A stretch of DNA of 64,000 nucleotides from assembly GCF_015694735.1 (NCBI RefSeq), contig NZ_JADQDP010000008.1, positions 62,001 through 126,000 of the forward strand, in the 5' to 3' direction. Made by a program: the position numbers and the translations under genes. The notes under the pieces are model-generated. The model ran no database searches. It saw nothing but the letters and a program-made list of their open reading frames with translations, and was not told the origin of the DNA. The DNA comes from Hymenobacter properus (GTDB lineage Bacteria > Bacteroidota > Bacteroidia > Cytophagales > Hymenobacteraceae). Shown here piece after piece: positions 1-64,000 of the stretch (positions are counted from its first letter, which is position 1; each line of letters begins with the position of its first letter).

Positions 1-1246
1 CGGGCTCATCCCCTTCTTCCTCGGCATCCTGATACACGACCAGGTAGCCGGGGCGGGTGAGTACGCGGGTGGAACTGGTGTAGGTGTCGGCGGCATCGGC
101 CGCCGGCGCGAGGGTTATGGTGGTCTGGTCGTACTGCGCGGCCAGCATCTGCGAGGCCAGGGCACGGGTGTATATCAGCCGGTAGAGCGCCTGCTCGTCG
201 GGCGTGTCGCCGGCGTGGGCCTGCTCCCAATGCGTGGGGCGGATGGCCTCGTGGGCTTCCTGCGCGCCGTCCTTATTCTTGGTCTGGCGGGCCTGGAACT
301 GGCCGGGCCCAAACTGCGCCGTAATCTGCGCCTGGGCCTGCTGGGTAGCTTCCTCGCCTAGGTTCACGCTGTCGGTGCGGATGTAGGTGATGTGGCCGCC
401 CTCGAAAAGCTTCTGGGCCAGGTCCGACACCTTCTGCACGGTGAATCGGAGCTTTTTCACCCCTTCCTGCTGCAGCGTCGAAGTGGAAAACGCCGGCGCG
501 GGCTGCCGTTCCACCGGCTTCTTCTCTACGCTCAGCACCCCAAAATCTGCGCCGCGGCCGACCTGCGACAAGTAGGCCTGCGCCTGGTCGAGCGCGGCGA
601 AGGGCGCGGCCGTGCGGCGGGCGCGCAGCTGCTCGCCGTGACTGGTTTGCAGGGTGGCCACCACCGGCACGGTAAACGTGTCGGTGAACTGCTGAATCTG
701 GCGCTCCCGCTCCACCACCAGGCGCACGGCCACCGACTGCACCCGGCCCGCCGAGAGGCCCGCCGCCAGCTTGCGGTTGAGTACCGGGCTGATGGTGAAG
801 CCCACTAGCCTATCCACCGCCCGGCGGCCTTCCTGAGCGTGCACCAGGTGCAGGTCCACCGTGGTGGGCGCAGCCAGCGCGGCCTTGATAGCCTTTTCAG
901 TGATTTCCTGGAAGGCGATGCGCTTGGTCGTGCGCGGGTCCAGACCCAGCACTTCGCAGAGGTGAAAGGCAATGGCTTCGCCCTCCCGGTCGGGGTCGGT
1001 GGCCAGGTACACGCCCTGGGGGCCGGCGGCTTTGGCCAGGCGGCGGAGGTTGGCTACTACGGCCTTCTTGTCGTCGCTGACGACATACTTCAGGGCGTGG
1101 CCGTGCTCGCGGTCAATGCCAATATACCCCCCGCCCACGGGCAAATCCCGAATGTGGCCCACCGAGGCGGCTACCTCGTAATCGGGCCCCGCGTAGCCCT
1201 TGATTTTTTTAATCTTGTTGGGACTTTCGACGATAATAAGCTTCAT
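1..1246 (-). CDS. topA: DNA topoisomerase I, N-terminal part (runs off left edge)
   Basis: Type IA topoisomerase that relaxes negative supercoils by transient single-strand cleavage. The start is ATG at 1246; 415 codons are visible, about half of a usual TopA. The N-terminus MKLIIVESPNK opens the Toprim domain, with the acidic motif TDPDREGEA near residues 80-88. The motif HITYIRTDS carries the catalytic tyrosine, Tyr288 (codon 385-383). The frame stays open to base 1, so the C-terminal zinc-finger region lies outside. Bacteroidota conjugative elements often carry a TopA or TopB; whether this is a plasmid copy or the only chromosomal one cannot be told here. Confidence 0.93.
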   Translation of the reverse strand, partial: MKLIIVESPNKIKKIKGYAGPDYEVAASVGHIRDLPVGGGYIGIDREHGHALKYVVSDDKKAVVANLRRLAKAAGPQGVYLATDPDREGEAIAFHLCEVLGLDPRTTKRIAFQEITEKAIKAALAAPTTVDLHLVHAQEGRRAVDRLVGFTISPVLNRKLAAGLSAGRVQSVAVRLVVERERQIQQFTDTFTVPVVATLQTSHGEQLRARRTAAPFAALDQAQAYLSQVGRGADFGVLSVEKKPVERQPAPAFSTSTLQQEGVKKLRFTVQKVSDLAQKLFEGGHITYIRTDSVNLGEEATQQAQAQITAQFGPGQFQARQTKNKDGAQEAHEAIRPTHWEQAHAGDTPDEQALYRLIYTRALASQMLAAQYDQTTITLAPAADAADTYTSSTRVLTRPGYLVVYQDAEEEGDEP

Positions 1247-1401
1247 GCTGAGCAGATAGTACGCAGCGAAACTACCAAGCCCGATTAGCCCTGGGGAGAA
1301 AAAAGGACGAGTGGTAAAAAGTCGGCGGTGAAGTGCCGAAACTGGCTACGAATGGTAGTCCAGCTAATGTCTAAGCTAGGCGTTTGTTGACTAAAAGCTA
1401 G

Positions 1402-1911
1402 CTATGCCGTTGCTTCAAACGCCTCGTGGTAGCGCACCGTGCCCACGGGAATGTTTCCCTGGAAAGTAAGGGCCTGAAAATACGGCGGGGGCACGCCGGG
1501 TAAGACGAGGGTCGGCTCCGCCTGGAATCCGAACCGGCCGTAATAGCCCGGCTCGCCCAGCACGACGCAGCCCACCGCGCCCCGCTGACGTAGTTCGGTG
1601 AGCGCCGCGTGAATGAGCCGCGAGCCGATGCCCTGCTGCTGCCGGGCAGGCTCAACCGCAACGGGACCCAGGCCATACCATCCGACTGCCCCAGAAGAAA
1701 TGACTACCGGGGAAATCGCCACGTGGCCTACCACCTGGCCAGCCGCCACGGCCACGAGCGATACTGTGAGCTGCTGGTGCCGGCGCAAAGCATCGATGAT
1801 AAACTGCTCGGTGTGTGACGAATGCGGCTCGGACGCAAAGGCCACCTCGGTGAGCCGGGAAATAGCCGGCTCGTCGGCGGGCTGTTCAGGACGAATAAGG
1901 AGGGATTCCAT
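1402..1911 (-). CDS. GNAT-family N-acetyltransferase (YhbS-like)
   Basis: 169 aa, a full-length single GNAT domain that should transfer acetyl from acetyl-CoA to an amine; the substrate is unknown. The acetyl-CoA binding motif A is seen as VEPARQQQGIGSRLI (the Q/RxxGxG/A loop), followed by the GEPGYYGRFGF segment typical of YhbS-type enzymes. Start is the ATG at 1911. It lies between topA and a small HTH gene, all on the minus strand, with a 155-bp gap to topA, so probably separate transcripts. Family assignment is firm, function is not. Confidence 0.85.
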   Translation of the reverse strand: MESLLIRPEQPADEPAISRLTEVAFASEPHSSHTEQFIIDALRRHQQLTVSLVAVAAGQVVGHVAISPVVISSGAVGWYGLGPVAVEPARQQQGIGSRLIHAALTELRQRGAVGCVVLGEPGYYGRFGFQAEPTLVLPGVPPPYFQALTFQGNIPVGTVRYHEAFEATA

Positions 1912-1964
1912 CAGGGGAAGGTGGCCGCAGGGCCGCTATGCCAGCTGAATAAGCTGGGGTGGCA

Positions 1965-2252
1965 CTAGCCGGCGTCGGTCTGGTTCTTCTTGAAGCGCGG
2001 GCGGCCCAGCGCCGGGGCGGGCGGCTCCACGGGGTTGTCCATCTGCTTCTGGGCCAGTTTGGTCATAGTGAGCAGGTCGGACTTGGCCAGCTCGGCCACT
2101 TTCACCAGCTCGTCCAGCGTGAAGCTGCCGGGCTTGGCCATGCGCACATTCAGAGTGTTATGCGAGATGCCGATGTGCCGGGCCGTGTCGCTGCGCATGC
2201 CCAGGGCGTGAATCAGTTCGGCCAGCGAATTATAGGAACTTGGTTTGAGCAT
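1965..2252 (-). CDS. small helix-turn-helix (XRE-like) protein
   Basis: 95 aa. Residues 10-45 (AELIHALGMRSDTARHIGIS, then HNTLNVRM) look like a degenerate XRE-type helix-turn-helix, and residues 46-70 form a further helix-rich part. The C-terminus is Pro- and Lys-rich. The frame is open further up to a TTG at 2285, but a Bacteroidota-like -7 box (TAATCTTTG) lies at about 2291-2283, so I chose the ATG at 2252. A DNA-binding plasmid regulator is an inference from the fold pattern only. Confidence 0.6.
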   Translation of the reverse strand: MLKPSSYNSLAELIHALGMRSDTARHIGISHNTLNVRMAKPGSFTLDELVKVAELAKSDLLTMTKLAQKQMDNPVEPPAPALGRPRFKKNQTDAG

Positions 2253-2335
2253 AGCCGGGGCCGCAAAGAGGTCTAACACGAGCAAAGATTAGTCAATTTT
2301 TGCAACATTACGGCCCCCACCGCCCCGTAGTTCGG

Positions 2336-2830
2336 CTATTCAAAAAAGCTGGGCGCCTGGTAGCGGAGTATCTCCGCTCCATCCGGCTCGGTGATGCGGT
2401 CTAGGTAGACCAGCACGTTGCCATCGCGGGCTTGGCGCTCGTCGGCCCGCTGCCAGACAGCGTACAGCTCGGCGTAGGGGAAGAAATTCATCTGGTCGAA
2501 GCCGCTGGCAAAGCCCTGCACCATCTCCTCCACCTGCTCGCGCTGCTCATGGGAAACGTCGTTGTAGACCCAGCGCAGGAACTCGTCCGTGTCGGGTGGC
2601 AGGTCGAAGTAGGCCACCGTCTGCGGCACGGTGTGGCTGCCCATATAAAGCAGCAGCTCCCAGAGCTGGTAGTGGCTTTTCTCCCGCTGCCAGTATTCCA
2701 CAATGTCGCGGCGGCCGGCCCCCACGTTCTGCCCGGCAAACTTCATCGTGCCCGGGTCGGCCGCGAGGGCTTTGCGAAAGCCGTAGTCGGTGACCCAGTC
2801 CTTTTTCGTGAGGCTCGGAAAGTTGTACAT
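2336..2830 (-). CDS. hypothetical protein, last gene of small leftward cluster
   Basis: 164 aa, not recognised. The protein is Tyr- and Trp-rich (starts MYNFPSLTKKDW, later YWQREKSHYQLWELLLYMG) and acidic, soluble in character with no membrane segment. ATG at 2830 was chosen because an upstream extension of the frame overlaps the end of the preceding gene (2902). It ends a run of five same-strand small genes (4257 down to 2336) with gaps of 10 to 71 nt, probably one operon driven by the promoter block near 4291-4356. Confidence 0.6.
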   Translation of the reverse strand: MYNFPSLTKKDWVTDYGFRKALAADPGTMKFAGQNVGAGRRDIVEYWQREKSHYQLWELLLYMGSHTVPQTVAYFDLPPDTDEFLRWVYNDVSHEQREQVEEMVQGFASGFDQMNFFPYAELYAVWQRADERQARDGNVLVYLDRITEPDGAEILRYQAPSFFE

Positions 2831-2901
2831 CGGGGCGTGGTCAGGGTTGGAGAGGCAAGTTAAGGCAAAGCCGGAACTGAAAAACCACTTTTTATAAGCG
2901 G

Positions 2902-3237
2902 CTATTCCGGCCCCGAAGTGGGTAGTGGGCTGTTCCAGTCGCGGTAGGCGGTGGTGTAGCGGTCGGCCACGATGGCCAAGCGCTCGGGCTGGTCGTCGCG
3001 CTTTATCCAGACGTGCGAGCTGCCGCATTGCACCTGGTAGCCGGGGCCCAGTAGCTGACGGGCGGCCTCGGCAAATCCGCGTAGGTCGGTTGTATCCGGC
3101 GCGGCCTCGATAAGCTGCCGTAGCTCCTCCAGGCGCTGCGCTTCGGCAGCGTCGGCCGGTTGCTGCTCCACGGCCAGATAAGCCAGTTGCGGGGCGAAAA
3201 CGGGGCTATTCAGGGGCGGCTGAGTGGTCGGGGGCAT
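2902..3237 (-). CDS. hypothetical protein
   Basis: 111 aa, starting MPPTTQPPLNSP at the ATG 3237. A helical stretch (residues about 20-45, rich in Ala, Glu, Leu) is followed by a mixed segment ending VWIKRDDQPERLAIVADRYT, which could be a small alpha/beta domain. No known family seen. The ATG is preceded by the motif TTCTCCCTTTTGT (complement of 3249-3261), also found just before two other leftward genes of the window. Confidence 0.55.
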   Translation of the reverse strand: MPPTTQPPLNSPVFAPQLAYLAVEQQPADAAEAQRLEELRQLIEAAPDTTDLRGFAEAARQLLGPGYQVQCGSSHVWIKRDDQPERLAIVADRYTTAYRDWNSPLPTSGPE

Positions 3238-3265
3238 TGCAAAAAGAACAAAAGGGAGAAAATGG

Positions 3266-3601
3266 CTACGCAACAGGCGGCTCGGGGCTGGCCAGCTCCT
3301 GCGCGAGCAGCAGCACCCGGGCATTGTGAAAGGCCTGGCCGAACACGCCGCGCTGGTAGTCGCGGGCCAACTGGCCCACGTTCACAAACTCGTAGCGCAG
3401 GCCCGTATCACCCAGCAGCTGCAGAAACTGGTCAGCCTCCTCGGCGCTGAAGCCGCTTAGGTCGCGGCCGTCGCTGAGCAGCAGCTGCACGCCGGGGCGC
3501 TCGTGGCGGCCCCGCTCGTAGGTGGTGTAAATCAGGCCCACGGCCGGCTCCCGGGCGTAATACACGGCATCGCCAACAACTAAATCCGGGGGCTGGGGCA
3601 T
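3266..3601 (-). CDS. hypothetical protein, possible small beta-barrel
   Basis: 111 aa from ATG 3601. The N-terminal half (VVGDAVYYAREPAVGLIYTT) has the alternating pattern of a small SH3-like beta barrel, followed by helices. No catalytic motif is seen. It sits 10 nt downstream of the next gene up (stop near 3612), consistent with co-transcription with its neighbours. Function unknown. Confidence 0.55.
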   Translation of the reverse strand: MPQPPDLVVGDAVYYAREPAVGLIYTTYERGRHERPGVQLLLSDGRDLSGFSAEEADQFLQLLGDTGLRYEFVNVGQLARDYQRGVFGQAFHNARVLLLAQELASPEPPVA

Positions 3602-3611
3602 GCTATAGGGG

Positions 3612-3902
3612 TTAAAGTAGCAGGAGAGAAAATTGGCCGCCCTGGTCCTCACGGGTGGCCCGCAGCGCTTCGCGGCCGATGGGGCGTACGGCCCGCACCA
3701 GGGCATTGAGCACGTCGAAATCGGCCTGGGTATCGATGCGCAGCCCGAGCCGCTCGGCCACTTCGGCGGTCAGGCCGTCGCAGTCGAGGCCTTTTCCGAG
3801 CTGCTGCATTAGCATTTCCACGTCGGTAATGGCGGCGATAACCCGGCTGCGGTACTGGTTCCAGCCCGGGTGGATGATGGTGGGGGCTTCGCTGGCACGC
3901 AT
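3612..3902 (-). CDS. hypothetical protein
   Basis: 96 aa, mostly helical by composition (ITDVEMLMQQLGKGLD, TAEVAERLGLRIDTQADFD). ATG at 3902 lies 10 nt after the stop of the upstream gene, so translational coupling is likely. No family recognised. Confidence 0.5.
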   Translation of the reverse strand: MRASEAPTIIHPGWNQYRSRVIAAITDVEMLMQQLGKGLDCDGLTAEVAERLGLRIDTQADFDVLNALVRAVRPIGREALRATREDQGGQFSLLLL

Positions 3903-3912
3903 CCGGCAGGGG

Positions 3913-4257
3913 CTACAGGTGGGTATCGTAGCCCGTGACCGAAGTGAACAGGGCCGGCAAGTCCTCCCCGTACACCATTTCAAAGGTTTGCTGGTTGGTA
4001 ATGACCGGCTCCCAGTCGACCAGCTTCTGGTGGTAAAATTCCACCTTGTAGGTGTCGGTCGGCATAAGGGTAATTTTCAGCCGGTTCACCTGGGCCTGGT
4101 TGCGGCGCAGGTCCATTCGCAGCCAGGGGTTGGGGTTGCTGGCCGTCCGGCCGGCGGCCATGAGCTTGTCGGCCCCGGTCATCACGAGGAAGCGACGGCC
4201 CCCTAATTGCGATAGAATGATGTAAGCTTCTTCCACGACTTCGGGTTTGGTGCTCAT
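3913..4257 (-). CDS. hypothetical protein, first gene of small leftward cluster
   Basis: 114 aa. The frame extends to a TTG at 4263, but ATG 4257 (MSTKPEVVEEAY) is the better start. The sequence has predicted beta strands (YIILSQLGGRRFLVMTGA; RLKITLMPTDTYKVEFY) and resembles the small plasmid- and phage-borne proteins of unknown role found in this group, a resemblance in style only. It is the first gene downstream of the conserved intergenic block at 4291-4356, which probably supplies the promoter for all five genes. Confidence 0.55.
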   Translation of the reverse strand: MSTKPEVVEEAYIILSQLGGRRFLVMTGADKLMAAGRTASNPNPWLRMDLRRNQAQVNRLKITLMPTDTYKVEFYHQKLVDWEPVITNQQTFEMVYGEDLPALFTSVTGYDTHL

Positions 4258-4290
4258 AATCAAAAGGCTGTTTTACTGCGTTGCGGACAC

Positions 4291-4356
4291 TAATTAAACG
4301 CAAAACAAGGCTTTAATGTTTCAATTTTGTTTAAATTAAAGTGTCTATTATTGATT
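4291..4356 (-). promoter_or_regulatory. conserved intergenic block, copy A (probable promoter)
   Basis: This AT-rich block shares its order and spacing with copies at 12371-12440 and 13531-13600: ATTAAACGCAAAA, then TTAATGTTTCAAT, then AAATTAAAGTG (plus-strand reading). Each copy lies 25-35 bp upstream of a leftward gene, here the one starting at 4257. Read leftward it gives TTGAAACATTAA followed by TTTTGCGTTTAAT, plausible -33 and -7 elements. Promoter role is inferred from position and conservation. Confidence 0.6.
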
Positions 4357-4365
4357 AAATAAAAG

Positions 4366-5099
4366 GGCGTTTCCGTGCCCGTGTGTCTTTACCTGCTCAC
4401 AATTCTCTTCAGGAAAACGGCCTAGTCGATTGAATCACCCTGCTAGTGTTCAATGCCCCTGTTGTTTCCGCTCTGGGCACCTAAATCTGCCAGGTATTGA
4501 GAGTATAAAACTGGTAAATGCAGTACAACAGCGTATGGTTAATTCTCTTAGCTAAGTAGCTGTTATTTTGTACCTTAATTGCGTTTAATAGGCAGTTTCA
4601 CACCTAACTAATGATTCAACTTTATTAAAAATAAAGTGTCAAATTATGACGATTTAACCTGACCTCTTGGCACAGGCATTGATTTTCCCCTCTTGTTCAT
4701 TTTTAAGGCAGCTTTTCAGCGCTTTTCCGGGTCACTATCACCATAATGGTACCCAGGGCTTAGTTTTTTCGGTTTTGAGGCAGGAATCGGTCAGCCGAAC
4801 GCTATTGAGTGGCTACGCTGCTGTGGCCGTTGCTCTGGAAACTGTGGCCGCTGATGATTCTCTGAGCAGCTGATACTTATTCCAGTACCTTCGCAGTACA
4901 AGGCGCTGTCCTCAACCTGTAATAATAGTATAAAAAAGCAGAAAAGTGCAATCTCTGTTTTTTACCTTTTTAAACTTTGTTATTTGTTTCCCTTTCGCCC
5001 CTTGTGCCGTTGGAGTACATCCCTTCGGTTCTAAATGCCTTCGCCTGGTCGACAGACTAAATAGTAGTCTTTTACTGATTAGTTAAAAAGAACATACTA
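4366..5099. other. AT-rich stretch between the small-gene cluster and the origin, no gene seen
   Basis: About 730 bp clearly less GC-rich than the flanking genes. I see no convincing coding sequence. It holds a diverged copy (4609-4700) of the conserved block: TCAACTTTATTAAAAATAAA then GTG at 4617-4638, with TTTTCCCCTCTTGTTC at 4683-4698 at the same distance as in the copies at 12.4 and 13.6 kb. It probably acts as the flank, and perhaps the unwinding region, of the adjacent origin. Confidence 0.5.
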
Positions 5100-5123
5100 G
5101 TTTACTATAAGGAGTAAACGGCC

Positions 5124-5408
5124 AAAAGCTAAGTTCTGGACAGGTAAAAGCTAAGTTCCGGACAGGTACTACTGTTGCAAAAGCTAAGTTCTGGACAGGT
5201 TTTCGCCATCAAATAGTAAGTTCTGGACAGGTAAAAAGTAAGGTTTGGACAGGTGGGTTATCCACATTGCTCCGCCGGTTTCAACAGCTGCTGCGGGTTG
5301 CCAAACGGAATAAACTAAGGTTTGGACAGGTCCGTGGCTCGGGCAATTGGCTCCTGGATAGGTGGCGTTATAGCTGCGCTGGGTGAATAAACTAAGGTTT
5401 AGACAGGT
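5124..5408 (+). repeat. array of seven 22-bp iterons
   Basis: Direct repeats, all in one orientation, in two sub-types. The first four end AAGTTC(T/C)GGACAGGT, the last three end AAGGTTT(G/A)GACAGGT. The first five are nearly contiguous and spaced at about helical turns; the last two are separated by 55-bp gaps. They are the expected binding sites of the initiator at 5558. Not a CRISPR array, since units touch without spacers. Confidence 0.93.
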
Positions 5409-5465
5409 GGTACTGGTCACGTCAATGCCCGCCTCGCTGGCGGGTAACCGGGGGCGGGCTACGGC

Positions 5466-5501
5466 AAAAGGTAAGGTAGGCGAAGTGGCACCTTACCTTT
5501 T
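5466..5501. promoter_or_regulatory. inverted repeat in the rep promoter (probable autorepression operator)
   Basis: AAAAGGTAAGGT (5466-5477) and ACCTTACCTTTT (5490-5501) form a perfect 12-bp inverted repeat with a 12-nt spacer. Each arm contains GTAAGGT, which matches the left half of the iterons. It lies just before the probable rep -7 box TATCTTG (5516-5522). In iteron plasmids such as pPS10 or R6K, initiator dimers bind an inverted half-iteron operator to repress their own gene; the same logic is inferred here. Confidence 0.75.
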
Positions 5502-5557
5502 TAGCTGTTTTGGTATATCTTGCGTATGCTTCCCACCGCTACCTGCTGCTTAACTCC

Positions 5558-6700
5558 ATGGCTGATAAACGTATCTCCCGCGTCCCGGCGGCTCCGATGC
5601 TGGAGCTGGACCTCAAGTACGAACCCGAATACCGGGGGGAAGTCAAGCAGCACTGGAACGTCACCTTTGCCCACCAGAAGAAGATTTCGGTGTACGGCAA
5701 GCGCATCATGGCGCGGGTGATTGACCAGATTCGGGACAACGACTACCAGCTGCGAGATTTCTATCAGCTGCACATCTCCTCCATTCTGGAGGGCACCGAC
5801 ATTGAGCCGGAAACGGCGTATTCGAAAATCAAGGGCGCGCTCTATGAGTTGGCCGACGTGAAGTGGGAGTTTGAGAGCATCGAGAAGAAGGAATGGTACT
5901 TCCGGCACCTGCTCGACACCACCCGCGAGCAGCGTGTGGGCTACAAGGACGGCATAATCACCATCCTGCTCAACCCGCAGCTGGCCCCCTACTTGGTGAA
6001 GGCGGCCCACTTCAGCAAGTTTCCGCTGCACGGCTACATGAACCTGAAAAGCTGGTACAGCATGCGATTCTTCGAAATCCTGGCTGCTTGGCAGGACAAA
6101 GGCTACTGGGAAGTGCCGGTGGAAGAGTATCGGCAGTACATGGACTGCTGGTACGAGTACGACAAGCGCGGGCAGGTGAAGAAGGGCAAGACCGGCAAGG
6201 CGCTGATGAAGTACCCCAACACCATGCTGCTCATCGCTAACACCATGAAGGAGCCGGAAAAGGAGCTGGCCGGCACCGACTTCGAGTTCACTTTCACCCC
6301 CATCTACGAAACCACCCGGCCCACCCGGGGCCGCAAGAAGATTATCCGGTTTCGGTTCGAGTTGAAGAAGGGACCGACGCTGAAAGACATCCCCGCGTCC
6401 TGGCTGGAAAACGCGGCCACCGGCAGCATCATCGCCCGGCTGCGCGACTGGAAGGTGACCGATGCCAACATCGTCAAATACGCCCCCATCCTCAAACAGG
6501 AAGGTGCGCTGGAGCTGCTCAAGGCCTGGGAGCTGAAGAACCGCTCCAACCGGCACATTGATGACAAGCTGCGCTACTGCAACGCGGCCTTCGTGCGGGC
6601 CGGCAAGCAGGCGCTGGAAGACGCCAAGCAAGCAAAAATCGACGCCAAGAACGAGGCGGCCGAGGCCAAGCTGATTGTGCAACAGGCGCTGAATTTATAA
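5558..6700 (+). CDS. rep: Rep_3-family plasmid replication initiator
   Basis: 380 aa from ATG 5558 (MADKRISRVPAAP); an upstream in-frame TTG at 5510 overlaps the promoter and is unlikely. The protein is built as two winged-helix domains: the N-terminal one includes YGKRIMARVIDQIRDNDYQL and DIEPETAYSKIKGALYELA, the second follows LKSWYSMRFFEILAAW, the helix motif typical of RepB/RepE initiators. The C-terminus is an Ala- and Lys-rich helix (residues about 350-380). It should bind the iterons just upstream and open the origin, and repress itself through the inverted repeat at 5466-5501. Confidence 0.9.
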   Translation: MADKRISRVPAAPMLELDLKYEPEYRGEVKQHWNVTFAHQKKISVYGKRIMARVIDQIRDNDYQLRDFYQLHISSILEGTDIEPETAYSKIKGALYELADVKWEFESIEKKEWYFRHLLDTTREQRVGYKDGIITILLNPQLAPYLVKAAHFSKFPLHGYMNLKSWYSMRFFEILAAWQDKGYWEVPVEEYRQYMDCWYEYDKRGQVKKGKTGKALMKYPNTMLLIANTMKEPEKELAGTDFEFTFTPIYETTRPTRGRKKIIRFRFELKKGPTLKDIPASWLENAATGSIIARLRDWKVTDANIVKYAPILKQEGALELLKAWELKNRSNRHIDDKLRYCNAAFVRAGKQALEDAKQAKIDAKNEAAEAKLIVQQALNL

Positions 6701-6837
6701 GCCCTTTACTAAAGCTTAGTTGGTAACGCTTCAGTGGTCCACGTTTAGAACTGACACTCGGAATTCTACCAGTTAAACCACTGATAGCGAGATATTTTAT
6801 TGAGCATTGCAGCACACCTACCCCGATAATTCAACCC

Positions 6838-7662
6838 ATGGCGATTTTTACTAGGCAGACATCACTTGATAAAATTGAGTTACCGGACATCGTATACAAG
6901 TATCGGTTTTGGGATGATTCTCATCCTTTTCACAAAACCATCCTAACGAATCAGGAGGTCTTTTTTGCTTCGCCCCTGACATTCGAAGACCCTGTAGACT
7001 GCAAAAACCTGACCCGGTATGACCTGCTTACAGACGATGAAATTTATAAGCGGTATTTAACCGATTCCTTAGAACGGCATCCGAATTTCACTCCTGAGCA
7101 GCACAAAGCATTTGCTGTTCACTGGTTTGAGAAAAGCCCACTGAGGGACAAAGCATCAGTGAGGGAATACATGGAGCAGATGTTTGTGCAATTATGCAAT
7201 CGGTTTGGTGTCCTGAGCCTTACGGAAAAGAATGCGTTACCCGAAATGTGGACGAAATACGCTGGCGGCCATACGGGCATATGCGTAGGCTTTGACTCCA
7301 GACTTACATTCAGTTTTTTTGGTGGCGGCGGGAAGGTCAACTACTATGAAACGTTGCCTATAATTTATCCAAGTCCTCGGCACTCAATCGAAGAGCAGAT
7401 AGTAACCCAGGTTTATTCCAAGGAAGAAAAATGGGAATTCGAACAAGAATACAGAGCGCAGAAGCTATTCTTCACGAACAACGCAACTAATTCAGATAGA
7501 ACGATTAAGCTTCCAAAAGCAGCCATAAAAGAAGTTATATTCGGTGCTTTGATGCCAGACAACGAAAAACAAGCACTGACCACCTTAATAGCAAGTGAGT
7601 TGCCTCATGTGATGATGAGGCAATCGTCTTTGAATGCCAACGGCTCAATTACGATTAGCTGA
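6838..7662 (+). CDS. DUF2971-family protein, low GC
   Basis: 274 aa. The N-terminus (VYKYRFW, then a segment with PLTFEDPVD) and the central motif EMWTKYAGGHTGICVGFDS are the signature of DUF2971, followed by the conserved WEFEQEYRAQK. The family has no settled function but is frequent in plasmids, prophages and defence-rich regions. The gene is visibly more AT-rich than its neighbours and uses codons such as AAA, ATA and TTA freely, pointing to recent acquisition. A 137-bp gap separates it from rep, so it probably has its own promoter. Confidence 0.8.
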   Translation: MAIFTRQTSLDKIELPDIVYKYRFWDDSHPFHKTILTNQEVFFASPLTFEDPVDCKNLTRYDLLTDDEIYKRYLTDSLERHPNFTPEQHKAFAVHWFEKSPLRDKASVREYMEQMFVQLCNRFGVLSLTEKNALPEMWTKYAGGHTGICVGFDSRLTFSFFGGGGKVNYYETLPIIYPSPRHSIEEQIVTQVYSKEEKWEFEQEYRAQKLFFTNNATNSDRTIKLPKAAIKEVIFGALMPDNEKQALTTLIASELPHVMMRQSSLNANGSITIS

Positions 7663-8009
7663 GGTGCTATAATCCTAATTTACAGTACGACAGTCGCTAG
7701 GTATCAGGCAACGGTTTATCAGGGCCTTGGATAAACGTTTGGTGCAAGCGTTAAATGATTGGGTTGCTTAAGCCTACTTCTGGGTGTGTCCCCAAGTCCT
7801 TCCCTGCAATCAGTGAAGCGGATTCGGCTGCGATGCCGATTCTAGGGCCTCCCAGCCCCGGCAGTTACCTGACTGGACCGGGAGTTTTCTCGCGCCGTGA
7901 ACCTTTCCGCAGGGCGGCATCTTGATACTTATTGGACCCGGCCGCAGCGCCCAGCGCCGGGGGCGGGTTCTTCCCGTTTATAAACCAAAACAAGAAGTAC
8001 CGTTACCGC
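7663..8009. other. non-coding gap before sigma factor gene
   Basis: About 350 bp with no convincing ORF in either direction. It should hold the 3' end of the DUF2971 transcript and the promoter of the sigma factor gene; I see no strong hairpin or clear -7 box, though CTTGATACTTATTGG at 7920-7934 is a possible promoter region. Confidence 0.4.
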
Positions 8010-8873
8010 ATGAGACAGCTCAAAATCAGCAAACAGATTACCAACCGCGAAAGCCAGTCGCTGGACAAGTACCTCCAGGAAATTGGCAAAGTGAGTTTGG
8101 TGTCGATAGACGAGGAAGTAGAGCTGGCCCAGCGCATTCGCGAGGGCGACCAGATGGCCCTCGAAAAGCTGACCAAGGCCAACCTGCGTTTCGTTGTCTC
8201 GGTGTCGAAGCAATACCAAAACCAGGGCCTGACCCTGGGCGACCTCATCAACGAGGGCAACCTAGGGTTGATTAAAGCAGCCAAGCGCTTCGATGAGACC
8301 AAGGGCTTCAAGTTCATCTCCTACGCCGTGTGGTGGATTCGCCAGAGCATCCTGCAGGCCCTGGCCGAGCAGAGCCGCATCGTGCGCCTGCCCCTGAACC
8401 GGGTGGGCTCGCTCAACAAAATCAGCCGCTCGTTCTCCGAACTGGAGCAGAAGTTCGAGCGTGAACCCTCGGCCGATGAGATTGCCGAGCTGCTGGAGCT
8501 CAGCACCACTGAGGTGACGGACACGCTAAAAATCGGGGGCCGCCACGTCTCAATGGATGCGCCCTTCGTGCAGGGCGAGGAAAACCGCCTGCTCGACGTG
8601 ATGCAAGATGAGGGCGCGGAAAGCCCTGATGCCGGCTTGCTGGACGACTCCCTGCGCCGGGAGGTCCAGCGGGCCCTCTCGACCCTGACCCTGCGCGAGG
8701 CGGACGTCGTGACGCTCCACTTCGGACTGAATGGTCACGCGGCGCTGACGTTGGAAGAGATTGGCGAGAAGTTTAGCCTGACCCGCGAGCGGGTCAGGCA
8801 GATTAAGGAAAAAGCCATTCGCCGCCTCAAGCACACCACCCGCTCGAAGGCCCTGAAACCTTACCTGGGCTAG
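8010..8873 (+). CDS. RNA polymerase sigma factor, RpoD/SigA type, short Bacteroidota form
   Basis: 287 aa from ATG 8010 ([12 protein letters not shown]), the usual length and N-terminus of the Bacteroidota housekeeping sigma factor, which lacks region 1.1. Region 1.2 is [14 protein letters not shown]; region 2 has [18 protein letters not shown] and [15 protein letters not shown]; region 3 has [14 protein letters not shown]; region 4.2 has [19 protein letters not shown]. It lacks nothing needed for promoter recognition. On a replicon carrying an iteron origin it is probably an extra, plasmid-borne paralogue that could bias transcription toward plasmid promoters. A terminator follows at 8967. 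Confidence 0.9.
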
Positions 8874-8966
8874 CACTGCGGCTTACTTGATGCCCCATTC
8901 AGTAGTAGGGATGTTGTTAAACAACACGGTGGTTTCTCCTTTTGTAGGCGGCCACCGGTCCCCGAG

Positions 8967-9002
8967 CGAAAGCGCCCCGGTCAGCTGACCGGGGCGCTTT
9001 CG
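8967..9002. terminator. bidirectional intrinsic terminator between convergent genes
   Basis: A perfect 36-bp palindrome, CGAAAGCGCCCCGGTCAG followed by its exact complement, ends in CGTTT on the plus side. It lies between the sigma factor gene (ends 8873) and the leftward gene ending at 9025, the expected place for a shared terminator. Confidence 0.85.
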
Positions 9003-9024
9003 TTTAGCGCTCAGGCGGGCGAGG

Positions 9025-9699
9025 CTACCGGCCCTGGGCTTGTTTCCTGGCGAGCATCACGCTACCCACCATCGGGGCCATCTCGGTAGCGCAGCTGAAC
9101 ATACCCAAGTTGAGCATAGTGGGCTTAGGGCCGTACAGGTGCTGCATTTGCTTGAACAGCTTTCCGGCCTGCTTGGGGTCGGCATCCAGCCAGTGTGCCA
9201 CGTCGGCCACGGTGACGAGTTGGCCAGCCAACAGGAATTCCATGTTCGGGCTCAATTCCGCGAAGGGAGCCGGCTCGGGCTGGGGCCGTAGGCTCCGGTA
9301 TACCGCGTCCTCGTGCTCGGGGCGGGGGTCGGTGGTTATCCACGTATCCGCAGCCTCGGTGCCGTAGCCCTTCACCCTGGCGGCCGTGTAGGTGCTGGGG
9401 GCCATATTGCTGCCCGCTTGGCGGCTAGCCTCGGCCACGAGCTGCGGGCTGGTCAGGAAGTCATAGCCGGCCGGAAATTGGTACGGTAGGCGGTGCTGGC
9501 AGCTTAGGCGCAACTCGCCCAGCAGATTGCGGCAAGCGCCATTCATCCAAACGGCCTGCACCTGGCCATTAATGCTGGAAAACTCGCGGATGGGCGCGGC
9601 CGTGTCGGCGTTGCGGGTGCTCATGTGAACGTAAGCGCCAACGCGAAAACCTTGGGCAGCGGCTTTAGCCGTGATTTCCTGGGGGGTGGGGTAAGCCAT
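9025..9699 (-). CDS. hypothetical plasmid protein
   Basis: 224 aa, unrecognised. The N-terminal 60 residues include FRVGAYVHMSTRN and INGQVQAVWMNG, a strand-rich pattern like the small barrel-like domains of the next genes upstream. The C-terminal part (ELSPNMEFLLAGQLVTVADVAHWLDADPKQ) reads as a helical domain. The ATG at 9699 is preceded almost directly by TTCTCCCTTTTGT. It is the last gene of a leftward accessory block (12340 to 9025). Confidence 0.55.
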   Translation of the reverse strand: MAYPTPQEITAKAAAQGFRVGAYVHMSTRNADTAAPIREFSSINGQVQAVWMNGACRNLLGELRLSCQHRLPYQFPAGYDFLTSPQLVAEASRQAGSNMAPSTYTAARVKGYGTEAADTWITTDPRPEHEDAVYRSLRPQPEPAPFAELSPNMEFLLAGQLVTVADVAHWLDADPKQAGKLFKQMQHLYGPKPTMLNLGMFSCATEMAPMVGSVMLARKQAQGR

Positions 9700-9748
9700 A
9701 ACAAAAGGGAGAAATGAGCTGCTGGTTTTGCAGTTGTAAAACGATAGG

Positions 9749-10435
9749 CTACGCGGCCAACTCTGCCGACGCGGCCGTGGTGTTGGCCTCGCTCATGGGG
9801 TGATGGGTACCCTTTGCGCCTTCGTAGAAGTAGTGCCACTGCGTCTGGCCGTAGTTCAGGCGGTCCTTGTACAAAGCCAGCCCGCTAACCGTGTGGGCCG
9901 TGTGGGGGCTGAAAAAATGCACCTGCTGCCCCACCAGAAACCCGGGGGCCGGGTGCCGCTTGCCAGTGCCAGTGCTCACGTAAGCGAGCTGGCCAACGAT
10001 GCTGCCCACGGCCTGCCCACGCCAACGCAGCTCGTCCACCGGGCCAGCCGCGGCCCGCTGCTTCAGGTACTCGACTTCGCGGGCCTGGTCGCGCAGACCG
10101 ATGGTAGCCGCCAGCAAGGCAATGGCCTGCTCAGCGGTATCGGCAAAATATATCCGGTCGCCCTCCGCTGGTAGCAGTACCTCAAACTTGCCGCTTAGCA
10201 CCTGCTGGGTGTTCGGATTGACGTAATTAAAGCCCTGGTGGGTGTTTTCAGAAAGCAGCTCGTACTGGCCCGCGTCGTCGCTGTGGCGGTCGTTTACTTT
10301 AATGGCATAGTGGTAGCCATTCCAGTAAATGGCGGTCACCACGCCCTGCACGTCGCGGTAGCGGGTACTGCGGACGGTGGCCCCAATGGCAATGCGGCCG
10401 GCGTGGGTTTCGATGGCGGGGAGGTTCGGTAGCAT
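9749..10435 (-). CDS. hypothetical plasmid protein with strand-rich N-terminus
   Basis: 228 aa from ATG 10435 (MLPNLPAIETHAG); a TTG 12 nt upstream is possible. IAIGATVRSTRYRDVQGVVT resembles the opening strands (VPA(I/V)GA(T/R)V) of the two proteins encoded upstream at 10463 and 11747, so the block may have grown by duplication of a barrel-like module. No enzyme motif is seen. Confidence 0.55.
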   Translation of the reverse strand: MLPNLPAIETHAGRIAIGATVRSTRYRDVQGVVTAIYWNGYHYAIKVNDRHSDDAGQYELLSENTHQGFNYVNPNTQQVLSGKFEVLLPAEGDRIYFADTAEQAIALLAATIGLRDQAREVEYLKQRAAAGPVDELRWRGQAVGSIVGQLAYVSTGTGKRHPAPGFLVGQQVHFFSPHTAHTVSGLALYKDRLNYGQTQWHYFYEGAKGTHHPMSEANTTAASAELAA

Positions 10436-10462
10436 AAGATTTTGCAATTGTAAAAAGTGGGG

Positions 10463-11692
10463 TTAGTCGCGCTGCTCATCGGCCGGGTGCTCCGGGTAGT
10501 CGGTGCTGTCCTGGTTGTCAGCCAGCTCGTCGCCCTCCTGGGGCGGGTACTCCGGAATCCAGTCGCCGTGCTCGGCCGGCCCGGGCTCCTGCCCGTTGGG
10601 GGTGAAGTCGAAGGCATACTGCGCCTGCACCTCGGCCAGAGTTAGCGGGGTCAGGTTGGGGTAATTGGGGCCGTAGTGAAAGCGGGGCTCGGTTTCCACG
10701 TAGTACTGCCCGTCGGGCTGCTGCCAAAGCGTAACCCGCCCATTGCCCTCCCCTTCTTCGGCCGTGGCCTTGCGGCCCGAAATGTAGGCGTAGCTATCGA
10801 GCGGCAGCTGGCCCAAGTCGAGCTGTACCCGCTCCCACGGGCACTCCCCACTGCCGCCCATCTCTTCCTCAAAAGCTACCCACGTCCGCCACTCGTTTTT
10901 CTCCACGATGCGGCCCCGGTACTGCTCGCCCTGCTCCTTCATCACCTCAGCCAAGGCACTCAGCGTGTCGTACTGGTCGAAGGTGTAAGGCACAGCGGCG
11001 GGGACGCGGAACGGGCCGGGGAACTGCTCGGTCAGGTAGTCCACCTGGTCCGCCGTGCCGGCGCGGAGGGCGAAAAGCTGCGGCCCCTTGCGCTCGTGGC
11101 TGGCCTCGTGAACCTCTAGGTAGTGGTGCTCAGGAATTTCCTGCCAGTTGGCCGGGTCAGCCAGTTGAGCTGCGTCCTGCCGGTCCGTGCCGGTGAAAGC
11201 TTCCACCTCATAAAAGCCGTAGTAGTCGGCCAGCCCACCGTACACCACCGTAATGCGACCGGTGTGCAGGTGGCGGTAGTAGAGCGGGGCCGGAATCACC
11301 CGGTACTCCTGCGAGCGGATTTCTACCACTTCGGGCACCTGGGCCGGCGCTGCCGGGCCGGGCGTGTAGGGCTCCAGCTCCCGGCCGAAGAAATTCCCCA
11401 GCGTTGCGCCGTGCTTCGCCAGATGCTTGGGCATCTTATCCGGCTGACAAAGCACCCCCAAATAGCCTTCGGCGTGAAAATACGCTTTCACCTTGGCCGG
11501 GCCGATGCTGTTCATGTGGACATGAACGCGGGCACCGATGGCGGGCACCTCGCCCCGGCCCGACCATTGCAGGCCGGCCGGTAAGCCGGCGCGGGTGGGA
11601 AATCCTACCCACTGCGGGCACTGCTGCGGGTCGCCGGCCCAATCGAGGGGGCTGATTTGGGGCTGCTTGGCGGCGGGGGCGGGAGTTATCAT
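10463..11692 (-). CDS. large hypothetical plasmid protein sharing a domain with its neighbour
   Basis: 409 aa, acidic, not recognised. Residues about 36-105 (LPAGLQWSGRGEVPAIGARV, then KVKAYFHAEGYLGVL) align with the domain of the next gene (LPGGLHWSAQQPVPAVGATV, then EVKGYTHAAGFLGLV). The rest contains long Tyr- and Glu-rich stretches and a low-complexity acidic tail (residues about 380-409). No membrane segments or signal. Soluble, function unknown. Confidence 0.6.
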   Translation of the reverse strand: MITPAPAAKQPQISPLDWAGDPQQCPQWVGFPTRAGLPAGLQWSGRGEVPAIGARVHVHMNSIGPAKVKAYFHAEGYLGVLCQPDKMPKHLAKHGATLGNFFGRELEPYTPGPAAPAQVPEVVEIRSQEYRVIPAPLYYRHLHTGRITVVYGGLADYYGFYEVEAFTGTDRQDAAQLADPANWQEIPEHHYLEVHEASHERKGPQLFALRAGTADQVDYLTEQFPGPFRVPAAVPYTFDQYDTLSALAEVMKEQGEQYRGRIVEKNEWRTWVAFEEEMGGSGECPWERVQLDLGQLPLDSYAYISGRKATAEEGEGNGRVTLWQQPDGQYYVETEPRFHYGPNYPNLTPLTLAEVQAQYAFDFTPNGQEPGPAEHGDWIPEYPPQEGDELADNQDSTDYPEHPADEQRD

Positions 11693-11746
11693 ATCGAAGG
11701 GGAAAGGGGAAAGGGGAAAAGGAGTAGGAAGAAGATGAGCCGGGGG

Positions 11747-12166
11747 CTAGGCGGCAAGGGCCAGCTGGCTGCCGAATACCACGCCGGCGCGGGGGCTGCT
11801 GCGCTTGCGCCGGCTGGCGGTCCTGGCGTGGTGGGTGGTTTCGGTAACCAGTCCCAGAAAGCCGGCGGCGTGGGTGTAGCCTTTCACCTCGGCCCGCTCC
11901 TGGTGGCCGTCGCGGTTCACCGTTACCGTGGCTCCTACCGCTGGCACGGGCTGCTGGGCCGACCAATGCAGCCCACCGGGCAACATCGTTAAGCGGGGCG
12001 CGGCCTCGAACTCGGGCACCGGGTTGGTTAGCTGCTCGGCGGCATCCTGGCGGGCTTGCCAGGCATCCTCGCGGGCCTGACGTTTGGCGGCGTTGGCAGC
12101 GCGGAGCCGGGCTAAGCGGGCGGCGGGAATGCGGCGGGCGGGGCGAGTGGCAGGAGCGTTTTTCAT
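11747..12166 (-). CDS. hypothetical protein with the shared small domain and a basic N-terminus
   Basis: 139 aa. The first 40 residues are strongly basic (MKNAPATRPARRIPAARLAR), followed by the domain LPGGLHWSAQQPVPAVGATV that is also present in the adjacent larger protein. The basic tail suggests nucleic-acid contact, but this is inference. The start ATG 12166 lies 36 nt downstream of the short gene at 12203-12340, so the two are probably co-transcribed from the block at 12371-12440. Confidence 0.55.
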   Translation of the reverse strand: MKNAPATRPARRIPAARLARLRAANAAKRQAREDAWQARQDAAEQLTNPVPEFEAAPRLTMLPGGLHWSAQQPVPAVGATVTVNRDGHQERAEVKGYTHAAGFLGLVTETTHHARTASRRKRSSPRAGVVFGSQLALAA

Positions 12167-12202
12167 ACTGCGGCAAGGGGAATGAAGTGAGAAATGAATC
12201 GG

Positions 12203-12340
12203 CTAGAACCAGGGGGCGGCTTCCCAAGCGGCCAGCTCGGCGGCGGATACTGCCGGCAGCACGTTAGCGGCTTCGTCGGCAGGGTCGAACCGGTCGGCCC
12301 ACACCTCGCCGGGGGCTAAGTCAAAAGCTTCGTCAACCAT
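12203..12340 (-). CDS. short acidic protein of 45 aa
   Basis: A short frame from ATG 12340 to TAG at 12203, encoding a 45-residue acidic peptide (starts MVDEAFDLAPGEVW, ends WEAAPWF, with many Ala, Asp and Glu). It is the first frame behind conserved promoter block copy B, at the same distance as the established genes behind copies A and C, which is the main reason for calling it. Function unknown; small acidic proteins beside antirestriction genes can be DNA mimics, but that is speculation. Confidence 0.5.
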   Translation of the reverse strand: MVDEAFDLAPGEVWADRFDPADEAANVLPAVSAAELAAWEAAPWF

Positions 12341-12370
12341 GGATAAAGAGCTGTTTTATCGTTTGTTGCT

Positions 12371-12440
12371 TATACTTATTAAACGCAAAAACCGGTATTA
12401 ATGTTTCAATAATATGTAAATTAAAGTGATAATTATTGAC
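12371..12440 (-). promoter_or_regulatory. conserved intergenic block, copy B (probable promoter)
   Basis: Shares a run of 32 identical bases with copy C (12397-12428 versus 13557-13588), plus AAACGCAAAA and CTTATACT at the same spacing. A second conserved element, TTTTTCCCTTTTGT, lies about 50 bp further at 12477-12490, as in copies C and D. It lies 31 bp upstream of the start at 12340, so transcription is read leftward. No gene is seen between 12441 and 12587. Confidence 0.65.
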
Positions 12441-12587
12441 TATTAAAGCAGCCACTAGGAGTATTGCAATGGCGGATTTTTCCCTTTTGTACCGCTTTAG
12501 CAGTTGTCTTTTTGCAATTGCAATCTCCTTTTGTTTCCCGCCCCGGTGGCTGCCCGACGGAATGGCTCCATCGGGCGGCCGTTGGCC

Positions 12588-13499
12588 TTACTGCGGCGTG
12601 GCTTCGGCACTGGGGGCTTCCTCCGCTTCGTAGCTGGGCACAATGCCCAGAATGTGGTTGGCGGCTTTCTGGCCTTGGCTAGCGGCGGAAATAATTAGCT
12701 GTTTGTCGTTGCGCAGGGCTTGCAGCCAGTTGGCTAAGTAGCTGGCGCTGCTGGGTTCGGTGCGGGTCAAGTCCAGCCCGGCCGCGTGGCTCAGGAAGGA
12801 GGCCCCCAACTCGGCCACCAGTTCTTCCTTGGCGTAGGTTTCGCTGCCAAAGGCGGCTAGTTCGGTGAGCGTGGCCCGGTCCAGCCGCTTGGCGTGGCCG
12901 GTGGAGTGAGTCAGCTCGTGAAACAGGGTGTGGTAGTAGTCCTCGGCCGTGTGGAAGTCGCTGGCCTCGGGCATGGTCACGGTGTCGGTGCTGGTGCGGT
13001 ACAGGGCTTCGCTGCCCTTGTGCAGCACGCGGGGGCCACCCACGTAACCGGCCAACACCTGCTCAGCAGCCTGCTCGGGCGTGTGCTCGCGGCTGGGCAG
13101 CTCGGGAAACGACCACGCTACGCCGTCAATCTGGGCCACGTTGAACACCGTGGAGTATTTGAGAAACGCCTTTTTCTTCTCCTCGCCCTTGCCGTCCTCC
13201 TTCTTAGTTACGGTGAAGAACACCACCGGCATGCCCTTCTCGCCTCGGCGCACCTGCCCGCCCAGCTCCTTGGCTTGGTTGTAGGTCAGGAAATAGGGGT
13301 GCTCATACTCCAGCATCCCCAGCAGCAGGGCATTTACGCCCTGATACACGTGCTTGCTGCGGTAGTTGCGGGGCGCACCATGGGCGGCGTTCCACGGCTT
13401 TTTCCACGGGGTCACGCCGTTCTCCAACGCCAGAATAATGCGGTTGGTAATGATTTCGTACACGTCGGGGCGGGGAGCGAAAGGAGCGGGCTTTTTCAT
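12588..13499 (-). CDS. ardC: ArdC-like antirestriction protein (ssDNA-binding plus zincin-like domain)
   Basis: 303 aa. The N-terminal domain (residues about 10-130) has the ArdC ssDNA-binding pattern: YEIITNRIILALENGVTPWK, then NYRSKHVYQGVNALLL and QAKELGGQVRRGEKG. The C-terminal zincin-like domain has HELTH (His194, Glu195, His198) followed by STGHAKRLDR, and a downstream ELVAELGASFL. ArdC proteins are known from conjugative plasmids, where they protect incoming single strands from restriction. Conserved promoter block copy C lies directly upstream, suggesting expression together with the other block-controlled early genes. Confidence 0.88.
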   Translation of the reverse strand: MKKPAPFAPRPDVYEIITNRIILALENGVTPWKKPWNAAHGAPRNYRSKHVYQGVNALLLGMLEYEHPYFLTYNQAKELGGQVRRGEKGMPVVFFTVTKKEDGKGEEKKKAFLKYSTVFNVAQIDGVAWSFPELPSREHTPEQAAEQVLAGYVGGPRVLHKGSEALYRTSTDTVTMPEASDFHTAEDYYHTLFHELTHSTGHAKRLDRATLTELAAFGSETYAKEELVAELGASFLSHAAGLDLTRTEPSSASYLANWLQALRNDKQLIISAASQGQKAANHILGIVPSYEAEEAPSAEATPQ

Positions 13500-13530
13500 G
13501 ACTTAACAGGTTGGTTTTATGCTTGCTGCT

Positions 13531-13600
13531 TATACTATTTAAACGCAAAAGTCCGCATTAATGTTTCAATAATATGTAAATTAAAGTGTCAATTACTGCG
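13531..13600 (-). promoter_or_regulatory. conserved intergenic block, copy C (probable promoter of ardC)
   Basis: Nearly identical to copy B over 70 bp; AAATTAAAGTG ends at 13588 and TTTTCCCCTTTTGT follows at 13633-13646. It lies 32 bp upstream of the ardC ATG. The rest of the gap to 13919 (about 270 bp) shows no gene or strong signal. Confidence 0.65.
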
Positions 13601-13919
13601 CTTTATATCACTGCATTTGGCATGGATTCTGATTTTCCCCTTTTGTTCTGTATTCGCTCTTCTCAGGCATAATCGGCCGCTTCTCCTTGATGCGGCAACG
13701 GATTGGGCAGCCGGCTTTTCCTTTGGTTCGCGAAAGGGATGGGAGGGGTGTAGTCCGCAGGACCGCAGGCCCCGCCGGAGCCCCGCACAGCCCGGCCCGG
13801 AGGGGTTCGCCCAACTGCCCTTCGGATGCAGTCGTCATCCCATCGCTCACCACGAGCAATAGCGCTCCATTTGTCACTTGTGGCAATTATTTCAGCTACC
13901 CGCTGCCCTCTTTCAATTG

Positions 13920-14219
13920 ATGACTTCTACCAGCCAAGCTGCTTACCAAGCGCTACGGGATTATCTGAACTCGCTGCTCCTGCCCACCTGCCCCGAGCAG
14001 CCCCTGGCGGCGGTACCCATGGCCCTGCGGCCCGAGTTGGCGGCCTTCCTGCGCGGCAAAACCGGGTATGAGGACAAAACCGGCCGGCCAATGATTTACG
14101 CAGCTGACCTGGCCGCCTGGGCCCGCGATTTGATTCAGGGGGCAGGCCTGGCCGCTCCCCTACCCTTGGCCACGCTGGACCTGACCGCATTGCGAATGGC
14201 CACCCAACGCCAGGCTTAA
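13920..14219 (+). CDS. hypothetical protein
   Basis: 99 aa from ATG 13920 (MTSTSQAAYQALRDYLNSLL). Helical, Leu- and Ala-rich, no family recognised. It sits 53 bp upstream of the AbiE pair on the same strand but a separate promoter lies in between, so it is probably not part of that module. Confidence 0.5.
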   Translation: MTSTSQAAYQALRDYLNSLLLPTCPEQPLAAVPMALRPELAAFLRGKTGYEDKTGRPMIYAADLAAWARDLIQGAGLAAPLPLATLDLTALRMATQRQA

Positions 14220-14261
14220 AAGCAGCGTGAAAGGTATGCCACTTATTGGCTTTTATTGGCG

Positions 14262-14268
14262 TATCTTG
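14262..14268 (+). promoter_or_regulatory. -7 box of the abiE promoter
   Basis: TATCTTG with ATTGG about 19 bp upstream. The box is only 4 nt from the ATG at 14273, so the transcript should start at or next to the start codon (leaderless or nearly so). The same TATCTTGC string precedes rep (5516) and sqr (53814). Confidence 0.5.
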
Positions 14269-14272
14269 CAGC

Positions 14273-15049
14273 ATGCATTCGTCTGACGAGCACTTCCTGG
14301 CAACCGTAGAGGCTCAGCTTCCTGATTGGTTCGGCACTCAGCCCGTGCTTTCCCGCAAGGAGCTGCTGGCGCGGGTGGCCACGCTGAACCCGACGCTTAA
14401 GCAGGCCACGCTCGACGTGTACCTGCACCGGCTGACCCAGCGCAACCAGCTGGCGCACGCGGGCCGGGGCGTGTATGCCCTACCGGGTGGGACTTCGGGA
14501 GCCGACTTCACCCCGACGATGCCACCGGAGCTGGCGAGCCTGTGGCAGGCAGTGGCGACCGAGTTATTCCTAAGCAGTGGCTGCGCGTGGACCACGCAGT
14601 GGCTGAACGACTTCGCCACCCACCAACTGATGCGCACGGTGCAGCTGGTAGAAGTGGAGCCGGAGGCGTTGCAATCAACTTACTACGCCCTGAAAGACCG
14701 GCTGGGGGGGCGCGTGTTTTTGCAGCCCGATGCCCGCGTGCTGGAGCTGTACGTGGCCGAAACCCCCGACGCCGTACTGGTGCTGCCGCTGGTGAGCCGC
14801 GCCCCCGTGCAGCGCGTGGCCGACGTGCCCGTGCCGCGCCTGGAGAAGCTGCTGGTGGACCTGCTCAGCGACCCCACGCTGTTTGCGGCCTACCAGGGCG
14901 AGGAACTGCGCACCATTTACCGCACGGCCGCCCGCCAGTACCGGCTCGATGCCCGCACCCTGTTCTCCTACGCCAAGCGGCGGGGCAAAGCGCCGGCCCT
15001 CCGCGAGCTGCTGCTGGCCGTGGGCCTCTCTTCGCTGCTTCCCGCATGA
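14273..15049 (+). CDS. abiEi: AbiEi-family antitoxin (type IV toxin-antitoxin)
   Basis: 258 aa. An N-terminal winged helix (residues about 20-65: VLSRKELLARVATLNPTLKQ, ending in GRGVYALPGG) is followed by the helical and mixed domain typical of AbiEi/DUF6577 proteins. In known AbiE systems this protein represses its own operon and neutralises the AbiEii nucleotidyltransferase without direct binding. Its stop overlaps the toxin start (ATGA at 15046-15049), so the pair is translationally coupled. ATG 14273 was chosen because the -7 box ends 4 nt upstream. Confidence 0.82.
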   Translation: MHSSDEHFLATVEAQLPDWFGTQPVLSRKELLARVATLNPTLKQATLDVYLHRLTQRNQLAHAGRGVYALPGGTSGADFTPTMPPELASLWQAVATELFLSSGCAWTTQWLNDFATHQLMRTVQLVEVEPEALQSTYYALKDRLGGRVFLQPDARVLELYVAETPDAVLVLPLVSRAPVQRVADVPVPRLEKLLVDLLSDPTLFAAYQGEELRTIYRTAARQYRLDARTLFSYAKRRGKAPALRELLLAVGLSSLLPA

Positions 15050-16161
15050 TTACCACAACTTCTTTTACCCGCGAGTGGATGATGGACCACTGCCGGCAGC
15101 GCCCCGGCCTGGACCCTTCCATTCTGGAAAAAATGATTCTGGCCCTCACCCTGGTTGAACGGTTGGTCGAAACCGGGCTGCCCTTCACGTTTAAGGGCGG
15201 CACCTGCCTAGTGCTCGTGCTGGGCCAGGCCCGGCGCTTTTCCGTGGACGTGGATTTGGTTACCCAGGCCGAACTGGCGGCCATTGAGGCGGCCCTGACG
15301 CAGGTTTGCGCGCAGCCACCGTTTCGCTCGTTTGCCTACGACGCCACCCGCAGCCACAAGGACGATGTGCCGCGGGGCCACTACTACGTGTTCTACGACT
15401 CGGCCCTGGACCAGCAATTACTGGCCGAGCACCCGCAGCGGTCCATCGCCATCGATTTACTGTTTGAGGAGCACAACTACCCGCAGGTACTGCAAGTGCC
15501 GGTGGCCTCCCCGTTCCTGCACCAGGCGGGCGAACCGCTGCGCGTGGCCGCGCCGAGCGTCGAATCCATCGCCGGCGACAAGCTCACGGCCTTTGCCCCG
15601 CGCACCACCGGCATTCTCTACGGCAAGGGCAAGGAGTTGGAAATCATCAAACAGCTCTTCGACGTGGGCGTGCTCTTTGACCAGGTGCAGGACGTGGCCA
15701 CCGTGGCCGAGTCGTTTGCCGCCACCGTGGCCAAGGAGCTGCGCTACCGCCACCTGGCTGAAACAAGCGCGGCCGATGTGCTGGTTGATGCCCTGCAAAC
15801 GGCCCTGCTGCTGGCCCAGATGAAGCTTAACCGAGCCCCGGCCAAGGAACTGGCCCCGGCCGAGCTGCGCCGGGGCATTGCCGGCTTCCGCAACTTCGTT
15901 ATCGACGGTGCGTTTCGCGAAGACCAGGCCGTGGCCGCCGCCGCCCGCGTGGCTTATCTCGCGGCACGATTGCTCACCCAGGACTATTCCCCCTTGCCCC
16001 GGCCAGTGCCCGGCGCTGACCCGCGCACCTTCTTCGTGCCGCATCCCGACTTCAACTACCTCAACAAGCTGCGCTCGGTGCCGGGCGACGCGCTGTTCTA
16101 CTGGCACCACACGGTGGCCCTGCTGGAAGCGCACGGACGAATGGCGTGGCTGGTTGCGTAA
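15046..16161 (+). CDS. abiEii: AbiEii/AbiGii-family nucleotidyltransferase toxin
   Basis: 371 aa from ATG 15046. The DNA polymerase beta-type core is visible: FKGGTCLVL (Gly51-Gly52-Thr53) and RRFSVDVDLV (Asp68, Asp70), the GS/T-x-DxD motif of AbiEii toxins, then SIAGDKLTAF near residue 170. AbiEii enzymes transfer nucleotides to cellular RNA (tRNA 3' end in studied members), giving abortive phage resistance and plasmid maintenance. Length is normal and all key residues are present, so the module should be active. Confidence 0.88.
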   Translation: MITTTSFTREWMMDHCRQRPGLDPSILEKMILALTLVERLVETGLPFTFKGGTCLVLVLGQARRFSVDVDLVTQAELAAIEAALTQVCAQPPFRSFAYDATRSHKDDVPRGHYYVFYDSALDQQLLAEHPQRSIAIDLLFEEHNYPQVLQVPVASPFLHQAGEPLRVAAPSVESIAGDKLTAFAPRTTGILYGKGKELEIIKQLFDVGVLFDQVQDVATVAESFAATVAKELRYRHLAETSAADVLVDALQTALLLAQMKLNRAPAKELAPAELRRGIAGFRNFVIDGAFREDQAVAAAARVAYLAARLLTQDYSPLPRPVPGADPRTFFVPHPDFNYLNKLRSVPGDALFYWHHTVALLEAHGRMAWLVA

Positions 16162-16369
16162 AGCCAGGCGCGCCAAAGCTGGTTGAGCCAGAGTTCCATG
16201 CCCTGAAGCAGAGCCGGGTGTTCATGGACTTCACGCGGGGCCAGCACGGAAAATCCCTGACTTATCAGCTGTCTGCGTCGGTGCCCCGTACCTAACGAGA
16301 GCGCCCCTTTTGGTAAGTTGCGCGGTAAGTGCCCCAGCCCAAAATCCCGGCTCGTTCACCCGGATTCGC

Positions 16370-16377
16370 TACCTTTG
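16370..16377 (+). promoter_or_regulatory. -7 box TACCTTTG of the metal efflux operon
   Basis: A perfect Bacteroidota -7 box TAnnTTTG, 7 nt before the ATG at 16385. It should drive the Cys-rich protein and then the czcA-czcB genes. Confidence 0.6.
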
Positions 16378-16384
16378 CCCGCAC

Positions 16385-16711
16385 ATGCGCCTGCTAGCCC
16401 TGTTTTTTGCCTTCTACTTCGCCTGCCTCTCGTGCCTTTCCTGCACGGACGAAGTACCCGTGTGCAAAGACCAGCAGCAAACCACCGTGGCCGCTTCGCA
16501 CTCCGATTGCGGGGCCGGCGCGCTGGGTGACTGGTGCTCGCCGCTGTGCCAGTGCCACTGCTGCGGCGGGGCCGTGATGCCCCTGCCCCTAGCAAACCAG
16601 GTGGCGTACTCGCCGCCCGCCGAGTGGGCCACCAGCCTTCGGCACGGCCGGCTGGTCGTGGCTGCCCCGACGCGGGCGCTCGGGTCCGTGTGGCAGCCGC
16701 CCCAGGCCTAA
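16385..16711 (+). CDS. small secreted Cys/His-rich protein heading the metal efflux operon (DUF6660-like)
   Basis: 108 aa. A hydrophobic signal-like N-terminus (MRLLALFFAFYFACLSCLSC) is followed by DEVPVC and a Cys-rich patch (DCGAGALGDWCSPLCQCHCC) that could bind soft metals. Proteins of this type, called DUF6660 in Bacteroidota, precede CzcA-type genes. Inferred role: periplasmic metal buffer or sensor of the efflux system 175 bp downstream. A hairpin (GCCCGTC 16751-16757 with GACGGGC 16767-16773) lies in the gap and may attenuate read-through. Confidence 0.65.
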   Translation: MRLLALFFAFYFACLSCLSCTDEVPVCKDQQQTTVAASHSDCGAGALGDWCSPLCQCHCCGGAVMPLPLANQVAYSPPAEWATSLRHGRLVVAAPTRALGSVWQPPQA

Positions 16712-16885
16712 CCCTTCCCCTTTTTTCCTGCTGACCACCTTCTTCGGGTGGCCCGTCGCCGCGCGTGACGGGCGATTTGGCGCTTGGCGCTGAATCGGTT
16801 ATGCCCCTTTTGCTCCCGCCGCTAGTGCCGGAGCCAGCGGGCCGCAGGGTTTCACGGAAGCGTTAGACCTAACCCCAACCAGCGG

Positions 16886-21334
<4,449 letters not shown>

Positions 21335-21382
21335 CCCGGCCCGCGCCGCGCGCCGCCTTTTCCCTTCAACTTCAGAATCATC

Positions 21383-22564
21383 ATGCGCTATATCCCCCTC
21401 TCCCTGGTGCTGCTCAGCCTGCTAAGCGGCTGCGGCTCCCCGGAAGCCCCCACGGAAAAAGAAGAAACGACCGCCGCCGCCCCCGGCGGGGAAGCGGCCG
21501 AGAAAGGCCCCGCCGACCGCGTCACGCTCACCACTGCCGAGCAGCAGGTGGGCGGAGTGCGCCTGGGCAGCATCACCCAGCGCCCCATGAGCGGGGGGCT
21601 GAAAGTGAACGGCGTGCTCGACGTGCCGCCCGAAAATCTGGTATCGGTCAGCGCCCCGCTCGGTGGCTTCGTGGACCGGACCGACCTGCTGCAGGGCTCG
21701 CGGGTGCGCGCCGGCCAGGTGCTGGCCGTCATCCGCAACCCCGATTTCGTGCAGCTCCAGCAGGACTACCTCGAAACCCGCAGCCAGCTCAAACTGGCCC
21801 GCGCCGAGTACGAGCGGCAGGGCGAGCTGTACCGGCAGGAGGTCGCGCCCCAGAAGAACTTCCAGCGCGCCCAGGCCGAGTACGAGGCTCTGCAAGTGAA
21901 AACCAACGCCCAGGCCGCCCGCCTGCGCCTGGCCGGCCTGCCCATCGGCGGGGCCATCGTGAGCACGGCCACGCTGCGCGCGCCCAAGGGTGGCTTCGTG
22001 AAGGCCGTGAACGTGAGCATCGGCCAGAGCGTGACGCCCACCGACGTGCTGTTTGAAATCGTCAACCCCGAGCACCTGCACGTGGAGCTAACGGTGTTTG
22101 AGAAGGATATTCCGCAGGTGAAAGAGGGCCAACTGGTGCGCTTCTCACTCGGCAACGACTCCCTCAGCCGCGAGCGCACCGCCCACGTCTACCTCATCAG
22201 CAAGTCCATCAGCCCCGAGCGCACCGTGCGCATCCACGCCCACCAGGACCGCGAGGATGAGCAGCTGCTGCCGGGCACCTTCGTGCGGGCCGTTATTGAA
22301 ACCAACCGCGTCACCGTGCCCACGCTGCCGGAAAAAGCGGTGGTGCAGTACGGCGCCCAGTCCTACGTGTTCGTGGCCGCCGATTCGGCCGCCGCGGCCG
22401 GCCGGGCCACCTACCGTCTCGTGCCCGTGACGCGGGGCGTGAGCGAAGACGGCTACACCGAGTTTCACCTGCCGGCGACCGAACAGGGCAAACCGCTGCG
22501 CTTTGTCGTAGAGGGGGCTTACGCCCTGCTCGGCAAGCTCAAAAACGCCGAGGAGGAAGAATAA
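21383..22564 (+). CDS. czcB: CzcB/CusB-type periplasmic adaptor lipoprotein of the RND metal pump
   Basis: 393 aa membrane fusion protein. Lipobox LLSGC with Cys17. Then a barrel-sandwich hybrid domain (LVSVSAPLGGFVDRTDLLQG), an alpha-hairpin (residues about 125-185, rich in Gln, Arg, Glu) and the second half of the lipoyl part (LRAPKGGFVKAVNVSIGQSV), then beta-barrel and membrane-proximal domains. No N-terminal His-rich metal domain is seen. It should bridge the pump and outer-membrane parts encoded by the preceding gene. Confidence 0.92.
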   Translation: MRYIPLSLVLLSLLSGCGSPEAPTEKEETTAAAPGGEAAEKGPADRVTLTTAEQQVGGVRLGSITQRPMSGGLKVNGVLDVPPENLVSVSAPLGGFVDRTDLLQGSRVRAGQVLAVIRNPDFVQLQQDYLETRSQLKLARAEYERQGELYRQEVAPQKNFQRAQAEYEALQVKTNAQAARLRLAGLPIGGAIVSTATLRAPKGGFVKAVNVSIGQSVTPTDVLFEIVNPEHLHVELTVFEKDIPQVKEGQLVRFSLGNDSLSRERTAHVYLISKSISPERTVRIHAHQDREDEQLLPGTFVRAVIETNRVTVPTLPEKAVVQYGAQSYVFVAADSAAAAGRATYRLVPVTRGVSEDGYTEFHLPATEQGKPLRFVVEGAYALLGKLKNAEEEE

Positions 22565-22585
22565 GACGCTTTTGCCTTCACGCCC

Positions 22586-22918
22586 ATGCTTCACCTGCTC
22601 AAACCGCTGCTGATTTTCTTCCTGGCTGGCCTCTGCGAAATCGGGGGCGGCTACCTCATGTGGCAGTGGCTCAAATCGGACCGGCCGGGCTGGATGGGGG
22701 CCGTGGGGGCAGTCTTGCTCATGCTCTACGGCTGGGTGGCCACCTGGCAGCCCACCTCGTTTGGCAAAACCTACGCCGTGTACGGCGGCATTTTCATCGT
22801 CATGTCCATCGCCTGGGCCTGGTACTTCGATGGCTTCCGGCCCGACCGCTTCGATGTCATCGGTGGGGTTGTCTGCTTCGTGGGTATTGGCATTATCCTG
22901 TTCTGGCCCCGTGCCTGA
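22586..22918 (+). CDS. ynfA: YnfA family (UPF0060) small membrane protein
   Basis: 110 aa with four transmembrane helices. The motifs AGLCEIGGGYLMWQWL and AVYGGIFIVMSIAWAW, with GFRPDRFDVIGG, are the YnfA signature. YnfA resembles half-size SMR transporters and is linked to cation and drug export. It lies 21 bp after czcB and 37 bp before the metal ATPase, so it is likely part of the same operon. Confidence 0.93.
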   Translation: MLHLLKPLLIFFLAGLCEIGGGYLMWQWLKSDRPGWMGAVGAVLLMLYGWVATWQPTSFGKTYAVYGGIFIVMSIAWAWYFDGFRPDRFDVIGGVVCFVGIGIILFWPRA

Positions 22919-22955
22919 ACCGGTAGATTTCTCTTTAACATTCTGACCGACTTTC

Positions 22956-25079
22956 ATGCCTGACCCATCATCCGACAAGCTCAACGAAGAGCTGAACACC
23001 GCCAAGCAGGTGCAGCCCGAAAACGTGGGCGCGCTCAGCCGCGACCAGCTCACGCCCGAAGCCGCCGCCGCGCCCCAGGGCCACGACGTGCCAGGCCACG
23101 ACCACGCCCCCGCCGACGACGAGAACCACGCCGGCCATGACCACGACCCCGGTGAGTTGGACATGGACGACGACGAGCACGACCACGGCCCGGCCGGCGA
23201 CAACCCCTACCTGGTGCCGGGCATCAGCTTCGCGCTGCTGCTCATTGGCATCGCGCTGGACTACTATAAAGTCGGCCTTTTCAGCGGCTACGTGCGCCTA
23301 GCCTGGTACGGGCTGGCCTTCGTGCTGGTGGGCTGGAAGGTGGTGAAAGCCGCCGTGCTCAGCATTCCCAGCGGCAACATTTTCAACGAGTTTCTGCTCA
23401 TGAGCCTGGCTACGCTCGGGGCTTTCGCCATCGGCGAGTACCCGGAGGGCGTGGCCGTGATGCTGTTCTACACCGTGGGCGAGCTGTTTCAGGACGCGGC
23501 CGTGAACCGCGCCAAGCGCAGCATCCGGGCCCTGCTCGAAATTCAGGCCACCGAAGTGACGGTGGTGCGCGGCGGTAAACCGCTCGTGCTCGACCCCAAA
23601 GCGGTGCAGGTGGGCGACGTGATGGAAGTGCGACCCGGGGAGAAAGTGGCCCTCGACGGCACGCTCAATACCACGGCAGCCAACTTCAATACGGCCGCGC
23701 TCACCGGCGAGTCGGCCCCGCAAACCAAGCAGCCCGGCGAGGCGGTGCTGGCGGGCATGATTAACCTGGAGTCCCTGATTCAGGTGACCGTGACGGCGGC
23801 GTTCAAGGACACCAAGCTCTCGAAAATCCTGGCCATGGTGCAGGACGCGGTGGGCCGGAAGGCCAAGACCCAGCAGTTTATCACCAAGTTTGCCAAAATC
23901 TACACGCCCATCGTGGTGGGGCTGGCCGTGCTGCTCATCGTGGTGCCCTACTTCGTGGTGAACGACTACGTGTTCCGCGACTGGCTCTACCGGGCGCTGG
24001 TGTTCTTGGTCATTTCCTGCCCCTGCGCGCTGGTTATCAGCATTCCGCTGGGCTACTTCGGCGGCATCGGCGCAGCCTCGAAAGCGGGCATCCTCTTCAA
24101 GGGCTCCAACTTCCTGGACGTGCTGCGCGAGATTGACACCGTGGTGATGGACAAAACCGGCACGCTCACCCAAGGGGTGTTTGCCGTGCAGCAGGTGCAG
24201 CCGGCGGCCGGCACCACCCCCGAGCAGCTGCTGCGCCTGGTGGGCGCGCTGGAAACCAAATCAACCCACCCCATTGCCAAGGCGGTGGTGGCCCACGTCG
24301 GGGCGGCCGCGACGGGGGTGCCCGTCGATAACGTGGAGGAAATCGCCGGACACGGCCTGCGCGGCAAGGTGGATGGCCGCGACGTGCTGGCCGGCAACAC
24401 CAAGCTTCTGGCCAAGTTCAACGTGGCCTACCCGGCCGAAGTCGACCAGGTGGTGGACAGCATCGTGGTGGCAGCTGTGGACGGAAAATATGCCGGCTAC
24501 CTGACCGTGGCTGACGCCCCGAAAGAGGACGCGGCCCGCGCCGTGCAGGAGCTGAAAGCCGACGGCATCAGCAAGGTGGTCATGCTCTCCGGCGACAAGG
24601 ACAGCATCGTGCAGCGCGTGGCCAAAGAGCTGGGCATCACCGAAGCCCACGGCGGGCTGCTGCCCGAAGACAAGGCCCGCTACGTGCAGCAGTACCTTAC
24701 CGAGGGCCGAAAGCTGGCCTTCGTGGGCGACGGCGTGAACGATGCCCCCGTGGTGGCGCTGGCCGATGTGGGCATCGCCATGGGCGGGCTGGGCTCGGAT
24801 GCCACCATCGAAACGGCCGACGTGGTGATTCAGACCGACCACCCGAGCAAGATTGCCACCGCCCGGCGCATCGCCCGCGCCACCCACAACGTGGTCTGGC
24901 AGAACATCTGGCTGGCCTTTATCGTGAAGGGCATCGTGCTGGCGCTGGGGGCCGGCGGCGTGGCCACCATGTGGGAAGCCGTGTTTGCCGACGTGGGCGT
25001 GGCCCTGCTGGCTATTCTCAACGCCGTGCGGATTCAGCGCATGGACTTCACCAGCAAAGCAGTAAGCGCCAAACCATAG
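22956..25079 (+). CDS. P1B-type heavy metal translocating ATPase with His/Asp-rich N-terminal tail
   Basis: 707 aa, ZntA/CadA-like. Residues 40-80 form a His- and Asp-rich tail (GHDVPGHDHAPADDENHAGH and on) in place of a usual HMA domain. The membrane metal site is SCPCAL (Cys355, Pro356, Cys357), phosphorylation motif DKTGTLT (Asp399), actuator TGES, and hinge GDGVNDAPVVALADVGIAMG. CPC with a His-rich tail points to zinc, cadmium, cobalt or lead export. The position after a CzcCBA-type pump suggests two-step detoxification: ATPase from cytosol to periplasm, RND from periplasm outward. Confidence 0.93.
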   Translation: MPDPSSDKLNEELNTAKQVQPENVGALSRDQLTPEAAAAPQGHDVPGHDHAPADDENHAGHDHDPGELDMDDDEHDHGPAGDNPYLVPGISFALLLIGIALDYYKVGLFSGYVRLAWYGLAFVLVGWKVVKAAVLSIPSGNIFNEFLLMSLATLGAFAIGEYPEGVAVMLFYTVGELFQDAAVNRAKRSIRALLEIQATEVTVVRGGKPLVLDPKAVQVGDVMEVRPGEKVALDGTLNTTAANFNTAALTGESAPQTKQPGEAVLAGMINLESLIQVTVTAAFKDTKLSKILAMVQDAVGRKAKTQQFITKFAKIYTPIVVGLAVLLIVVPYFVVNDYVFRDWLYRALVFLVISCPCALVISIPLGYFGGIGAASKAGILFKGSNFLDVLREIDTVVMDKTGTLTQGVFAVQQVQPAAGTTPEQLLRLVGALETKSTHPIAKAVVAHVGAAATGVPVDNVEEIAGHGLRGKVDGRDVLAGNTKLLAKFNVAYPAEVDQVVDSIVVAAVDGKYAGYLTVADAPKEDAARAVQELKADGISKVVMLSGDKDSIVQRVAKELGITEAHGGLLPEDKARYVQQYLTEGRKLAFVGDGVNDAPVVALADVGIAMGGLGSDATIETADVVIQTDHPSKIATARRIARATHNVVWQNIWLAFIVKGIVLALGAGGVATMWEAVFADVGVALLAILNAVRIQRMDFTSKAVSAKP

Positions 25080-25108
25080 GCCATCAGGCACTCACTGAAG
25101 CACGAAAC

Positions 25109-25789
25109 ATGAAGCATCCCCCCTTTTTACTGGTCCTGTTGCTCGGTGTCAGCCTGTTCATCGGCAGCTGCAACTCCAAGCACGACACCGATGAGCACGA
25201 GCAGGAAGTGCACGCTGGCGAGAAGCCCAAGCCGGCTCCCGTGGCCGCGCCCCCGGCCCTGGGCGACACCTTGCGGCTGCTGGCGCAGCAGCTCGATACG
25301 GTGCGCCGCCTCGGGTGCTGGGACGAGGACTTTGCCCGCCTGATGAGCGTGCACCACGCCGGCGCCCAGCGCCTGGCCGCGGTAGAAGTTGCCCGTGGTA
25401 AAGACTCGACTCTGCGCGCCCTGGCCCAGCACGTGCTCAAGGGACATGAGCGCGACAACCACGTGCTGGCGCTGGCCCTGACCCGGCAGCCGCCGGCGGG
25501 CCAGGAGTACCGGCCGGGCAACCTCAAAGACCCGTTTGTGCGCCGCATCTCGGCTGCGCTGGCTCCCCTGCGCCAGCCGCCGCCCCTGCCCGGCACCGTC
25601 GATGTCGATTTTGCCACGCTCATGCAGGTGCACCACCAAACCGGGGTGGCCCTGGCCCAAACGGAGCTGTCCTTTGGCAAGGACGCGGAGGTAAGAAACG
25701 CCGCCCGCCAGATTGTGCGCGATGAGCAGGCCGAAATTAAGCAGTACCAGCGCTGGCTCAAGACCCACGCGGCAACTCCTATTCCCTAA
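25109..25789 (+). CDS. DUF305-type lipoprotein (two four-helix repeats)
   Basis: 226 aa. Lipobox FIGSC (Cys21), then a His- and Glu-rich linker (KHDTDEHEQEVHAGE). Two helical repeats follow, each with the DUF305 pattern: DFARLMSVHHAGAQRLAAVE and DFATLMQVHHQTGVALAQTE. DUF305 proteins have a ferritin-like fold and cluster with copper and other metal genes; a metal-binding periplasmic role is inferred. ATG 25109 was chosen because the frame upstream overlaps the ATPase gene. The gap to it is 29 bp. Confidence 0.75.
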   Translation: MKHPPFLLVLLLGVSLFIGSCNSKHDTDEHEQEVHAGEKPKPAPVAAPPALGDTLRLLAQQLDTVRRLGCWDEDFARLMSVHHAGAQRLAAVEVARGKDSTLRALAQHVLKGHERDNHVLALALTRQPPAGQEYRPGNLKDPFVRRISAALAPLRQPPPLPGTVDVDFATLMQVHHQTGVALAQTELSFGKDAEVRNAARQIVRDEQAEIKQYQRWLKTHAATPIP

Positions 25790-25809
25790 CACTTTAACCT
25801 GCTGCTTCT

Positions 25810-26613
25810 ATGCTGCTTACGATTCCCACCGCTGTCACGCCACCCTGGTCCACCATGCTGGGCTTCTCGCTGCTGCCGGCCGTGGTCATGATTGCCGGCG
25901 CCGCCCTGGCCGTGTGGCGGGCCCCGGGCCCGAAGCTGCGCAGCGCCATTCTGCACTTCGCGGCGGGCGTCATCTTCTCGGTTGTGGCCGTCGAGCTGCT
26001 GCCCGACATTGTGCAGCACCACGCACCCTACGAAGTGGCGCTGGGCTTCGGGCTGGGCGTGGCCACCATGCTGGGGCTGCGCTACTTCACCCAGCGCCTC
26101 GAAAAGAAAGAGGAGCCCGGAGAAGCCGGCAATGAGCCAGCGGCTGGCACTGACGCTACAGCGCTCCCCGGCGCGGCCTCCCTGCCCTGGGGCCTGCTGG
26201 TGGCCATCGGCATTGATATTCTCATCGACGGGCTGCTGCTGGGCATCGGCTTTGCGGCGGGCGCAAAGGAAGGCACCCTGCTGGCCATTGCCCTCACCAT
26301 CGAGCTGCTGTCGCTGGGCCTGGCCACGGCCATTGAGTTGCGGCAGGACGGCCACGGCAAGGGCCGGACCGTCGCGATTGTGGCCGGCACGTCGCTCATG
26401 CTGCTGGTCGGGGCGGGCATCGGCACCACCGTGCTGCGTGGGGCCACCGGCAATATGCTGGAAATCGTGCTTTCCTTTGGCCTGGCCGCGCTGCTGTTTC
26501 TGGTCACCGAAGAGTTGCTGACCGAAGCGCACGAGGAAACCGAAACCCCGCTGCTCACGCTGGCCTTTTTCGTGGGCTTTCTTCTGTTTCTGATTCTGGG
26601 CATGGTTGCCTGA
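25810..26613 (+). CDS. ZIP-family metal transporter
   Basis: 267 aa, eight predicted membrane helices. The ZIP pattern is visible as HFAAGVIFSVVAVELLPDIV in TM2 and GIDILIDGLLLGIGFAAG in TM4, TIELLSLGLATAIEL in TM5. The classic HNxPEG of TM4 is replaced by DILIDG, so the metal site differs from Zip/ZupT proteins and the direction of transport is uncertain. It belongs to the metal operon (21 bp after the DUF305 gene). Confidence 0.8.
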   Translation: MLLTIPTAVTPPWSTMLGFSLLPAVVMIAGAALAVWRAPGPKLRSAILHFAAGVIFSVVAVELLPDIVQHHAPYEVALGFGLGVATMLGLRYFTQRLEKKEEPGEAGNEPAAGTDATALPGAASLPWGLLVAIGIDILIDGLLLGIGFAAGAKEGTLLAIALTIELLSLGLATAIELRQDGHGKGRTVAIVAGTSLMLLVGAGIGTTVLRGATGNMLEIVLSFGLAALLFLVTEELLTEAHEETETPLLTLAFFVGFLLFLILGMVA

Positions 26614-26638
26614 CCCACCCTTTTCGAATACGCTACGC

Positions 26639-26905
26639 ATGCACACCGCCAAAATTGACCTGACCCTGAAGCCCACCGGCCGCCACCTGGCTTTCTCGAA
26701 GGAAATGCTAGAAGTCGCCCACGTCTTTCGCCGCGTTGGGGGCGAGGCTTCCACTTGGCAGCGGGTGGCTGTCAACGCCCGCTCACCCTTCCTTGACACC
26801 GACACCTTTGCGCCCGGCACCTTACTGGAATACTACGTGCAGCATGAAACCCAGCAGGGCGAGCCGGAGGCCCGCAGCCACGTAGTCAGCACCACCGTGG
26901 CCTAA
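26639..26905 (+). CDS. small hypothetical protein in the metal operon
   Basis: 88 aa from ATG 26639 (MHTAKIDLTLKPTGRHLAFS). Strand-rich with no Cys; no family recognised. Placement between ZIP and DUF305 genes with 25- and 32-bp gaps suggests co-expression with metal homeostasis functions. Confidence 0.55.
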   Translation: MHTAKIDLTLKPTGRHLAFSKEMLEVAHVFRRVGGEASTWQRVAVNARSPFLDTDTFAPGTLLEYYVQHETQQGEPEARSHVVSTTVA

Positions 26906-26937
26906 TTCCACTGGTTCAGCGCCTCCGTATTATCACT

Positions 26938-27675
26938 ATGCCGCCCACATTCACCTTCCTGTACCGTACAGCATATCCCGTGCTGCTGGCGGGCGGCCTG
27001 CTTCTGGGCAGCTGCCGCAGCGGCCCCGAGGAGACGGCCGACGTTCACGAAGCTGGCGCCCCCGCCACCATGATGGCGGCGCTGCACACCATGGCCGCGC
27101 ACTCCAAAGCTCTCCCGCCGGGTACCGACCTGGACCTGTACTTTGCCCGGCTCATGCGCGAAAACCACCGCGCAGCCGTGGCCATGTCCGCACTGGAACT
27201 GCAGCAGGGCCACGACCCGGAACTGCGGCGCATTGCGCGGGACATTCACCAGGCCCACCAGCAACTCATTTTCGGCCTCGACTCGGCCATTCGGCGCATC
27301 CGGGCCCAGCCCCCCGCGTTTCCCACGCACACCATGCAGTCGGACGAGCTAGCGGAATTGCTGGAGGCGGCCACCAATGGTCTGCATCCGGCGGCCCATC
27401 GCAGCATCGCCAAGGTAGAAGCTGGCCCCGACTCTCTCAACCACCACCACACCCCCAAGCAGGAAGATGCCGGCACCGGTAGCATCGACCACGACTACGC
27501 TGCCCTGCTCATACCCCACCACCAGAACTCCATCACGCTGGCCCACGCCGAGCTGGAGCTGGGCCGCGACGAGGGTCTGCAAAAAATAGCCTTTCTTGTC
27601 CTGAAAGACCAGCAGCGAGAAATTGAACTGGTGCAGGTTTGGCTTCGTCAGCATCCTAACCAAGCTAAGCCTTGA
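26938..27675 (+). CDS. second DUF305-type lipoprotein
   Basis: 245 aa. Lipobox LLLGSC (Cys near residue 25). Two DUF305-like repeats: YFARLMRENHRAAVAMSALE and, after a His-rich linker (LNHHHTPKQED), DYAALLIPHHQNSITLAHAE. Architecture is the same as the protein at 25109 but the sequences are well diverged, so a paralogous pair inside one metal operon. It ends the rightward island; the next genes are convergent. Confidence 0.72.
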   Translation: MPPTFTFLYRTAYPVLLAGGLLLGSCRSGPEETADVHEAGAPATMMAALHTMAAHSKALPPGTDLDLYFARLMRENHRAAVAMSALELQQGHDPELRRIARDIHQAHQQLIFGLDSAIRRIRAQPPAFPTHTMQSDELAELLEAATNGLHPAAHRSIAKVEAGPDSLNHHHTPKQEDAGTGSIDHDYAALLIPHHQNSITLAHAELELGRDEGLQKIAFLVLKDQQREIELVQVWLRQHPNQAKP

Positions 27676-27776
27676 TGTTGGCGTTACCCTTGCAGGGTAT
27701 GTCCCTGGCTAATCAGCTTCCGGCGACGTTCCAATGGCTCACCTCTGAGGAATTCCCCACGGGTGCGTCCGATGGG

Positions 27777-28382
27777 TTAACGCGCCGACTTCGCCAGCTT
27801 ATCCAGCGCCGCTTTGAACTCGGGCGTGTCGTACTCGGCCATGCCGTCGTGGCGGGCCGCAACCTGCCCGTCGGGGCCGAGGATGACGGTGGACGGGATG
27901 GAGTTGGAATCGAAGGGAGCGGGCAGGTCGCCGGTGCGCAGGTACACCGGGAAGGTGTAGCCCTGGGCCTGCACAAACTTGCGGGCTTTGGCCGCGTCGT
28001 CGTCGAGCGAGAGCATCACGAAGGCCACTTTCGACTTGTCAACTTTCTTGTACAGCGCTTCAATGCCGGGCATTTCGGCGCGGCAGGGCGGGCACCAGCT
28101 GGCCCACAGGTTCACGAATACCACCTTGCCTTTCAGGTCGCTCAGGTTGACGGGTTTCCCGTCGAGCGTGACCATGGGCAGGTTGTGAGGGTAGGCAGCG
28201 CCGCCGGTGAGCACCACCGGCATAGCGGCGGCGGGGGCCGTGGCAGGCACTTCGGCTTTCCAGAGGCCGGTAGCCAGCAGGCCGCGCTGCACGCCGCCGA
28301 GCACGATGGGCCGCAGGGGCGTGAACATAACGAGGGCGAACAGGGCCAGCGGCAGCCAGGAGGTGAGGGTCTTGCGATTCAT
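27777..28382 (-). CDS. membrane-anchored TlpA/ResA-like thioredoxin
   Basis: 201 aa. One N-terminal membrane anchor (residues 8-27) then a periplasmic thioredoxin fold with WASWCPPC (Cys97, Cys100) and cis-Pro region NSIPSTVILGPDG. TlpA proteins reduce disulfides in the periplasm, for example apocytochrome c or copper chaperones. It has its own promoter in the 53-bp gap to the RND adaptor gene, with an ATGAA-N6-TTCAT site matching those of the sulfur-island ArsR gene, so a link to persulfide stress is likely. Confidence 0.88.
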   Translation of the reverse strand: MNRKTLTSWLPLALFALVMFTPLRPIVLGGVQRGLLATGLWKAEVPATAPAAAMPVVLTGGAAYPHNLPMVTLDGKPVNLSDLKGKVVFVNLWASWCPPCRAEMPGIEALYKKVDKSKVAFVMLSLDDDAAKARKFVQAQGYTFPVYLRTGDLPAPFDSNSIPSTVILGPDGQVAARHDGMAEYDTPEFKAALDKLAKSAR

Positions 28383-28406
28383 GGTGGGGGAGTTTTAAAA
28401 GCGGGA

Positions 28407-28432
28407 CAAAGTTAATATGAACAAAGTTTCAT
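28407..28432 (-). promoter_or_regulatory. tlpA promoter: -7 box TAACTTTG and ArsR-type operator
   Basis: On the minus strand ATGAA-ACTTTG-TTCAT (28432-28417) is followed after 2 nt by TAACTTTG (28414-28407), a perfect TAnnTTTG box. The operator matches the sites at 37450-37465 and 37833-37848 exactly in its arms and spacing. Confidence 0.7.
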
Positions 28433-28435
28433 TTG

Positions 28436-29602
28436 TTAAGCGCCGGCGGGTTTTGGCTTCGCCACGGTGACGGGCTGGCCGTCGGCCACCTGTTCGGAGG
28501 CTTCGCGCAGCAGCGCATCGCCGGGGGCTAGCGGGCCGAATACTTCCACCGTGTCGCGGCTCAGCAGCTGGCCCCGGCGCACGGGCACCCACTGGGCGCG
28601 GCCGTCGTGCACCCGGATAACCTGGCTCTGCTTAGGCTGGTCGGGGCGGGCAAACACGGCGGCCGTGGGCACCGCTATTGACTGGGCCGCCGTGGGCAGG
28701 GCCACCAGCACCTGGGCGTACATGCCGGCCTTGAGCTGGCCATTGGCATTAGGCACGTCCATTTCCACCAGCTCCGAGCGCACCGTTTGGCTGAGGCGGT
28801 CAGCGTTGCGGCGGTACACGCCCATGAAGGTGCGGCCCGGAAAGGCCGGCACGGTGAACGGCACTTTCGCCCCCGGTTTCAGCCACTGGCCGGCGGCGGC
28901 TTCGGGCACGGCCACTTCCAGGCGCAGGGTCTGGTTGTTTTCGAGCGAAAACATCGGCGCGGCGGGCTGGCCGCCGCCCGGCCCCACCAGCGCGCCGGCC
29001 GACACGTTGCGGGCCGAAATGACGCCGCCGAACGGGGCGCGCACCACTAGGTAGTTGCTCAGCTCGCGGCTGGCCTGCCACTCAGAATAGGCGGCCTGCA
29101 CGCCTGCCTGGTCACCCTGCATCTCGGCGCGGGCGCGCTCCAGGTCGTTGGGCGAGATGGTGCCCGGCTCCTGGCTGGTGCGCAGCAGGCGGTCGTAGCT
29201 GGCCTTGGTGCCGGAAAGCTTGGCCTGCGCCGCCTGCCAGCGCGAGCGGGCGCGGGCCAGCTGGGCGGCCAGCTCGGGGGCTTCGAGCACGGCCAGAGTC
29301 TGGCCTTTGGTTACGCAGGTGCCCCGGTCCACCAGCACTTGTTTCACGAAGGCCCCCACGCGGGGGAAGATGTCGACCTGCTCGAAGGGCTTGAGCTCGC
29401 CGGGCAGGCGCAGACGCCGCACGGCCGGCGCGTCGGTCAGGGTAAAGGTGGTGACGGGCGCGGCCACCGGGGCCGCCGGCTGGGCCGCGGCATCGGCCTC
29501 GGCCGGGCCATCGGAAGAGGAGCAGCCGGCCAGGGACAGGCCGGCCGTCAGCAGGGCCGCGCCCCGGCGCAGCATTGTAGGAAGATTTAGGAAATCAGGC
29601 AT
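28436..29602 (-). CDS. RND efflux periplasmic adaptor lipoprotein
   Basis: 388 aa membrane fusion protein. Lipobox SLAGC (Cys27). Barrel-sandwich half VDIFPRVGAFVKQVLVDRGT, a short alpha-hairpin of about 70 residues, second half VVRAPFGGVISARNVSAGAL, then beta-barrel. It should connect the pump at 29634 to the TolC protein at 32803; the three form one leftward operon (gaps 31 and 4 bp). The motif TTCTCCCTTTTGT lies 8 nt before its ATG. Confidence 0.92.
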   Translation of the reverse strand: MPDFLNLPTMLRRGAALLTAGLSLAGCSSSDGPAEADAAAQPAAPVAAPVTTFTLTDAPAVRRLRLPGELKPFEQVDIFPRVGAFVKQVLVDRGTCVTKGQTLAVLEAPELAAQLARARSRWQAAQAKLSGTKASYDRLLRTSQEPGTISPNDLERARAEMQGDQAGVQAAYSEWQASRELSNYLVVRAPFGGVISARNVSAGALVGPGGGQPAAPMFSLENNQTLRLEVAVPEAAAGQWLKPGAKVPFTVPAFPGRTFMGVYRRNADRLSQTVRSELVEMDVPNANGQLKAGMYAQVLVALPTAAQSIAVPTAAVFARPDQPKQSQVIRVHDGRAQWVPVRRGQLLSRDTVEVFGPLAPGDALLREASEQVADGQPVTVAKPKPAGA

Positions 29603-29633
29603 GAGCGATACAAAAGGGAGAAATCAATGAGAA

Positions 29634-32600
29634 TTAGGCCGCCTGCCGGGTGCGCGTGGGCAGCATCGACACCGACGCGAACCCGACCCGGCCCATGGCC
29701 CAGCCAAACACGTGGGGCAGCACCAGCAGCGAGGCCAGCGTAGAGGCAATGAGCCCGCCGATGACGGCCTGGCCCAGCGGGGCAATCTGGTCGCCGCCCT
29801 CGCCCAGGCCCGAGGCCATGGGCAGCATGCCGGCCAGCATGGCGATGCTTGTCATCAGGATGGGCCGGATGCGGGTATCGGCGGCCCGGCGAGCGGCTTC
29901 GAGCGCGTCCCGGTGCTCGTGGCGCAGGTGGTCGGCGCTGGTGATGAGCAGAATGGCGTTGGCCACTGAGACGCCCACCGACATAATCATGCCCATGTAG
30001 GACTGCAGATTGAGCGTGGCCCCGCAGGCCAGCAGCATCAGCAGCGAGCCCGCCACCACGGCCGGCACCACCGAGAGCACCACCAGCGAGAGGCGAAAGC
30101 TCTGGAAGTTGGCCGCCAGCAGCAGGAATATCACCACGATGGCCATGCCCAGGCCGGTCTGCAGGCTGCTCATGGTGTCGGCCAGCAGCTGGGGCTGGCC
30201 CACCAGGTTCACCACCACGCCGCGCGGCGGCTCGCCGGCCTGCTTAATGGCTTGGCGCACGGCTTTAGCGGCGGTGCCCAGGTCGCGGCCCTGCACGTTG
30301 GCCGTGATGCTCACCAGCCGGTAAGGACCCTGGCGGTCAATCTCGCCGGGCATCATCCGGGCCGAGATGCTGGCCACCTCCCCCACCGTGGGCCGGGCCT
30401 GGCCGGGCTTCACGGGCAGGGCTTCGAGGTCCTGAATCTGGCTGAGCTGGTCGTCGGGCAGCTGCACCTGCACCTGGTAGCCGAGGCCGGACTTGGGGTC
30501 GAGCCAGAGGTTTTTGCTGGTGAAACGGCTGGACGAGGTGGCCGCCACCACCGACTGGGTGATTTCCTGGCTGGTGAGGCCGAACTGGGCGGCCCGCTCC
30601 CGGTCCACGTCGATGCGCAGGGCCGGGTACTGCAGGGGCTGGGCAATCTGCACGTCGCGCAGGTAGGGAATCCGCTTCAGCTCGGCCAGCACCTTGCGGG
30701 CCTGGCCGGCGGCTTCCTTGAGGTTTTTGCCGCCCACGTTCACCTGAATGGGCGTGGGCGCGCCGTCGCTCATTACCTTTTCCACCAATTCAATCGGCTC
30801 GAAGCTCAGCAGCAAGCCCGGATGGGCCTGCCCGATGCGCCGGCGCAGGCGCTCCTTGAGCTGGTTGAGGTTCACGTGCACGCCCTCTTTCAAGGCCACC
30901 TGCATGATGGCCTCGTGCGGGCCGGTGGTGAACACGAAAATGGAATTCACCGCGAAGCTCGCCGGCTGGGTGCCCACGAAGGTGGACGAGATTTCCACGT
31001 TCTGCGGCCCCACTTCCTGGTTGATGAGGGCCTGCACGGCGGCCACGGTCTTTTCGGTCTGCTCCAGGCGGGTGCCCACCTTTTCGCGCAGCCGCAGCTG
31101 GAACTGCCCGCTATTGGCCTGCGGGAAAATATCGGTGCCGATGAAGGCAAAGCCGGCCCCTACCACCAGCACGCTCAGCGCGAGGTAGCCGAGCACAATA
31201 CCCCGCCGCCGGCCCTGGCCGCGCACAAGCAGGCGCTGGTAGCCGGCCTGAAAGCGGGCGAAAAAGCCGGTTTTTTCGGCGTGGCCGTCGGCCGCGTGGT
31301 TGGTATCGTGGCCGGGCGCGTGGTCCTTGAGCAGCCAGTTGGCCATCACGGGCACCAGGGTTTGCGAGAGCAGGAACGAGGCCACCATGGCGAAGCCCAC
31401 GGCCAGCGACAGGGGTAGGAACATGGCGCGCGGCACCCCCACCATAATCAGGGCCGGCGCGAACACGGCCAGCACGCAGAGCAGAATCAGCAGTTTGGGC
31501 AGGGCAATTTCGCGGGCCGCGTCCCAGATGGCCTGGGCCTTGGTTTTGCCCTTTTCCAGGTGCTGGTGAATGTTTTCGATGGTCACCGTGGCCTCGTCCA
31601 CCAGCACGCCGATGGCCAGCGCCAGGCCCGACAGGGTCATGATGTTGAGCGTCTGCCCGAAGAGCTTGAGCAGAATCACGGCCGAGAGCACCGAGAGCGG
31701 AATGGTGGTAATGACGATGATGACGCTGCGCCAGTCGCGCAGAAACAGCAGCACCATTAGGCCCGTGAGCACCGCGCCAAGGATGCCCTCGGTGACCAGG
31801 CTTTTGAGCGAGTTGGCCACGTACACCGACTGGTCGAAGGCGTAGCTCAGCTTCACATCCTCGGGCAGCAGTGCCCGCAGAGTGGGCAGCTTGTCCTTCA
31901 CTTCCTGCACCACTTTCAGGGTCGAGGCGTCAGCTTTTTTGATGACGGGCATATAGATGGCCCGCTTGCCGTTGATGACGGCGTAGCCCGTAGTGATGTC
32001 GGCCGCGTCTTCCACCGTGGCCACGTCGCGCAGGTACACGCCGGGGCCGGCCCCGGTGCGCAGCGGCACATCCAGAAAGTCGGCGGGGTTCTCAATCAGC
32101 GAGTTCACCGGGGCCATGTAGGCCAGAGTACCCATCTTCACGTTACCGGCCGCCGAGGGCTGGTTGCTGGCCACGATGGCCTTCACCACGTCGTCGGGCG
32201 TGAGCTGGTAGCCGCGCAGCTTCGCCGGGTCGGCCTTCACCACGATGGTGCGGATATTGCCGCCGAACGGGGCCGTGGACGTGACGCCCGGAATGGTGGT
32301 GAACATGGGCCGGATGCGGCTGGCGGCCAAATCCTGGAGCTGGGTGAGCGAGCTTTTATCGCTTTCCAGTACCAGCTGGCCCACCGGCAGCGAGCTGGCA
32401 TCGAAGCGTACCACCTGCGGGGGCAGCGTGCCGAGCGGCATAAACGCCGTGGCCCGCGACACCTGGGTAGCCACCTCGGCGGCGGCCTGGGCCATGTCGG
32501 TGCCGGGGTAAAAGGAGAGCTTGATGAGCGTCAGCCCCTGAATGCTTTTGGTTTCAATCTTCTTGACCCCGGACACGAACAGGAAGTTGTTCTGGAACTG

Positions 32601-32798
32601 GTTGGCCATGAAGCCGTCGAGCTGCTCGGGCGAGAGCCCGCCGTAGGGCTCGGCCACGTAGATGGCCGGCACGTCCATGCTCGGGAAGATGTCCACGGCA
32701 ATGTCGCGCACGGCGGCGAAGGCGAAAAAGAGGATGGCCAGCATGGCCACCACCACGGAGATGGGCCGCTGTAGGGCCGACCGGATAAGTTCGTACAT
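29634..32798 (-). CDS. HAE1/AcrB-like RND efflux permease
   Basis: 1054 aa, full length. N-terminus MYELIRSALQRPISVVVAML and 12 membrane helices with two large periplasmic loops. TM4 has LALAIGVLVDEATVTIENI, where a single Asp and Glu replace the DD pair of AcrB and the heavy-metal signature is absent, placing it with the MdtABC-like/hydrophobe branch. Substrates (drugs, solvents, or organic metabolites) cannot be read from sequence. It is a second efflux system distinct from the metal pump at 16886. Confidence 0.92.
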   Translation of the reverse strand: MYELIRSALQRPISVVVAMLAILFFAFAAVRDIAVDIFPSMDVPAIYVAEPYGGLSPEQLDGFMANQFQNNFLFVSGVKKIETKSIQGLTLIKLSFYPGTDMAQAAAEVATQVSRATAFMPLGTLPPQVVRFDASSLPVGQLVLESDKSSLTQLQDLAASRIRPMFTTIPGVTSTAPFGGNIRTIVVKADPAKLRGYQLTPDDVVKAIVASNQPSAAGNVKMGTLAYMAPVNSLIENPADFLDVPLRTGAGPGVYLRDVATVEDAADITTGYAVINGKRAIYMPVIKKADASTLKVVQEVKDKLPTLRALLPEDVKLSYAFDQSVYVANSLKSLVTEGILGAVLTGLMVLLFLRDWRSVIIVITTIPLSVLSAVILLKLFGQTLNIMTLSGLALAIGVLVDEATVTIENIHQHLEKGKTKAQAIWDAAREIALPKLLILLCVLAVFAPALIMVGVPRAMFLPLSLAVGFAMVASFLLSQTLVPVMANWLLKDHAPGHDTNHAADGHAEKTGFFARFQAGYQRLLVRGQGRRRGIVLGYLALSVLVVGAGFAFIGTDIFPQANSGQFQLRLREKVGTRLEQTEKTVAAVQALINQEVGPQNVEISSTFVGTQPASFAVNSIFVFTTGPHEAIMQVALKEGVHVNLNQLKERLRRRIGQAHPGLLLSFEPIELVEKVMSDGAPTPIQVNVGGKNLKEAAGQARKVLAELKRIPYLRDVQIAQPLQYPALRIDVDRERAAQFGLTSQEITQSVVAATSSSRFTSKNLWLDPKSGLGYQVQVQLPDDQLSQIQDLEALPVKPGQARPTVGEVASISARMMPGEIDRQGPYRLVSITANVQGRDLGTAAKAVRQAIKQAGEPPRGVVVNLVGQPQLLADTMSSLQTGLGMAIVVIFLLLAANFQSFRLSLVVLSVVPAVVAGSLLMLLACGATLNLQSYMGMIMSVGVSVANAILLITSADHLRHEHRDALEAARRAADTRIRPILMTSIAMLAGMLPMASGLGEGGDQIAPLGQAVIGGLIASTLASLLVLPHVFGWAMGRVGFASVSMLPTRTRQAA

Positions 32799-32802
32799 GC
32801 GG

Positions 32803-34215
32803 CTAGGGCGTTACGTGGGTGAAAAAGAAGGAGAAGTCGCCGGCGGCGGCGGTTTGCAGCAGCACGGCCTGCCAGGCGGCATTGGCGGTGAGCACCTGGT
32901 CCTGCTCGGCCTGTTGCAGCCCGTAGAGGGCCTGCGTCACGTCGACCACCGTGGCCAGTCCGGAATTGTAGAGGGCCAGCTTCTGGCGGTAGGCCTGGCG
33001 GGCGGCGGCCAGCTGCACGGGCGCTTCCCGCGCGCGGTCAGCGGCCAGCGCGAGGCGCTGCCCGGCCAGCGTGGCCTGGTTGCCAAGCTCCAGCTGCTGC
33101 TGGCGGTACTCGGCCTGCAGCCCCTGGGTGCGCAGGTTTTCGGCCCGCGCCTGGGCCTGCAGGCGCGGCCAGTCCAGCAGGTCAAACACCAGGCCCACGC
33201 CCACGGCGTAGTTGAAGCGGGTGGGCGCGGCCCCGGTCAGGCCGTAATCGGTCTGGCCGTTGTAGCCCAGGCCCGAGCCCCGGCCCCAGGTGGCGCCCAG
33301 CAGCGAAAGCCGGGGCCGGTAGCTGCGCCGAATGACCGTTTCGCGCGCCTGCCCCAGCTCTACGGCCCGCTGCTGGAAACCCAGCGTGGGGTGGGTGGCC
33401 GGGGGCGGGGCCAGCGTGGGCGGCAGGGACCGGTTGTAGAGGGTATCGGGCTGCCAGGTAGCGCCGGGCTGCCCCAGCAGGGTCGAAAGCCGGGCCTGCC
33501 GGTCGGCTTCCTGCTCGCGGGCCGCAATCAGGGCCAGCTGCGACTGGGCCACGGTGGCGCGGGCCAGGGTGCTGTCCACGCCCGGGCGCAGCCCGTTGAG
33601 CGCCAGCCGGGTAATGGTCTTTTTCAGAGTACCCACCCGGCGCACGTCCTGCTCGCGCACCCGGCGCAGGCTTTGGGTGGCCAGCAGGTCGAGGTAGGTC
33701 TGGGCCACGCGCAACTGCTGGGTAAACCACTCGTTGTCGGCATCGGCCTGGGCGTAGCCGCGGGCGGCCTCGGCGCGGGCCAGCTGGGCCGGGTACTGGC
33801 CGAAGGTAACCGGGCTCCACTCGGCCAGCGCCGTGCCCATGCTGCCGAACACGGCGTTGTAGGAGTTCACCCCGCTGAGCGAGCCGCTGCTGGGAATGAT
33901 GGTGCCGATGGGCAGCATGGTGCCGGCCACGGCATTGGTCGAACCGTAGCTCACCTGCCCGCTGAGCCGCACCGAAGGCAGGCGCTGGGTCTTGGTTTGG
34001 GTGATGTCGGCCTCGGCGGCCTGCACCTGGTAGGCCTTGGCCTGCAGGTGGGGGGCATTGCGATGGGCCAGCTCCAGGGCTTCGGGCAGGGAAAGGGGCC
34101 GGGGGGGCGCCGGCTGCTGCGCCCGGCTGGCCGGTCCCGCCAGAAGCAGGGCCAGCACCAGCCGCCGGCTGCCGGGCGGGAGGCGCCGGGCAGCGGTTAC
34201 AAAAGAAAAAAACAT
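32803..34215 (-). CDS. TolC-family outer membrane efflux protein
   Basis: 470 aa from ATG 34215, giving a normal Sec signal peptide ending PASRAQ. The body has the internal duplication of TolC proteins: LPEALELAHRNAPHLQAKAY and the second-half helix starting with LGFQQRAVELGQARE. The stop overlaps the promoter-proximal part of the pump gene by a 4-bp gap, so it is the first gene of the TolC-RND-adaptor operon. Confidence 0.9.
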   Translation of the reverse strand: MFFSFVTAARRLPPGSRRLVLALLLAGPASRAQQPAPPRPLSLPEALELAHRNAPHLQAKAYQVQAAEADITQTKTQRLPSVRLSGQVSYGSTNAVAGTMLPIGTIIPSSGSLSGVNSYNAVFGSMGTALAEWSPVTFGQYPAQLARAEAARGYAQADADNEWFTQQLRVAQTYLDLLATQSLRRVREQDVRRVGTLKKTITRLALNGLRPGVDSTLARATVAQSQLALIAAREQEADRQARLSTLLGQPGATWQPDTLYNRSLPPTLAPPPATHPTLGFQQRAVELGQARETVIRRSYRPRLSLLGATWGRGSGLGYNGQTDYGLTGAAPTRFNYAVGVGLVFDLLDWPRLQAQARAENLRTQGLQAEYRQQQLELGNQATLAGQRLALAADRAREAPVQLAAARQAYRQKLALYNSGLATVVDVTQALYGLQQAEQDQVLTANAAWQAVLLQTAAAGDFSFFFTHVTP

Positions 34216-34387
34216 AAGTTCCGAGAAGTCAGGACAGAAATCCGGGCGGGCGGCGACCATAGGCGCAGCCCGCCTGCTAACAGGCAGATTTGCTGGGGAT
34301 TCTCAGGAAAATGCGGGGCCCTAGCGGCCAGCGGCAACGAGGGCTAAGCCGCTCTGCGCCGGGAGTGTGCCCGGCCGGTTCGGGCAT

Positions 34388-34419
34388 AAAAAAACCGGCT
34401 GCCGGCCCGTAAATCGGGC
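34388..34419 (-). terminator. probable intrinsic terminator of the gene at 34461
   Basis: Read leftward: stem GCCCG-ATTTA-CGGGC, then CCGGCAGCCGG and a run of seven T. It lies 42 bp after the stop of the leftward gene at 34461, upstream of the TolC operon, which therefore needs its own promoter in 34216-34387. Confidence 0.55.
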
Positions 34420-34460
34420 ACAGCTAACCGGGCGTAAACCCGGCTCCTCCGCGCATTTTC

Positions 34461-34832
34461 CTAAGAAAAGCGGACGGGCGGAGCCTTATTGGGGTGGTTG
34501 GCAAAAACCTGCGCGGGGCCGGCATTCGGGCCCCGGGCGGGGTTAAGCGTGGGCTGGGGGGCCGGGAACAGCAGGCCGAAGTACAGCGCCGCGAAGTCGC
34601 CGCCGAGGCAGAGGTCCAGCGGCAGCAGTTTGGCCTGGGCTTGGTGGGCCTGCTCCGCCTGCGGGGCGGCCTGCACGGTTTGCAGCTTCTTCTGGCAGAG
34701 GCTGCCCCGACGTTGCTCCTGGCGGTTGCCGCCGGCATCATCGGCCCCTTCCGCGCGAGCGGGCAGCGGTTGGCAATGCAGGTAAACCCCCGCATAAATC
34801 AGCAACAGCAAATGGGACAACAGACGGGACAT
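34461..34832 (-). CDS. small secreted protein upstream of the RND operon
   Basis: 123 aa with a signal peptide (MSRLLSHLLLLIYAGVYLHC, ending ARA). The mature part is Gln- and Ala-rich with two Cys (SLCQKK, LDLCLGG). No family match seen. A -7-like box CACCTTTG (34859-34852, minus strand) gives a 20-nt leader. Its place ahead of an efflux operon mirrors the Cys-rich protein at 16385, but the sequences do not align clearly. Confidence 0.5.
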   Translation of the reverse strand: MSRLLSHLLLLIYAGVYLHCQPLPARAEGADDAGGNRQEQRRGSLCQKKLQTVQAAPQAEQAHQAQAKLLPLDLCLGGDFAALYFGLLFPAPQPTLNPARGPNAGPAQVFANHPNKAPPVRFS

Positions 34833-34970
34833 TCGGTCAGGTTAGGCAACGCAAAGGTGCGGACTTTTTCATTAAAGCGTCGAAGTCAAAGGCGCGGCGA
34901 GCCGTAGAATAGTTGCTTATTACTGCAAACAATCCATTTCACGGCCCACCCGCTACCTCTATTCAGCTCA

Positions 34971-35633
34971 CTAAAGCAGCCGGCCGACGGCGGTGTAAAA
35001 AGCATCCTGCCGGTCTGCCAGCTTCTGGAGATTTACACCGGCCAGCGAATTATCGCGCCCATAATACTTCTTCAGCGAAGCGTCCGCTAAGTCCCGTAAA
35101 TCGTGTAGCATGGCATAAAATTCCATGATGAACGAATAGTTGAGAATTCCGCTCACTGGCCCGCGTTGGAAAGCCCGGTCAATCCGGCTCTCTCGGCTCA
35201 GAAAGAAGAACGTCGATATATCGTAGCGGTAGCCAACCCCAATGGTATTGGCTTTCATCAACAGCGCCCGCTGCTTCGGCGTCAGCAGCTTGATTCTTCG
35301 TTTAGCCCGGCCTTCGACCTTGAGGTAAAGCTTTTCCAAGTCGTGACCCGTTCTTCGTGCTACTTTGTAGGCATCTTCCGGGGTTTCCCCTTTTAGTGAC
35401 AGGCTAATTATCAGGGATTTCAGCGCGCACTCCGCACTCATCAAAAGGTCGACATACATTTTGGCAAAATAGGCCGTCGTATCATGGGGCCGGTTCTGGT
35501 TCAACAAGCCTACCCGCCACAAAAAATCATTGGCATCCGCCGCGAAAGAAGAGGCGATTTTCCACTTTAATTGGCTGTCGGCATTGAATGGGTTGTTGCC
35601 CAAAAGCTGTTGCAGGTTTACGATGTTACTCAT
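34971..35633 (-). CDS. hypothetical helical protein, possibly HEPN-like
   Basis: 220 aa, all-helical, lower GC than its flanks. The stretch SAECALKSLIISLSLKGETP followed by ARRTGHDLEKLY resembles HEPN-type helical bundles, which often have GHDLxKL after a basic helix. The catalytic Rx4-6H motif is not clearly present. No neighbour suggests a partner; it lies alone between two islands. Identity uncertain. Confidence 0.5.
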   Translation of the reverse strand: MSNIVNLQQLLGNNPFNADSQLKWKIASSFAADANDFLWRVGLLNQNRPHDTTAYFAKMYVDLLMSAECALKSLIISLSLKGETPEDAYKVARRTGHDLEKLYLKVEGRAKRRIKLLTPKQRALLMKANTIGVGYRYDISTFFFLSRESRIDRAFQRGPVSGILNYSFIMEFYAMLHDLRDLADASLKKYYGRDNSLAGVNLQKLADRQDAFYTAVGRLL

Positions 35634-35730
35634 ACAGTGTTAGTTATCAAATTTTATTTCTTCCCAACATGGGCAGATATAAAATGATAGGGTTGGAATC
35701 CACATTAGTTTGCGGCCCAAACCAATTATT

Positions 35731-37377
35731 TTACTTCGCCGGTACGATGCGCACGGCGGCCAGCGTGGGCGGGGCCACGGTGCCGCGCCGCCGCAGTCCG
35801 GTTTCCACCACGTCGGTTACTTTCTGGTCCAGCTTCTTAATGTTGTCTCCTTCGGCAAACGTGGTGTAGCGGTGAATGCCGCTGAGCATGCCGTTGTGGG
35901 TGACCACGCGGTAGCTCCGGTCAGCCGCCAATGGCTGGCCGTTTACCCGCACGTCACGCACGCGCTGACCCACCGGCCGGTTCAGGTCGGCCGTCCAGGC
36001 CAGGCCGCTGGACTGAATGAGCCCGCCCACCCGCTTCAAATCGTCGCCGGGGTTCAGGTTGGTGGCGCTCTGTTCGAGCAGAGCGGTGAGTTGGCGGCCC
36101 GTCAGCGTCAGCGTGACCAGCTTGGAGGGGTGCGGCAGCAGCGTATAAAGGGCTTCGCGGGTGATGGGGCCGGCTTCGAGCGAGACGCCATAGCCTACGC
36201 CGGGCAGAAAGGCAACCTCCGCCCCCGTGGCTTCACGCAGCAGCGCGCCGGCCAGCTGGTCGAAGGGGCTGGCCGACTTATACTGCCGGCCGATGCGCCC
36301 TGTGGCGGTAGCTACCCGCGCTTCCAGCTGCGCTTTGTAGGGCGCGCGCAGGGAGTCGACCAGCCGGGCCACGGCGGGGTCGGCCGGGTAATCAGCGGTC
36401 CATAGCGTGGGGGCCTGGCCCTCCACCGCCACTACTTTGCCCGCCTGCACCTGCACGGTGAGCTGGCCGAGCACGGCGGCGTCGGACAGCGCCTGCACTA
36501 TCCACGTCGCGCCCACACGGCGCGGGGGCGTAATACGGTCGTGGGAGTGGGCTCCGATGATGAGGTCGATGCCGGGCACTTCGCGGGCCAGCCGCTCGTC
36601 CACCCTGGTGCCCTGGTGCGACACCACGACCACCACGTCGGCGCGGGCGCGCAGGGCCGGCAGGTAGCGGCGGGCGGCGGCCAGGCCGCTGCCAAAGGTG
36701 AGGTCTTTGGTGTTGTCAGGGTTGCCGGTAAGGGCCGTGTTGTGGTAGGCCAGGGCCAGCAGGCCCACGCGCACGCCGCCCACGGTGCGCACCGTGGTGG
36801 GGTCGCCGAGGAAGGGCTGGCCGGTGGCCTTATCCAGCACGTTGGCCCCGCGCATGGGGAAATGGGCCAGCTGCTGCAGCGCGCGGGTGCGGGCGCTGCC
36901 GTACTCAAAATCGTGGTTGCCGAGGGCCATGAACTGGTAGCCCACGGCGTTCAGCAGGTGGATAAGTGCCTCCCCCTTGGTCAGGTTGCCGAGCAAATCA
37001 TCCCCGAACGTGTCGCCGCCGTCCACCAGCAGCACGTTGGCCGCCCCGCGCTGCGCCCGCACCCGTTTGATGGCCGTGGCCAGGTGGGCAAACCCGCCCA
37101 CGGTGCCCGCGTGCTCAAACGAGCTGGGCAGCCGGCCGGCATCGCCGGTCTGGGCGGTGGCGTTGCCGGGAGCCACGGCGAAGGGCCGGTGCCGGCCGTG
37201 GATGTCGTTGGTGTGCAGAATGGTGAAGCTGCCGGAAGCCAGGGGCGCGGCGGGCGCGGCCTTTTCCGTTTGCTGCGGGGCCGAGTTGCAGGCCGCCAGC
37301 AGCAGGCTCGCGCCGAGCGTGCAAGCAGCGAACCGACCCGTAAAGGCCTTTCTAGCCGGGTGAGAAGGGTTTTTCAT
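35731..37377 (-). CDS. 5'-nucleotidase/UshA-family metallophosphatase lipoprotein
   Basis: 548 aa. Lipobox LLLAAC (Cys30) anchors it in a membrane facing the periplasm. The dimetal core has all motifs: HTNDIHGRH, DGGDTFGDD, LGNHDFEYG, VSHQGTRVD and GAHSHDRI. The C-terminal 5'-nucleotidase domain follows from about residue 340. It should hydrolyse nucleotides or related phosphoesters outside the cytoplasm. It is divergent from arsR (103-bp gap), so it may share that promoter region but shows the normal GNHD motif, unlike the SoxB-like protein at 56014. Confidence 0.88.
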   Translation of the reverse strand: MKNPSHPARKAFTGRFAACTLGASLLLAACNSAPQQTEKAAPAAPLASGSFTILHTNDIHGRHRPFAVAPGNATAQTGDAGRLPSSFEHAGTVGGFAHLATAIKRVRAQRGAANVLLVDGGDTFGDDLLGNLTKGEALIHLLNAVGYQFMALGNHDFEYGSARTRALQQLAHFPMRGANVLDKATGQPFLGDPTTVRTVGGVRVGLLALAYHNTALTGNPDNTKDLTFGSGLAAARRYLPALRARADVVVVVSHQGTRVDERLAREVPGIDLIIGAHSHDRITPPRRVGATWIVQALSDAAVLGQLTVQVQAGKVVAVEGQAPTLWTADYPADPAVARLVDSLRAPYKAQLEARVATATGRIGRQYKSASPFDQLAGALLREATGAEVAFLPGVGYGVSLEAGPITREALYTLLPHPSKLVTLTLTGRQLTALLEQSATNLNPGDDLKRVGGLIQSSGLAWTADLNRPVGQRVRDVRVNGQPLAADRSYRVVTHNGMLSGIHRYTTFAEGDNIKKLDQKVTDVVETGLRRRGTVAPPTLAAVRIVPAK

Positions 37378-37447
37378 GCGGGGGAAAGCGCAGGCTTTCG
37401 AGAAAATGAAGAAACTCCGTGAACTTATTGGGTGGGTACGATTGTAC

Positions 37448-37472
37448 GTATGAAAAGTTGTTCATACATTTG
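37448..37472 (+). promoter_or_regulatory. arsR promoter: -7 box and overlapping operator
   Basis: GTATGAA-N6-TTCATAC (37448-37467) overlaps the -7 box TACATTTG (37465-37472); the -33 element is TTG near 37442. The ATG is 8 nt after the box. An operator across a -7 box is the expected autorepression site of an ArsR protein. Confidence 0.75.
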
Positions 37473-37480
37473 CACTCGTT

Positions 37481-37804
37481 ATGACACCCACCGCTTCCCC
37501 CGTTGCCGTTGACATGGGCCTCTCCGTCGAGAAGATGGAGAAGGTGGCCTTCATTCTCAAGACCACGGCCCACCCCACGCGCATTGCCATCGTGCAGCTG
37601 CTGGCGGCCACCGACAGTCTCTCGGTGACGGACATCAGCGAAAAGCTCAACGTCGAGCAAAGCCTGCTTTCGCACCACCTCTCGGGCATGAAGCTCAAGG
37701 GCATTCTCAGCAGCACCCGCGACGGCAAAAACATCTACTACGCCCTGAAAATGCGCGAAGTAATCGACGTGATTCAGTGCCTGGCCGCGTGCACCTTCCT
37801 GTAA
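37481..37804 (+). CDS. ArsR-family repressor, probable sulfur (persulfide) sensor
   Basis: 107 aa. Winged helix: AHPTRIAIVQLLAATD, recognition segment LNVEQSLLSHHLSGMKLKGI, wing STRDGKNIYYAL. The classic metal ELCVCD motif is absent; the only Cys are Cys100 and Cys104 at the C-terminus (VIQCLAACTFL). BigR and SqrR sense persulfides with two Cys of an ArsR fold, though at other positions. Neighbours are a TauE permease and persulfide dioxygenase, so sulfide or persulfide sensing is inferred. Matching operators precede this gene, tauE and tlpA. Confidence 0.8.
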   Translation: MTPTASPVAVDMGLSVEKMEKVAFILKTTAHPTRIAIVQLLAATDSLSVTDISEKLNVEQSLLSHHLSGMKLKGILSSTRDGKNIYYALKMREVIDVIQCLAACTFL

Positions 37805-37832
37805 GCGGCGCGGCTTTTTTTTGCCGCAATAC

Positions 37833-37856
37833 ATGAACAACCATTCATAATTTCAT
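37833..37856 (+). promoter_or_regulatory. operator and -7-like box before the sulfur operon
   Basis: ATGAA-CAACCA-TTCAT (37833-37848) runs into TAATTTCA (37848-37855), with the same geometry as the arsR promoter, where the last T of TTCAT is the first base of the -7 box. It lies 22 bp before the tauE ATG, so the operon can be derepressed apart from arsR. Confidence 0.7.
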
Positions 37857-37869
37857 ACGTTACACCCTC

Positions 37870-38688
37870 ATGCTCCACTACATCGGCTACTTCGCCGCCA
37901 TCTTCATTGGCCTCTCGCTCGGCATCATGGGCGGGGGCGGTTCCATCCTCACCGTGCCGGTGCTGGTTTATCTGATGGGCGTGAGCCCGGTGCTCAGCAC
38001 GGCCTACTCGCTGTTCGTGGTCGGCAGCACGTCGGTAGTCGGCGCGTCGGGCTACTTCCGCAAGGGGTTGGTGTCGCTGAAAACCGCCATCGTTTTTCTG
38101 ATTCCTTCGCTCATGGCCGTGTTTGCGGTGCGCAAGGTGCTCATGCCCGCCATCCCGCACGTGCTGTTCACGGTGGGCAGCATCGTCTTCACCAAAGACC
38201 TGCTGGTGCTCGTGGCCTTCGCAGTGCTGATGGTGGTGGCGGCCACCTCCATGATTCGCAGCAAACAGGCTGAAGAAGTACTCGATGAGGAGCTGCACCA
38301 CAAGCATAAATTCAACTATCCGCTCATTCTCACCATCGGCCTGGTGGTGGGCACACTCACGGGCTTCGTGGGGGCGGGCGGGGGCTTCCTCATCATTCCG
38401 GCCCTGGTGCTGGGCGCGCGCCTGCCCATGAAGCTGGCCGTGGGCACCTCGCTGGCCATCATTGCCCTGAACTCGCTCATCGGCTTCACCGGCGATTTGA
38501 GTGCGGGCACGCCCATCGCCTGGTCGTTTTTACTGGGCTTCCTCGCCTTTGCCCTCGGCGGCATCGTGCTGGGCACCTACCTGGCCCGCTTCATTCCGGG
38601 CGCTAAGCTCAAGCCGGCCTTCGGCTGGTTCACGCTGGCCATGGGCACGTTTATTCTGACCAAAGAGCTGCTGTTTCACCACGTTTAA
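37870..38688 (+). CDS. TauE/SafE (TSUP) family permease
   Basis: 272 aa, about eight membrane helices. The two TSUP half-motifs are present: GIMGGGGSILTVPVLVY and GTLTGFVGAGGGFLIIPALV. Family members export or import sulfite, organosulfonates and related anions; in the Staphylococcus aureus cst locus a TauE protein works with persulfide dioxygenase CstB and SQR. It is the first gene of the sulfur operon here, and sulfite export is the best inference. Confidence 0.88.
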   Translation: MLHYIGYFAAIFIGLSLGIMGGGGSILTVPVLVYLMGVSPVLSTAYSLFVVGSTSVVGASGYFRKGLVSLKTAIVFLIPSLMAVFAVRKVLMPAIPHVLFTVGSIVFTKDLLVLVAFAVLMVVAATSMIRSKQAEEVLDEELHHKHKFNYPLILTIGLVVGTLTGFVGAGGGFLIIPALVLGARLPMKLAVGTSLAIIALNSLIGFTGDLSAGTPIAWSFLLGFLAFALGGIVLGTYLARFIPGAKLKPAFGWFTLAMGTFILTKELLFHHV

Positions 38689-38746
38689 TCAACCATTTAA
38701 CGCTTTTCCGCTCCCGTTTCTTTCACCCGTTTTTTCGTTGCCAACC

Positions 38747-40102
38747 ATGAAAATCGAACAGTTTGAAGACAAGGGCCTGGCCCACTTCTCCTACGCCATC
38801 CTCAGCGAGTGCGCCCGCGAAATCGTCCTCATCGACCCGGCCCGCAACCCGCAGCAATACTACGACTACGCGAAAGCGAATGACGCCAAAATCGTGGCCG
38901 TCATCGAAACCCACCCCCACGCCGACTTCGTCTCGTCGCACCTGGAAATCGCGCAGGCCACCGGGGCCGTCATCCGCGTGAGTAAGCTGCTCGGGGCCGA
39001 CTACGCCCACGAGGGATTCGACGAGGGGCAGGAGTTCACCGTGGGCAAGCTCACCTTCCGCGCCCTGAACACACCCGGCCACTCGCCCGATTCGCTCAGC
39101 ATCGTGCTCAGCCGCGAGGGTAAGGACGAGGCCGTGTTCACCGGCGACACCTTGTTCATCGGCGACGTGGGCCGGCCCGACCTGCGCGAAAATGCGGGTA
39201 ACATGACCGCCAAGCGCGAGGAGCTGGCCAAGCAGATGTATCACTCGCTGCGCGAAAAGCTGATGCCGCTGGCCGCCGACGTGCTGGTGTACCCCGCCCA
39301 CGGCGCGGGTTCGCTCTGCGGCAAAGCCCTGGGCGGTGCCAACAGCAGCAGCATCGGGGCCGAAAAAGCCGGTAACCCCATGCTGCGCCCCCTGAGCGAA
39401 GAAGACTTTGTAAAAGAGCTGCTGGCCGACCAGCCGTTCATCCCCAAGTACTTCGGCTACGATGTGGCGCTGAACAAAGCCGGTGCGCCCGACTATGCGC
39501 CGAGCGTGCAGCAGGTGAAGCGCTTGGCCCCCGGCGCGAAGCTGGAAGCCGGGGCGGTCATCATCGACACCCGGCCCGAAGCCGAGTTCAAAAAAGGCCA
39601 CGTGGACGGCGCCATCAACATCCAGCAGGGCGGCAAGTTCGAAACCTGGCTGGGCTCCATCGTGGGGCCGGAGGAGTCCTACTACCTGATTGCTGCCGAC
39701 GAGGCGACGCTGGAAGACCTGATTCAGAAAACGGCCAAAATCGGCTACGAGCCGCTGATTAAAGGCGCGCTGGTGGGTACCCCGGCCACCGAGGCCACCA
39801 TGCCGGTGCTCGACGTACCGACCTTCCGCGAGCACCCGGAGAACTACACCATCGTGGACATCCGCAACCCCGTGGAGCACCGCGACGAGCCTATTTTCGA
39901 TGGCTCGCTCAACATTCCGCTGCCCGAGCTGCGCGAGCGGGCCGGCGAGATTCCGACCGATAAGCCGGTGGTGGTGCACTGCGCGGGCGGCTACCGTTCG
40001 GCGGCCGGCAGCAGCATCGTGGCCGACGCCCTGCCCGGCACCGCAGTGCTCGACTTGAGCGAGGCCGTGAAGTCCTTCCAGTCGGCTTCGGCGGCCCACT
40101 AA
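38747..40102 (+). CDS. persulfide dioxygenase (ETHE1/CstB-like) fused to two rhodanese domains
   Basis: 451 aa from ATG 38747. Residues 1-250 form a metallo-beta-lactamase fold with THPHADFVSSH (His56, His58, Asp60), NTPGHSPDSLS and FTGDTLFIGDVGRPDL, the non-haem iron pattern of persulfide dioxygenases. Two rhodanese domains follow: the first (IIDTRPEAEFKKGHVDGAIN) lacks a catalytic Cys, the second has VHCAGGYRSA with Cys412. The reaction is glutathione or bacillithiol-type persulfide plus oxygen to sulfite, with sulfur transfer to or from thiosulfate. Same layout as CstB of S. aureus. Confidence 0.9.
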   Translation: MKIEQFEDKGLAHFSYAILSECAREIVLIDPARNPQQYYDYAKANDAKIVAVIETHPHADFVSSHLEIAQATGAVIRVSKLLGADYAHEGFDEGQEFTVGKLTFRALNTPGHSPDSLSIVLSREGKDEAVFTGDTLFIGDVGRPDLRENAGNMTAKREELAKQMYHSLREKLMPLAADVLVYPAHGAGSLCGKALGGANSSSIGAEKAGNPMLRPLSEEDFVKELLADQPFIPKYFGYDVALNKAGAPDYAPSVQQVKRLAPGAKLEAGAVIIDTRPEAEFKKGHVDGAINIQQGGKFETWLGSIVGPEESYYLIAADEATLEDLIQKTAKIGYEPLIKGALVGTPATEATMPVLDVPTFREHPENYTIVDIRNPVEHRDEPIFDGSLNIPLPELRERAGEIPTDKPVVVHCAGGYRSAAGSSIVADALPGTAVLDLSEAVKSFQSASAAH

Positions 40103-40195
40103 TCCCTTTGACGGGTAGGCTCCGGCAGCCGTGCCGGGGCCCCTATCCGCTCATTCTCACACTTTCAGTTTCCCTCCCCCTCCAATTCCTCCGCC

Positions 40196-40537
40196 ATGTT
40201 CGGTTTCAATAAAACTTCCGCCCCTGCTTTTCAAAACCTGACGCCCGCGCAGTTTGCCGAGGGCCTGCGCCAGCCCGGCGCGGTGCTCGTGGACGTGCGC
40301 CGGCCCGACGAATTCGCCGCCGGCCACCTGCCCGGCGCGGTCAACATCGAAGTCACCGCGCCCGACTTCGGCCAGCGCGTGGCGGCCCTGGACAAAACCA
40401 AGCCCACCTACGTGTACTGCCGCAGCGGCGCGCGTTCGGCCAACGCGGCCGGCCAGCTCACCACCGCCGGTTTCGCGCAGGTCAGCAACCTACTCGGCGG
40501 CGTGATGGACTGGCCGGGACAACTGACGACTAAATAA
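40196..40537 (+). CDS. single-domain rhodanese sulfurtransferase
   Basis: 113 aa, one rhodanese domain without signal peptide. [20 protein letters not shown] and the active loop YCRSGARS with Cys75 are intact. It can carry sulfane sulfur as a Cys persulfide between the dioxygenase-rhodanese upstream and the thiosulfate or sulfur transporters downstream. The gap to the previous gene is 93 bp, to the next 30 bp. Confidence 0.9.
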
Positions 40538-40567
40538 GTAAGCCTCTTCATTTCGACTTCTGTTTTC

Positions 40568-41128
40568 ATGCTTGAACTCCTGCAACAACCCTGGCCCTGG
40601 TACGTGGCCGGCCCTTTAATTGGCCTCACGGTGCCCGCGCTGCTGCTCGTGGGGAATAAGGCGCTGGGCATCAGCTCCTCGCTGCGCCACGTGTGCGCGG
40701 CCTGCGTACCGGCCGGCATTCCCTTTCTGACTTATAACTGGCGGGCCGAAATCTGGAACCTGGTGTTCGTGCTCGGCATCGCGCTGGGCGGTTTCATCGG
40801 CTACCGGCTCATGGGCCACCCCGACGTTATCGGCATCTCGGCCGCCACGGTGCGTGACCTGAAGGCCGAAATGCACCTGACGGACTTCACCGGCCTGCTG
40901 CCCAAAGAGCTGTTCGCCCTCGACAACTTGGCGAATTGGAAAGGCTGGGTCTTCCTGGTGCTGGGCGGCTTTCTGGTGGGCTTCGGCACGCGCTACGCCG
41001 GCGGCTGCACCTCGGGCCACGCCATCTCGGGCCTCTCGAACCTGCAGTGGGTGTCGCTGGTGGCCGTCATCGGCTTCTTTGCCGGTGGCCTGCTCATGAC
41101 CTGGGTGATTTACCCCATGATGTTTTAA
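40568..41128 (+). CDS. YeeE/YedE-family transporter, first half
   Basis: 186 aa, five or six membrane helices. The key motif [16 protein letters not shown] (Cys147) matches the Cys site of TsuA/YeeE, which passes thiosulfate by hydrogen bonding to Cys residues. Here the protein is split: this half and the one at 41792 together carry the two expected Cys motifs. Thiosulfate or sulfide-related uptake is inferred. Confidence 0.85.
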
Positions 41129-41147
41129 TCCCTTGAATCACCGTTAT

Positions 41148-41795
41148 ATGGAAGCGCTTGCCCCCACCGCCGTCGATTTCTGGGATGCCCGCTATGAGGG
41201 CGAAACCTACGCTTACGGCACCGAGCCGAATGCCTACTTCCGCCAGCAGCTGGAGGCGCTGCCGCCCGGCCGCCTGCTGCTGCTGGCCGAGGGCGAGGGC
41301 CGCAACGCCGTGTACGCCGCCAAGCGCGGCTGGCAGGTTACGGCCGTGGATTTCAGCGACGAGGGCCGGGCCAAAGCCCTGCGCCTGGCCCTGGCCCAGG
41401 GCGTGCGCCTCGACTACCAGGTGGCCGACCTTACGGCGCTGGGCTGGCAGCAGCCCGGCCACTACGATGCCGTGGGCCTCATTTACGCCCACCTAGCGCC
41501 CGCAGACCGCCGGGCGGTGCACGCCGCCGCTACCGCCAGCCTGGCCCCCGGCGGCTACCTCATCCTGGAAGCCTTCAGCCCCCGGCAGCTGGGCCTGCCC
41601 TCGGGCGGCCCCAAGACCGCCGAAATGCTCTACGAGCCGGCTACGCTGGCCGAAGACTTCGACGGGCTGAACCTCCTCGAAAACCACGCGCTGGGCGTGG
41701 TGCTGCACGAAGGCAGCTTCCACGCCGGCCCGGCCAACGTGGTGCGCCTGCTGGGCGTGCGCGATTCCTCCTCTGAACTCACTTACTGCATATGA
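41148..41795 (+). CDS. SAM-dependent methyltransferase (TehB/TPMT-like)
   Basis: 215 aa from ATG 41148 (MEALAPTAVDFWDARY). Rossmann motif I is seen as LLLLAEGEGRNAVYAAKRGW, motif II VTAVDFSDEG, later DAVGLIYAHL. The WDARY-GTEPN N-terminus is typical of thiopurine/tellurite-type methyltransferases, which methylate small thiols or chalcogen anions. It overlaps the next gene (ATGA at 41792) and lies inside the split YeeE pair, so methylation of a sulfur species is inferred. Confidence 0.82.
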   Translation: MEALAPTAVDFWDARYEGETYAYGTEPNAYFRQQLEALPPGRLLLLAEGEGRNAVYAAKRGWQVTAVDFSDEGRAKALRLALAQGVRLDYQVADLTALGWQQPGHYDAVGLIYAHLAPADRRAVHAAATASLAPGGYLILEAFSPRQLGLPSGGPKTAEMLYEPATLAEDFDGLNLLENHALGVVLHEGSFHAGPANVVRLLGVRDSSSELTYCI

Positions 41796-42202
41796 AATAT
41801 TTCAAATACCTGGTGCTGGGCACGTTGTTCGGCATCATTCTCACCAAAAGCGAAGTCATCAGCTGGTTTCGGATTCAGGAAATGTTCCGCTTCCAGGCCT
41901 TCCACATGTACGGCGTCATCGGCTCGGCCATTCTGGTGGGCATGATTTCCATTCAGCTCATCAAGCGCAACCGCCTCAAGTCGATTGATGGCGAGCCCAT
42001 CGTGCTGGCCGACAAGAAATTCAACCACGGCATCTGGATTGGGGGCTTCATTTTCGGCCTCGGCTGGGCGCTCACCGGGGCCTGCCCCGGCCCGCTGTTC
42101 GCGCAGCTGGGCAGCGGCATTGGCTCGGCCGCCGTGCTGATTCTGGCCGCCCTGGCCGGCACCTGGACCTACAGTGCCCTGCGCGAAAAGCTGCCTTACT
42201 AA
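41792..42202 (+). CDS. YeeE/YedE-family transporter, second half (DUF6691-like)
   Basis: 136 aa, four membrane helices. FGLGWALTGACPGPLFAQLG carries the second Cys motif (Cys98). Paired with the protein at 40568 it would rebuild a full-length YeeE. Its start overlaps the methyltransferase stop, so the two are translated together. Confidence 0.85.
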   Translation: MKYFKYLVLGTLFGIILTKSEVISWFRIQEMFRFQAFHMYGVIGSAILVGMISIQLIKRNRLKSIDGEPIVLADKKFNHGIWIGGFIFGLGWALTGACPGPLFAQLGSGIGSAAVLILAALAGTWTYSALREKLPY

Positions 42203-42230
42203 CTTCCTCCCCTTTTAACGCCTCCCCGCC

Positions 42231-43286
42231 ATGAAACCCACTGATGAACGGGTGCAGCAGCTGCCCCACCTGGCGCGCCTGCTGATGGTGCTGACGGCGG
42301 CCGTGGTGCTGGTCATCGTGGTCGTGGTCACGCAGCTCTACGGGCCGCCGGCCGCACCCGCGCCCGGGGCGGAGGAGGACGAAGCCACGCAGGGCCCGCC
42401 CCCGGCGGGCAGCTACCACCGCCCGGTCCCCCCGGCACCGGACACGGCCACTATTCCGCGCACTGCCGCCGGCCGCCAGATTCGCTACGGCCGGGAGCTG
42501 ATTGCCCACACCGCGCAATATCTCGGGCCGCAGGGCTCGGTGGCGCACCTCACCAACGGCATGAACTGCCAGAACTGCCACCTGCAGGCCGGCACCCAGG
42601 GCTTCGCCAACAACTACCTGGCTGTGGCTTCGACGTATCCCAAAATGCGCGCCCGCTCGGGCACGGTGGTGGGCATCGAGCAGCGCGTGGCCGACTGCAT
42701 GGAGCGCAGCCTCAACGGCCGCGCCGTGCCCGACAGCAGCCGCGAGATGCGCGCCATCGTGGCCTACATCAAGTGGCTGGGCAAGGACATTCCCAAAGGC
42801 AAGAAAGTGTACGGCACGGGCTTTATGAAGCTGGCCTACCTCGACCGGGCCGCCGACCCGGTGATTGGCCAGGCCGTGTTTGCGGCCAAGTGCCAAAGCT
42901 GCCACGGCCCCGCCGGGCAGGGCCAGCCGCTGGCCGACAACAGCGGCTACCAGTACCCACCGCTGTGGGGGCCGGCCAGCTACAACGACGGCGCGGGCCT
43001 GTTCCGGGTCTCGAACTTCGCCAAATACGTGAAGGCGGCCATGCCCTTCGGGGCCACCTTCGACCACCCGCAGCTGACCAACAAGCAGGCCTGGGACGTG
43101 GCGGCCTTCGTCAACTCGCAGCCGCGCCCCCATCTGGCCACGCCCCGCGACTGGCCCGACATCCGCAAAAAGCCGGTGGACCATCCCTTTGGGCCCTACG
43201 CGGATGCTTTCTCCGAAAAGCAGCATAAATACGGGCCGTATCAGCCCATTGAGGACGCCCACCCGCAGCCGGCCAAGGCGCAATAA
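42231..43286 (+). CDS. tsdA: dihaem c-type cytochrome, TsdA-like thiosulfate dehydrogenase
   Basis: 351 aa. An N-terminal membrane helix (residues 15-37) is likely an uncleaved anchor. Two haem sites: NCQNCH (Cys113, Cys116, His117) and KCQSCH (Cys221, Cys224, His225). Between them RVADCMERSLNG has Cys156 in the place where TsdA uses a Cys as haem ligand. TsdA joins two thiosulfates to tetrathionate and passes two electrons to cytochrome c. Electrons could go to the oxidase encoded 5.5 kb downstream. Confidence 0.78.
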   Translation: MKPTDERVQQLPHLARLLMVLTAAVVLVIVVVVTQLYGPPAAPAPGAEEDEATQGPPPAGSYHRPVPPAPDTATIPRTAAGRQIRYGRELIAHTAQYLGPQGSVAHLTNGMNCQNCHLQAGTQGFANNYLAVASTYPKMRARSGTVVGIEQRVADCMERSLNGRAVPDSSREMRAIVAYIKWLGKDIPKGKKVYGTGFMKLAYLDRAADPVIGQAVFAAKCQSCHGPAGQGQPLADNSGYQYPPLWGPASYNDGAGLFRVSNFAKYVKAAMPFGATFDHPQLTNKQAWDVAAFVNSQPRPHLATPRDWPDIRKKPVDHPFGPYADAFSEKQHKYGPYQPIEDAHPQPAKAQ

Positions 43287-43296
43287 TTCCCTGCTC

Positions 43297-44751
43297 ATGT
43301 CTCGTTTCGCATGCCTTTTAGGGGCCGGCTTGCTGCTGGCCCCGGCCGCCGCGTGGGCGCAACACGCCGAGCCGGCCCTGGCGCGCCCCGTGACCGGCCG
43401 TACCCAGCTCGCCCCCTACCCCACCCCCGCGCTGGCCGACACCGTGCGGGCGCGCACCCTGCCCGAAGCCTTTAGCCGTGGCCGCTGGCACGGCCGCCTG
43501 CGCAACTACACCATGGCCACCTGGAACCAAGGCTACCGGCCCGACTATTTTGCCAACGGCCTGGGCGCGGGCCTGCGCTTCGAAACCGCCCCGTTTCACG
43601 GCGTGCAGGTGGGGGCGGGCGGCTTCGCCTGGGTGAGCGTGGGCTCCGCCAACCTGCTGACCGCCGACGCGGCCACCGGGGCCGTGAGCCGCTACGAGGT
43701 AGGCCTGTTCGACGTGACCAACCCCAGCCGGCGCCAGCTCGCCGGGCGGGCCGAGGAGCTGTTCGTGCGCTACCGGTTCCGGCAGTCGGCGGCCACCTTC
43801 GGCCGGCAGCTGCTCAACACCCCGCTGCTCAACGCCCACGACGGCCGCCTGAGCCCCGGCTACGAGCAGGGTCTGTGGCTGGAGTTCCGGGAGCTGCCGG
43901 CCACGACCATCACGGGCGGCTGGCTCACGCACATCGCGCCCCGGTCCACCACCGGGTGGTATTCGGTGGCCAACTCCCTCGGGCTCTACCCCATGGGCGT
44001 GAACGAAGCCGGCCAGCGCGCCAGCTACGCCGGCAACCTGCGCAGCCGGGGCCTGGGTGTGCTGGCCGTGAGCCGGCAGTGGAGCCCGCGCACCACCACG
44101 CAGGTCTGGAACTACTACGCCGACAACCTGTTCGACGCCACCTTCGCCGAGCTGACCACCGGCCGGGCCGTGGGCACGGGCCAGCTCAGCCTGGGCGCGC
44201 AGTACCACTACCAGCGCACGGTGGGCACCGGCGGCAACGCCGACCCGCGCCTGGTCTACAGCGCCCCCGGCCGCCAGGCCCACGCCCTGAGCGCCCGCCT
44301 GGGCTACCAGCGCGGCCCCTGGAGCCTGAGCGGCAACTACACCCGCATCACCCGCACCGGCCGCTTCCTGTTTCCGCGCGAATGGGGCCGCGAGCCGTTC
44401 TACACCTTCCTGCCCCGCGAGCGCACCGAGGGCCTGGGCGGCTTGGATGCCGCTGCACTGCTGGGCGGCTATACCTTCGCCCGGGTGCCGGGCCTGAAAG
44501 CGGAAGTTGGCTACGGCCACTACTACCTGCCCGACGTGCGCGACACCCGCCTCAACAAGTACGGGCTGCCCTCCTACCAGCAGCTCAACGCCTCGCTCAC
44601 CTACCCGTTTGCCGGCTGGGGCCGGGGCCTGCGCGGGCAGCTGCTCTACGTGTACAAGGGCGCGCTGGGCAACACCTACGGCGAAGACCGCTACATCGTG
44701 AACAAAGTGGACTTCCACCAGCTCAACGTCATTCTGAATTACGACTTTTAA
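43297..44751 (+). CDS. OprD-like outer membrane porin
   Basis: 484 aa. Signal peptide to AAAWAQ near residue 22, then a beta-barrel with many Tyr/Gly strands, and a final strand ending LNVILNYDF with C-terminal Phe, as needed by the BAM machinery. Long motifs such as GLWLEFRELPATTITGGWLT fit the OprD family. It starts 10 bp after tsdA, so it probably admits thiosulfate or exports tetrathionate. Confidence 0.78.
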   Translation: MSRFACLLGAGLLLAPAAAWAQHAEPALARPVTGRTQLAPYPTPALADTVRARTLPEAFSRGRWHGRLRNYTMATWNQGYRPDYFANGLGAGLRFETAPFHGVQVGAGGFAWVSVGSANLLTADAATGAVSRYEVGLFDVTNPSRRQLAGRAEELFVRYRFRQSAATFGRQLLNTPLLNAHDGRLSPGYEQGLWLEFRELPATTITGGWLTHIAPRSTTGWYSVANSLGLYPMGVNEAGQRASYAGNLRSRGLGVLAVSRQWSPRTTTQVWNYYADNLFDATFAELTTGRAVGTGQLSLGAQYHYQRTVGTGGNADPRLVYSAPGRQAHALSARLGYQRGPWSLSGNYTRITRTGRFLFPREWGREPFYTFLPRERTEGLGGLDAAALLGGYTFARVPGLKAEVGYGHYYLPDVRDTRLNKYGLPSYQQLNASLTYPFAGWGRGLRGQLLYVYKGALGNTYGEDRYIVNKVDFHQLNVILNYDF

Positions 44752-44803
44752 GGCTTCGGCCCATTTTCCTATCCAATCTCCTCCCCCTCAATTCCTCCAT
44801 CCC

Positions 44804-45289
44804 ATGCTGTCCATTCGCCCCCTACTCACCGCGCTGCTGCTCAGCGGCGCTGCCCTCACCGCCACCGCCCAAACGACCAAGCCCAGCGCCGACCAGCTGG
44901 CTTTTCAGAAGGGGACCTTTCAGGGGGCCACGGCCGACAAAGCCCAGTACAACGCCATCTACCAGCTCGACAGCGACGACCCGAAACTGATTAAAATGAC
45001 GCTGCGCAACATCAGCAACGCGCTGGACGACCCGCGCCTCAAGGGCAAGCTGCAGGTTGAGCTGGTGGCTTTCGGCGGGGGTGTCACCGCCTTCCGCAAA
45101 GACCAGCCGTTTGAGGCCGAGCTGCTGGCCCTGAAAGAGAAGGGCGTGATTCTGGCCCAGTGCCTGAACACCATGCGCGAGCGCAAAATCACCAAGGAGG
45201 AGCTGTGGCCCTTCCTCTCTTTCGTGCCCAGCGGCAACGGCGAGCTGATTATCCGGCAGGCCCAGGGCTGGGCCATCGTCCACCCCTAA
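44804..45289 (+). CDS. periplasmic DsrE-family sulfur-carrier protein
   Basis: 161 aa. Signal peptide to TATAQ near residue 23, then a DsrE fold (KLIKMTLRNISNALDD, VELVAFGGGVTAFRK) with one Cys, Cys120 (VILAQCLNTMRERKI), in the position used for persulfide binding in DsrE/TusD proteins. A periplasmic sulfur carrier for the sulfur operon is inferred. Confidence 0.82.
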   Translation: MLSIRPLLTALLLSGAALTATAQTTKPSADQLAFQKGTFQGATADKAQYNAIYQLDSDDPKLIKMTLRNISNALDDPRLKGKLQVELVAFGGGVTAFRKDQPFEAELLALKEKGVILAQCLNTMRERKITKEELWPFLSFVPSGNGELIIRQAQGWAIVHP

Positions 45290-45312
45290 CGGAATCTACT
45301 TCCCCCCCATCA

Positions 45313-46632
45313 ATGAAGACTCCTCAACTCGGTTTGCGCGAAAACTGGCGGCAGTTCAGCCTGCTGGTGCTCATCAACGCCTTCGTGGGCGGCATGGTGG
45401 GGCTGGAGCGTAGTATCCTGCCCCGGCTGGCCGAGCAGGAGTTTCATCTGGTGGCCCGCTCGGCCATCCTTTCCTTCATCGTGGTGTTTGGCCTCACCAA
45501 AGCCGTGGCCAACTACTACGCGGGAGCCTGGGCCAATAAGGTTGGGCGCAAAAACCTGCTGGTTATCGGCTGGCTGTTCGGCCTACCGGTGCCGCTGCTG
45601 CTGCTCTGGGCACCCACCTGGGGCTGGGTGATTGCGGCCAACGTGCTGCTGGGACTGAACCAAGGCCTGGCTTGGTCGAGCACGGTGGTGATGAAAATTG
45701 ATTTGGTGGGCCCCAAGCAGCGCGGGCTGGCCATGGGCCTGAACGAGTCGGCCGGTTACCTGGCCGTGGCGGCCACGGCCTTCGCCTCGGGCTGGCTGGC
45801 CACCGAATATGGCCTGCGACCCTACCCGTTTTACCTGGGCATTGTATTGGCGGTGGCTGGCCTGCTAGGCTCGCTGCTGGTGCGCGATACCCGCCACCAC
45901 GTGGCCCTGGAAGCGGCGCAGGCCCCAGCAGCGCCCACCGGCCCGCCGCTCTCCTTCTGGGACGTAACGTGGCGGCACCCCAACCTGGGCTCAGTCACGC
46001 AGGCGGGGTTGGTGAATAACCTCAACGACGGCATGGTGTGGGGCCTGCTGCCGCTGCTGCTGGCCAGCAAGGGTTTCACCCTGACGCAGATTGGCACCGT
46101 GGCGGCCGTGTACCCGGCCGTCTGGGGCCTGGGCCAGCTCGTCACCGGCCCGCTGGCCGACTGCCTCTGTAAAAAGGACCTGCTGTTCTGGGGGATGCTG
46201 CTGCAGGGCGCGGTGTTACTGGCCATTCTCTTTACCGATACCTACCCCGTGTTTCTACTGCTGGCGGCCCTGCTCGGGGCGGGCACGGCCCTGGTGTACC
46301 CCACGTTTCTGGCCGCCGTGGCCGAGTACGCGCCCTTGGCGCAGCGGGCGCACAGCGTAGGCATCTTCCGCTTCTGGCGCGATGCGGGCTACGCCATCGG
46401 CGCGCTGCTCACCGGCCTGCTGGCCGATGCTTTCGGGCTGGGGACTGCGCTGGCCGCCATTGGCGGGCTTACGGTGCTTTCGGCACTGGTTATTAAGCGG
46501 CGGATGTACTGCCTACCTGATTTGACAACTAATCCTAATAAGGCAATGACCTGTCCATCAACAGGCACTAACAGGCAGCAGTACTTTGCCAGGCTCTGGC
46601 CACTGGCGTCTATTGTTAGGCTAACTTATTAA
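45313..46632 (+). CDS. MFS transporter with an unusual C-terminal tail
   Basis: 439 aa, 12 membrane helices. MFS signature between TM2 and TM3 is NYYAGAWANKVGRKN, and TM7 onset reads LVNNLNDGMVWGLL. Members near sulfur and chromate genes export or import unknown anions. After TM12 (VLSALVIKRRMYC) the final 38 residues (LPDLTTNPNKAM...) are polar, lower in GC and not MFS-like; the frame seems to run into foreign AT-rich DNA that begins near 46515. The functional core looks intact. Confidence 0.82.
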   Translation: MKTPQLGLRENWRQFSLLVLINAFVGGMVGLERSILPRLAEQEFHLVARSAILSFIVVFGLTKAVANYYAGAWANKVGRKNLLVIGWLFGLPVPLLLLWAPTWGWVIAANVLLGLNQGLAWSSTVVMKIDLVGPKQRGLAMGLNESAGYLAVAATAFASGWLATEYGLRPYPFYLGIVLAVAGLLGSLLVRDTRHHVALEAAQAPAAPTGPPLSFWDVTWRHPNLGSVTQAGLVNNLNDGMVWGLLPLLLASKGFTLTQIGTVAAVYPAVWGLGQLVTGPLADCLCKKDLLFWGMLLQGAVLLAILFTDTYPVFLLLAALLGAGTALVYPTFLAAVAEYAPLAQRAHSVGIFRFWRDAGYAIGALLTGLLADAFGLGTALAAIGGLTVLSALVIKRRMYCLPDLTTNPNKAMTCPSTGTNRQQYFARLWPLASIVRLTY

Positions 46633-46658
46633 TTACAAACACTTGTATTATAATACTT

Positions 46659-47621
46659 TTAGTGAATTTCAAACATGCTTTTACGGTCTTGAGGTGAATG
46701 CAAGGGGAAATTATGCATGTGCCAAGGAGCAACTCTGACCTTTTCCGAGTAAAGACAAAAATTAGCCTTTTCAAAAGTTTGCAACTCGATGCAAACGGCA
46801 TTAACATCCAAATCATAGCACTCTGTATAAGTGACATGAGCAGGATTTGGAAAACTGTCTTTATACACTTTGTTATAAGGCGGTTCGAAATACCTTATCA
46901 AAGCAGCTTCAGTAAAATTAATTTTTTGTTGCTCATTAATTCCCTCCCAATTCAACTTGTTGTAGACGTTCTGAAATCTTACTTTGTCAGCACTTCTTTC
47001 TTCATCCGTGAACTCGGTCCTTCCGTCAAACATCATCAGGTTTATCTGAAGAAATGAGGCTAGCACCAGCCAGATTTCACAATCGGGGTTTTTAGAAATA
47101 GCTTCAGCGTATATATTTTGAAGGGTAGAATGGCTCTTCAACCTATCAGGAGCCGTCCTGGCACCCTCGACACCAAATGACTGCCCGACGTACAAAACGT
47201 CTAAGTCAAGAAAGTGCCGCTCCTCAAGATGCTGATAGAATTGTTGAAGGAAGACAGCAGCGCTCGCCTCAAATACTACTTCGCCATTAGCCAGCAGTTC
47301 AAATCTGCTATTTGGATAGGTGGCAGCTATTGCAACGTCAGTTGTTTCGAACACATTCTCTATCTGAATGTGCAATTCCTCGAACGTGTCTTCTTTCTGG
47401 ATTTTGAAGTATAAATCAACGTAATCGTCAGTGACAAAAGTGCGCGATTTATCAATCACTACTCTAGGCCGCTTACATATGAAATAAATGTGGCAAGGAG
47501 ATTTTTCATTGAAATAATCGTAGGACTGCATCAACTCTAAATCTCCTTGCTGCAATATGGCAACTTTATCAAGCATCATATTGATAGCAAATTCGCTTGG
47601 CAGTCTTTTACCTGGTATCAT
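46659..47621 (-). CDS. hypothetical low-GC protein with a possible GIY-YIG nuclease-like domain
   Basis: 320 aa, strongly AT-rich against its neighbours. The first 120 residues are strand-rich and unrecognised. Residues about 135-245 include DVLYVGQSFG, DRLKSHSTLQNIYAEA, and later EAALIRYFEPPYN, which is the order YIG - Arg - Glu/Pro/Asn of GIY-YIG endonucleases, though the GIY strand itself is not clear. It is opposite in direction to the whole sulfur operon and appears inserted behind the MFS gene. Role unknown; a defence or DNA-processing function is possible. Confidence 0.55.
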   Translation of the reverse strand: MIPGKRLPSEFAINMMLDKVAILQQGDLELMQSYDYFNEKSPCHIYFICKRPRVVIDKSRTFVTDDYVDLYFKIQKEDTFEELHIQIENVFETTDVAIAATYPNSRFELLANGEVVFEASAAVFLQQFYQHLEERHFLDLDVLYVGQSFGVEGARTAPDRLKSHSTLQNIYAEAISKNPDCEIWLVLASFLQINLMMFDGRTEFTDEERSADKVRFQNVYNKLNWEGINEQQKINFTEAALIRYFEPPYNKVYKDSFPNPAHVTYTECYDLDVNAVCIELQTFEKANFCLYSEKVRVAPWHMHNFPLHSPQDRKSMFEIH

Positions 47622-47813
47622 TATTTACAATCCAATTATTTACTATAATCCTTATTTTACAATTACTTGCGAAGGTAGCAGAAACCGGCACCTGCGCCCG
47701 TCCCGCCCCGATTCGGCCCCGTACAAGTTGGAGGCTGGCCGCTACTTTGCCGGCCATATCCCTCGGGTAAGGCCGCTGCCGGTGCGGCCAAAGCCTTTGC
47801 CCCCACCCTGCCA

Positions 47814-48686
47814 ATGCCCATGAAAGCTGCCTCCGTTCCCGTCTATTGCATCGACTCCTACCCGGACGGGCATGGGCAGGGCGAGTTCTACGCGCAGCGG
47901 CTGGAAACGCTGATTGCCAGCTTTGCCGGCATCGACAAGGCCCACACCCACGACTTCTACATGCTGCTCTACATCCGGCAGGGCTCGGGCACGCACACCA
48001 TCGACTTCGTGACTTATCCGGTGCAGCCGGGCTACCTTTTTTTCCTGGCCCCCGGCCAGATGCACAGCTGGGAGCTGAGCCCCGACAGCACGGGCTACCT
48101 GCTGTTTTTCGAGGCCGGCTTCTACCTGCACACCTACCCGAGCAGCCGCCTGCACGAGTACCCGTTTTTCCAGCCGCTGCGCTCGCACCTGGTCGACCTC
48201 TCGGCGCAGGAGCCGCCGTTTCCAGCCCTGCTCGACCAGCTCATGCGCGAGGCCGAAAGCGGATTCGACAACCGGCTGGAAGTGCTGCGGGGCTGCCTGT
48301 TCGTGCTGCTGGAGCTGGCCGCCCGCCACGCCAACCACGAAGAGGCCAGCGCGGGGGGCACGCTGCGCCAGGCCCAGCAGGTGCGCGAGTTTGAGGCCCT
48401 GCTCGAACAGCATTTCCGCACCGAGAAAACCGTGCAGTACTACGCCCAACGCCTGAGCCTGACGCCCAACCACCTCAACGCGCTGTGCCGCCAGCAGCGC
48501 GGCCACACGGCCAGCGACCTCATTCAGCGGCGGGTGCTGGTGGAGGCCCAGCGCCTGCTGGTGCACGCCGAGCAGCCGGTGAAGCAGCTGGCCGCCGAGC
48601 TGGGTTTTCAGGATGCGTCCTACTTCGGGCGGTTCTTTCGGAAGCGCACCGGTATGACGCCCGAACAATTTCGGGCAAATCGTTGA
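47814..48686 (+). CDS. AraC-family transcriptional regulator
   Basis: 290 aa. N-terminal cupin-type sensor (HTHDFYMLLYIRQGSGTHTI, LFFLAPGQMHSWEL) and C-terminal double HTH: FRTEKTVQYYAQRLSLTPNH and then ELGFQDASYFGRFFRKRTG, ending MTPEQFR. It starts at ATG 47814 (or ATG 47820). Located 125 bp upstream of the cytochrome oxidase operon on the same strand, it is the candidate regulator of the palindromic promoter at 48737. Confidence 0.9.
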   Translation: MPMKAASVPVYCIDSYPDGHGQGEFYAQRLETLIASFAGIDKAHTHDFYMLLYIRQGSGTHTIDFVTYPVQPGYLFFLAPGQMHSWELSPDSTGYLLFFEAGFYLHTYPSSRLHEYPFFQPLRSHLVDLSAQEPPFPALLDQLMREAESGFDNRLEVLRGCLFVLLELAARHANHEEASAGGTLRQAQQVREFEALLEQHFRTEKTVQYYAQRLSLTPNHLNALCRQQRGHTASDLIQRRVLVEAQRLLVHAEQPVKQLAAELGFQDASYFGRFFRKRTGMTPEQFRANR

Positions 48687-48736
48687 TTTGTCCGTAAATC
48701 GCCCTGATTGGTGTCTTTTCAGGGGTTTTTAGCAGC

Positions 48737-48756
48737 GGTACATTTGTAAATGTACC
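48737..48756. promoter_or_regulatory. palindrome over the -7 box of the oxidase operon
   Basis: GGTACATTTGTAAATGTACC, a perfect palindrome with a 2-nt centre. It contains the -7 box TACATTTG (48739-48746). ATG of subunit II is 66 nt downstream. A dimeric regulator bound here would block or tune the promoter. Confidence 0.65.
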
Positions 48757-48811
48757 AGCGCACCTGCCCGGCCGAGTGGCCGGAGCCGGGGGCGCGGCCT
48801 GGTAAAAGCTC

Positions 48812-49834
48812 ATGATAGTTCTTGGAATCATAGTAGTGGGGTTGCTGCTGGTCGTGCTCGGCCTGCTGTTTCGGCTCCAGATTTTGACGGCCATTTTTTC
48901 CGGCGACTCCACCCGCGACATCGGGCCGGCCAACCGTGCCAACGCCGTGCTCATGCTCGTGTTTCTGGTGGTGGGCGGCGGGGCGTTTGCCTGGTCGTTC
49001 CGGCGCAGCTACGCCCGCATGGACGTGCCGGTGGCCTCGGTGCACGGCCTGGCGGTGGACCGCATGTTCTGGATTACGATGAGCATCATTGGCGTGGCCT
49101 TCGTGCTCACGCAGGTCATGCTGTTCTGGTACGCTTACAAGTACCAGCACCGGGAAAGCCGCCGGGCCTACTTCTTCTCGCACAACAACAAGCTCGAAAT
49201 CGTCTGGACCCTGATTCCGGCCATTGTGATGGCCGCGCTGGTGTTTGCCGGCTGGAAGGAATGGGGCCGCATCACCGGCCCCGCGCCCAAAGACGCGGTG
49301 GTGCTGGAGGTGATGGGCAAGCAGTTCAACTGGCTGGTGCGCTACCCCGGCCGCGACCTCAAGCTGGGCGTGGTGAACTACCGGCTGATTGACGCCGTGA
49401 ACGAGTGGGGCTTCGACCTGAGCGACAAGGCCGCCCTCGACGACTTCACGGCCGGTGAAATCCACGTGCCCAAGGGCGTGCCGGTGCTGCTTAAAATCCG
49501 CTCGCGCGACGTGCTGCACGCCGTGTACCTGCCGCAGTTCCGCCTGCAGATGTACGCCGTGCCGGGCATGCCCACGCGGTTCTGGTTCACGCCCAACACT
49601 ACCACCGAGGAAATGCGGGCGAAGCTCGGTAACCCCAAGTTCAACTACGAACTGGCCTGCAACCAGGTGTGCGGCAGCGGCCACTTCGCCATGAAAATGA
49701 CCGTGGTGGTGGACGAGCCGGACGACTACGTGGCCTGGTTCGCGCAGCAACAGTCCTTTTCCTCCCTCAACCCCGAGGTGCGCGCCGGCCTGCCGCGCCC
49801 GCAGCCCCTGGCCGCCACGCCCGCCGCCCGCTAA
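48812..49834 (+). CDS. ctaC: cytochrome c oxidase subunit II
   Basis: 340 aa with three predicted membrane helices, one more than usual, as in other Bacteroidota. The CuA site is complete: DVLHAVYLP (His236) and CNQVCGSGHFAM (Cys283, Cys287, His291, Met294). No cytochrome c domain is fused, so a separate cytochrome, possibly linked to TsdA, must deliver electrons. First gene of an operon with subunit I (20-bp gap). Confidence 0.93.
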   Translation: MIVLGIIVVGLLLVVLGLLFRLQILTAIFSGDSTRDIGPANRANAVLMLVFLVVGGGAFAWSFRRSYARMDVPVASVHGLAVDRMFWITMSIIGVAFVLTQVMLFWYAYKYQHRESRRAYFFSHNNKLEIVWTLIPAIVMAALVFAGWKEWGRITGPAPKDAVVLEVMGKQFNWLVRYPGRDLKLGVVNYRLIDAVNEWGFDLSDKAALDDFTAGEIHVPKGVPVLLKIRSRDVLHAVYLPQFRLQMYAVPGMPTRFWFTPNTTTEEMRAKLGNPKFNYELACNQVCGSGHFAMKMTVVVDEPDDYVAWFAQQQSFSSLNPEVRAGLPRPQPLAATPAAR

Positions 49835-49854
49835 CCCTTCGCTCTCCCTGATTC

Positions 49855-51708
49855 ATGGAAAACACTCCCAACCTCTCGCCCGACCTGCCCACGCGCGACA
49901 GCGCGGCCGCGCCGGTGCTGGCCGCTGCCGGCGAGCACGCTCACCCCGACCAGCACTGGCTCTGGCGCTACGTGTTGAGCCAGGACCATAAAGTTATTGC
50001 CAAGCAGTTTCTGATTACGGGCATGTTCTGGGCGCTGGTGGGCGGCTCGCTGTCGAGCCTGTTCCGCCTGCAGCTGGGCTGGCCCGAAGGCTCGATGGAG
50101 TGGCTCAAGCCGCTGCTGGGCCACTGGATTGAGGCCGGCAAGCTCAACCCCGAGTTTTACCTGGCCCTGGTGACGATGCACGGCACCATCATGGTGTTTT
50201 TCGTGCTCACGGCGGGCCTGTCGGGCACGTTCTCCAACTTCCTGATTCCGCTGCAAATCGGCGCGCGCGACATGGCCTCGGGCTTCATGAACATGCTCTC
50301 GTACTGGTTTTTCTTCCTGTCGAGCGTCATCATGTTCAGCTCGCTGTTCATCGAAACCGGCCCGGCGGCTTCGGGCTGGACCATCTACCCGCCGCTCTCG
50401 GCCCTGCCGCAGGCCATTTCCGGCTCCGGGCTGGGCATGACGCTCTGGCTCGTGAGCATGGCCCTGTTCATCGTGTCGCAGCTGCTGGGCAGCGTCAACT
50501 ACATTTCCACGGTGCTCAACCTGCGCACCCGGGGCATGAGCATGACCAAGCTGCCGCTCACCATCTGGTCGTTTTTCCTGACCGCCGTACTCGGCACGCT
50601 CTCGTTTCCGGTGCTCTTTGCCGCCGTGCTGCTGCTGGTGTTCGACCGCTCGTTCGGCACCTCGTTCTTTCTCTCCGACATCTACATTGCCGGGCAGGCT
50701 TTGAGCAACCAGGGCGGCTCGCCGGTGCTGTTTCAGCACTTGTTCTGGTTCCTGGGCCACCCGGAGGTGTACATCGTGATTATGCCGGCCATGGGCATCG
50801 TGTCGGAAGTGCTGGCCACCCACGCCCGCAAGCCCATTTTCGGCTACCGGGCCATGATTGGCTCGCTGCTGGGCATCTCGCTGCTGTCGTTCGTGGTGTG
50901 GGGCCACCACATGTTCGTGACGGGCATGAATCCGTTCCTGGGCTCGGTGTTCGTGTTTCTGACGCTGATGATTGCCGTGCCCTCGGCGGTGAAAACATTC
51001 AACTGGCTGGCCACGCTCTGGCGCGGCAACATCCGCTTTACCACGGCCATGCTCTTCAGCATCGGCTTCGTGAGCCTGTTCGTGGCCGGCGGCCTCACGG
51101 GCATCGTGCTGGGCAACGCCACGCTCGACATCCAGATGCACAACACCTACTTCGTGATTGCGCACTTTCACCTGGTGATGGGCTCGGCGGCCATGTTCGG
51201 CATGTTTGCCGGCATCTACCACTGGTTTCCGAAGATGTTCGGGCGCATGCTCAATGAGCGGCTGGGCTACGTGCACTTCTGGTTCACCTTCGCCGGGGCC
51301 TACCTCACCTTCATTCCGATGCACTACATCGGCATCGCCGGCTTCCCGCGCCGCTACTACTCCTGGACGGGCTTCGACATGTTCTCGCAGTTCAGCGACC
51401 TGAACCAGTTCATCTCGGTGGCGGCCATTTTCGCCTTCCTGGCGCAGTTCATCTTCCTCTTCAACTTCTTCCACAGCATTTGGCGGGGCCGCCGGGCCAC
51501 CGAAAATCCGTGGCGCTCGAACACGCTGGAATGGACCACGCCCGTGGAACTGGGCCACGGCAACTGGCCCGGCGCGGTGCCCGCTGTGTACCGCTGGCCC
51601 TACGACTACAGCAAGCCCGGCTCCGACGCGGACTTCATCCCGCAGCACGTGCCCTTCTCGCAAACCCCGGCCTCGAACATGCCCTACGAGCAGCCGGCGG
51701 CCGAGTAA
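49855..51708 (+). CDS. ctaD: cytochrome c oxidase subunit I
   Basis: 617 aa, 12 or more membrane helices. FLGHPEVYIVIMPAMG gives the CuB ligand His302 and the cross-linked Tyr306; GHHMF gives His351 and His352; HNTYFVIAHFHLVMG gives the haem a3 and haem a ligands. The set is that of a proton-pumping haem-copper oxidase of type A. Subunits III and IV are not encoded next to it, so they must come from elsewhere or are dispensable. Confidence 0.95.
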   Translation: MENTPNLSPDLPTRDSAAAPVLAAAGEHAHPDQHWLWRYVLSQDHKVIAKQFLITGMFWALVGGSLSSLFRLQLGWPEGSMEWLKPLLGHWIEAGKLNPEFYLALVTMHGTIMVFFVLTAGLSGTFSNFLIPLQIGARDMASGFMNMLSYWFFFLSSVIMFSSLFIETGPAASGWTIYPPLSALPQAISGSGLGMTLWLVSMALFIVSQLLGSVNYISTVLNLRTRGMSMTKLPLTIWSFFLTAVLGTLSFPVLFAAVLLLVFDRSFGTSFFLSDIYIAGQALSNQGGSPVLFQHLFWFLGHPEVYIVIMPAMGIVSEVLATHARKPIFGYRAMIGSLLGISLLSFVVWGHHMFVTGMNPFLGSVFVFLTLMIAVPSAVKTFNWLATLWRGNIRFTTAMLFSIGFVSLFVAGGLTGIVLGNATLDIQMHNTYFVIAHFHLVMGSAAMFGMFAGIYHWFPKMFGRMLNERLGYVHFWFTFAGAYLTFIPMHYIGIAGFPRRYYSWTGFDMFSQFSDLNQFISVAAIFAFLAQFIFLFNFFHSIWRGRRATENPWRSNTLEWTTPVELGHGNWPGAVPAVYRWPYDYSKPGSDADFIPQHVPFSQTPASNMPYEQPAAE

Positions 51709-51761
51709 GCGCCGGGTGTTTGCCCGGCGGCTGTTTCCTCCACTTTTCCTTGTTCATCGTC

Positions 51762-52232
51762 ATGCCTACCTCCTCATCGTCGTCCCTGCTGGCCTTTGCC
51801 GCGCAGCGCTGCCCGCGCTGCCACCAGGGTCCCGCCTTTAAAACCTCGGCTTTCAACCTGGCCCACTTTCAGGAAATGAACGAAAGCTGCCCCGTGTGCC
51901 ACCAGCACTTCGAGCCGGAGCCCGGCTTCTACTGGGGGGCCATGTACATCAGTTACGCCTTTTCCGTCGCCATCGTGGTGGCGGTGGGCATTGCCACCTA
52001 CGTGCTGGGCCACGACCCCGACACCTGGGTGTACGTGGCGGCCGTGGCCGTGAGCACGGTGCTGCTGCTGCCGTTCTCGTTCCGTTACTCGCGCACGGTG
52101 ATGCTGCACTTGTTCGCCGGCATCGACTACGACCCGCGGGCCGGCGCAAAGCCAGCGGGGCCGGTGGCCCGGCGGGTGCCCTTTCCAGGACCGTTAGCAC
52201 CTCACGATAGCAACCGCCCCGTTTTGTTATGA
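51762..52232 (+). CDS. DUF983-family membrane protein
   Basis: 156 aa. Two Cys pairs at the N-terminus (CPRCHQGPAF and CPVCHQHF) like a small zinc ribbon, then two membrane helices (SYAFSVAIVVAVGIATYVL and following). DUF983 proteins are encoded beside haem-copper oxidase genes and may assist assembly. ATG 51762 follows the subunit I stop by 53 bp; the stop overlaps the next gene (ATGA). Confidence 0.85.
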   Translation: MPTSSSSSLLAFAAQRCPRCHQGPAFKTSAFNLAHFQEMNESCPVCHQHFEPEPGFYWGAMYISYAFSVAIVVAVGIATYVLGHDPDTWVYVAAVAVSTVLLLPFSFRYSRTVMLHLFAGIDYDPRAGAKPAGPVARRVPFPGPLAPHDSNRPVLL

Positions 52233-52582
52233 AAAATTCCCTTCGTTTGCTGGGGGTGCCCGCGCTGGCGCTCCTGCTGCTGCTGAGCCAGGTGCTAGCC
52301 CTGCGGCCGCTGTGGGCCGCGTATGAATCCCTGCCGGCGGGCGCGGCCGCCCCGGCGCACCCGTCGCCGGTGCTGCTGCTTTCGCTGGTGGTAGCGCTGC
52401 ACTTAGTACTGGGCGCGGTGGCCGTGTTCGTGTTCCGGCGCAGCCGCCAGCCCCGCCACTGGCACCCGCGCGTGGGCCTGCTCAGCGTCGTGCAGGTGCG
52501 GCCCTCCGGCGAGCTGAGCCGGGCGGTCAGCCCCCACATCCGGCCCTACGCGCGCCGGGAACCCAACTCCCGCGTGGGCTAA
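52229..52582 (+). CDS. small membrane protein of the oxidase operon
   Basis: 117 aa with two membrane helices (residues 10-28 and 52-72) and a basic tail. The double overlap with the DUF983 gene suggests coupled translation. Not recognised; a small assembly or SURF-like factor for the oxidase is only a guess from the context. Confidence 0.55.
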   Translation: MKNSLRLLGVPALALLLLLSQVLALRPLWAAYESLPAGAAAPAHPSPVLLLSLVVALHLVLGAVAVFVFRRSRQPRHWHPRVGLLSVVQVRPSGELSRAVSPHIRPYARREPNSRVG

Positions 52583-52642
52583 CGCGTCGGGTTTTTAAGC
52601 GGCCGACGGCCGCCCTTCCCCCTTCTTACCAAAGTCGATTTT

Positions 52643-52963
52643 ATGAAAACGATGCTTGCTTTCCGCTACCGGCCCCGGCTGGTGGTGCTCCTCGTCATGC
52701 TCCTGCTGGCCGCACCGCTGGCCAGCCCCGCCCAATGCGTGCTGTGCAGCACGCAGGTTGAAGCCGCCCGCCAGGAAAACGACGGCTACGACCCCGGCGG
52801 CCTCAACAAGGGCATTCTCTACCTCATGGCCATCCCCTACCTGCTGATGAGCGTGGTCGGCTACGGCTGGTACCAGCGGCGCAAGCGCGGCCGGCAGCAG
52901 GCCACCCTGGTGCTACTGTCAAGCGCGGAGCAAACAAAGGCCCTGGCGCTGCTCCCTCACTAA
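52643..52963 (+). CDS. small membrane protein with QCVLCS motif
   Basis: 106 aa. Signal peptide ending ASPA, then QCVLCSTQVEAARQENDG with a CxxC, and one membrane helix (GILYLMAIPYLLMSVVGYGW) with a basic cytoplasmic tail. Short proteins with this N-terminal CxxC followed by a membrane helix occur near oxidase assembly genes in Bacteroidota; a redox or metal role is inferred. Confidence 0.6.
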   Translation: MKTMLAFRYRPRLVVLLVMLLLAAPLASPAQCVLCSTQVEAARQENDGYDPGGLNKGILYLMAIPYLLMSVVGYGWYQRRKRGRQQATLVLLSSAEQTKALALLPH

Positions 52964-53029
52964 GGCTGCGGGCTGGCCAGCCCGCGTTTCCCCGCATTTT
53001 CAATTCCCCCATTTTCCCAATTCAATTCA

Positions 53030-53686
53030 ATGGAAACCTCCCCCCTCCCCCAAATCTCCATGCCGAGCATCGGTGCGCAGGCCCCGGACTTCGAAGCCCT
53101 GAGCACCACCGGCCTCATCAAGTTTTCAGACTTTGCACCCGGCAAGTGGGTCGTGTTCTTCTCGCACCCGGCCGACTTCACCCCCGTCTGTACCACCGAG
53201 CTGAGCGGGTTTGCCCAGCGGCAGGCCGAGTTCACGGCCCTCAACACCGAGCTGCTGGGCCTGAGCATCGACAGCATTCACTCCCACATCGCGTGGGTGA
53301 ACAATGTGCGCGAGAAAAGCGGCGTGTACTTCCACTTTCCCATCATCGCCGACCTCGACATGAAGGTGGCGCGCCTCTACGGCATGCTGCAGCCCGAAGC
53401 CAGCGAAACCGCCGCCGTGCGGGCCGTCTTTTTCATCGACCCGGCGCATAAAATCCGCCTCATCATGTACTACCCCATGAGCGTGGGCCGCAACCTGGAC
53501 GAGATGCTGCGGGTGCTCAAGGCCATGCAGTTCAGCGACGAGCACCAGGTGTCGCTGCCCCTGAACTGGCAGCCCGGCGACAAGGTGATTCTGCCCGCCC
53601 CCAAGACCCTGGACCAGCTCGATGCCCGCCTGGCCGATGACTCGGTGGAGAAAATGGACTTCTATCTGGCCCTCAAAAGCGTGTAG
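53030..53686 (+). CDS. 1-Cys (Prx6-type) peroxiredoxin
   Basis: 218 aa. Peroxidatic Cys54 in PADFTPVCTTEL; the resolving Cys is absent, as in Prx6. The C-terminal region LNWQPGDKVILPAP is the usual Prx6 end. It reduces peroxides, and some peroxiredoxins also handle persulfides. It stands between the oxidase operon and sqr, consistent with protection from oxidants produced by sulfide oxidation. Confidence 0.92.
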   Translation: METSPLPQISMPSIGAQAPDFEALSTTGLIKFSDFAPGKWVVFFSHPADFTPVCTTELSGFAQRQAEFTALNTELLGLSIDSIHSHIAWVNNVREKSGVYFHFPIIADLDMKVARLYGMLQPEASETAAVRAVFFIDPAHKIRLIMYYPMSVGRNLDEMLRVLKAMQFSDEHQVSLPLNWQPGDKVILPAPKTLDQLDARLADDSVEKMDFYLALKSV

Positions 53687-53692
53687 CCGGCC

Positions 53693-53728
53693 GGGAACCC
53701 GGCGGGCCAGCGGGCGGGCCGGGTTCCC
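53693..53728 (+). terminator. hairpin after the peroxiredoxin gene
   Basis: GGGAACCCGGC (53693-53703) pairs perfectly with GCCGGGTTCCC (53718-53728), loop 14 nt. No T run follows. Position just after the stop suggests a terminator or 3' stabilising hairpin. Confidence 0.5.
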
Positions 53729-53778
53729 ATAGGCGGGGGGTGTTTGCGAAAAATCATCGGCCCAGCCCCGGACTTTAC

Positions 53779-53820
53779 ATGAAAAAATGTTTAAGTGTTA
53801 ATATGTTCATGCGTATCTTG
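53779..53820 (+). promoter_or_regulatory. sqr promoter with a degenerate copy of the ArsR-type site
   Basis: ATGAA-AAAATG-TTTAA (53779-53794) matches the ATGAA-N6-TTCAT operator with two changes in the second arm. A single perfect arm TTCAT (53806-53810) lies 3 nt before the -7 box TATCTTG (53814-53820), as at tlpA. Weaker evidence than the three perfect sites. Confidence 0.4.
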
Positions 53821-53850
53821 CTTTCCCAACCTCACTAATCCCACCCGACC

Positions 53851-55077
53851 ATGACGGCAACTCCCATTTCCCGACACCATCAGCTGCTCGTGGTGGGCGG
53901 CGGCAACGCGGGCCTCTCGGTGGCCGCCCAGCTGCTGCTGGCCGACCGGGGCCTCGACGTGGCCATCCTCGAACCCTCCGCCAAGCATTACTACCAACCG
54001 GCCTGGACGCTGGTGGGCGGCGGGGCCTACGACATCAAAGACACGGTGCGGCCCGAAGGCGACTACATCCCGAAGGGCGCGCAGTGGATTCAGGACGCGG
54101 CGGCCACCTTCGAGCCCGAAGCCAACACGGTGGTGACGGCCGGCGGCCAGCGCCTGACCTACGACTACCTGGTGGTGTGCCCCGGCATTCAGCTGGACTG
54201 GCACAAAATCAAGGGCCTGCCCGAGGCGCTGGGCAAAAACGGGGTGTGTTCGAACTACGGCTTCGAGCTGGCCCCCTACACCTGGGAGTGCGTGCAGAAC
54301 TTCCGGGGCGGCACGGCCCTGTTTTCGGCCCCCAACACGCCCATCAAGTGCGGCGGGGCCCCGCAGAAAATTATGTACCTGGCCTGCGACAGCTGGCGCA
54401 AGCGCGGCGTGCTCGACAAAGCCAACGTGCGCTACACCTCGGGCGGCAGCGTCATTTTCGGGGTAAAATCCTTCGCCGAAGCCCTGCTGAAAGTGGTGCA
54501 GCGCTACCGCATCAAAACCGATTTCTTTCACAACCTGAAGGAGGTCCGGGGCGAAAGCCGGGAGGCCGTGTACGACGTGCTGAAGGACGGCCAGGTGGTG
54601 GACGAGGTGACCCTGAAATTTGATATGCTGCACGTGGTGCCGCCCATGAGCGCCCCGGACTTCATCAAGCACAGCCCGCTGGCCGCGCCCGGCAACCCGC
54701 TGGGCTGGGTTGACGTGGACAAACATTCGTTGCAACACGTGCGCTACCCCAATATTTTCAGCCTGGGCGATGCCGGCTCGATGCCTAACGCCAAGACCGG
54801 CGCGGCCATTCGCAAGCAGGCCCCGGTGGTGGTGAAGAATATCCTCTCGCTGCTGAAAAGCAAGGCACTGGCCCCGGACAACGCCTACCATGGCTACGGC
54901 TCCTGCCCGCTCATCACGGGCTACGGCAAGCTCATTCTGGCCGAGTTCGACTACGACAACAACCCCACGCCTACCTTCCCCTTCGACCAGACCCAGGAGC
55001 GGTTCTCGATGTGGCTGCTCAAGCGCTACGGCCTGCCGTGGCTGTACTGGAACAAGATTCTGCCGGGCAAGGCGTAA
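53851..55077 (+). CDS. sqr: sulfide:quinone oxidoreductase, human SQOR-like type
   Basis: 408 aa flavoprotein. FAD site VVGGGNAGLSVAAQL at the N-terminus. Active-site Cys in IKCGGAPQKIMYLAC (Cys167) and YGSCPLITGYG (Cys352) match the two redox Cys of human SQOR; LILAEFDYDNNPTPTFPFDQ completes the signature. It oxidises sulfide to a persulfide on an acceptor (glutathione, sulfite or cyanide) and reduces quinone at the membrane. The persulfide product fits the dioxygenase encoded 14 kb upstream. Confidence 0.93.
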   Translation: MTATPISRHHQLLVVGGGNAGLSVAAQLLLADRGLDVAILEPSAKHYYQPAWTLVGGGAYDIKDTVRPEGDYIPKGAQWIQDAAATFEPEANTVVTAGGQRLTYDYLVVCPGIQLDWHKIKGLPEALGKNGVCSNYGFELAPYTWECVQNFRGGTALFSAPNTPIKCGGAPQKIMYLACDSWRKRGVLDKANVRYTSGGSVIFGVKSFAEALLKVVQRYRIKTDFFHNLKEVRGESREAVYDVLKDGQVVDEVTLKFDMLHVVPPMSAPDFIKHSPLAAPGNPLGWVDVDKHSLQHVRYPNIFSLGDAGSMPNAKTGAAIRKQAPVVVKNILSLLKSKALAPDNAYHGYGSCPLITGYGKLILAEFDYDNNPTPTFPFDQTQERFSMWLLKRYGLPWLYWNKILPGKA

Positions 55078-55115
55078 GCCTTGACGGGGTGCCAATGACT
55101 GAACGCGCCCCCGCC

Positions 55116-55150
55116 GGGGCCGTATGGCTTTAGCTAAGCCATACGGCCCC
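55116..55150. terminator. strong hairpin after sqr
   Basis: GGGGCCGTATGGCTT (55116-55130) and AAGCCATACGGCCCC (55136-55150) are perfectly complementary 15-bp arms with a 5-nt loop. No T run on either side. It sits between sqr and the next gene and likely ends the sqr transcript. Confidence 0.6.
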
Positions 55151-55179
55151 ATCCAACTCAGGCTTGCCGCACCAACCCT

Positions 55180-55981
55180 ATGACAGGTTACCACTACCGC
55201 TTTTCCATCCGGGGCTACTCGCACCCGCAGCTCTACGAATTGTCCGCCCGCAATCCCAGTCCGGACCTGGCGTTTATGAACGATGAGCACGACGGCGGAG
55301 CGCCCCACTTCTACTTCACTTCCGCGCACCTGGACGAGCTCAGCCAGCCGGCCCAGGTGTGGGGCCGGGCCACTCAGTTGCTGGATATGTTCCACGGCAT
55401 TTACGGACTGGCTTCACTGTCCCCCAACTCGCCGTTTAATTCGGCGCGGCCAGTGCTCCACGAGTTGTATGATTTGTGGGAAGGCAAGTGGCTGGAGCAT
55501 GTAACTCCGGAAGTGCCCAGCAGCTTACCCTACACGGCAACTGTACTGGCTGAGCCGGTGCATCCGGTGTATGCCAGCGGCACGATGGGGCGGGCGCTGC
55601 TGCTGGCCCGCACGGAGCCCGACGTAATGACTTTGCTGACGCAGCTGGGCCAGGAGCTGGATTTGCGTACGCTCTACGCCATTGTGGACACGCTGCGCTA
55701 CTACGACGGGGATGACTTCGAAGCGCGCCAGCAAAAGGCCGGCATCTCCAAATAATAGATACAAGCTCTTCACGCGCACGGCCGACAACTTTGGGGCTTC
55801 GGGCCTGCAGGCGCGCCACGGTCCCAGCAACGCGCAACCGCCGGAAAAGCCCATGCCCCTGCCCGAAGCGCAGTACCTGGTCAAGCTCCTGAGCCGGCAA
55901 TATCTGACCGACCGCCACGGAATTCAGTTCGCTGACCCCATCGTGTACCAGGACGCCGGCGGTATACTGGAAGATTTTTAA
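55180..55981 (+). pseudogene. hypothetical protein gene split by an apparent +1 frameshift
   Basis: Frame one runs from ATG 55180 for 191 codons to TAA at 55755 (MTGYHYRFSIRGYSHPQLYE onward). A second frame, shifted by one base and open from before 55682 to 55981, continues with protein-like codon use (DNFGASGLQARHG and LPEAQYLVKLLSRQYLTDRH). The two join if one base is lost between 55682 and 55755, for example in the AAAA run near 55734-55737. It may be a sequencing error, a decayed gene, or a short true gene followed by another. Function not recognised. Confidence 0.5.
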
Positions 55982-56013
55982 CCCGTTGTCCCTCCGCCCG
56001 AGTAAGCCATTTT

Positions 56014-57444
56014 ATGGAGCTAACCCTGTTTCAACTCAACGATGTGCACGGCTACCTGAACCTGCACCAGGAAGTATTCTACGGCCCTACCGGCCCCGAA
56101 TACCGCCGCTGCGGGGGCTACGCCCGCATTGCCTCGCTGCTGGGGGCGTTGCGCCAGACCTATCCCGAAAGCCTGCTTTTTGACGGCGGCGATACCTTCC
56201 ACGGCACCCGGCCGGTGGTGGCCACGCAGGGCGACATCCTGCCCGATATCCTCAACGAGCTGGGCATCGCGGCCATGACCGCGCACTGGGACTTTGCCTA
56301 CGGCCCGGCGCATTTGAAAGAGCTGGCCGGCCGGCTGAACTACCCGCTGCTGGCCGCTAACGTCTTTCACCTCGATACGGGTGAACTGGCCTACGCGCCT
56401 ACCAAACTCTTTGAAGTGGCCGGGCTGCGCGTGGGCGTGGTGGGCCTGGCCTGCCCCATCGTGGACAAGACCATGCCGGCGCACTTCAGCACCGGCCTGC
56501 GCTTCACCGACGGCGTGGCCGAGCTGCCGGGCCACGTGCAGCGCCTGCGCACCGAGGAGCGGGCCGATGTGGTGATTCTGCTCTCGCACTGCGGCTTTCC
56601 GCAGGACGTGGCCCTGCTCGAAGGCTGCCCTGGCATCGACGTCTGTTTGAGCAGCCACACCCACAACCGGCTGTATCAGCCCTTCGTGGCGGGCGGGGCG
56701 CTGGTCATTCAGTCGGGCGCGCACGGCTCGTTTCTGGGTCGGCTCACGCTCACCATTGAGGAAGGGCGCGTGACCGGCCACTCCCACGAACTGCACGAAA
56801 TCAGCGAAGGTATTGTGCCCGACTCGGCCCTGCAGGCCCGCATCGACGCGGCGCTGGTACCCTTTGCCAACCTGCGTGAGGTAGTGGGCGTGACGGCCAC
56901 CGGGCTGCACCGGGGCACGTCGGTGGAGTGCCCGGCCGATGATTTCCTGCTGGCCAGCCTGCGGGCGCTGGTGCCAGCCGACCTGTATTTCTCCAACGGC
57001 TGGCGCTACGGCGCGCCAATTCCCCCTGGCCCGGTATCGCTCAACGACCTCTACGACCTGGTGCCGATGGACCCCGAGATTGAAACTGTGGAACTGACCG
57101 GAGCCGAACTGCGCGAGATGCTGGAAAAGAACCTCGAAGGCACCTACAGCCACGATGCGCTGCACCAGATGGGCGGCTACGTGAAGCGCGCGCTGGGGCT
57201 GAAAGCCTATTTCAAGGCCGAAAACCCCAAAGGCAGCCGCCTGCAAACAGTGTTCGTGCAGGACCAGCCCCTGGACCCGGACCGGACCTACACGGCCGCC
57301 TTCATCACCTCGCAGGGCGTGCCGCACCAGTTTGGCCGCAACCGCCGTAAAACCGGCCAGCACGCCGTGGCCGCCATGCGCGCGTTTCTCAAGCAGCACC
57401 GCCCCCTGGTGGTGCACCCGCACGACACGTTTGTGGTGGTGTAA
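56014..57444 (+). CDS. cytoplasmic SoxB-like/5'-nucleotidase-family metallophosphatase
   Basis: 476 aa, no signal peptide (starts MELTLFQLNDVHGYLN). Dimetal motifs: NDVHG, DGGDTFHGT, SHCGFPQD, SSHTHNR. Where 5'-nucleotidases have GNHE/D, it has AHWDFAYG (His91, Trp92, Asp93), the HWxF pattern I associate with the thiosulfohydrolase SoxB. The C-terminal domain has EKNLEGTYSHDALHQMGGYV, again similar to SoxB. Real SoxB is periplasmic with SoxXAYZ partners, all absent here, so the substrate is uncertain; it could be a sulfur-ester hydrolase or a nucleotidase. Confidence 0.7.
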   Translation: MELTLFQLNDVHGYLNLHQEVFYGPTGPEYRRCGGYARIASLLGALRQTYPESLLFDGGDTFHGTRPVVATQGDILPDILNELGIAAMTAHWDFAYGPAHLKELAGRLNYPLLAANVFHLDTGELAYAPTKLFEVAGLRVGVVGLACPIVDKTMPAHFSTGLRFTDGVAELPGHVQRLRTEERADVVILLSHCGFPQDVALLEGCPGIDVCLSSHTHNRLYQPFVAGGALVIQSGAHGSFLGRLTLTIEEGRVTGHSHELHEISEGIVPDSALQARIDAALVPFANLREVVGVTATGLHRGTSVECPADDFLLASLRALVPADLYFSNGWRYGAPIPPGPVSLNDLYDLVPMDPEIETVELTGAELREMLEKNLEGTYSHDALHQMGGYVKRALGLKAYFKAENPKGSRLQTVFVQDQPLDPDRTYTAAFITSQGVPHQFGRNRRKTGQHAVAAMRAFLKQHRPLVVHPHDTFVVV

Positions 57445-57483
57445 TACCGGGGCTAACCGACGCTTTCCCCGTACCGTTTTCTT

Positions 57484-57768
57484 ATGCTCCCTTCGCTAAC
57501 GCCAACGCCCAACTACGACCAGCAGCAGCTGGCTGCCGCGCGCACCCGTATGGCCAACGAGCGCACCTTTCTGACCTATCTGCGCACCAGCCTCGCCTTG
57601 GTCGGCTTTGGACTGGCGTTGATTCAGCTGCATCCATTGCGCGCCTCCGGCCTCGGATACGGCGCGCTGGCGGTTGCGGGCCTTATGCTACTGGTAGGCT
57701 GGCTGCGATTTCGGATGCGGCAGCGCGAGATTGAAGGATGCCAAGTGCCCTCTCCTATTCTTCACTGA
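57484..57768 (+). CDS. DUF202-family small membrane protein
   Basis: 94 aa. The signature ARTRMANERTFLTYLRTSLALVG is typical of DUF202, followed by a second membrane helix (LGYGALAVAGLMLLVGWLRF). Role unknown. It ends the rightward sulfur island; the next gene is convergent. Confidence 0.88.
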   Translation: MLPSLTPTPNYDQQQLAAARTRMANERTFLTYLRTSLALVGFGLALIQLHPLRASGLGYGALAVAGLMLLVGWLRFRMRQREIEGCQVPSPILH

Positions 57769-57823
57769 GGAGCTGAAATGGGCGGTCGCGGGGCAACAAG
57801 CAGCAATTAAACCAACCGAAAGG

Positions 57824-58096
57824 CTAACCAAGGCCGCCCTGGGCAGTATTTGAGTCGGCCGTTGCGGGCCCGGGCCCGATTACCGCCCGCAGTTGGGGGC
57901 CGTCAAAAGGAAGGCCCATCAGGGGGGCCAGCAGGCACCAGTCGAAGGCACCCATGGATAGCGGCAATAGTCCGGCAATGGCCAGTGGCCAGCCTTTGCG
58001 GCCCTGGGCCAGACCGGCCGCAATCAACGACGTGCCGGCGGCTACACGGGTAACCCGGCCAGCGGGAGAGGCGATAAAACGCAGGAAGTTATCCAT
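57824..58096 (-). CDS. DUF2892-like small membrane protein
   Basis: 90 aa. MDNFLRFIASPAGRVTRVAAG followed by GLLPLSMGAFDWCLLAPLMG is the pattern of DUF2892 proteins, in which a membrane hairpin holds a Cys (here in DWCLLAP). In YgaP this module is fused to a rhodanese, so it may help handle sulfane sulfur at the membrane. Identified on pattern only. Confidence 0.75.
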   Translation of the reverse strand: MDNFLRFIASPAGRVTRVAAGTSLIAAGLAQGRKGWPLAIAGLLPLSMGAFDWCLLAPLMGLPFDGPQLRAVIGPGPATADSNTAQGGLG

Positions 58097-58237
58097 CGAG
58101 AAAAGGCTTAGAAGTTGGTAAGGGGCGTGTTATCTGGCTATACGTCAACCAGGCCAGGGCAGGCAAAGCGTAGGCCTGATTCGCGGCAGGTGCAAACAGG
58201 CAGGTAGAAGTCGGCTGCGTTGAACAGTTGGTTTTGG

Positions 58238-60316
58238 TCAACCTGGGCGCAGGCCTCGCTGCCGGATTTCGGGCGGCGCGGGAGTCAGCGCGGGACGTTC
58301 CAGCGTGTGCACGGCCTGCCGCAGCTGCTGTACGGCGGGGTTGTCTTTCAGCGTGTCCAGGCCAGCTATCACGGCCAGAACCTTGGTCACGTTTTCCTGG
58401 TTGAGGCCCGCCAGCTCCGGCTTCTTCGCCACCTGCCGGCTCACTTCCTGCAAACGGGCGGCCTCCAGGTTTGCGGCGTGGCCGCGGAGCTCCTTCACCA
58501 CCACGCCCGCCGCCTCGATGAAGGATTGCCGGGCCTGGTCGTGGACCTGCGAGTCGCTGGGCACCAGTTGTGGGCCGGCTTGGCGCTGCTGCTCCTGAGC
58601 GGCGGCTAGCTGCCGGCGCTCGGCAGCATCCGGCGCGGGCTCAATCACGGTGGCCCGGGGGTTAGCCGCCAGCGCGTCCAGCGCGGCGCTGATAGCGGGC
58701 AGCTGCGCCGAATCGGGCCGGTAGCGCAACGTAAGCTCGGTGGCAATTCCCCGGGCCACGGGAGTTTCCAGCTTGATTGCATGGTCAATGGTCAGCCCCA
58801 CGCGCTCCAGATTATCGCGCAGCTGCGGCAGCTGGGCCACGGCATCGCGGCTCTCGCGGAATTCTACCACCAGCAGCCGCTCCCCCTTGGCGCGGGCCTG
58901 CGCCTGTGCCTCGTGCTGCTGGGCTATTGTGCCCTGGCCGACGATGGGCGCGTTATCCCAATGCTCCTGCCCGAAACCGTACTGGTCCTCGTCGATACCG
59001 CCCAACTCACGCCGTACCACCCGCTGCAGCTGGTCCTGCTTGAGGTCCTGATTCCAGTCCTTGCCCTGGCTTTTCACAATTTCCACGCGGTGCTCAAAAG
59101 CCAGCGCCTGGCTGGCCGCCTGGTTGAAAGTCCCCAGCGCCTCGCGGCTCATCGGCACGTGAAACTGGTAGGTGTGAGCTCCCAGCTTGTTGGAGTGAAT
59201 CAGCTCGTCGCGCAGGGTCTGGCTGCTGGCCGGAGTGTCCGGCTCACCGTTTTCCTGGGCGTACTGCCGGGTAACCTGGTCATTGTAGGCTTTGAGGTGC
59301 TGGCTGAGCGCCTGTACGCCGGCCGGGTGGGCGGCCGTGATTTCGACGGTCAGTCGGTGCTCGTGCTCCCGCACCACTTTCATTGGGTTCTGCTCGCTGG
59401 CCAGGCCCGCCAGCAGCCGGATATCAAAGTGGTGCCCTTGCGTGTCGTTGTCGAAAGCGGCTCGAATAGCTGGAATATGTTCCTCGCTGAGTAGCCGCTT
59501 CAGCTCGAAAATCTTGTTCTGGGTAAGCGTACCGGCTGTCGAAGCATACAAGGCATTGTCGCCGGGGTGCAGCTGCGCGTAGGAAAGCGTATCGAGGGCC
59601 GATTCGCTGACCACCAGCACCGCCGCCGGCCGGCCCTCGGGAAGCTTGCTCAGCCACAGCGAGCGGGTGAACTGGCTTTCGGGGGCCTGGCCCTTGAAGC
59701 CCTCGCCCTTCAGCTCCAGCCCCACCACCCGCCCCTCGTGGTAGGCCGGGAAAGCAGTGTTGACGTAGGTTTTGGTCGGCATTCCCTCCTTCTGCACCGT
59801 GTAGAGCTGGTTGAGGATGCGGCCCGCGAACTGCGGATTGGCAATCGTGCTTTTCGTAATACCGCGCCCTTCCAGGTAGGCCGTGTTTTCGAGCGGCCGG
59901 CAGTGATGGGTGTAGATGCTGTGGAACTTCTCACCCGGCGCGGTTTCCACGATGGGCGGTAGGTCGAGCCGGGGCCGCTGCGCCTCGGGTAGGTTGAGGT
60001 AGGCGCGGAAGTGGTCATTGACCGACTGCCAGAGGTTGCGGCCCGGCAGCGGGGCAAGGCCGGCGATGCGGTCGGAGCTGACCCGGTTCTTCATCCAGTC
60101 GATGACGCTGCCCTTGTCGCGGTCGTCCTGGGCGTTGAAATACATCCAGTCGCCGCCCCGGCCTTTGAACACCACCAGCGTGTCATCGCCCTCGAAAACG
60201 TGCCATTTGCCTTTGCCCAGGTGCTCGCCTTTTCGGAGGTTGTAGCCGAAGTGGCTCAGCAGCTCGGGCAGCTCAACCTGCTCCTTAATCTTCTGGAAGG
60301 TGAGTTCGTGTTCCAT
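58238..60316 (-). CDS. Toprim-domain primase-like mobilisation protein
   Basis: 692 aa. The N-terminus (FQKIKEQVELPELLSHFGYN and WHVFEGDDTLVVFKGRGGDW) resembles the CHC2-type primase entry domain without its zinc Cys. A Toprim core is seen: AVLVVSESALDTLSYAQLHP (catalytic Glu) and RAAFDNDTQGHHFDIRLLAG. The rest is helix-rich, with a Gln- and Ala-rich segment. Such proteins occur in Bacteroidota plasmids with DUF3945 proteins and may prime the transferred strand. It follows the terminator at 60348-60383, so it has its own promoter. Confidence 0.8.
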   Translation of the reverse strand: MEHELTFQKIKEQVELPELLSHFGYNLRKGEHLGKGKWHVFEGDDTLVVFKGRGGDWMYFNAQDDRDKGSVIDWMKNRVSSDRIAGLAPLPGRNLWQSVNDHFRAYLNLPEAQRPRLDLPPIVETAPGEKFHSIYTHHCRPLENTAYLEGRGITKSTIANPQFAGRILNQLYTVQKEGMPTKTYVNTAFPAYHEGRVVGLELKGEGFKGQAPESQFTRSLWLSKLPEGRPAAVLVVSESALDTLSYAQLHPGDNALYASTAGTLTQNKIFELKRLLSEEHIPAIRAAFDNDTQGHHFDIRLLAGLASEQNPMKVVREHEHRLTVEITAAHPAGVQALSQHLKAYNDQVTRQYAQENGEPDTPASSQTLRDELIHSNKLGAHTYQFHVPMSREALGTFNQAASQALAFEHRVEIVKSQGKDWNQDLKQDQLQRVVRRELGGIDEDQYGFGQEHWDNAPIVGQGTIAQQHEAQAQARAKGERLLVVEFRESRDAVAQLPQLRDNLERVGLTIDHAIKLETPVARGIATELTLRYRPDSAQLPAISAALDALAANPRATVIEPAPDAAERRQLAAAQEQQRQAGPQLVPSDSQVHDQARQSFIEAAGVVVKELRGHAANLEAARLQEVSRQVAKKPELAGLNQENVTKVLAVIAGLDTLKDNPAVQQLRQAVHTLERPALTPAPPEIRQRGLRPG

Positions 60317-60347
60317 GGCAAAACGAATTAGTTTGAAGGATGGAAAG

Positions 60348-60383
60348 CAGAAAAAAGAAGCCCGGAAGTGGGCTTCCGGGCTT
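60348..60383 (-). terminator. intrinsic terminator of the DUF3945 gene
   Basis: Read leftward: AAGCCCGGAAG, loop of 4, CTTCCGGGCTT (58-68 and 73-83 of 60300), then C and a run of six T. Perfect 11-bp stem plus T run, 37 bp after the stop at 60420. Confidence 0.85.
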
Positions 60384-60419
60384 ATAGGGTAAGAAATAGA
60401 GGTTTGGAGGGAGGCCCGG

Positions 60420-62624
60420 CTAGTGGCGGGGTCCCCGGGTTTTCACCTGGGGCGCTTCGGCTTTCACGGGGGCCGGGGCCATGGTCGGGGTGGTGGCTTT
60501 CACCGTCTGCTCGGCCCGTGGGGCCTGGCGCTTGCCCAGTTCGTGGGCGGCCGGTTTCACCTCGATGCAGGCCTTGGCGGCATTTACCTGCACGGTGCCG
60601 TCGAACTTCTGGCCGCCGTTGCCGCTGGCCATGTTGGCCAGCGCGACCACCTTGCCTTCGCGCAGGTCGTGGCTCTGCTCGGGCGTGAGCTTGACGCCGG
60701 CCACGGTATCGTGCAGGGTCACTTTGCTTTCGGGCAGCACCACGACCTTATTCATCGCCTTATCCACGGCCACGTAGCCGTTGAACTCCCGCCCCTGCTC
60801 GTCCTTGAGGCCCCGCACCAGGCCGGCGTTACCCTCGGTTTCGAGCCGCTGGCGCTGCTCTGGCGTGAAGGGCTGTCCCCCAATTTCGTTGGGAATGACC
60901 AGTTTTTCCTGGGGCAATTCCATTTTAAGTGTGGCCGTGCCGTCGGCCTCGCGGTGGAGCACCATCTTGCCTTCGAACTTCACCGGCTCCTGCCCTTCCT
61001 TGCCCGCTACCTGCATGGGCAACAAGTCGGTTTTCTCGCCGCTGAGCAGCTTTTGCAGCTGTCCGCTGCCCGTTAGCTCAGCCAGGTTCAGCCCGAGGGA
61101 GGCCAGCACTTTCTGCGGCACTTCGTCGGCTTTGAACAATGCTGCCGACGGGGCAGGCCCCGCGACGGTCTGGCGGGCGGCCTCCACGCCGGGTTCAGCA
61201 GCCACGGCCGGTGCCTTGGCATCCGGGGCCGGCGGGCCTGGCAAAAGCTCCGGCTGGGCCGCCCCTGCGTGCCGGGTCAGGCGGGCTTGCAAATCCTGAC
61301 GGGTTTTCTCATAGTCGACTTCCAGATTTTGGCGGGTCTTCGGGCCACCGTTCAGGTGGGCGTAGAAGTTCTTGAGAAACGCCGACGCGGGGTTGCCGCT
61401 GGTGTCGATGTCAAATATGCTCTTGCCATCGCGGATGACCTGCTCGGTAGTTTTGCCCTGCTGCTGGGCCAGCTGCTGCACCCGCTGCCCGGCGGCGGCC
61501 TGCTGCACCTGCTCCGGGGCCGTGAGGGCGTGCTTGGGTACGGCTGAGAGCTGGGCACTGAGCGCGTCCCACTGCTTCACCCCAAAAGCTTCACGCACCT
61601 GCTTGCTGCGCTGCGGCTCGTAGTCGTCATCGTAGCCCACTTCCTGCCGCCGGGCGGCGGCCTGCTCGGGCCTCTCAACCACGGCCATGCCGTTCCCCAC
61701 TTGCCGGAAGCCCTGCAGTGCGGCTTCGAGCTGGCCCAGCTTGTGCGACTCGGGGTCATAACTCACCGCGAAGCCGCCGCTGAGCTTGCCGGCCGGGTCG
61801 CGCGCCAGCTGCAAAGCGCCCACTGCCACGCCGGCTTCCTTGAGCTGGTCGAGGTAAGCCCGCATTTCCAGCAACGGGGCCACTTCGTCGCCCTTCTGCT
61901 GCCAGGTGATGCGCAATTCCCCGACCGGCTCCGTGCTGGCCGCGGTATCCGGGGCTGGCGCCACGGGCGGCTGCTCGCGACTTTGCCCCTCCCCTACCGG
62001 TTGTTGCCGTTCCGGCGCGTCGGTGCTTTCGTCTAATTCCGCTCGGGCTTCATCTCGCAACCCATCAGCGTAAGTGGCCCGGCTCTCGTCGGGTCCTTGC
62101 TGCGCGCGGTTGGCCACTACTTCCAGCTCCGCTTCCGCCTCGGTGCGAACAGTGCCGACAGTGGTAGCTACCTCGCTGGCCAGCTCCTCGGCCCGCGTCG
62201 TTAGTTCAGCCTGCTGGGTAGCCTGTGGGGTTACTTGGCCAAATACCTGCAACCGCTGCTCTGGTTCGGTGGCGGTGTAGCCCACACGCCCCTGCTCGGT
62301 GATTTTCCAGTTATCGCCCACCTTTTCCAGCAGCGTAGGCTTTTCTACCGCGAGAAACTTGTCCTCCCGGCCGGGCAGCCTATTGGTGGTAAAGGCCCGC
62401 ATCAGGGCGTGGTCAAAGGCATTCAGCAGGCGGCCATCCGCACCGGGGGCCGGCAGCAGGGCCGCCTGATTGGGATTGGCGGGATTAATCTGAATCTCAT
62501 AGAGGGAGTGCCCGGCGGGCTGCCGCTGCAAGCCCTGGCCGCTGAGGTTGCCGTTGGAAGTCGGCACCGCACTCATGTACCAGCGCTCCGGCGTGGGGGT
62601 ATTCACTTCATCTTGCTCAGCCAT
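60420..62624 (-). CDS. DUF4099/DUF3945-domain plasmid protein
   Basis: 734 aa from ATG 62624 (MAEQDEVNTPTPERWYM). The C-terminal third has DUF4099 (VPQKVLASLGLNLAELTGSG) and DUF3945 repeats (KLVIPNEIGGQPFTPEQRQR, then GVKLTPEQSHDLREGKV), typical of Bacteroidota conjugative plasmids. The N-terminal part carries a low-complexity Glu/Ala/Pro linker and a strand-rich domain. The tail is basic and Pro-rich (ending VKTRGPRH). Precise function is not established; it always travels with mobilisation genes. Confidence 0.8.
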   Translation of the reverse strand: MAEQDEVNTPTPERWYMSAVPTSNGNLSGQGLQRQPAGHSLYEIQINPANPNQAALLPAPGADGRLLNAFDHALMRAFTTNRLPGREDKFLAVEKPTLLEKVGDNWKITEQGRVGYTATEPEQRLQVFGQVTPQATQQAELTTRAEELASEVATTVGTVRTEAEAELEVVANRAQQGPDESRATYADGLRDEARAELDESTDAPERQQPVGEGQSREQPPVAPAPDTAASTEPVGELRITWQQKGDEVAPLLEMRAYLDQLKEAGVAVGALQLARDPAGKLSGGFAVSYDPESHKLGQLEAALQGFRQVGNGMAVVERPEQAAARRQEVGYDDDYEPQRSKQVREAFGVKQWDALSAQLSAVPKHALTAPEQVQQAAAGQRVQQLAQQQGKTTEQVIRDGKSIFDIDTSGNPASAFLKNFYAHLNGGPKTRQNLEVDYEKTRQDLQARLTRHAGAAQPELLPGPPAPDAKAPAVAAEPGVEAARQTVAGPAPSAALFKADEVPQKVLASLGLNLAELTGSGQLQKLLSGEKTDLLPMQVAGKEGQEPVKFEGKMVLHREADGTATLKMELPQEKLVIPNEIGGQPFTPEQRQRLETEGNAGLVRGLKDEQGREFNGYVAVDKAMNKVVVLPESKVTLHDTVAGVKLTPEQSHDLREGKVVALANMASGNGGQKFDGTVQVNAAKACIEVKPAAHELGKRQAPRAEQTVKATTPTMAPAPVKAEAPQVKTRGPRH

Positions 62625-62782
62625 AGGAGGAATGGGTAGGTGAATAAAAGCTGCCCTTCCGGCCGGCGCAGGCGCGGCCAGCCCGGAATTCGACGCTGCA
62701 AACCTACCGGCCTCCATCAGGCCCTGAGCAGAATATTGACGAGTGGGCGGAATTAGGCCGTGAGGTGCCACCTTGACACACG

Positions 62783-62824
62783 AACGGCGCGGAGCCGGAG
62801 CGCTAACCCCGGCTTCGCGCCGTT
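62783..62824. terminator. hairpin between coupling protein and DUF3945 genes
   Basis: AACGGCGCGGAGCCGG (62783-62798) and CCGGCTTCGCGCCGTT (62809-62824) pair with one mismatch over 16 bp. It lies 24 bp after the traG stop in the leftward sense, without a T run. Either a terminator/attenuator between the two mobilisation genes or part of a transfer origin. Confidence 0.45.
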
Positions 62825-62847
62825 TGGCTTACCCACCTGTCCTAGCC

Positions 62848-64000
62848 TTACTTTTCTACTTTCTCCTTGATGAGATGCCGCAGCGTGGGGTCCTGCCCGA
62901 TGCGCAGCAGCTCCCGAGCGCACAGCTCCTTTACCTCGGTTTTCACGCGGTTGAAGTTGGCCTTAATCATCTCCTCGGCCTCGTCCTTGCCGGTGGCCGG
63001 ATTAATAAAGCTGGTGATGTCGGGGATGGGTTGGTAAGCCTGGGCCTCGGCAGCTACTGCCTTCACGTCCACCTTAATGCGGGCGTGAAACACCTTCTGG
63101 TCGATTTCCTCGCCGAAGTTGTCGGCCACCGCGCCCACGAAGTTGCCCTGCGTGAGGTTGGCAATGGTGCTGGCCGGAATCATGCTGTCCATCTGCGTGG
63201 ACAGGCTGGTACTGGTTTCCCGCATATTGATACTCAGGCTCTGGCGCTGCTGCAGAATCTTGCCAAACCGCTCGCTCAGCCACTTGCCGCTGTTGCCCGA
63301 CACCTGCCCGCTGAAGACGTTGCCCACCGTGTTCTTGATGACTTCGGCCTCTTTCTGCCCGTAGTCGCGCTCCAGCTGGGAGAAGTCCTGGAAGCCCAGG
63401 CAGGTGCTCACCTTGTTGCTGCGGGCCGTGGCAATGAGGTTATCGAGCCCCTTGAAGTAGATGGTAGGCAACTCGTCAATGATAATCGAGGATTTGCGCT
63501 TGCCCTTCTGATTCACCAGCTTCACCAGCCGGGCATTGTAGAGGCCCAGCGCGGCCCCATAGATGGCCTGCCGCTCGGGGTTGTTGCCCACGCACAGCAC
63601 TTTGGGCTCCTCATTGCTATTGATGTCGAGCGTAAAATCGTTGCCCGACATTACCCAGTACAGCTGCGGTGAGGCCAGCCGGCCTAGCGGAATCCGGGCG
63701 CTGGCAATCTGCCCTTCCAGCTGCTCAATGGCATCCTTCTGGAAGGCCGATACGAACGGCTTCACCAGGTTCTCAATTTCGGGGTATGAGGCCAGCACCG
63801 GGAAAATCTCCTCATAGTCGCGGCTCAGAAACTCGATGACGTGCGGGAAGGTGCAGTACTTGCCCTTCTCAAACAGCTTCAGAAACCAGATAATGGCCGC
63901 CACGAAGTTGATGGGCGACTCCACGAAAAAGTCGCCCTGTTTCTGAATCCAGCTCTTGTTGAGGTTGAGCATGATGGTCGAGGCGCTTTCGTAGGCATCC
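62848..64000 (-). CDS. traG: TraG/VirD4-like coupling protein, C-terminal part (runs off right edge)
   Basis: The frame is open through base 64000; about 383 residues are visible. SSIIIDELPTIYFKGLDNLI is the Walker B motif, followed by STCLGFQDFSQLERDYGQKE and IKNTVGNVFSGQVSG, the conserved TraG C-terminal core (TraM-recognition region). Walker A lies outside the window. The protein brings relaxase-bound DNA to the type IV secretion channel. Its presence shows the replicon is, or was, conjugative or mobilisable. Confidence 0.88.
   Translation of the reverse strand, partial: DAYESASTIMLNLNKSWIQKQGDFFVESPINFVAAIIWFLKLFEKGKYCTFPHVIEFLSRDYEEIFPVLASYPEIENLVKPFVSAFQKDAIEQLEGQIASARIPLGRLASPQLYWVMSGNDFTLDINSNEEPKVLCVGNNPERQAIYGAALGLYNARLVKLVNQKGKRKSSIIIDELPTIYFKGLDNLIATARSNKVSTCLGFQDFSQLERDYGQKEAEVIKNTVGNVFSGQVSGNSGKWLSERFGKILQQRQSLSINMRETSTSLSTQMDSMIPASTIANLTQGNFVGAVADNFGEEIDQKVFHARIKVDVKAVAAEAQAYQPIPDITSFINPATGKDEAEEMIKANFNRVKTEVKELCARELLRIGQDPTLRHLIKEKVEK

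Follow-up and report, generated by a model that had tools for sequence, protein, structure and literature searches.

All known persulfide-sensing ArsRs have been placed in a single SSN cluster (cluster 4) with one cysteine geometry, a pair contributed by helices alpha2 and alpha5 (PMC10509353). BigR reportedly recognises the -10 region of its operon (PMC5823870), and YedE1E2 is reported to import zero-valent sulfur (PMC10812762). Among the literature matches listed, none concerned a persulfide-responsive ArsR from Bacteroidota. The DNA analysed here, termed the window, is a stretch of 64,000 nt from Hymenobacter properus (GCF_015694735.1, contig NZ_JADQDP010000008.1, positions 62,001-126,000 of the forward strand). 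It encodes an ArsR whose best explanation as a whole, which we hold to be reasonably probable, is that of an autorepressor with a small, fixed regulon and a release by sulfane sulfur through C100 and C104. The parts of this explanation supplied by sequence comparison are the operator's conservation, the predicted regulon, its gene content and the conserved cysteine pair. The features of the locus, in window coordinates, are as follows.

27777-28382, reverse strand: tlpA, TlpA/ResA-like thiol-disulfide oxidoreductase with a WCPPC motif (Pfam Redoxin 78.7 bits)
28417-28432: Operator 3, ATGAAACTTTGTTCAT on the tlpA strand, before tlpA
37450-37465: Operator 1, ATGAA-AAGTTG-TTCAT, between a TTG (37442-37444) and the arsR -7 box
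37465-37472, forward strand: arsR -7 box, TACATTTG, whose first T is also the operator's last T
37481-37804, forward strand: arsR, 107-aa ArsR/SmtB-family regulator (HTH_5 and HTH_metalloreg profiles)
37833-37848: Operator 2, ATGAA-CAACCA-TTCAT, upstream of the tauE operon
37870-38688, forward strand: tauE, sulfite exporter of the TauE/SafE family (Pfam TauE 126.3 bits)
38738-40102, forward strand: persulfide-dioxygenase-like protein of the metallo-beta-lactamase fold (Lactamase_B 55.7 bits; Rhodanese in two stretches)
40196-40537, forward strand: single-domain rhodanese (Pfam Rhodanese 77.5 bits)
40568-41128, forward strand: YedE1-type half transporter, Sulf_transp (Pfam PF04143 65.3 bits)
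41133-41795, forward strand: SAM methyltransferase between the YedE halves (Methyltransf_25; absent from some relatives)
41792-42202, forward strand: YedE2-type half transporter (Pfam DUF6691 and Sulf_transp)
42231-43286, forward strand: c-type cytochrome carrying two CxxCH motifs plus a domain of SoxA/TsdA type (PF21342, Cytochrom_C)
53779-53794: two-mismatch operator copy before sqr, considered and left out of the regulon

The operator and its predicted regulon

A pattern scan of the window returned three exact ATGAA-N6-TTCAT sites, Operators 1 to 3, precisely where a sequence-only reading of this DNA had described the same palindrome with 6-nt spacing at the arsR, tauE and tlpA promoters; in 100 dinucleotide shuffles of the window, the site count averaged 0.01 and never exceeded 1. 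The whole 5.54 Mb genome holds the same three exact sites and no more (two for the reversed-pattern control), and its one-mismatch matches, 71 vs 49 for the control, are mostly noise. These genome counts and shuffles, together with conservation in relatives, rule out a chance origin of the motif.

Conservation was followed in 80 fetched relatives, which include four g6 genomes of a sister GTDB genus with named records labelled Hymenobacter, as well as two apparently near-identical pairs (L050/L051 and L107/L108), each counted twice. Four weaker genus matches (L172-L175) were read apart from the 80; L174 and L175 resemble the close relatives, and L172 has no operator site within one mismatch. 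The arsR promoters (window included) carry the exact operator in 35/81 cases and a site with at most one mismatch in 70/81; tauE promoters carry it exactly in 60/79 and with one mismatch in the remaining 19/79. An exact site lies within 150 bp upstream of 28 of 38 tlpA genes (window included), eight of these 28 being arsR's own divergent operator as judged by position. Shuffle means for exact sites at the three genes were 0.00-0.03, alternative spacers of 0-12 gave at most four matches and the reversed control gave none; in the relatives, the arms and 6-nt spacing are fixed and the centre varies.

A tight form of the motif, ATGAACA-N4-TTCAT, occurred 117 times in 120 genus genomes, 87 times within 12 kb of arsR. 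Away from the arsR locus, tight sites are at background: the 67 genomes that have the regulator contain 19 and the 53 that do not contain 11, roughly the same frequency. A genome-wide sulfur regulon was therefore rejected. Nine of the 53 regulator-less genomes have tauE, and none of the nine has a tight site there; eight have no tight site at all and the ninth has one on another contig. Because the arsR, tauE and tlpA promoters keep the motif and tauE without the regulator lacks the tight site, the palindrome is a conserved predicted ArsR operator with a small regulon. The claimed link of arsR with the tauE sulfur operon and tlpA through a single operator is thus borne out by genus-wide conservation and a background rate elsewhere. 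The arsR-tauE gap might also form a T-loop hairpin, but this is not a conserved element, arms of at least four being kept in 14/78 loci.

The Bacteroidota -7 box has the consensus TAnnTTTG. In relatives and window together, 70 arsR sites depart from the motif by one mismatch or none, and in 63 of them a perfect TAnnTTTG starts at the palindrome's last T. At the window's tauE site the corresponding place reads TAATTTCA, and across the 79 tauE sites none has the perfect box there and 41 have TAnnTT. The fusion of operator and -7 box that had been proposed for both promoters therefore holds at arsR and is weaker than claimed at tauE.

In relatives, the largest and most constant set of targets consists of the dioxygenase, rhodanese and sulfur-transport genes. 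The c-type cytochrome, which lies downstream in many relatives but not all, is possibly the last gene of the tauE operon. The tlpA product falls under the cut-offs of the NCBIfam ResA and TlpA models. Nine proteins were scanned (ArsR, TlpA and the products of the seven genes that run from tauE through the cytochrome gene), and no family for the efflux of arsenic or metals was matched by any of them.

The earlier reading had also proposed a regulon spread over two islands and had described a degenerate operator copy at sqr. This copy is present, as the two-mismatch site plus a lone TTCAT arm. Close sqr genes occur in 4/120 genus genomes, with no exact or one-mismatch site before them by eye; rare in the genus and with no matching site before the other three sqr genes, sqr was rejected as a regulon member. 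As for tlpA, its link through the operator stands, and the islands are re-read. The gene was found in 37 of the 80 fetched arsR regions, every time on the opposite strand to arsR, and in 16 of these 37 regions the complete gene sits no more than about 1 kb upstream of arsR; for this reason, the two islands were probably one locus that is split in the window genome. Between arsR and tlpA in the window lies an RND pump, one subunit of which is of CusB/HlyD type; a gene at 22956-25079 encodes a P-type ATPase.

The regulator and its C-terminal cysteines

The window protein is an ArsR/SmtB-family member by its winged-helix HTH, which exceeds curated cut-offs (39.9 bits against 22 for Pfam HTH_5, 73.3 against 55 for NCBIfam HTH_metalloreg), by the alpha1-alpha4-beta1-beta2-alpha5 fold of its AF2 model, and by the TGAA-N6-TTCA-type inverted repeat at its own promoter. 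The AF2 model (mean pLDDT 89) has helices at 16-29, 32-43, 49-56, 60-72 and 93-102 and strands at 76-81 and 84-89. Its top Foldseek matches are ArsR-type structures spanning every inducer class and thus do not discriminate the inducer; by profile, the best relatives of solved structure are PagR (70 bits), HlyU (61), SqrR (58) and YgaV (57).

As the earlier reading had noted, the sole cysteines are C100 and C104, in the terminal stretch IQCLAACTFL. In the model, C100 occupies the last turn of alpha5 and C104 lies two residues beyond the helix end. The alpha2 cysteine of SqrR aligns to Q39, within the model helix 32-43, and this residue is Gln in 80/80 relatives; the same 80/80 keep the C-terminal CxxxC, so that the suggested new geometry proves to be a conserved feature replacing the SqrR/BigR alpha2/alpha5 pair. 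In the incomplete genus genome G104 (locus L173), the first tail cysteine is lost.

Measured against the described classes, the window ArsR lacks the alpha2/alpha5 pair of SSN cluster 4, the alpha3 CxC of canonical metal sensors (cluster 1) and the proximal alpha3 cysteine pair of the RexT type (cluster 6), and it has two cysteines rather than the three of the alpha5 As(III) sensors (cluster 5). The cluster 4 trait of control over sulfur transferase, dioxygenase or transporter genes is predicted here from the conserved operator. Against the BigR model NF040642 the protein scores 56.3 bits, under the cut-off of 155; 29 of 29 members of set A1 match this model at E<=0.001, the cut-off being compared for the window protein only.

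Wider relatives and candidate inducers

The wider CxxxC/CxxxCxC group is mostly from Bacteroidota, found in Cytophagales, Bacteroidales and Sphingobacteriaceae records plus a few MAGs labelled as other taxa, and often lies beside sulfur or thioredoxin genes; many distant relatives carry CxxxCxC. Of at least 551 relatives, the best 80 supplied a set of 43 named non-Hymenobacter loci, in which 42 have CxxxC or CxxxCxC and 23 adjoin sulfur genes; the operator is exact in 19 of the 43 and has no more than one mismatch in 31, with shuffles averaging 0.10 and 1.35. Among 48 Pontibacter-group relatives, the 30 best all have the operator and 29 of them a rhodanese gene, and five of the 30 lack one or both tail cysteines. 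Thioredoxin-family genes lie near the regulator at two Flectobacillus and four Bacteroidales loci, and DUF6132-thioredoxin gene sets occur in Porphyromonas and other Bacteroidales loci.

An order-wide set (L222-L270) comprised 49 of the 50 best non-Hymenobacter matches, the near-duplicate genome G240 being skipped; it shares genomes with the named set, and the two sets' counts are not additive. All 22 of its sulfur-adjacent loci keep at least one tail cysteine, and no neighbouring sulfur gene was detected at 21 CxxxCxC members, although L222-L230 have less than 2 kb of downstream sequence, so that adjacent genes may be missed. Six Cys-less members (L244-L246, L249, L251, L253) keep the exact operator, and L244 and L246 precede an aldehyde dehydrogenase gene rather than sulfur genes. 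In genomes whose CxxxCxC or Cys-less ArsR is remote from sulfur genes, an operator was expected at the dioxygenase loci. This prediction failed: across 26 genomes searched (20 with an off-sulfur CxxxCxC ArsR and six with a Cys-less one), 30 dioxygenase loci in 25 genomes had 0/30 exact sites in 1.5 kb of flank per locus, a range that would miss sites further upstream. One of these loci, L406, has a one-mismatch operator before tauE, the sole such case.

At 13 f24/f27 ArsR loci, which are of the same class and another group, no operator of the ATGAA-N6-TTCAT type was found. Nine of these regulators adjoin a dioxygenase-like gene, and because six of the nine have no cysteine, such a neighbour is not proof of cysteine sensing. 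In a tree of 90 sequences hand-picked from those fetched (109 columns), four of the 13 ArsRs of f24/f27 type split from the other 86 sequences (100/100; the root serves for drawing only); sulfur-gene gains and losses amount to 15 changes, of which the starred branches force at least five, in an order not fixed by the tree. Several relatives thus count against a universal rule.

Within Hymenobacter, we propose that an ArsR dimer would bind ATGAA-N6-TTCAT (more fully ATGAACA-NN-TGTTCAT), at arsR between the -33 and -7 elements where it would block RNA polymerase, and that the same operator would repress the tauE-dioxygenase-rhodanese-YedE1/E2 operon and tlpA. A build-up of sulfane sulfur (persulfide or polysulfide) would then, probably, form a C100-C104 di- or polysulfide bridge, and the bridged dimer would leave the DNA; the cell could then import sulfur, oxidise it to sulfite, export the sulfite and re-reduce thiols. 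DNA binding, repression, sulfane sulfur as inducer and cysteine bridging as trigger are the steps that we infer.

The tail thiols might instead be ligands for a soft metal or metalloid such as As(III) or Cu(I), with the sulfur genes answering metal-thiol stress. Some As(III) sensors draw all three cysteines from alpha5 (PMC10509353), AfArsR is described as binding As(III) by three closely spaced cysteines of a single chain (PMC11212059), and the relatives' CxxxCxC would supply three thiolates; the NCBIfam name of the protein is simply "metalloregulator", and the pump and P-type ATPase noted above would also fit. The third tail cysteine is missing, however, from the window ArsR and all 80 close relatives, and the conserved operator stands directly before sulfur and thioredoxin-like genes, with no metal-efflux match among the nine proteins scanned, which leaves this alternative unlikely. 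We give slightly less credence to a general thiol-redox sensor, in which peroxide or disulfide stress would form a C100-C104 disulfide, as in the RexT cysteine pair with H2O2, with tlpA as a main output. RexT is reported to sense H2O2 and upregulate thioredoxin (PMC8960804), and thioredoxin-family genes recur here, in Flectobacillus and in Bacteroidales; yet the bigger and most constant targets are the sulfur genes, and the RexT pair lies in alpha3, where the window protein has no cysteine.

Least probable, and quite improbable, is a real operator whose inducer is not read by cysteine at all (sulfite, thiosulfate or a partner protein), the tail cysteines having another role. The Cys-less ArsRs beside dioxygenase-like genes and the six Cys-less members with exact operators fit such a scheme, but two of the latter precede the aldehyde dehydrogenase gene, and the invariance of C100/C104 and their partial retention at every sulfur-adjacent order-set locus speak against it.

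Extended from the sulfane-sulfur autorepressor of the window to the wider CxxxC/CxxxCxC group, the proposal becomes tentative, at close to an even call: an ArsR group may have moved its sulfane-sulfur site to a C-terminal CxxxC/CxxxCxC hook at the end of alpha5, independently of the SqrR/BigR alpha2/alpha5 pair, with one shared operator wired to modules that oxidise persulfide, import sulfur and export sulfite and to thioredoxin modules, DUF6132-thioredoxin sets included. If true, this would be a second solution to persulfide specificity, directly comparable with the SqrR/BigR geometry, and would give work on reactive sulfur in Bacteroidota an operator and reporter ready for use; natural variants lacking one or both tail cysteines, or with a third, would be built-in test cases.

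Comparison with known systems

SqrR, HlyU and YgaV of SSN cluster 4 are, after PagR, among the best solved-structure profile relatives of the window ArsR, and genes for rhodaneses and sulfur transporters are found beside those of cluster 4, much as sulfur genes adjoin the window arsR; the cluster's alpha2/alpha5 cysteine pair (PMC10509353) is nevertheless absent. BigR of Xylella and Agrobacterium pairs Cys42 with Cys108, whereas the window ArsR has Gln at the alpha2 position and carries its two cysteines at the C-terminus. The alpha5 As(III) ArsRs (cluster 5, AfArsR) are alike in having cysteines at the chain end near alpha5, but they combine three cysteines with arsenic genes and the window ArsR combines two with sulfur genes. 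Its predicted operator is of the ordinary ArsR/SmtB class, not a new one: the TGAACA-NN-TGTTCA core is held in common with SmtB/ArsR 12-2-12 operators, one such repeat appearing among the entries of Table 2 of PMC8790569, and the difference is that at arsR it is fused to a -7 box of Bacteroidota type and that it is placed at sulfur genes. Finally, the yedE1E2-pdo loci described from Cupriavidus and Agrobacterium set the YedE1E2 importer beside an ArsR gene or a persulfide dioxygenase gene, and where the survey in the same report gives counts, YedE1/E2 falls almost only in Proteobacteria (PMC10812762); in the Hymenobacter arsR loci analysed here, the YedE1/YedE2 pair is standard.

Operator sites and the genes behind them

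The window (bases 62001-126000 of the 150-kb contig C8) contains three exact copies of the palindrome ATGAA-N6-TTCAT, against a shuffle mean of 0.01, and the rest of the 5.54-Mb genome contains none. The three lie before arsR, tauE and tlpA, the three promoters to which the sequence-only reading had assigned it. The genes concerned and their neighbors are as follows.

37481-37804, + strand: arsR, followed by the tauE operon
Downstream of arsR: tauE, sulfite exporter family
After tauE: gene for a persulfide-dioxygenase-like protein, metallo-beta-lactamase fold with two rhodanese stretches
After the dioxygenase-like gene: rhodanese gene
After the rhodanese gene: two half-size YedE transporter genes with a methyltransferase gene in between
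After the YedE genes: c-type cytochrome gene with a SoxA/TsdA-like domain
9 kb upstream of arsR, opposite strand: tlpA, TlpA/ResA-like

Conservation was assessed in 80 regions fetched around ArsR relatives, mostly of 20 kb, to which the window was added for counts of 81. Scored by its best site, arsR is preceded by an exact copy in 35 of the 81, by a single-mismatch copy in a further 35, and by copies with two and three mismatches in 10 and one; for tauE, which was not found in two regions, the best site is exact in 60 of 79 and has one mismatch in the remaining 19. Exact sites thus lie within 150 bp upstream of 35/81 arsR, 60/79 tauE and 28/38 tlpA genes, while in the same 150 bp other spacers of 0-12 nt give at most four, the reversed pattern gives none, and dinucleotide shuffles give means of 0.03 (arsR), 0.01 (tauE) and 0.00 (tlpA). 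Twenty of the 28 tlpA sites belong to tlpA itself, about 49 bp upstream of its start, and the other eight, at 118-136 bp, correspond to arsR's divergent operator. The ATGAA/TTCAT arms are constant and the center varies, the mark of a predicted binding site, whose fuller form is ATGAACA-NN-TGTTCAT. As far as comparative sequence evidence goes, the window ArsR is very probably a repressor with a three-promoter regulon comprising arsR, tauE and tlpA.

Promoter overlap and reach of the regulon

Bacteroidota promoters carry a -7 box of the form TAnnTTTG. Among the 70 arsR sites with no more than one mismatch, the last T of the palindrome opens a perfect TAnnTTTG in 63, and 58 have a TTG 17-26 nt upstream; a regulator bound here would block polymerase. 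The same overlap had been proposed for tauE, where it is only loose, with no perfect box at this place in 79 promoters and TAnnTT in 41. Two other features were observed near the tauE operator. In 78 of 79 tauE upstream regions, a run of at least six T (37806-37832 in the window) separates arsR from the operator. The window copy stands between GCGGC/GCCGC arms, a hairpin not conserved in relatives; the run may serve as an arsR terminator or as part of a promoter. Additionally, many tauE promoters (uncounted) carry an extra TTCAT or ACAT repeat right after the operator (37840-37860, TTCATAAnTTCATACGTT), possibly a second half-site.

The genus sample comprised 120 genomes, 67 with this ArsR and 53 without. 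Exact sites average 4.09 per genome with ArsR versus 3.13 for the reversed control, and 2.75 versus 3.53 without it (Mann-Whitney on the site-minus-control difference, p = 0.0002). Of the 117 sites of the tight form ATGAACA-N4-TTCAT in the 120 genomes, 87 have an ArsR hit at a distance of 12 kb or less, and the remaining 30 occur at a similarly low rate in both groups (19 in the 67 genomes, 11 in the 53), so that, as far as these motifs can show, the regulon consists of these promoters and little else. Orthologs of tauE occur in nine of the 53 genomes lacking the regulator (four of the nine outside the 90%-complete, 5%-contaminated class); a tight site is absent anywhere in eight of these genomes, and the ninth has one, on another contig. 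Beside the regulator, at least 55 of 79 tauE promoters have a tight site.

The sequence-only reading had also distributed the regulon over two islands and pointed to a degenerate copy at sqr. tlpA turned up in 37 of the 80 regions, in each case on the opposite strand from arsR. In 16 it lies entirely within roughly 1 kb upstream of arsR; in the other 21 the distance is 1.3-9.8 kb, and 17 of these 21 have their own site within one mismatch, 15 of them exact. By this gene arrangement, tlpA and the arsR-tauE genes probably were one locus, now split in the window, which has an RND efflux operon, a 5'-nucleotidase gene and smaller ORFs in the interval from tlpA to arsR. The pump operon (28436-34260; OEP, AcrB-type and CusB/HlyD-type) directly precedes tlpA on the same strand, and a coding tail resembling the end of such an operon precedes tlpA in many relatives (by eye), so that transcription of the pump operon may also extend into tlpA.

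A degenerate copy does precede sqr in the window, with two mismatches, but sqr was rejected as a regulon member: a close sqr occurs in four of the 120 genus genomes, and inspection by eye of the four upstream regions found no good site. The gene belongs to a separate respiratory/sulfide cluster (47814-55077) with an AraC-type regulator, COX2/COX1 oxidase genes and a peroxiredoxin with a 1-cysPrx C-terminal domain; the window scan found no exact ArsR operator there.

The cysteine tail in the wider ArsR group

As first read, C100 and C104, at the protein end, are the only cysteines of the window ArsR. The tail QC(L/I)AxC is kept in 80/80 relatives, and the position aligned with the alpha2 cysteine of SqrR is Gln in all 80; among four additional relatives with weaker matches, the pair is intact in three, and one, from an 82%-complete genome, has lost the first Cys. 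In an AlphaFold model (mean pLDDT 89), alpha5 spans 93-102, with C100 in the final turn and C104 a little past its end; the two thiols therefore do not share a single rigid helix, and a bridge between them would be easier to form.

The Pontibacter group is represented by the best 30 of 48 relatives, which share 39-52% identity with the window protein. An exact operator occurs in 21 of the 30 and one with a single mismatch in the other nine (shuffle means 0.00 exact, 0.48 within one mismatch), a rhodanese gene follows in 29/30, and tails carry CxxxC in 25, one Cys in four and none in one, with an extra Cys at LKC in 24. A second paralog in this group (L168-L171) ends CLEECC(I/L)DI and has no site within one mismatch nearby.

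Across the order Cytophagales, 119/291 genomes match at E<=1e-18. Among 49 loci from the 50 best non-Hymenobacter matches, tails are CxxxCxC in 32, CxxxC in 10, a single Cys in one and Cys-free in six; 19 loci have an exact operator, and 38 have one when a mismatch is allowed (shuffle means 0.02, 1.43). The 22 beside sulfur genes have 11 CxxxCxC, 10 CxxxC and one single-Cys tail; the other 27 have 21 CxxxCxC and six without Cys. In 43 named non-Hymenobacter loci from the best 80 of at least 551 relatives, 42 carry CxxxC or CxxxCxC, 23 adjoin sulfur genes, and exact operators number 19, rising to 31 with one mismatch allowed (shuffle means 0.10, 1.35). This set includes Cytophaga aurantiaca, Siphonobacter, Arcicella, Pedobacter arcticus and Microscilla, as well as MAG contigs labeled Ignavibacteria and Desulfobulbaceae. 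Some loci without the query genes are nonetheless sulfur- or thiol-linked, by a sulfate permease (L310), a thioredoxin (L308) or a TPMT-type methyltransferase together with a thioredoxin (L320). Each of the four Bacteroidales loci tested (L330, L340, L344, L350; two labeled Porphyromonas) has a CxxxCxC ArsR with an exact operator and DUF6132 next, one or two small ORFs before a thioredoxin with a lipoprotein-like start. In the phylum sample only 29/395 genomes match at E<=1e-18, ArsRs of the separate f24/f27 group included, and the family is therefore patchy.

In several lineages of the order set (families f18 and f2), CxxxCxC members have no detected adjacent sulfur gene; a DUF2851 gene precedes three tested (L225, L231, L236), and dioxygenase loci elsewhere in those genomes show the exact operator in 0/30 and a one-mismatch site before tauE in 1/30 (1.5-kb flank). 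Six Cys-less members (f19: L244-L246, L249, L251, L253) keep an exact operator, so that here the predicted operator outlives the Cys tail; in the two tested, L244 and L246, an aldehyde dehydrogenase gene follows. In the f24/f27 group of the class (L367-L379; 12 f24, one f27), 10/13 have no Cys at all, 0/13 have an operator of this type, and 9/13 adjoin a dioxygenase-like gene, six of these nine without any Cys. Tail cysteines and sulfur genes thus coincide often, not always. A tree of 90 sequences sets 86 of them off from four f24-type ArsRs (100/100), and the sulfur neighborhood is scattered through the 86.

The likely signal and known systems

Sulfane sulfur is the likely natural inducer, and the C100-C104 pair is probably the switch. 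By profile, the nearest solved relatives are PagR (70 bits), HlyU (61), mycobacterial SmtB (59), SqrR (58), YgaV (57) and BigR (54), with the next metal sensors at about 50 bits or less. A similarity-network analysis (PMC10509353) assigns every known reactive-sulfur ArsR sensor to its cluster 4, characterized by Cys in alpha2 and in alpha5. As(III) sensors whose ligands all come from alpha5 are found in cluster 5, and RexT, whose two Cys lie in alpha3, falls in cluster 6. None of these three Cys arrangements is present in the window protein. That it senses a metal or metalloid instead of sulfane sulfur we consider unlikely, and likewise that it is a general thiol-redox sensor.

Searches of the open-licence literature for ArsR with persulfide in Bacteroidetes and for sulfane sulfur in Cytophaga hutchinsonii found nothing, and, among the matches listed more widely, no title or abstract opening describes such ArsR sensing. 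As far as seen, what is new is the Cys geometry, together with its distribution within Bacteroidota, and tlpA as a target. As a DNA site the operator is not new: ATGAACA-NN-TGTTCAT shares its core with the SmtB/ArsR 12-2-12 repeats (PMC8790569). The combination of ArsR, dioxygenase, sulfite exporter and YedE at the Hymenobacter locus also follows a familiar logic, that of the bigR operon (PMC5823870) and of the yedE1E2-pdo loci (PMC10812762).
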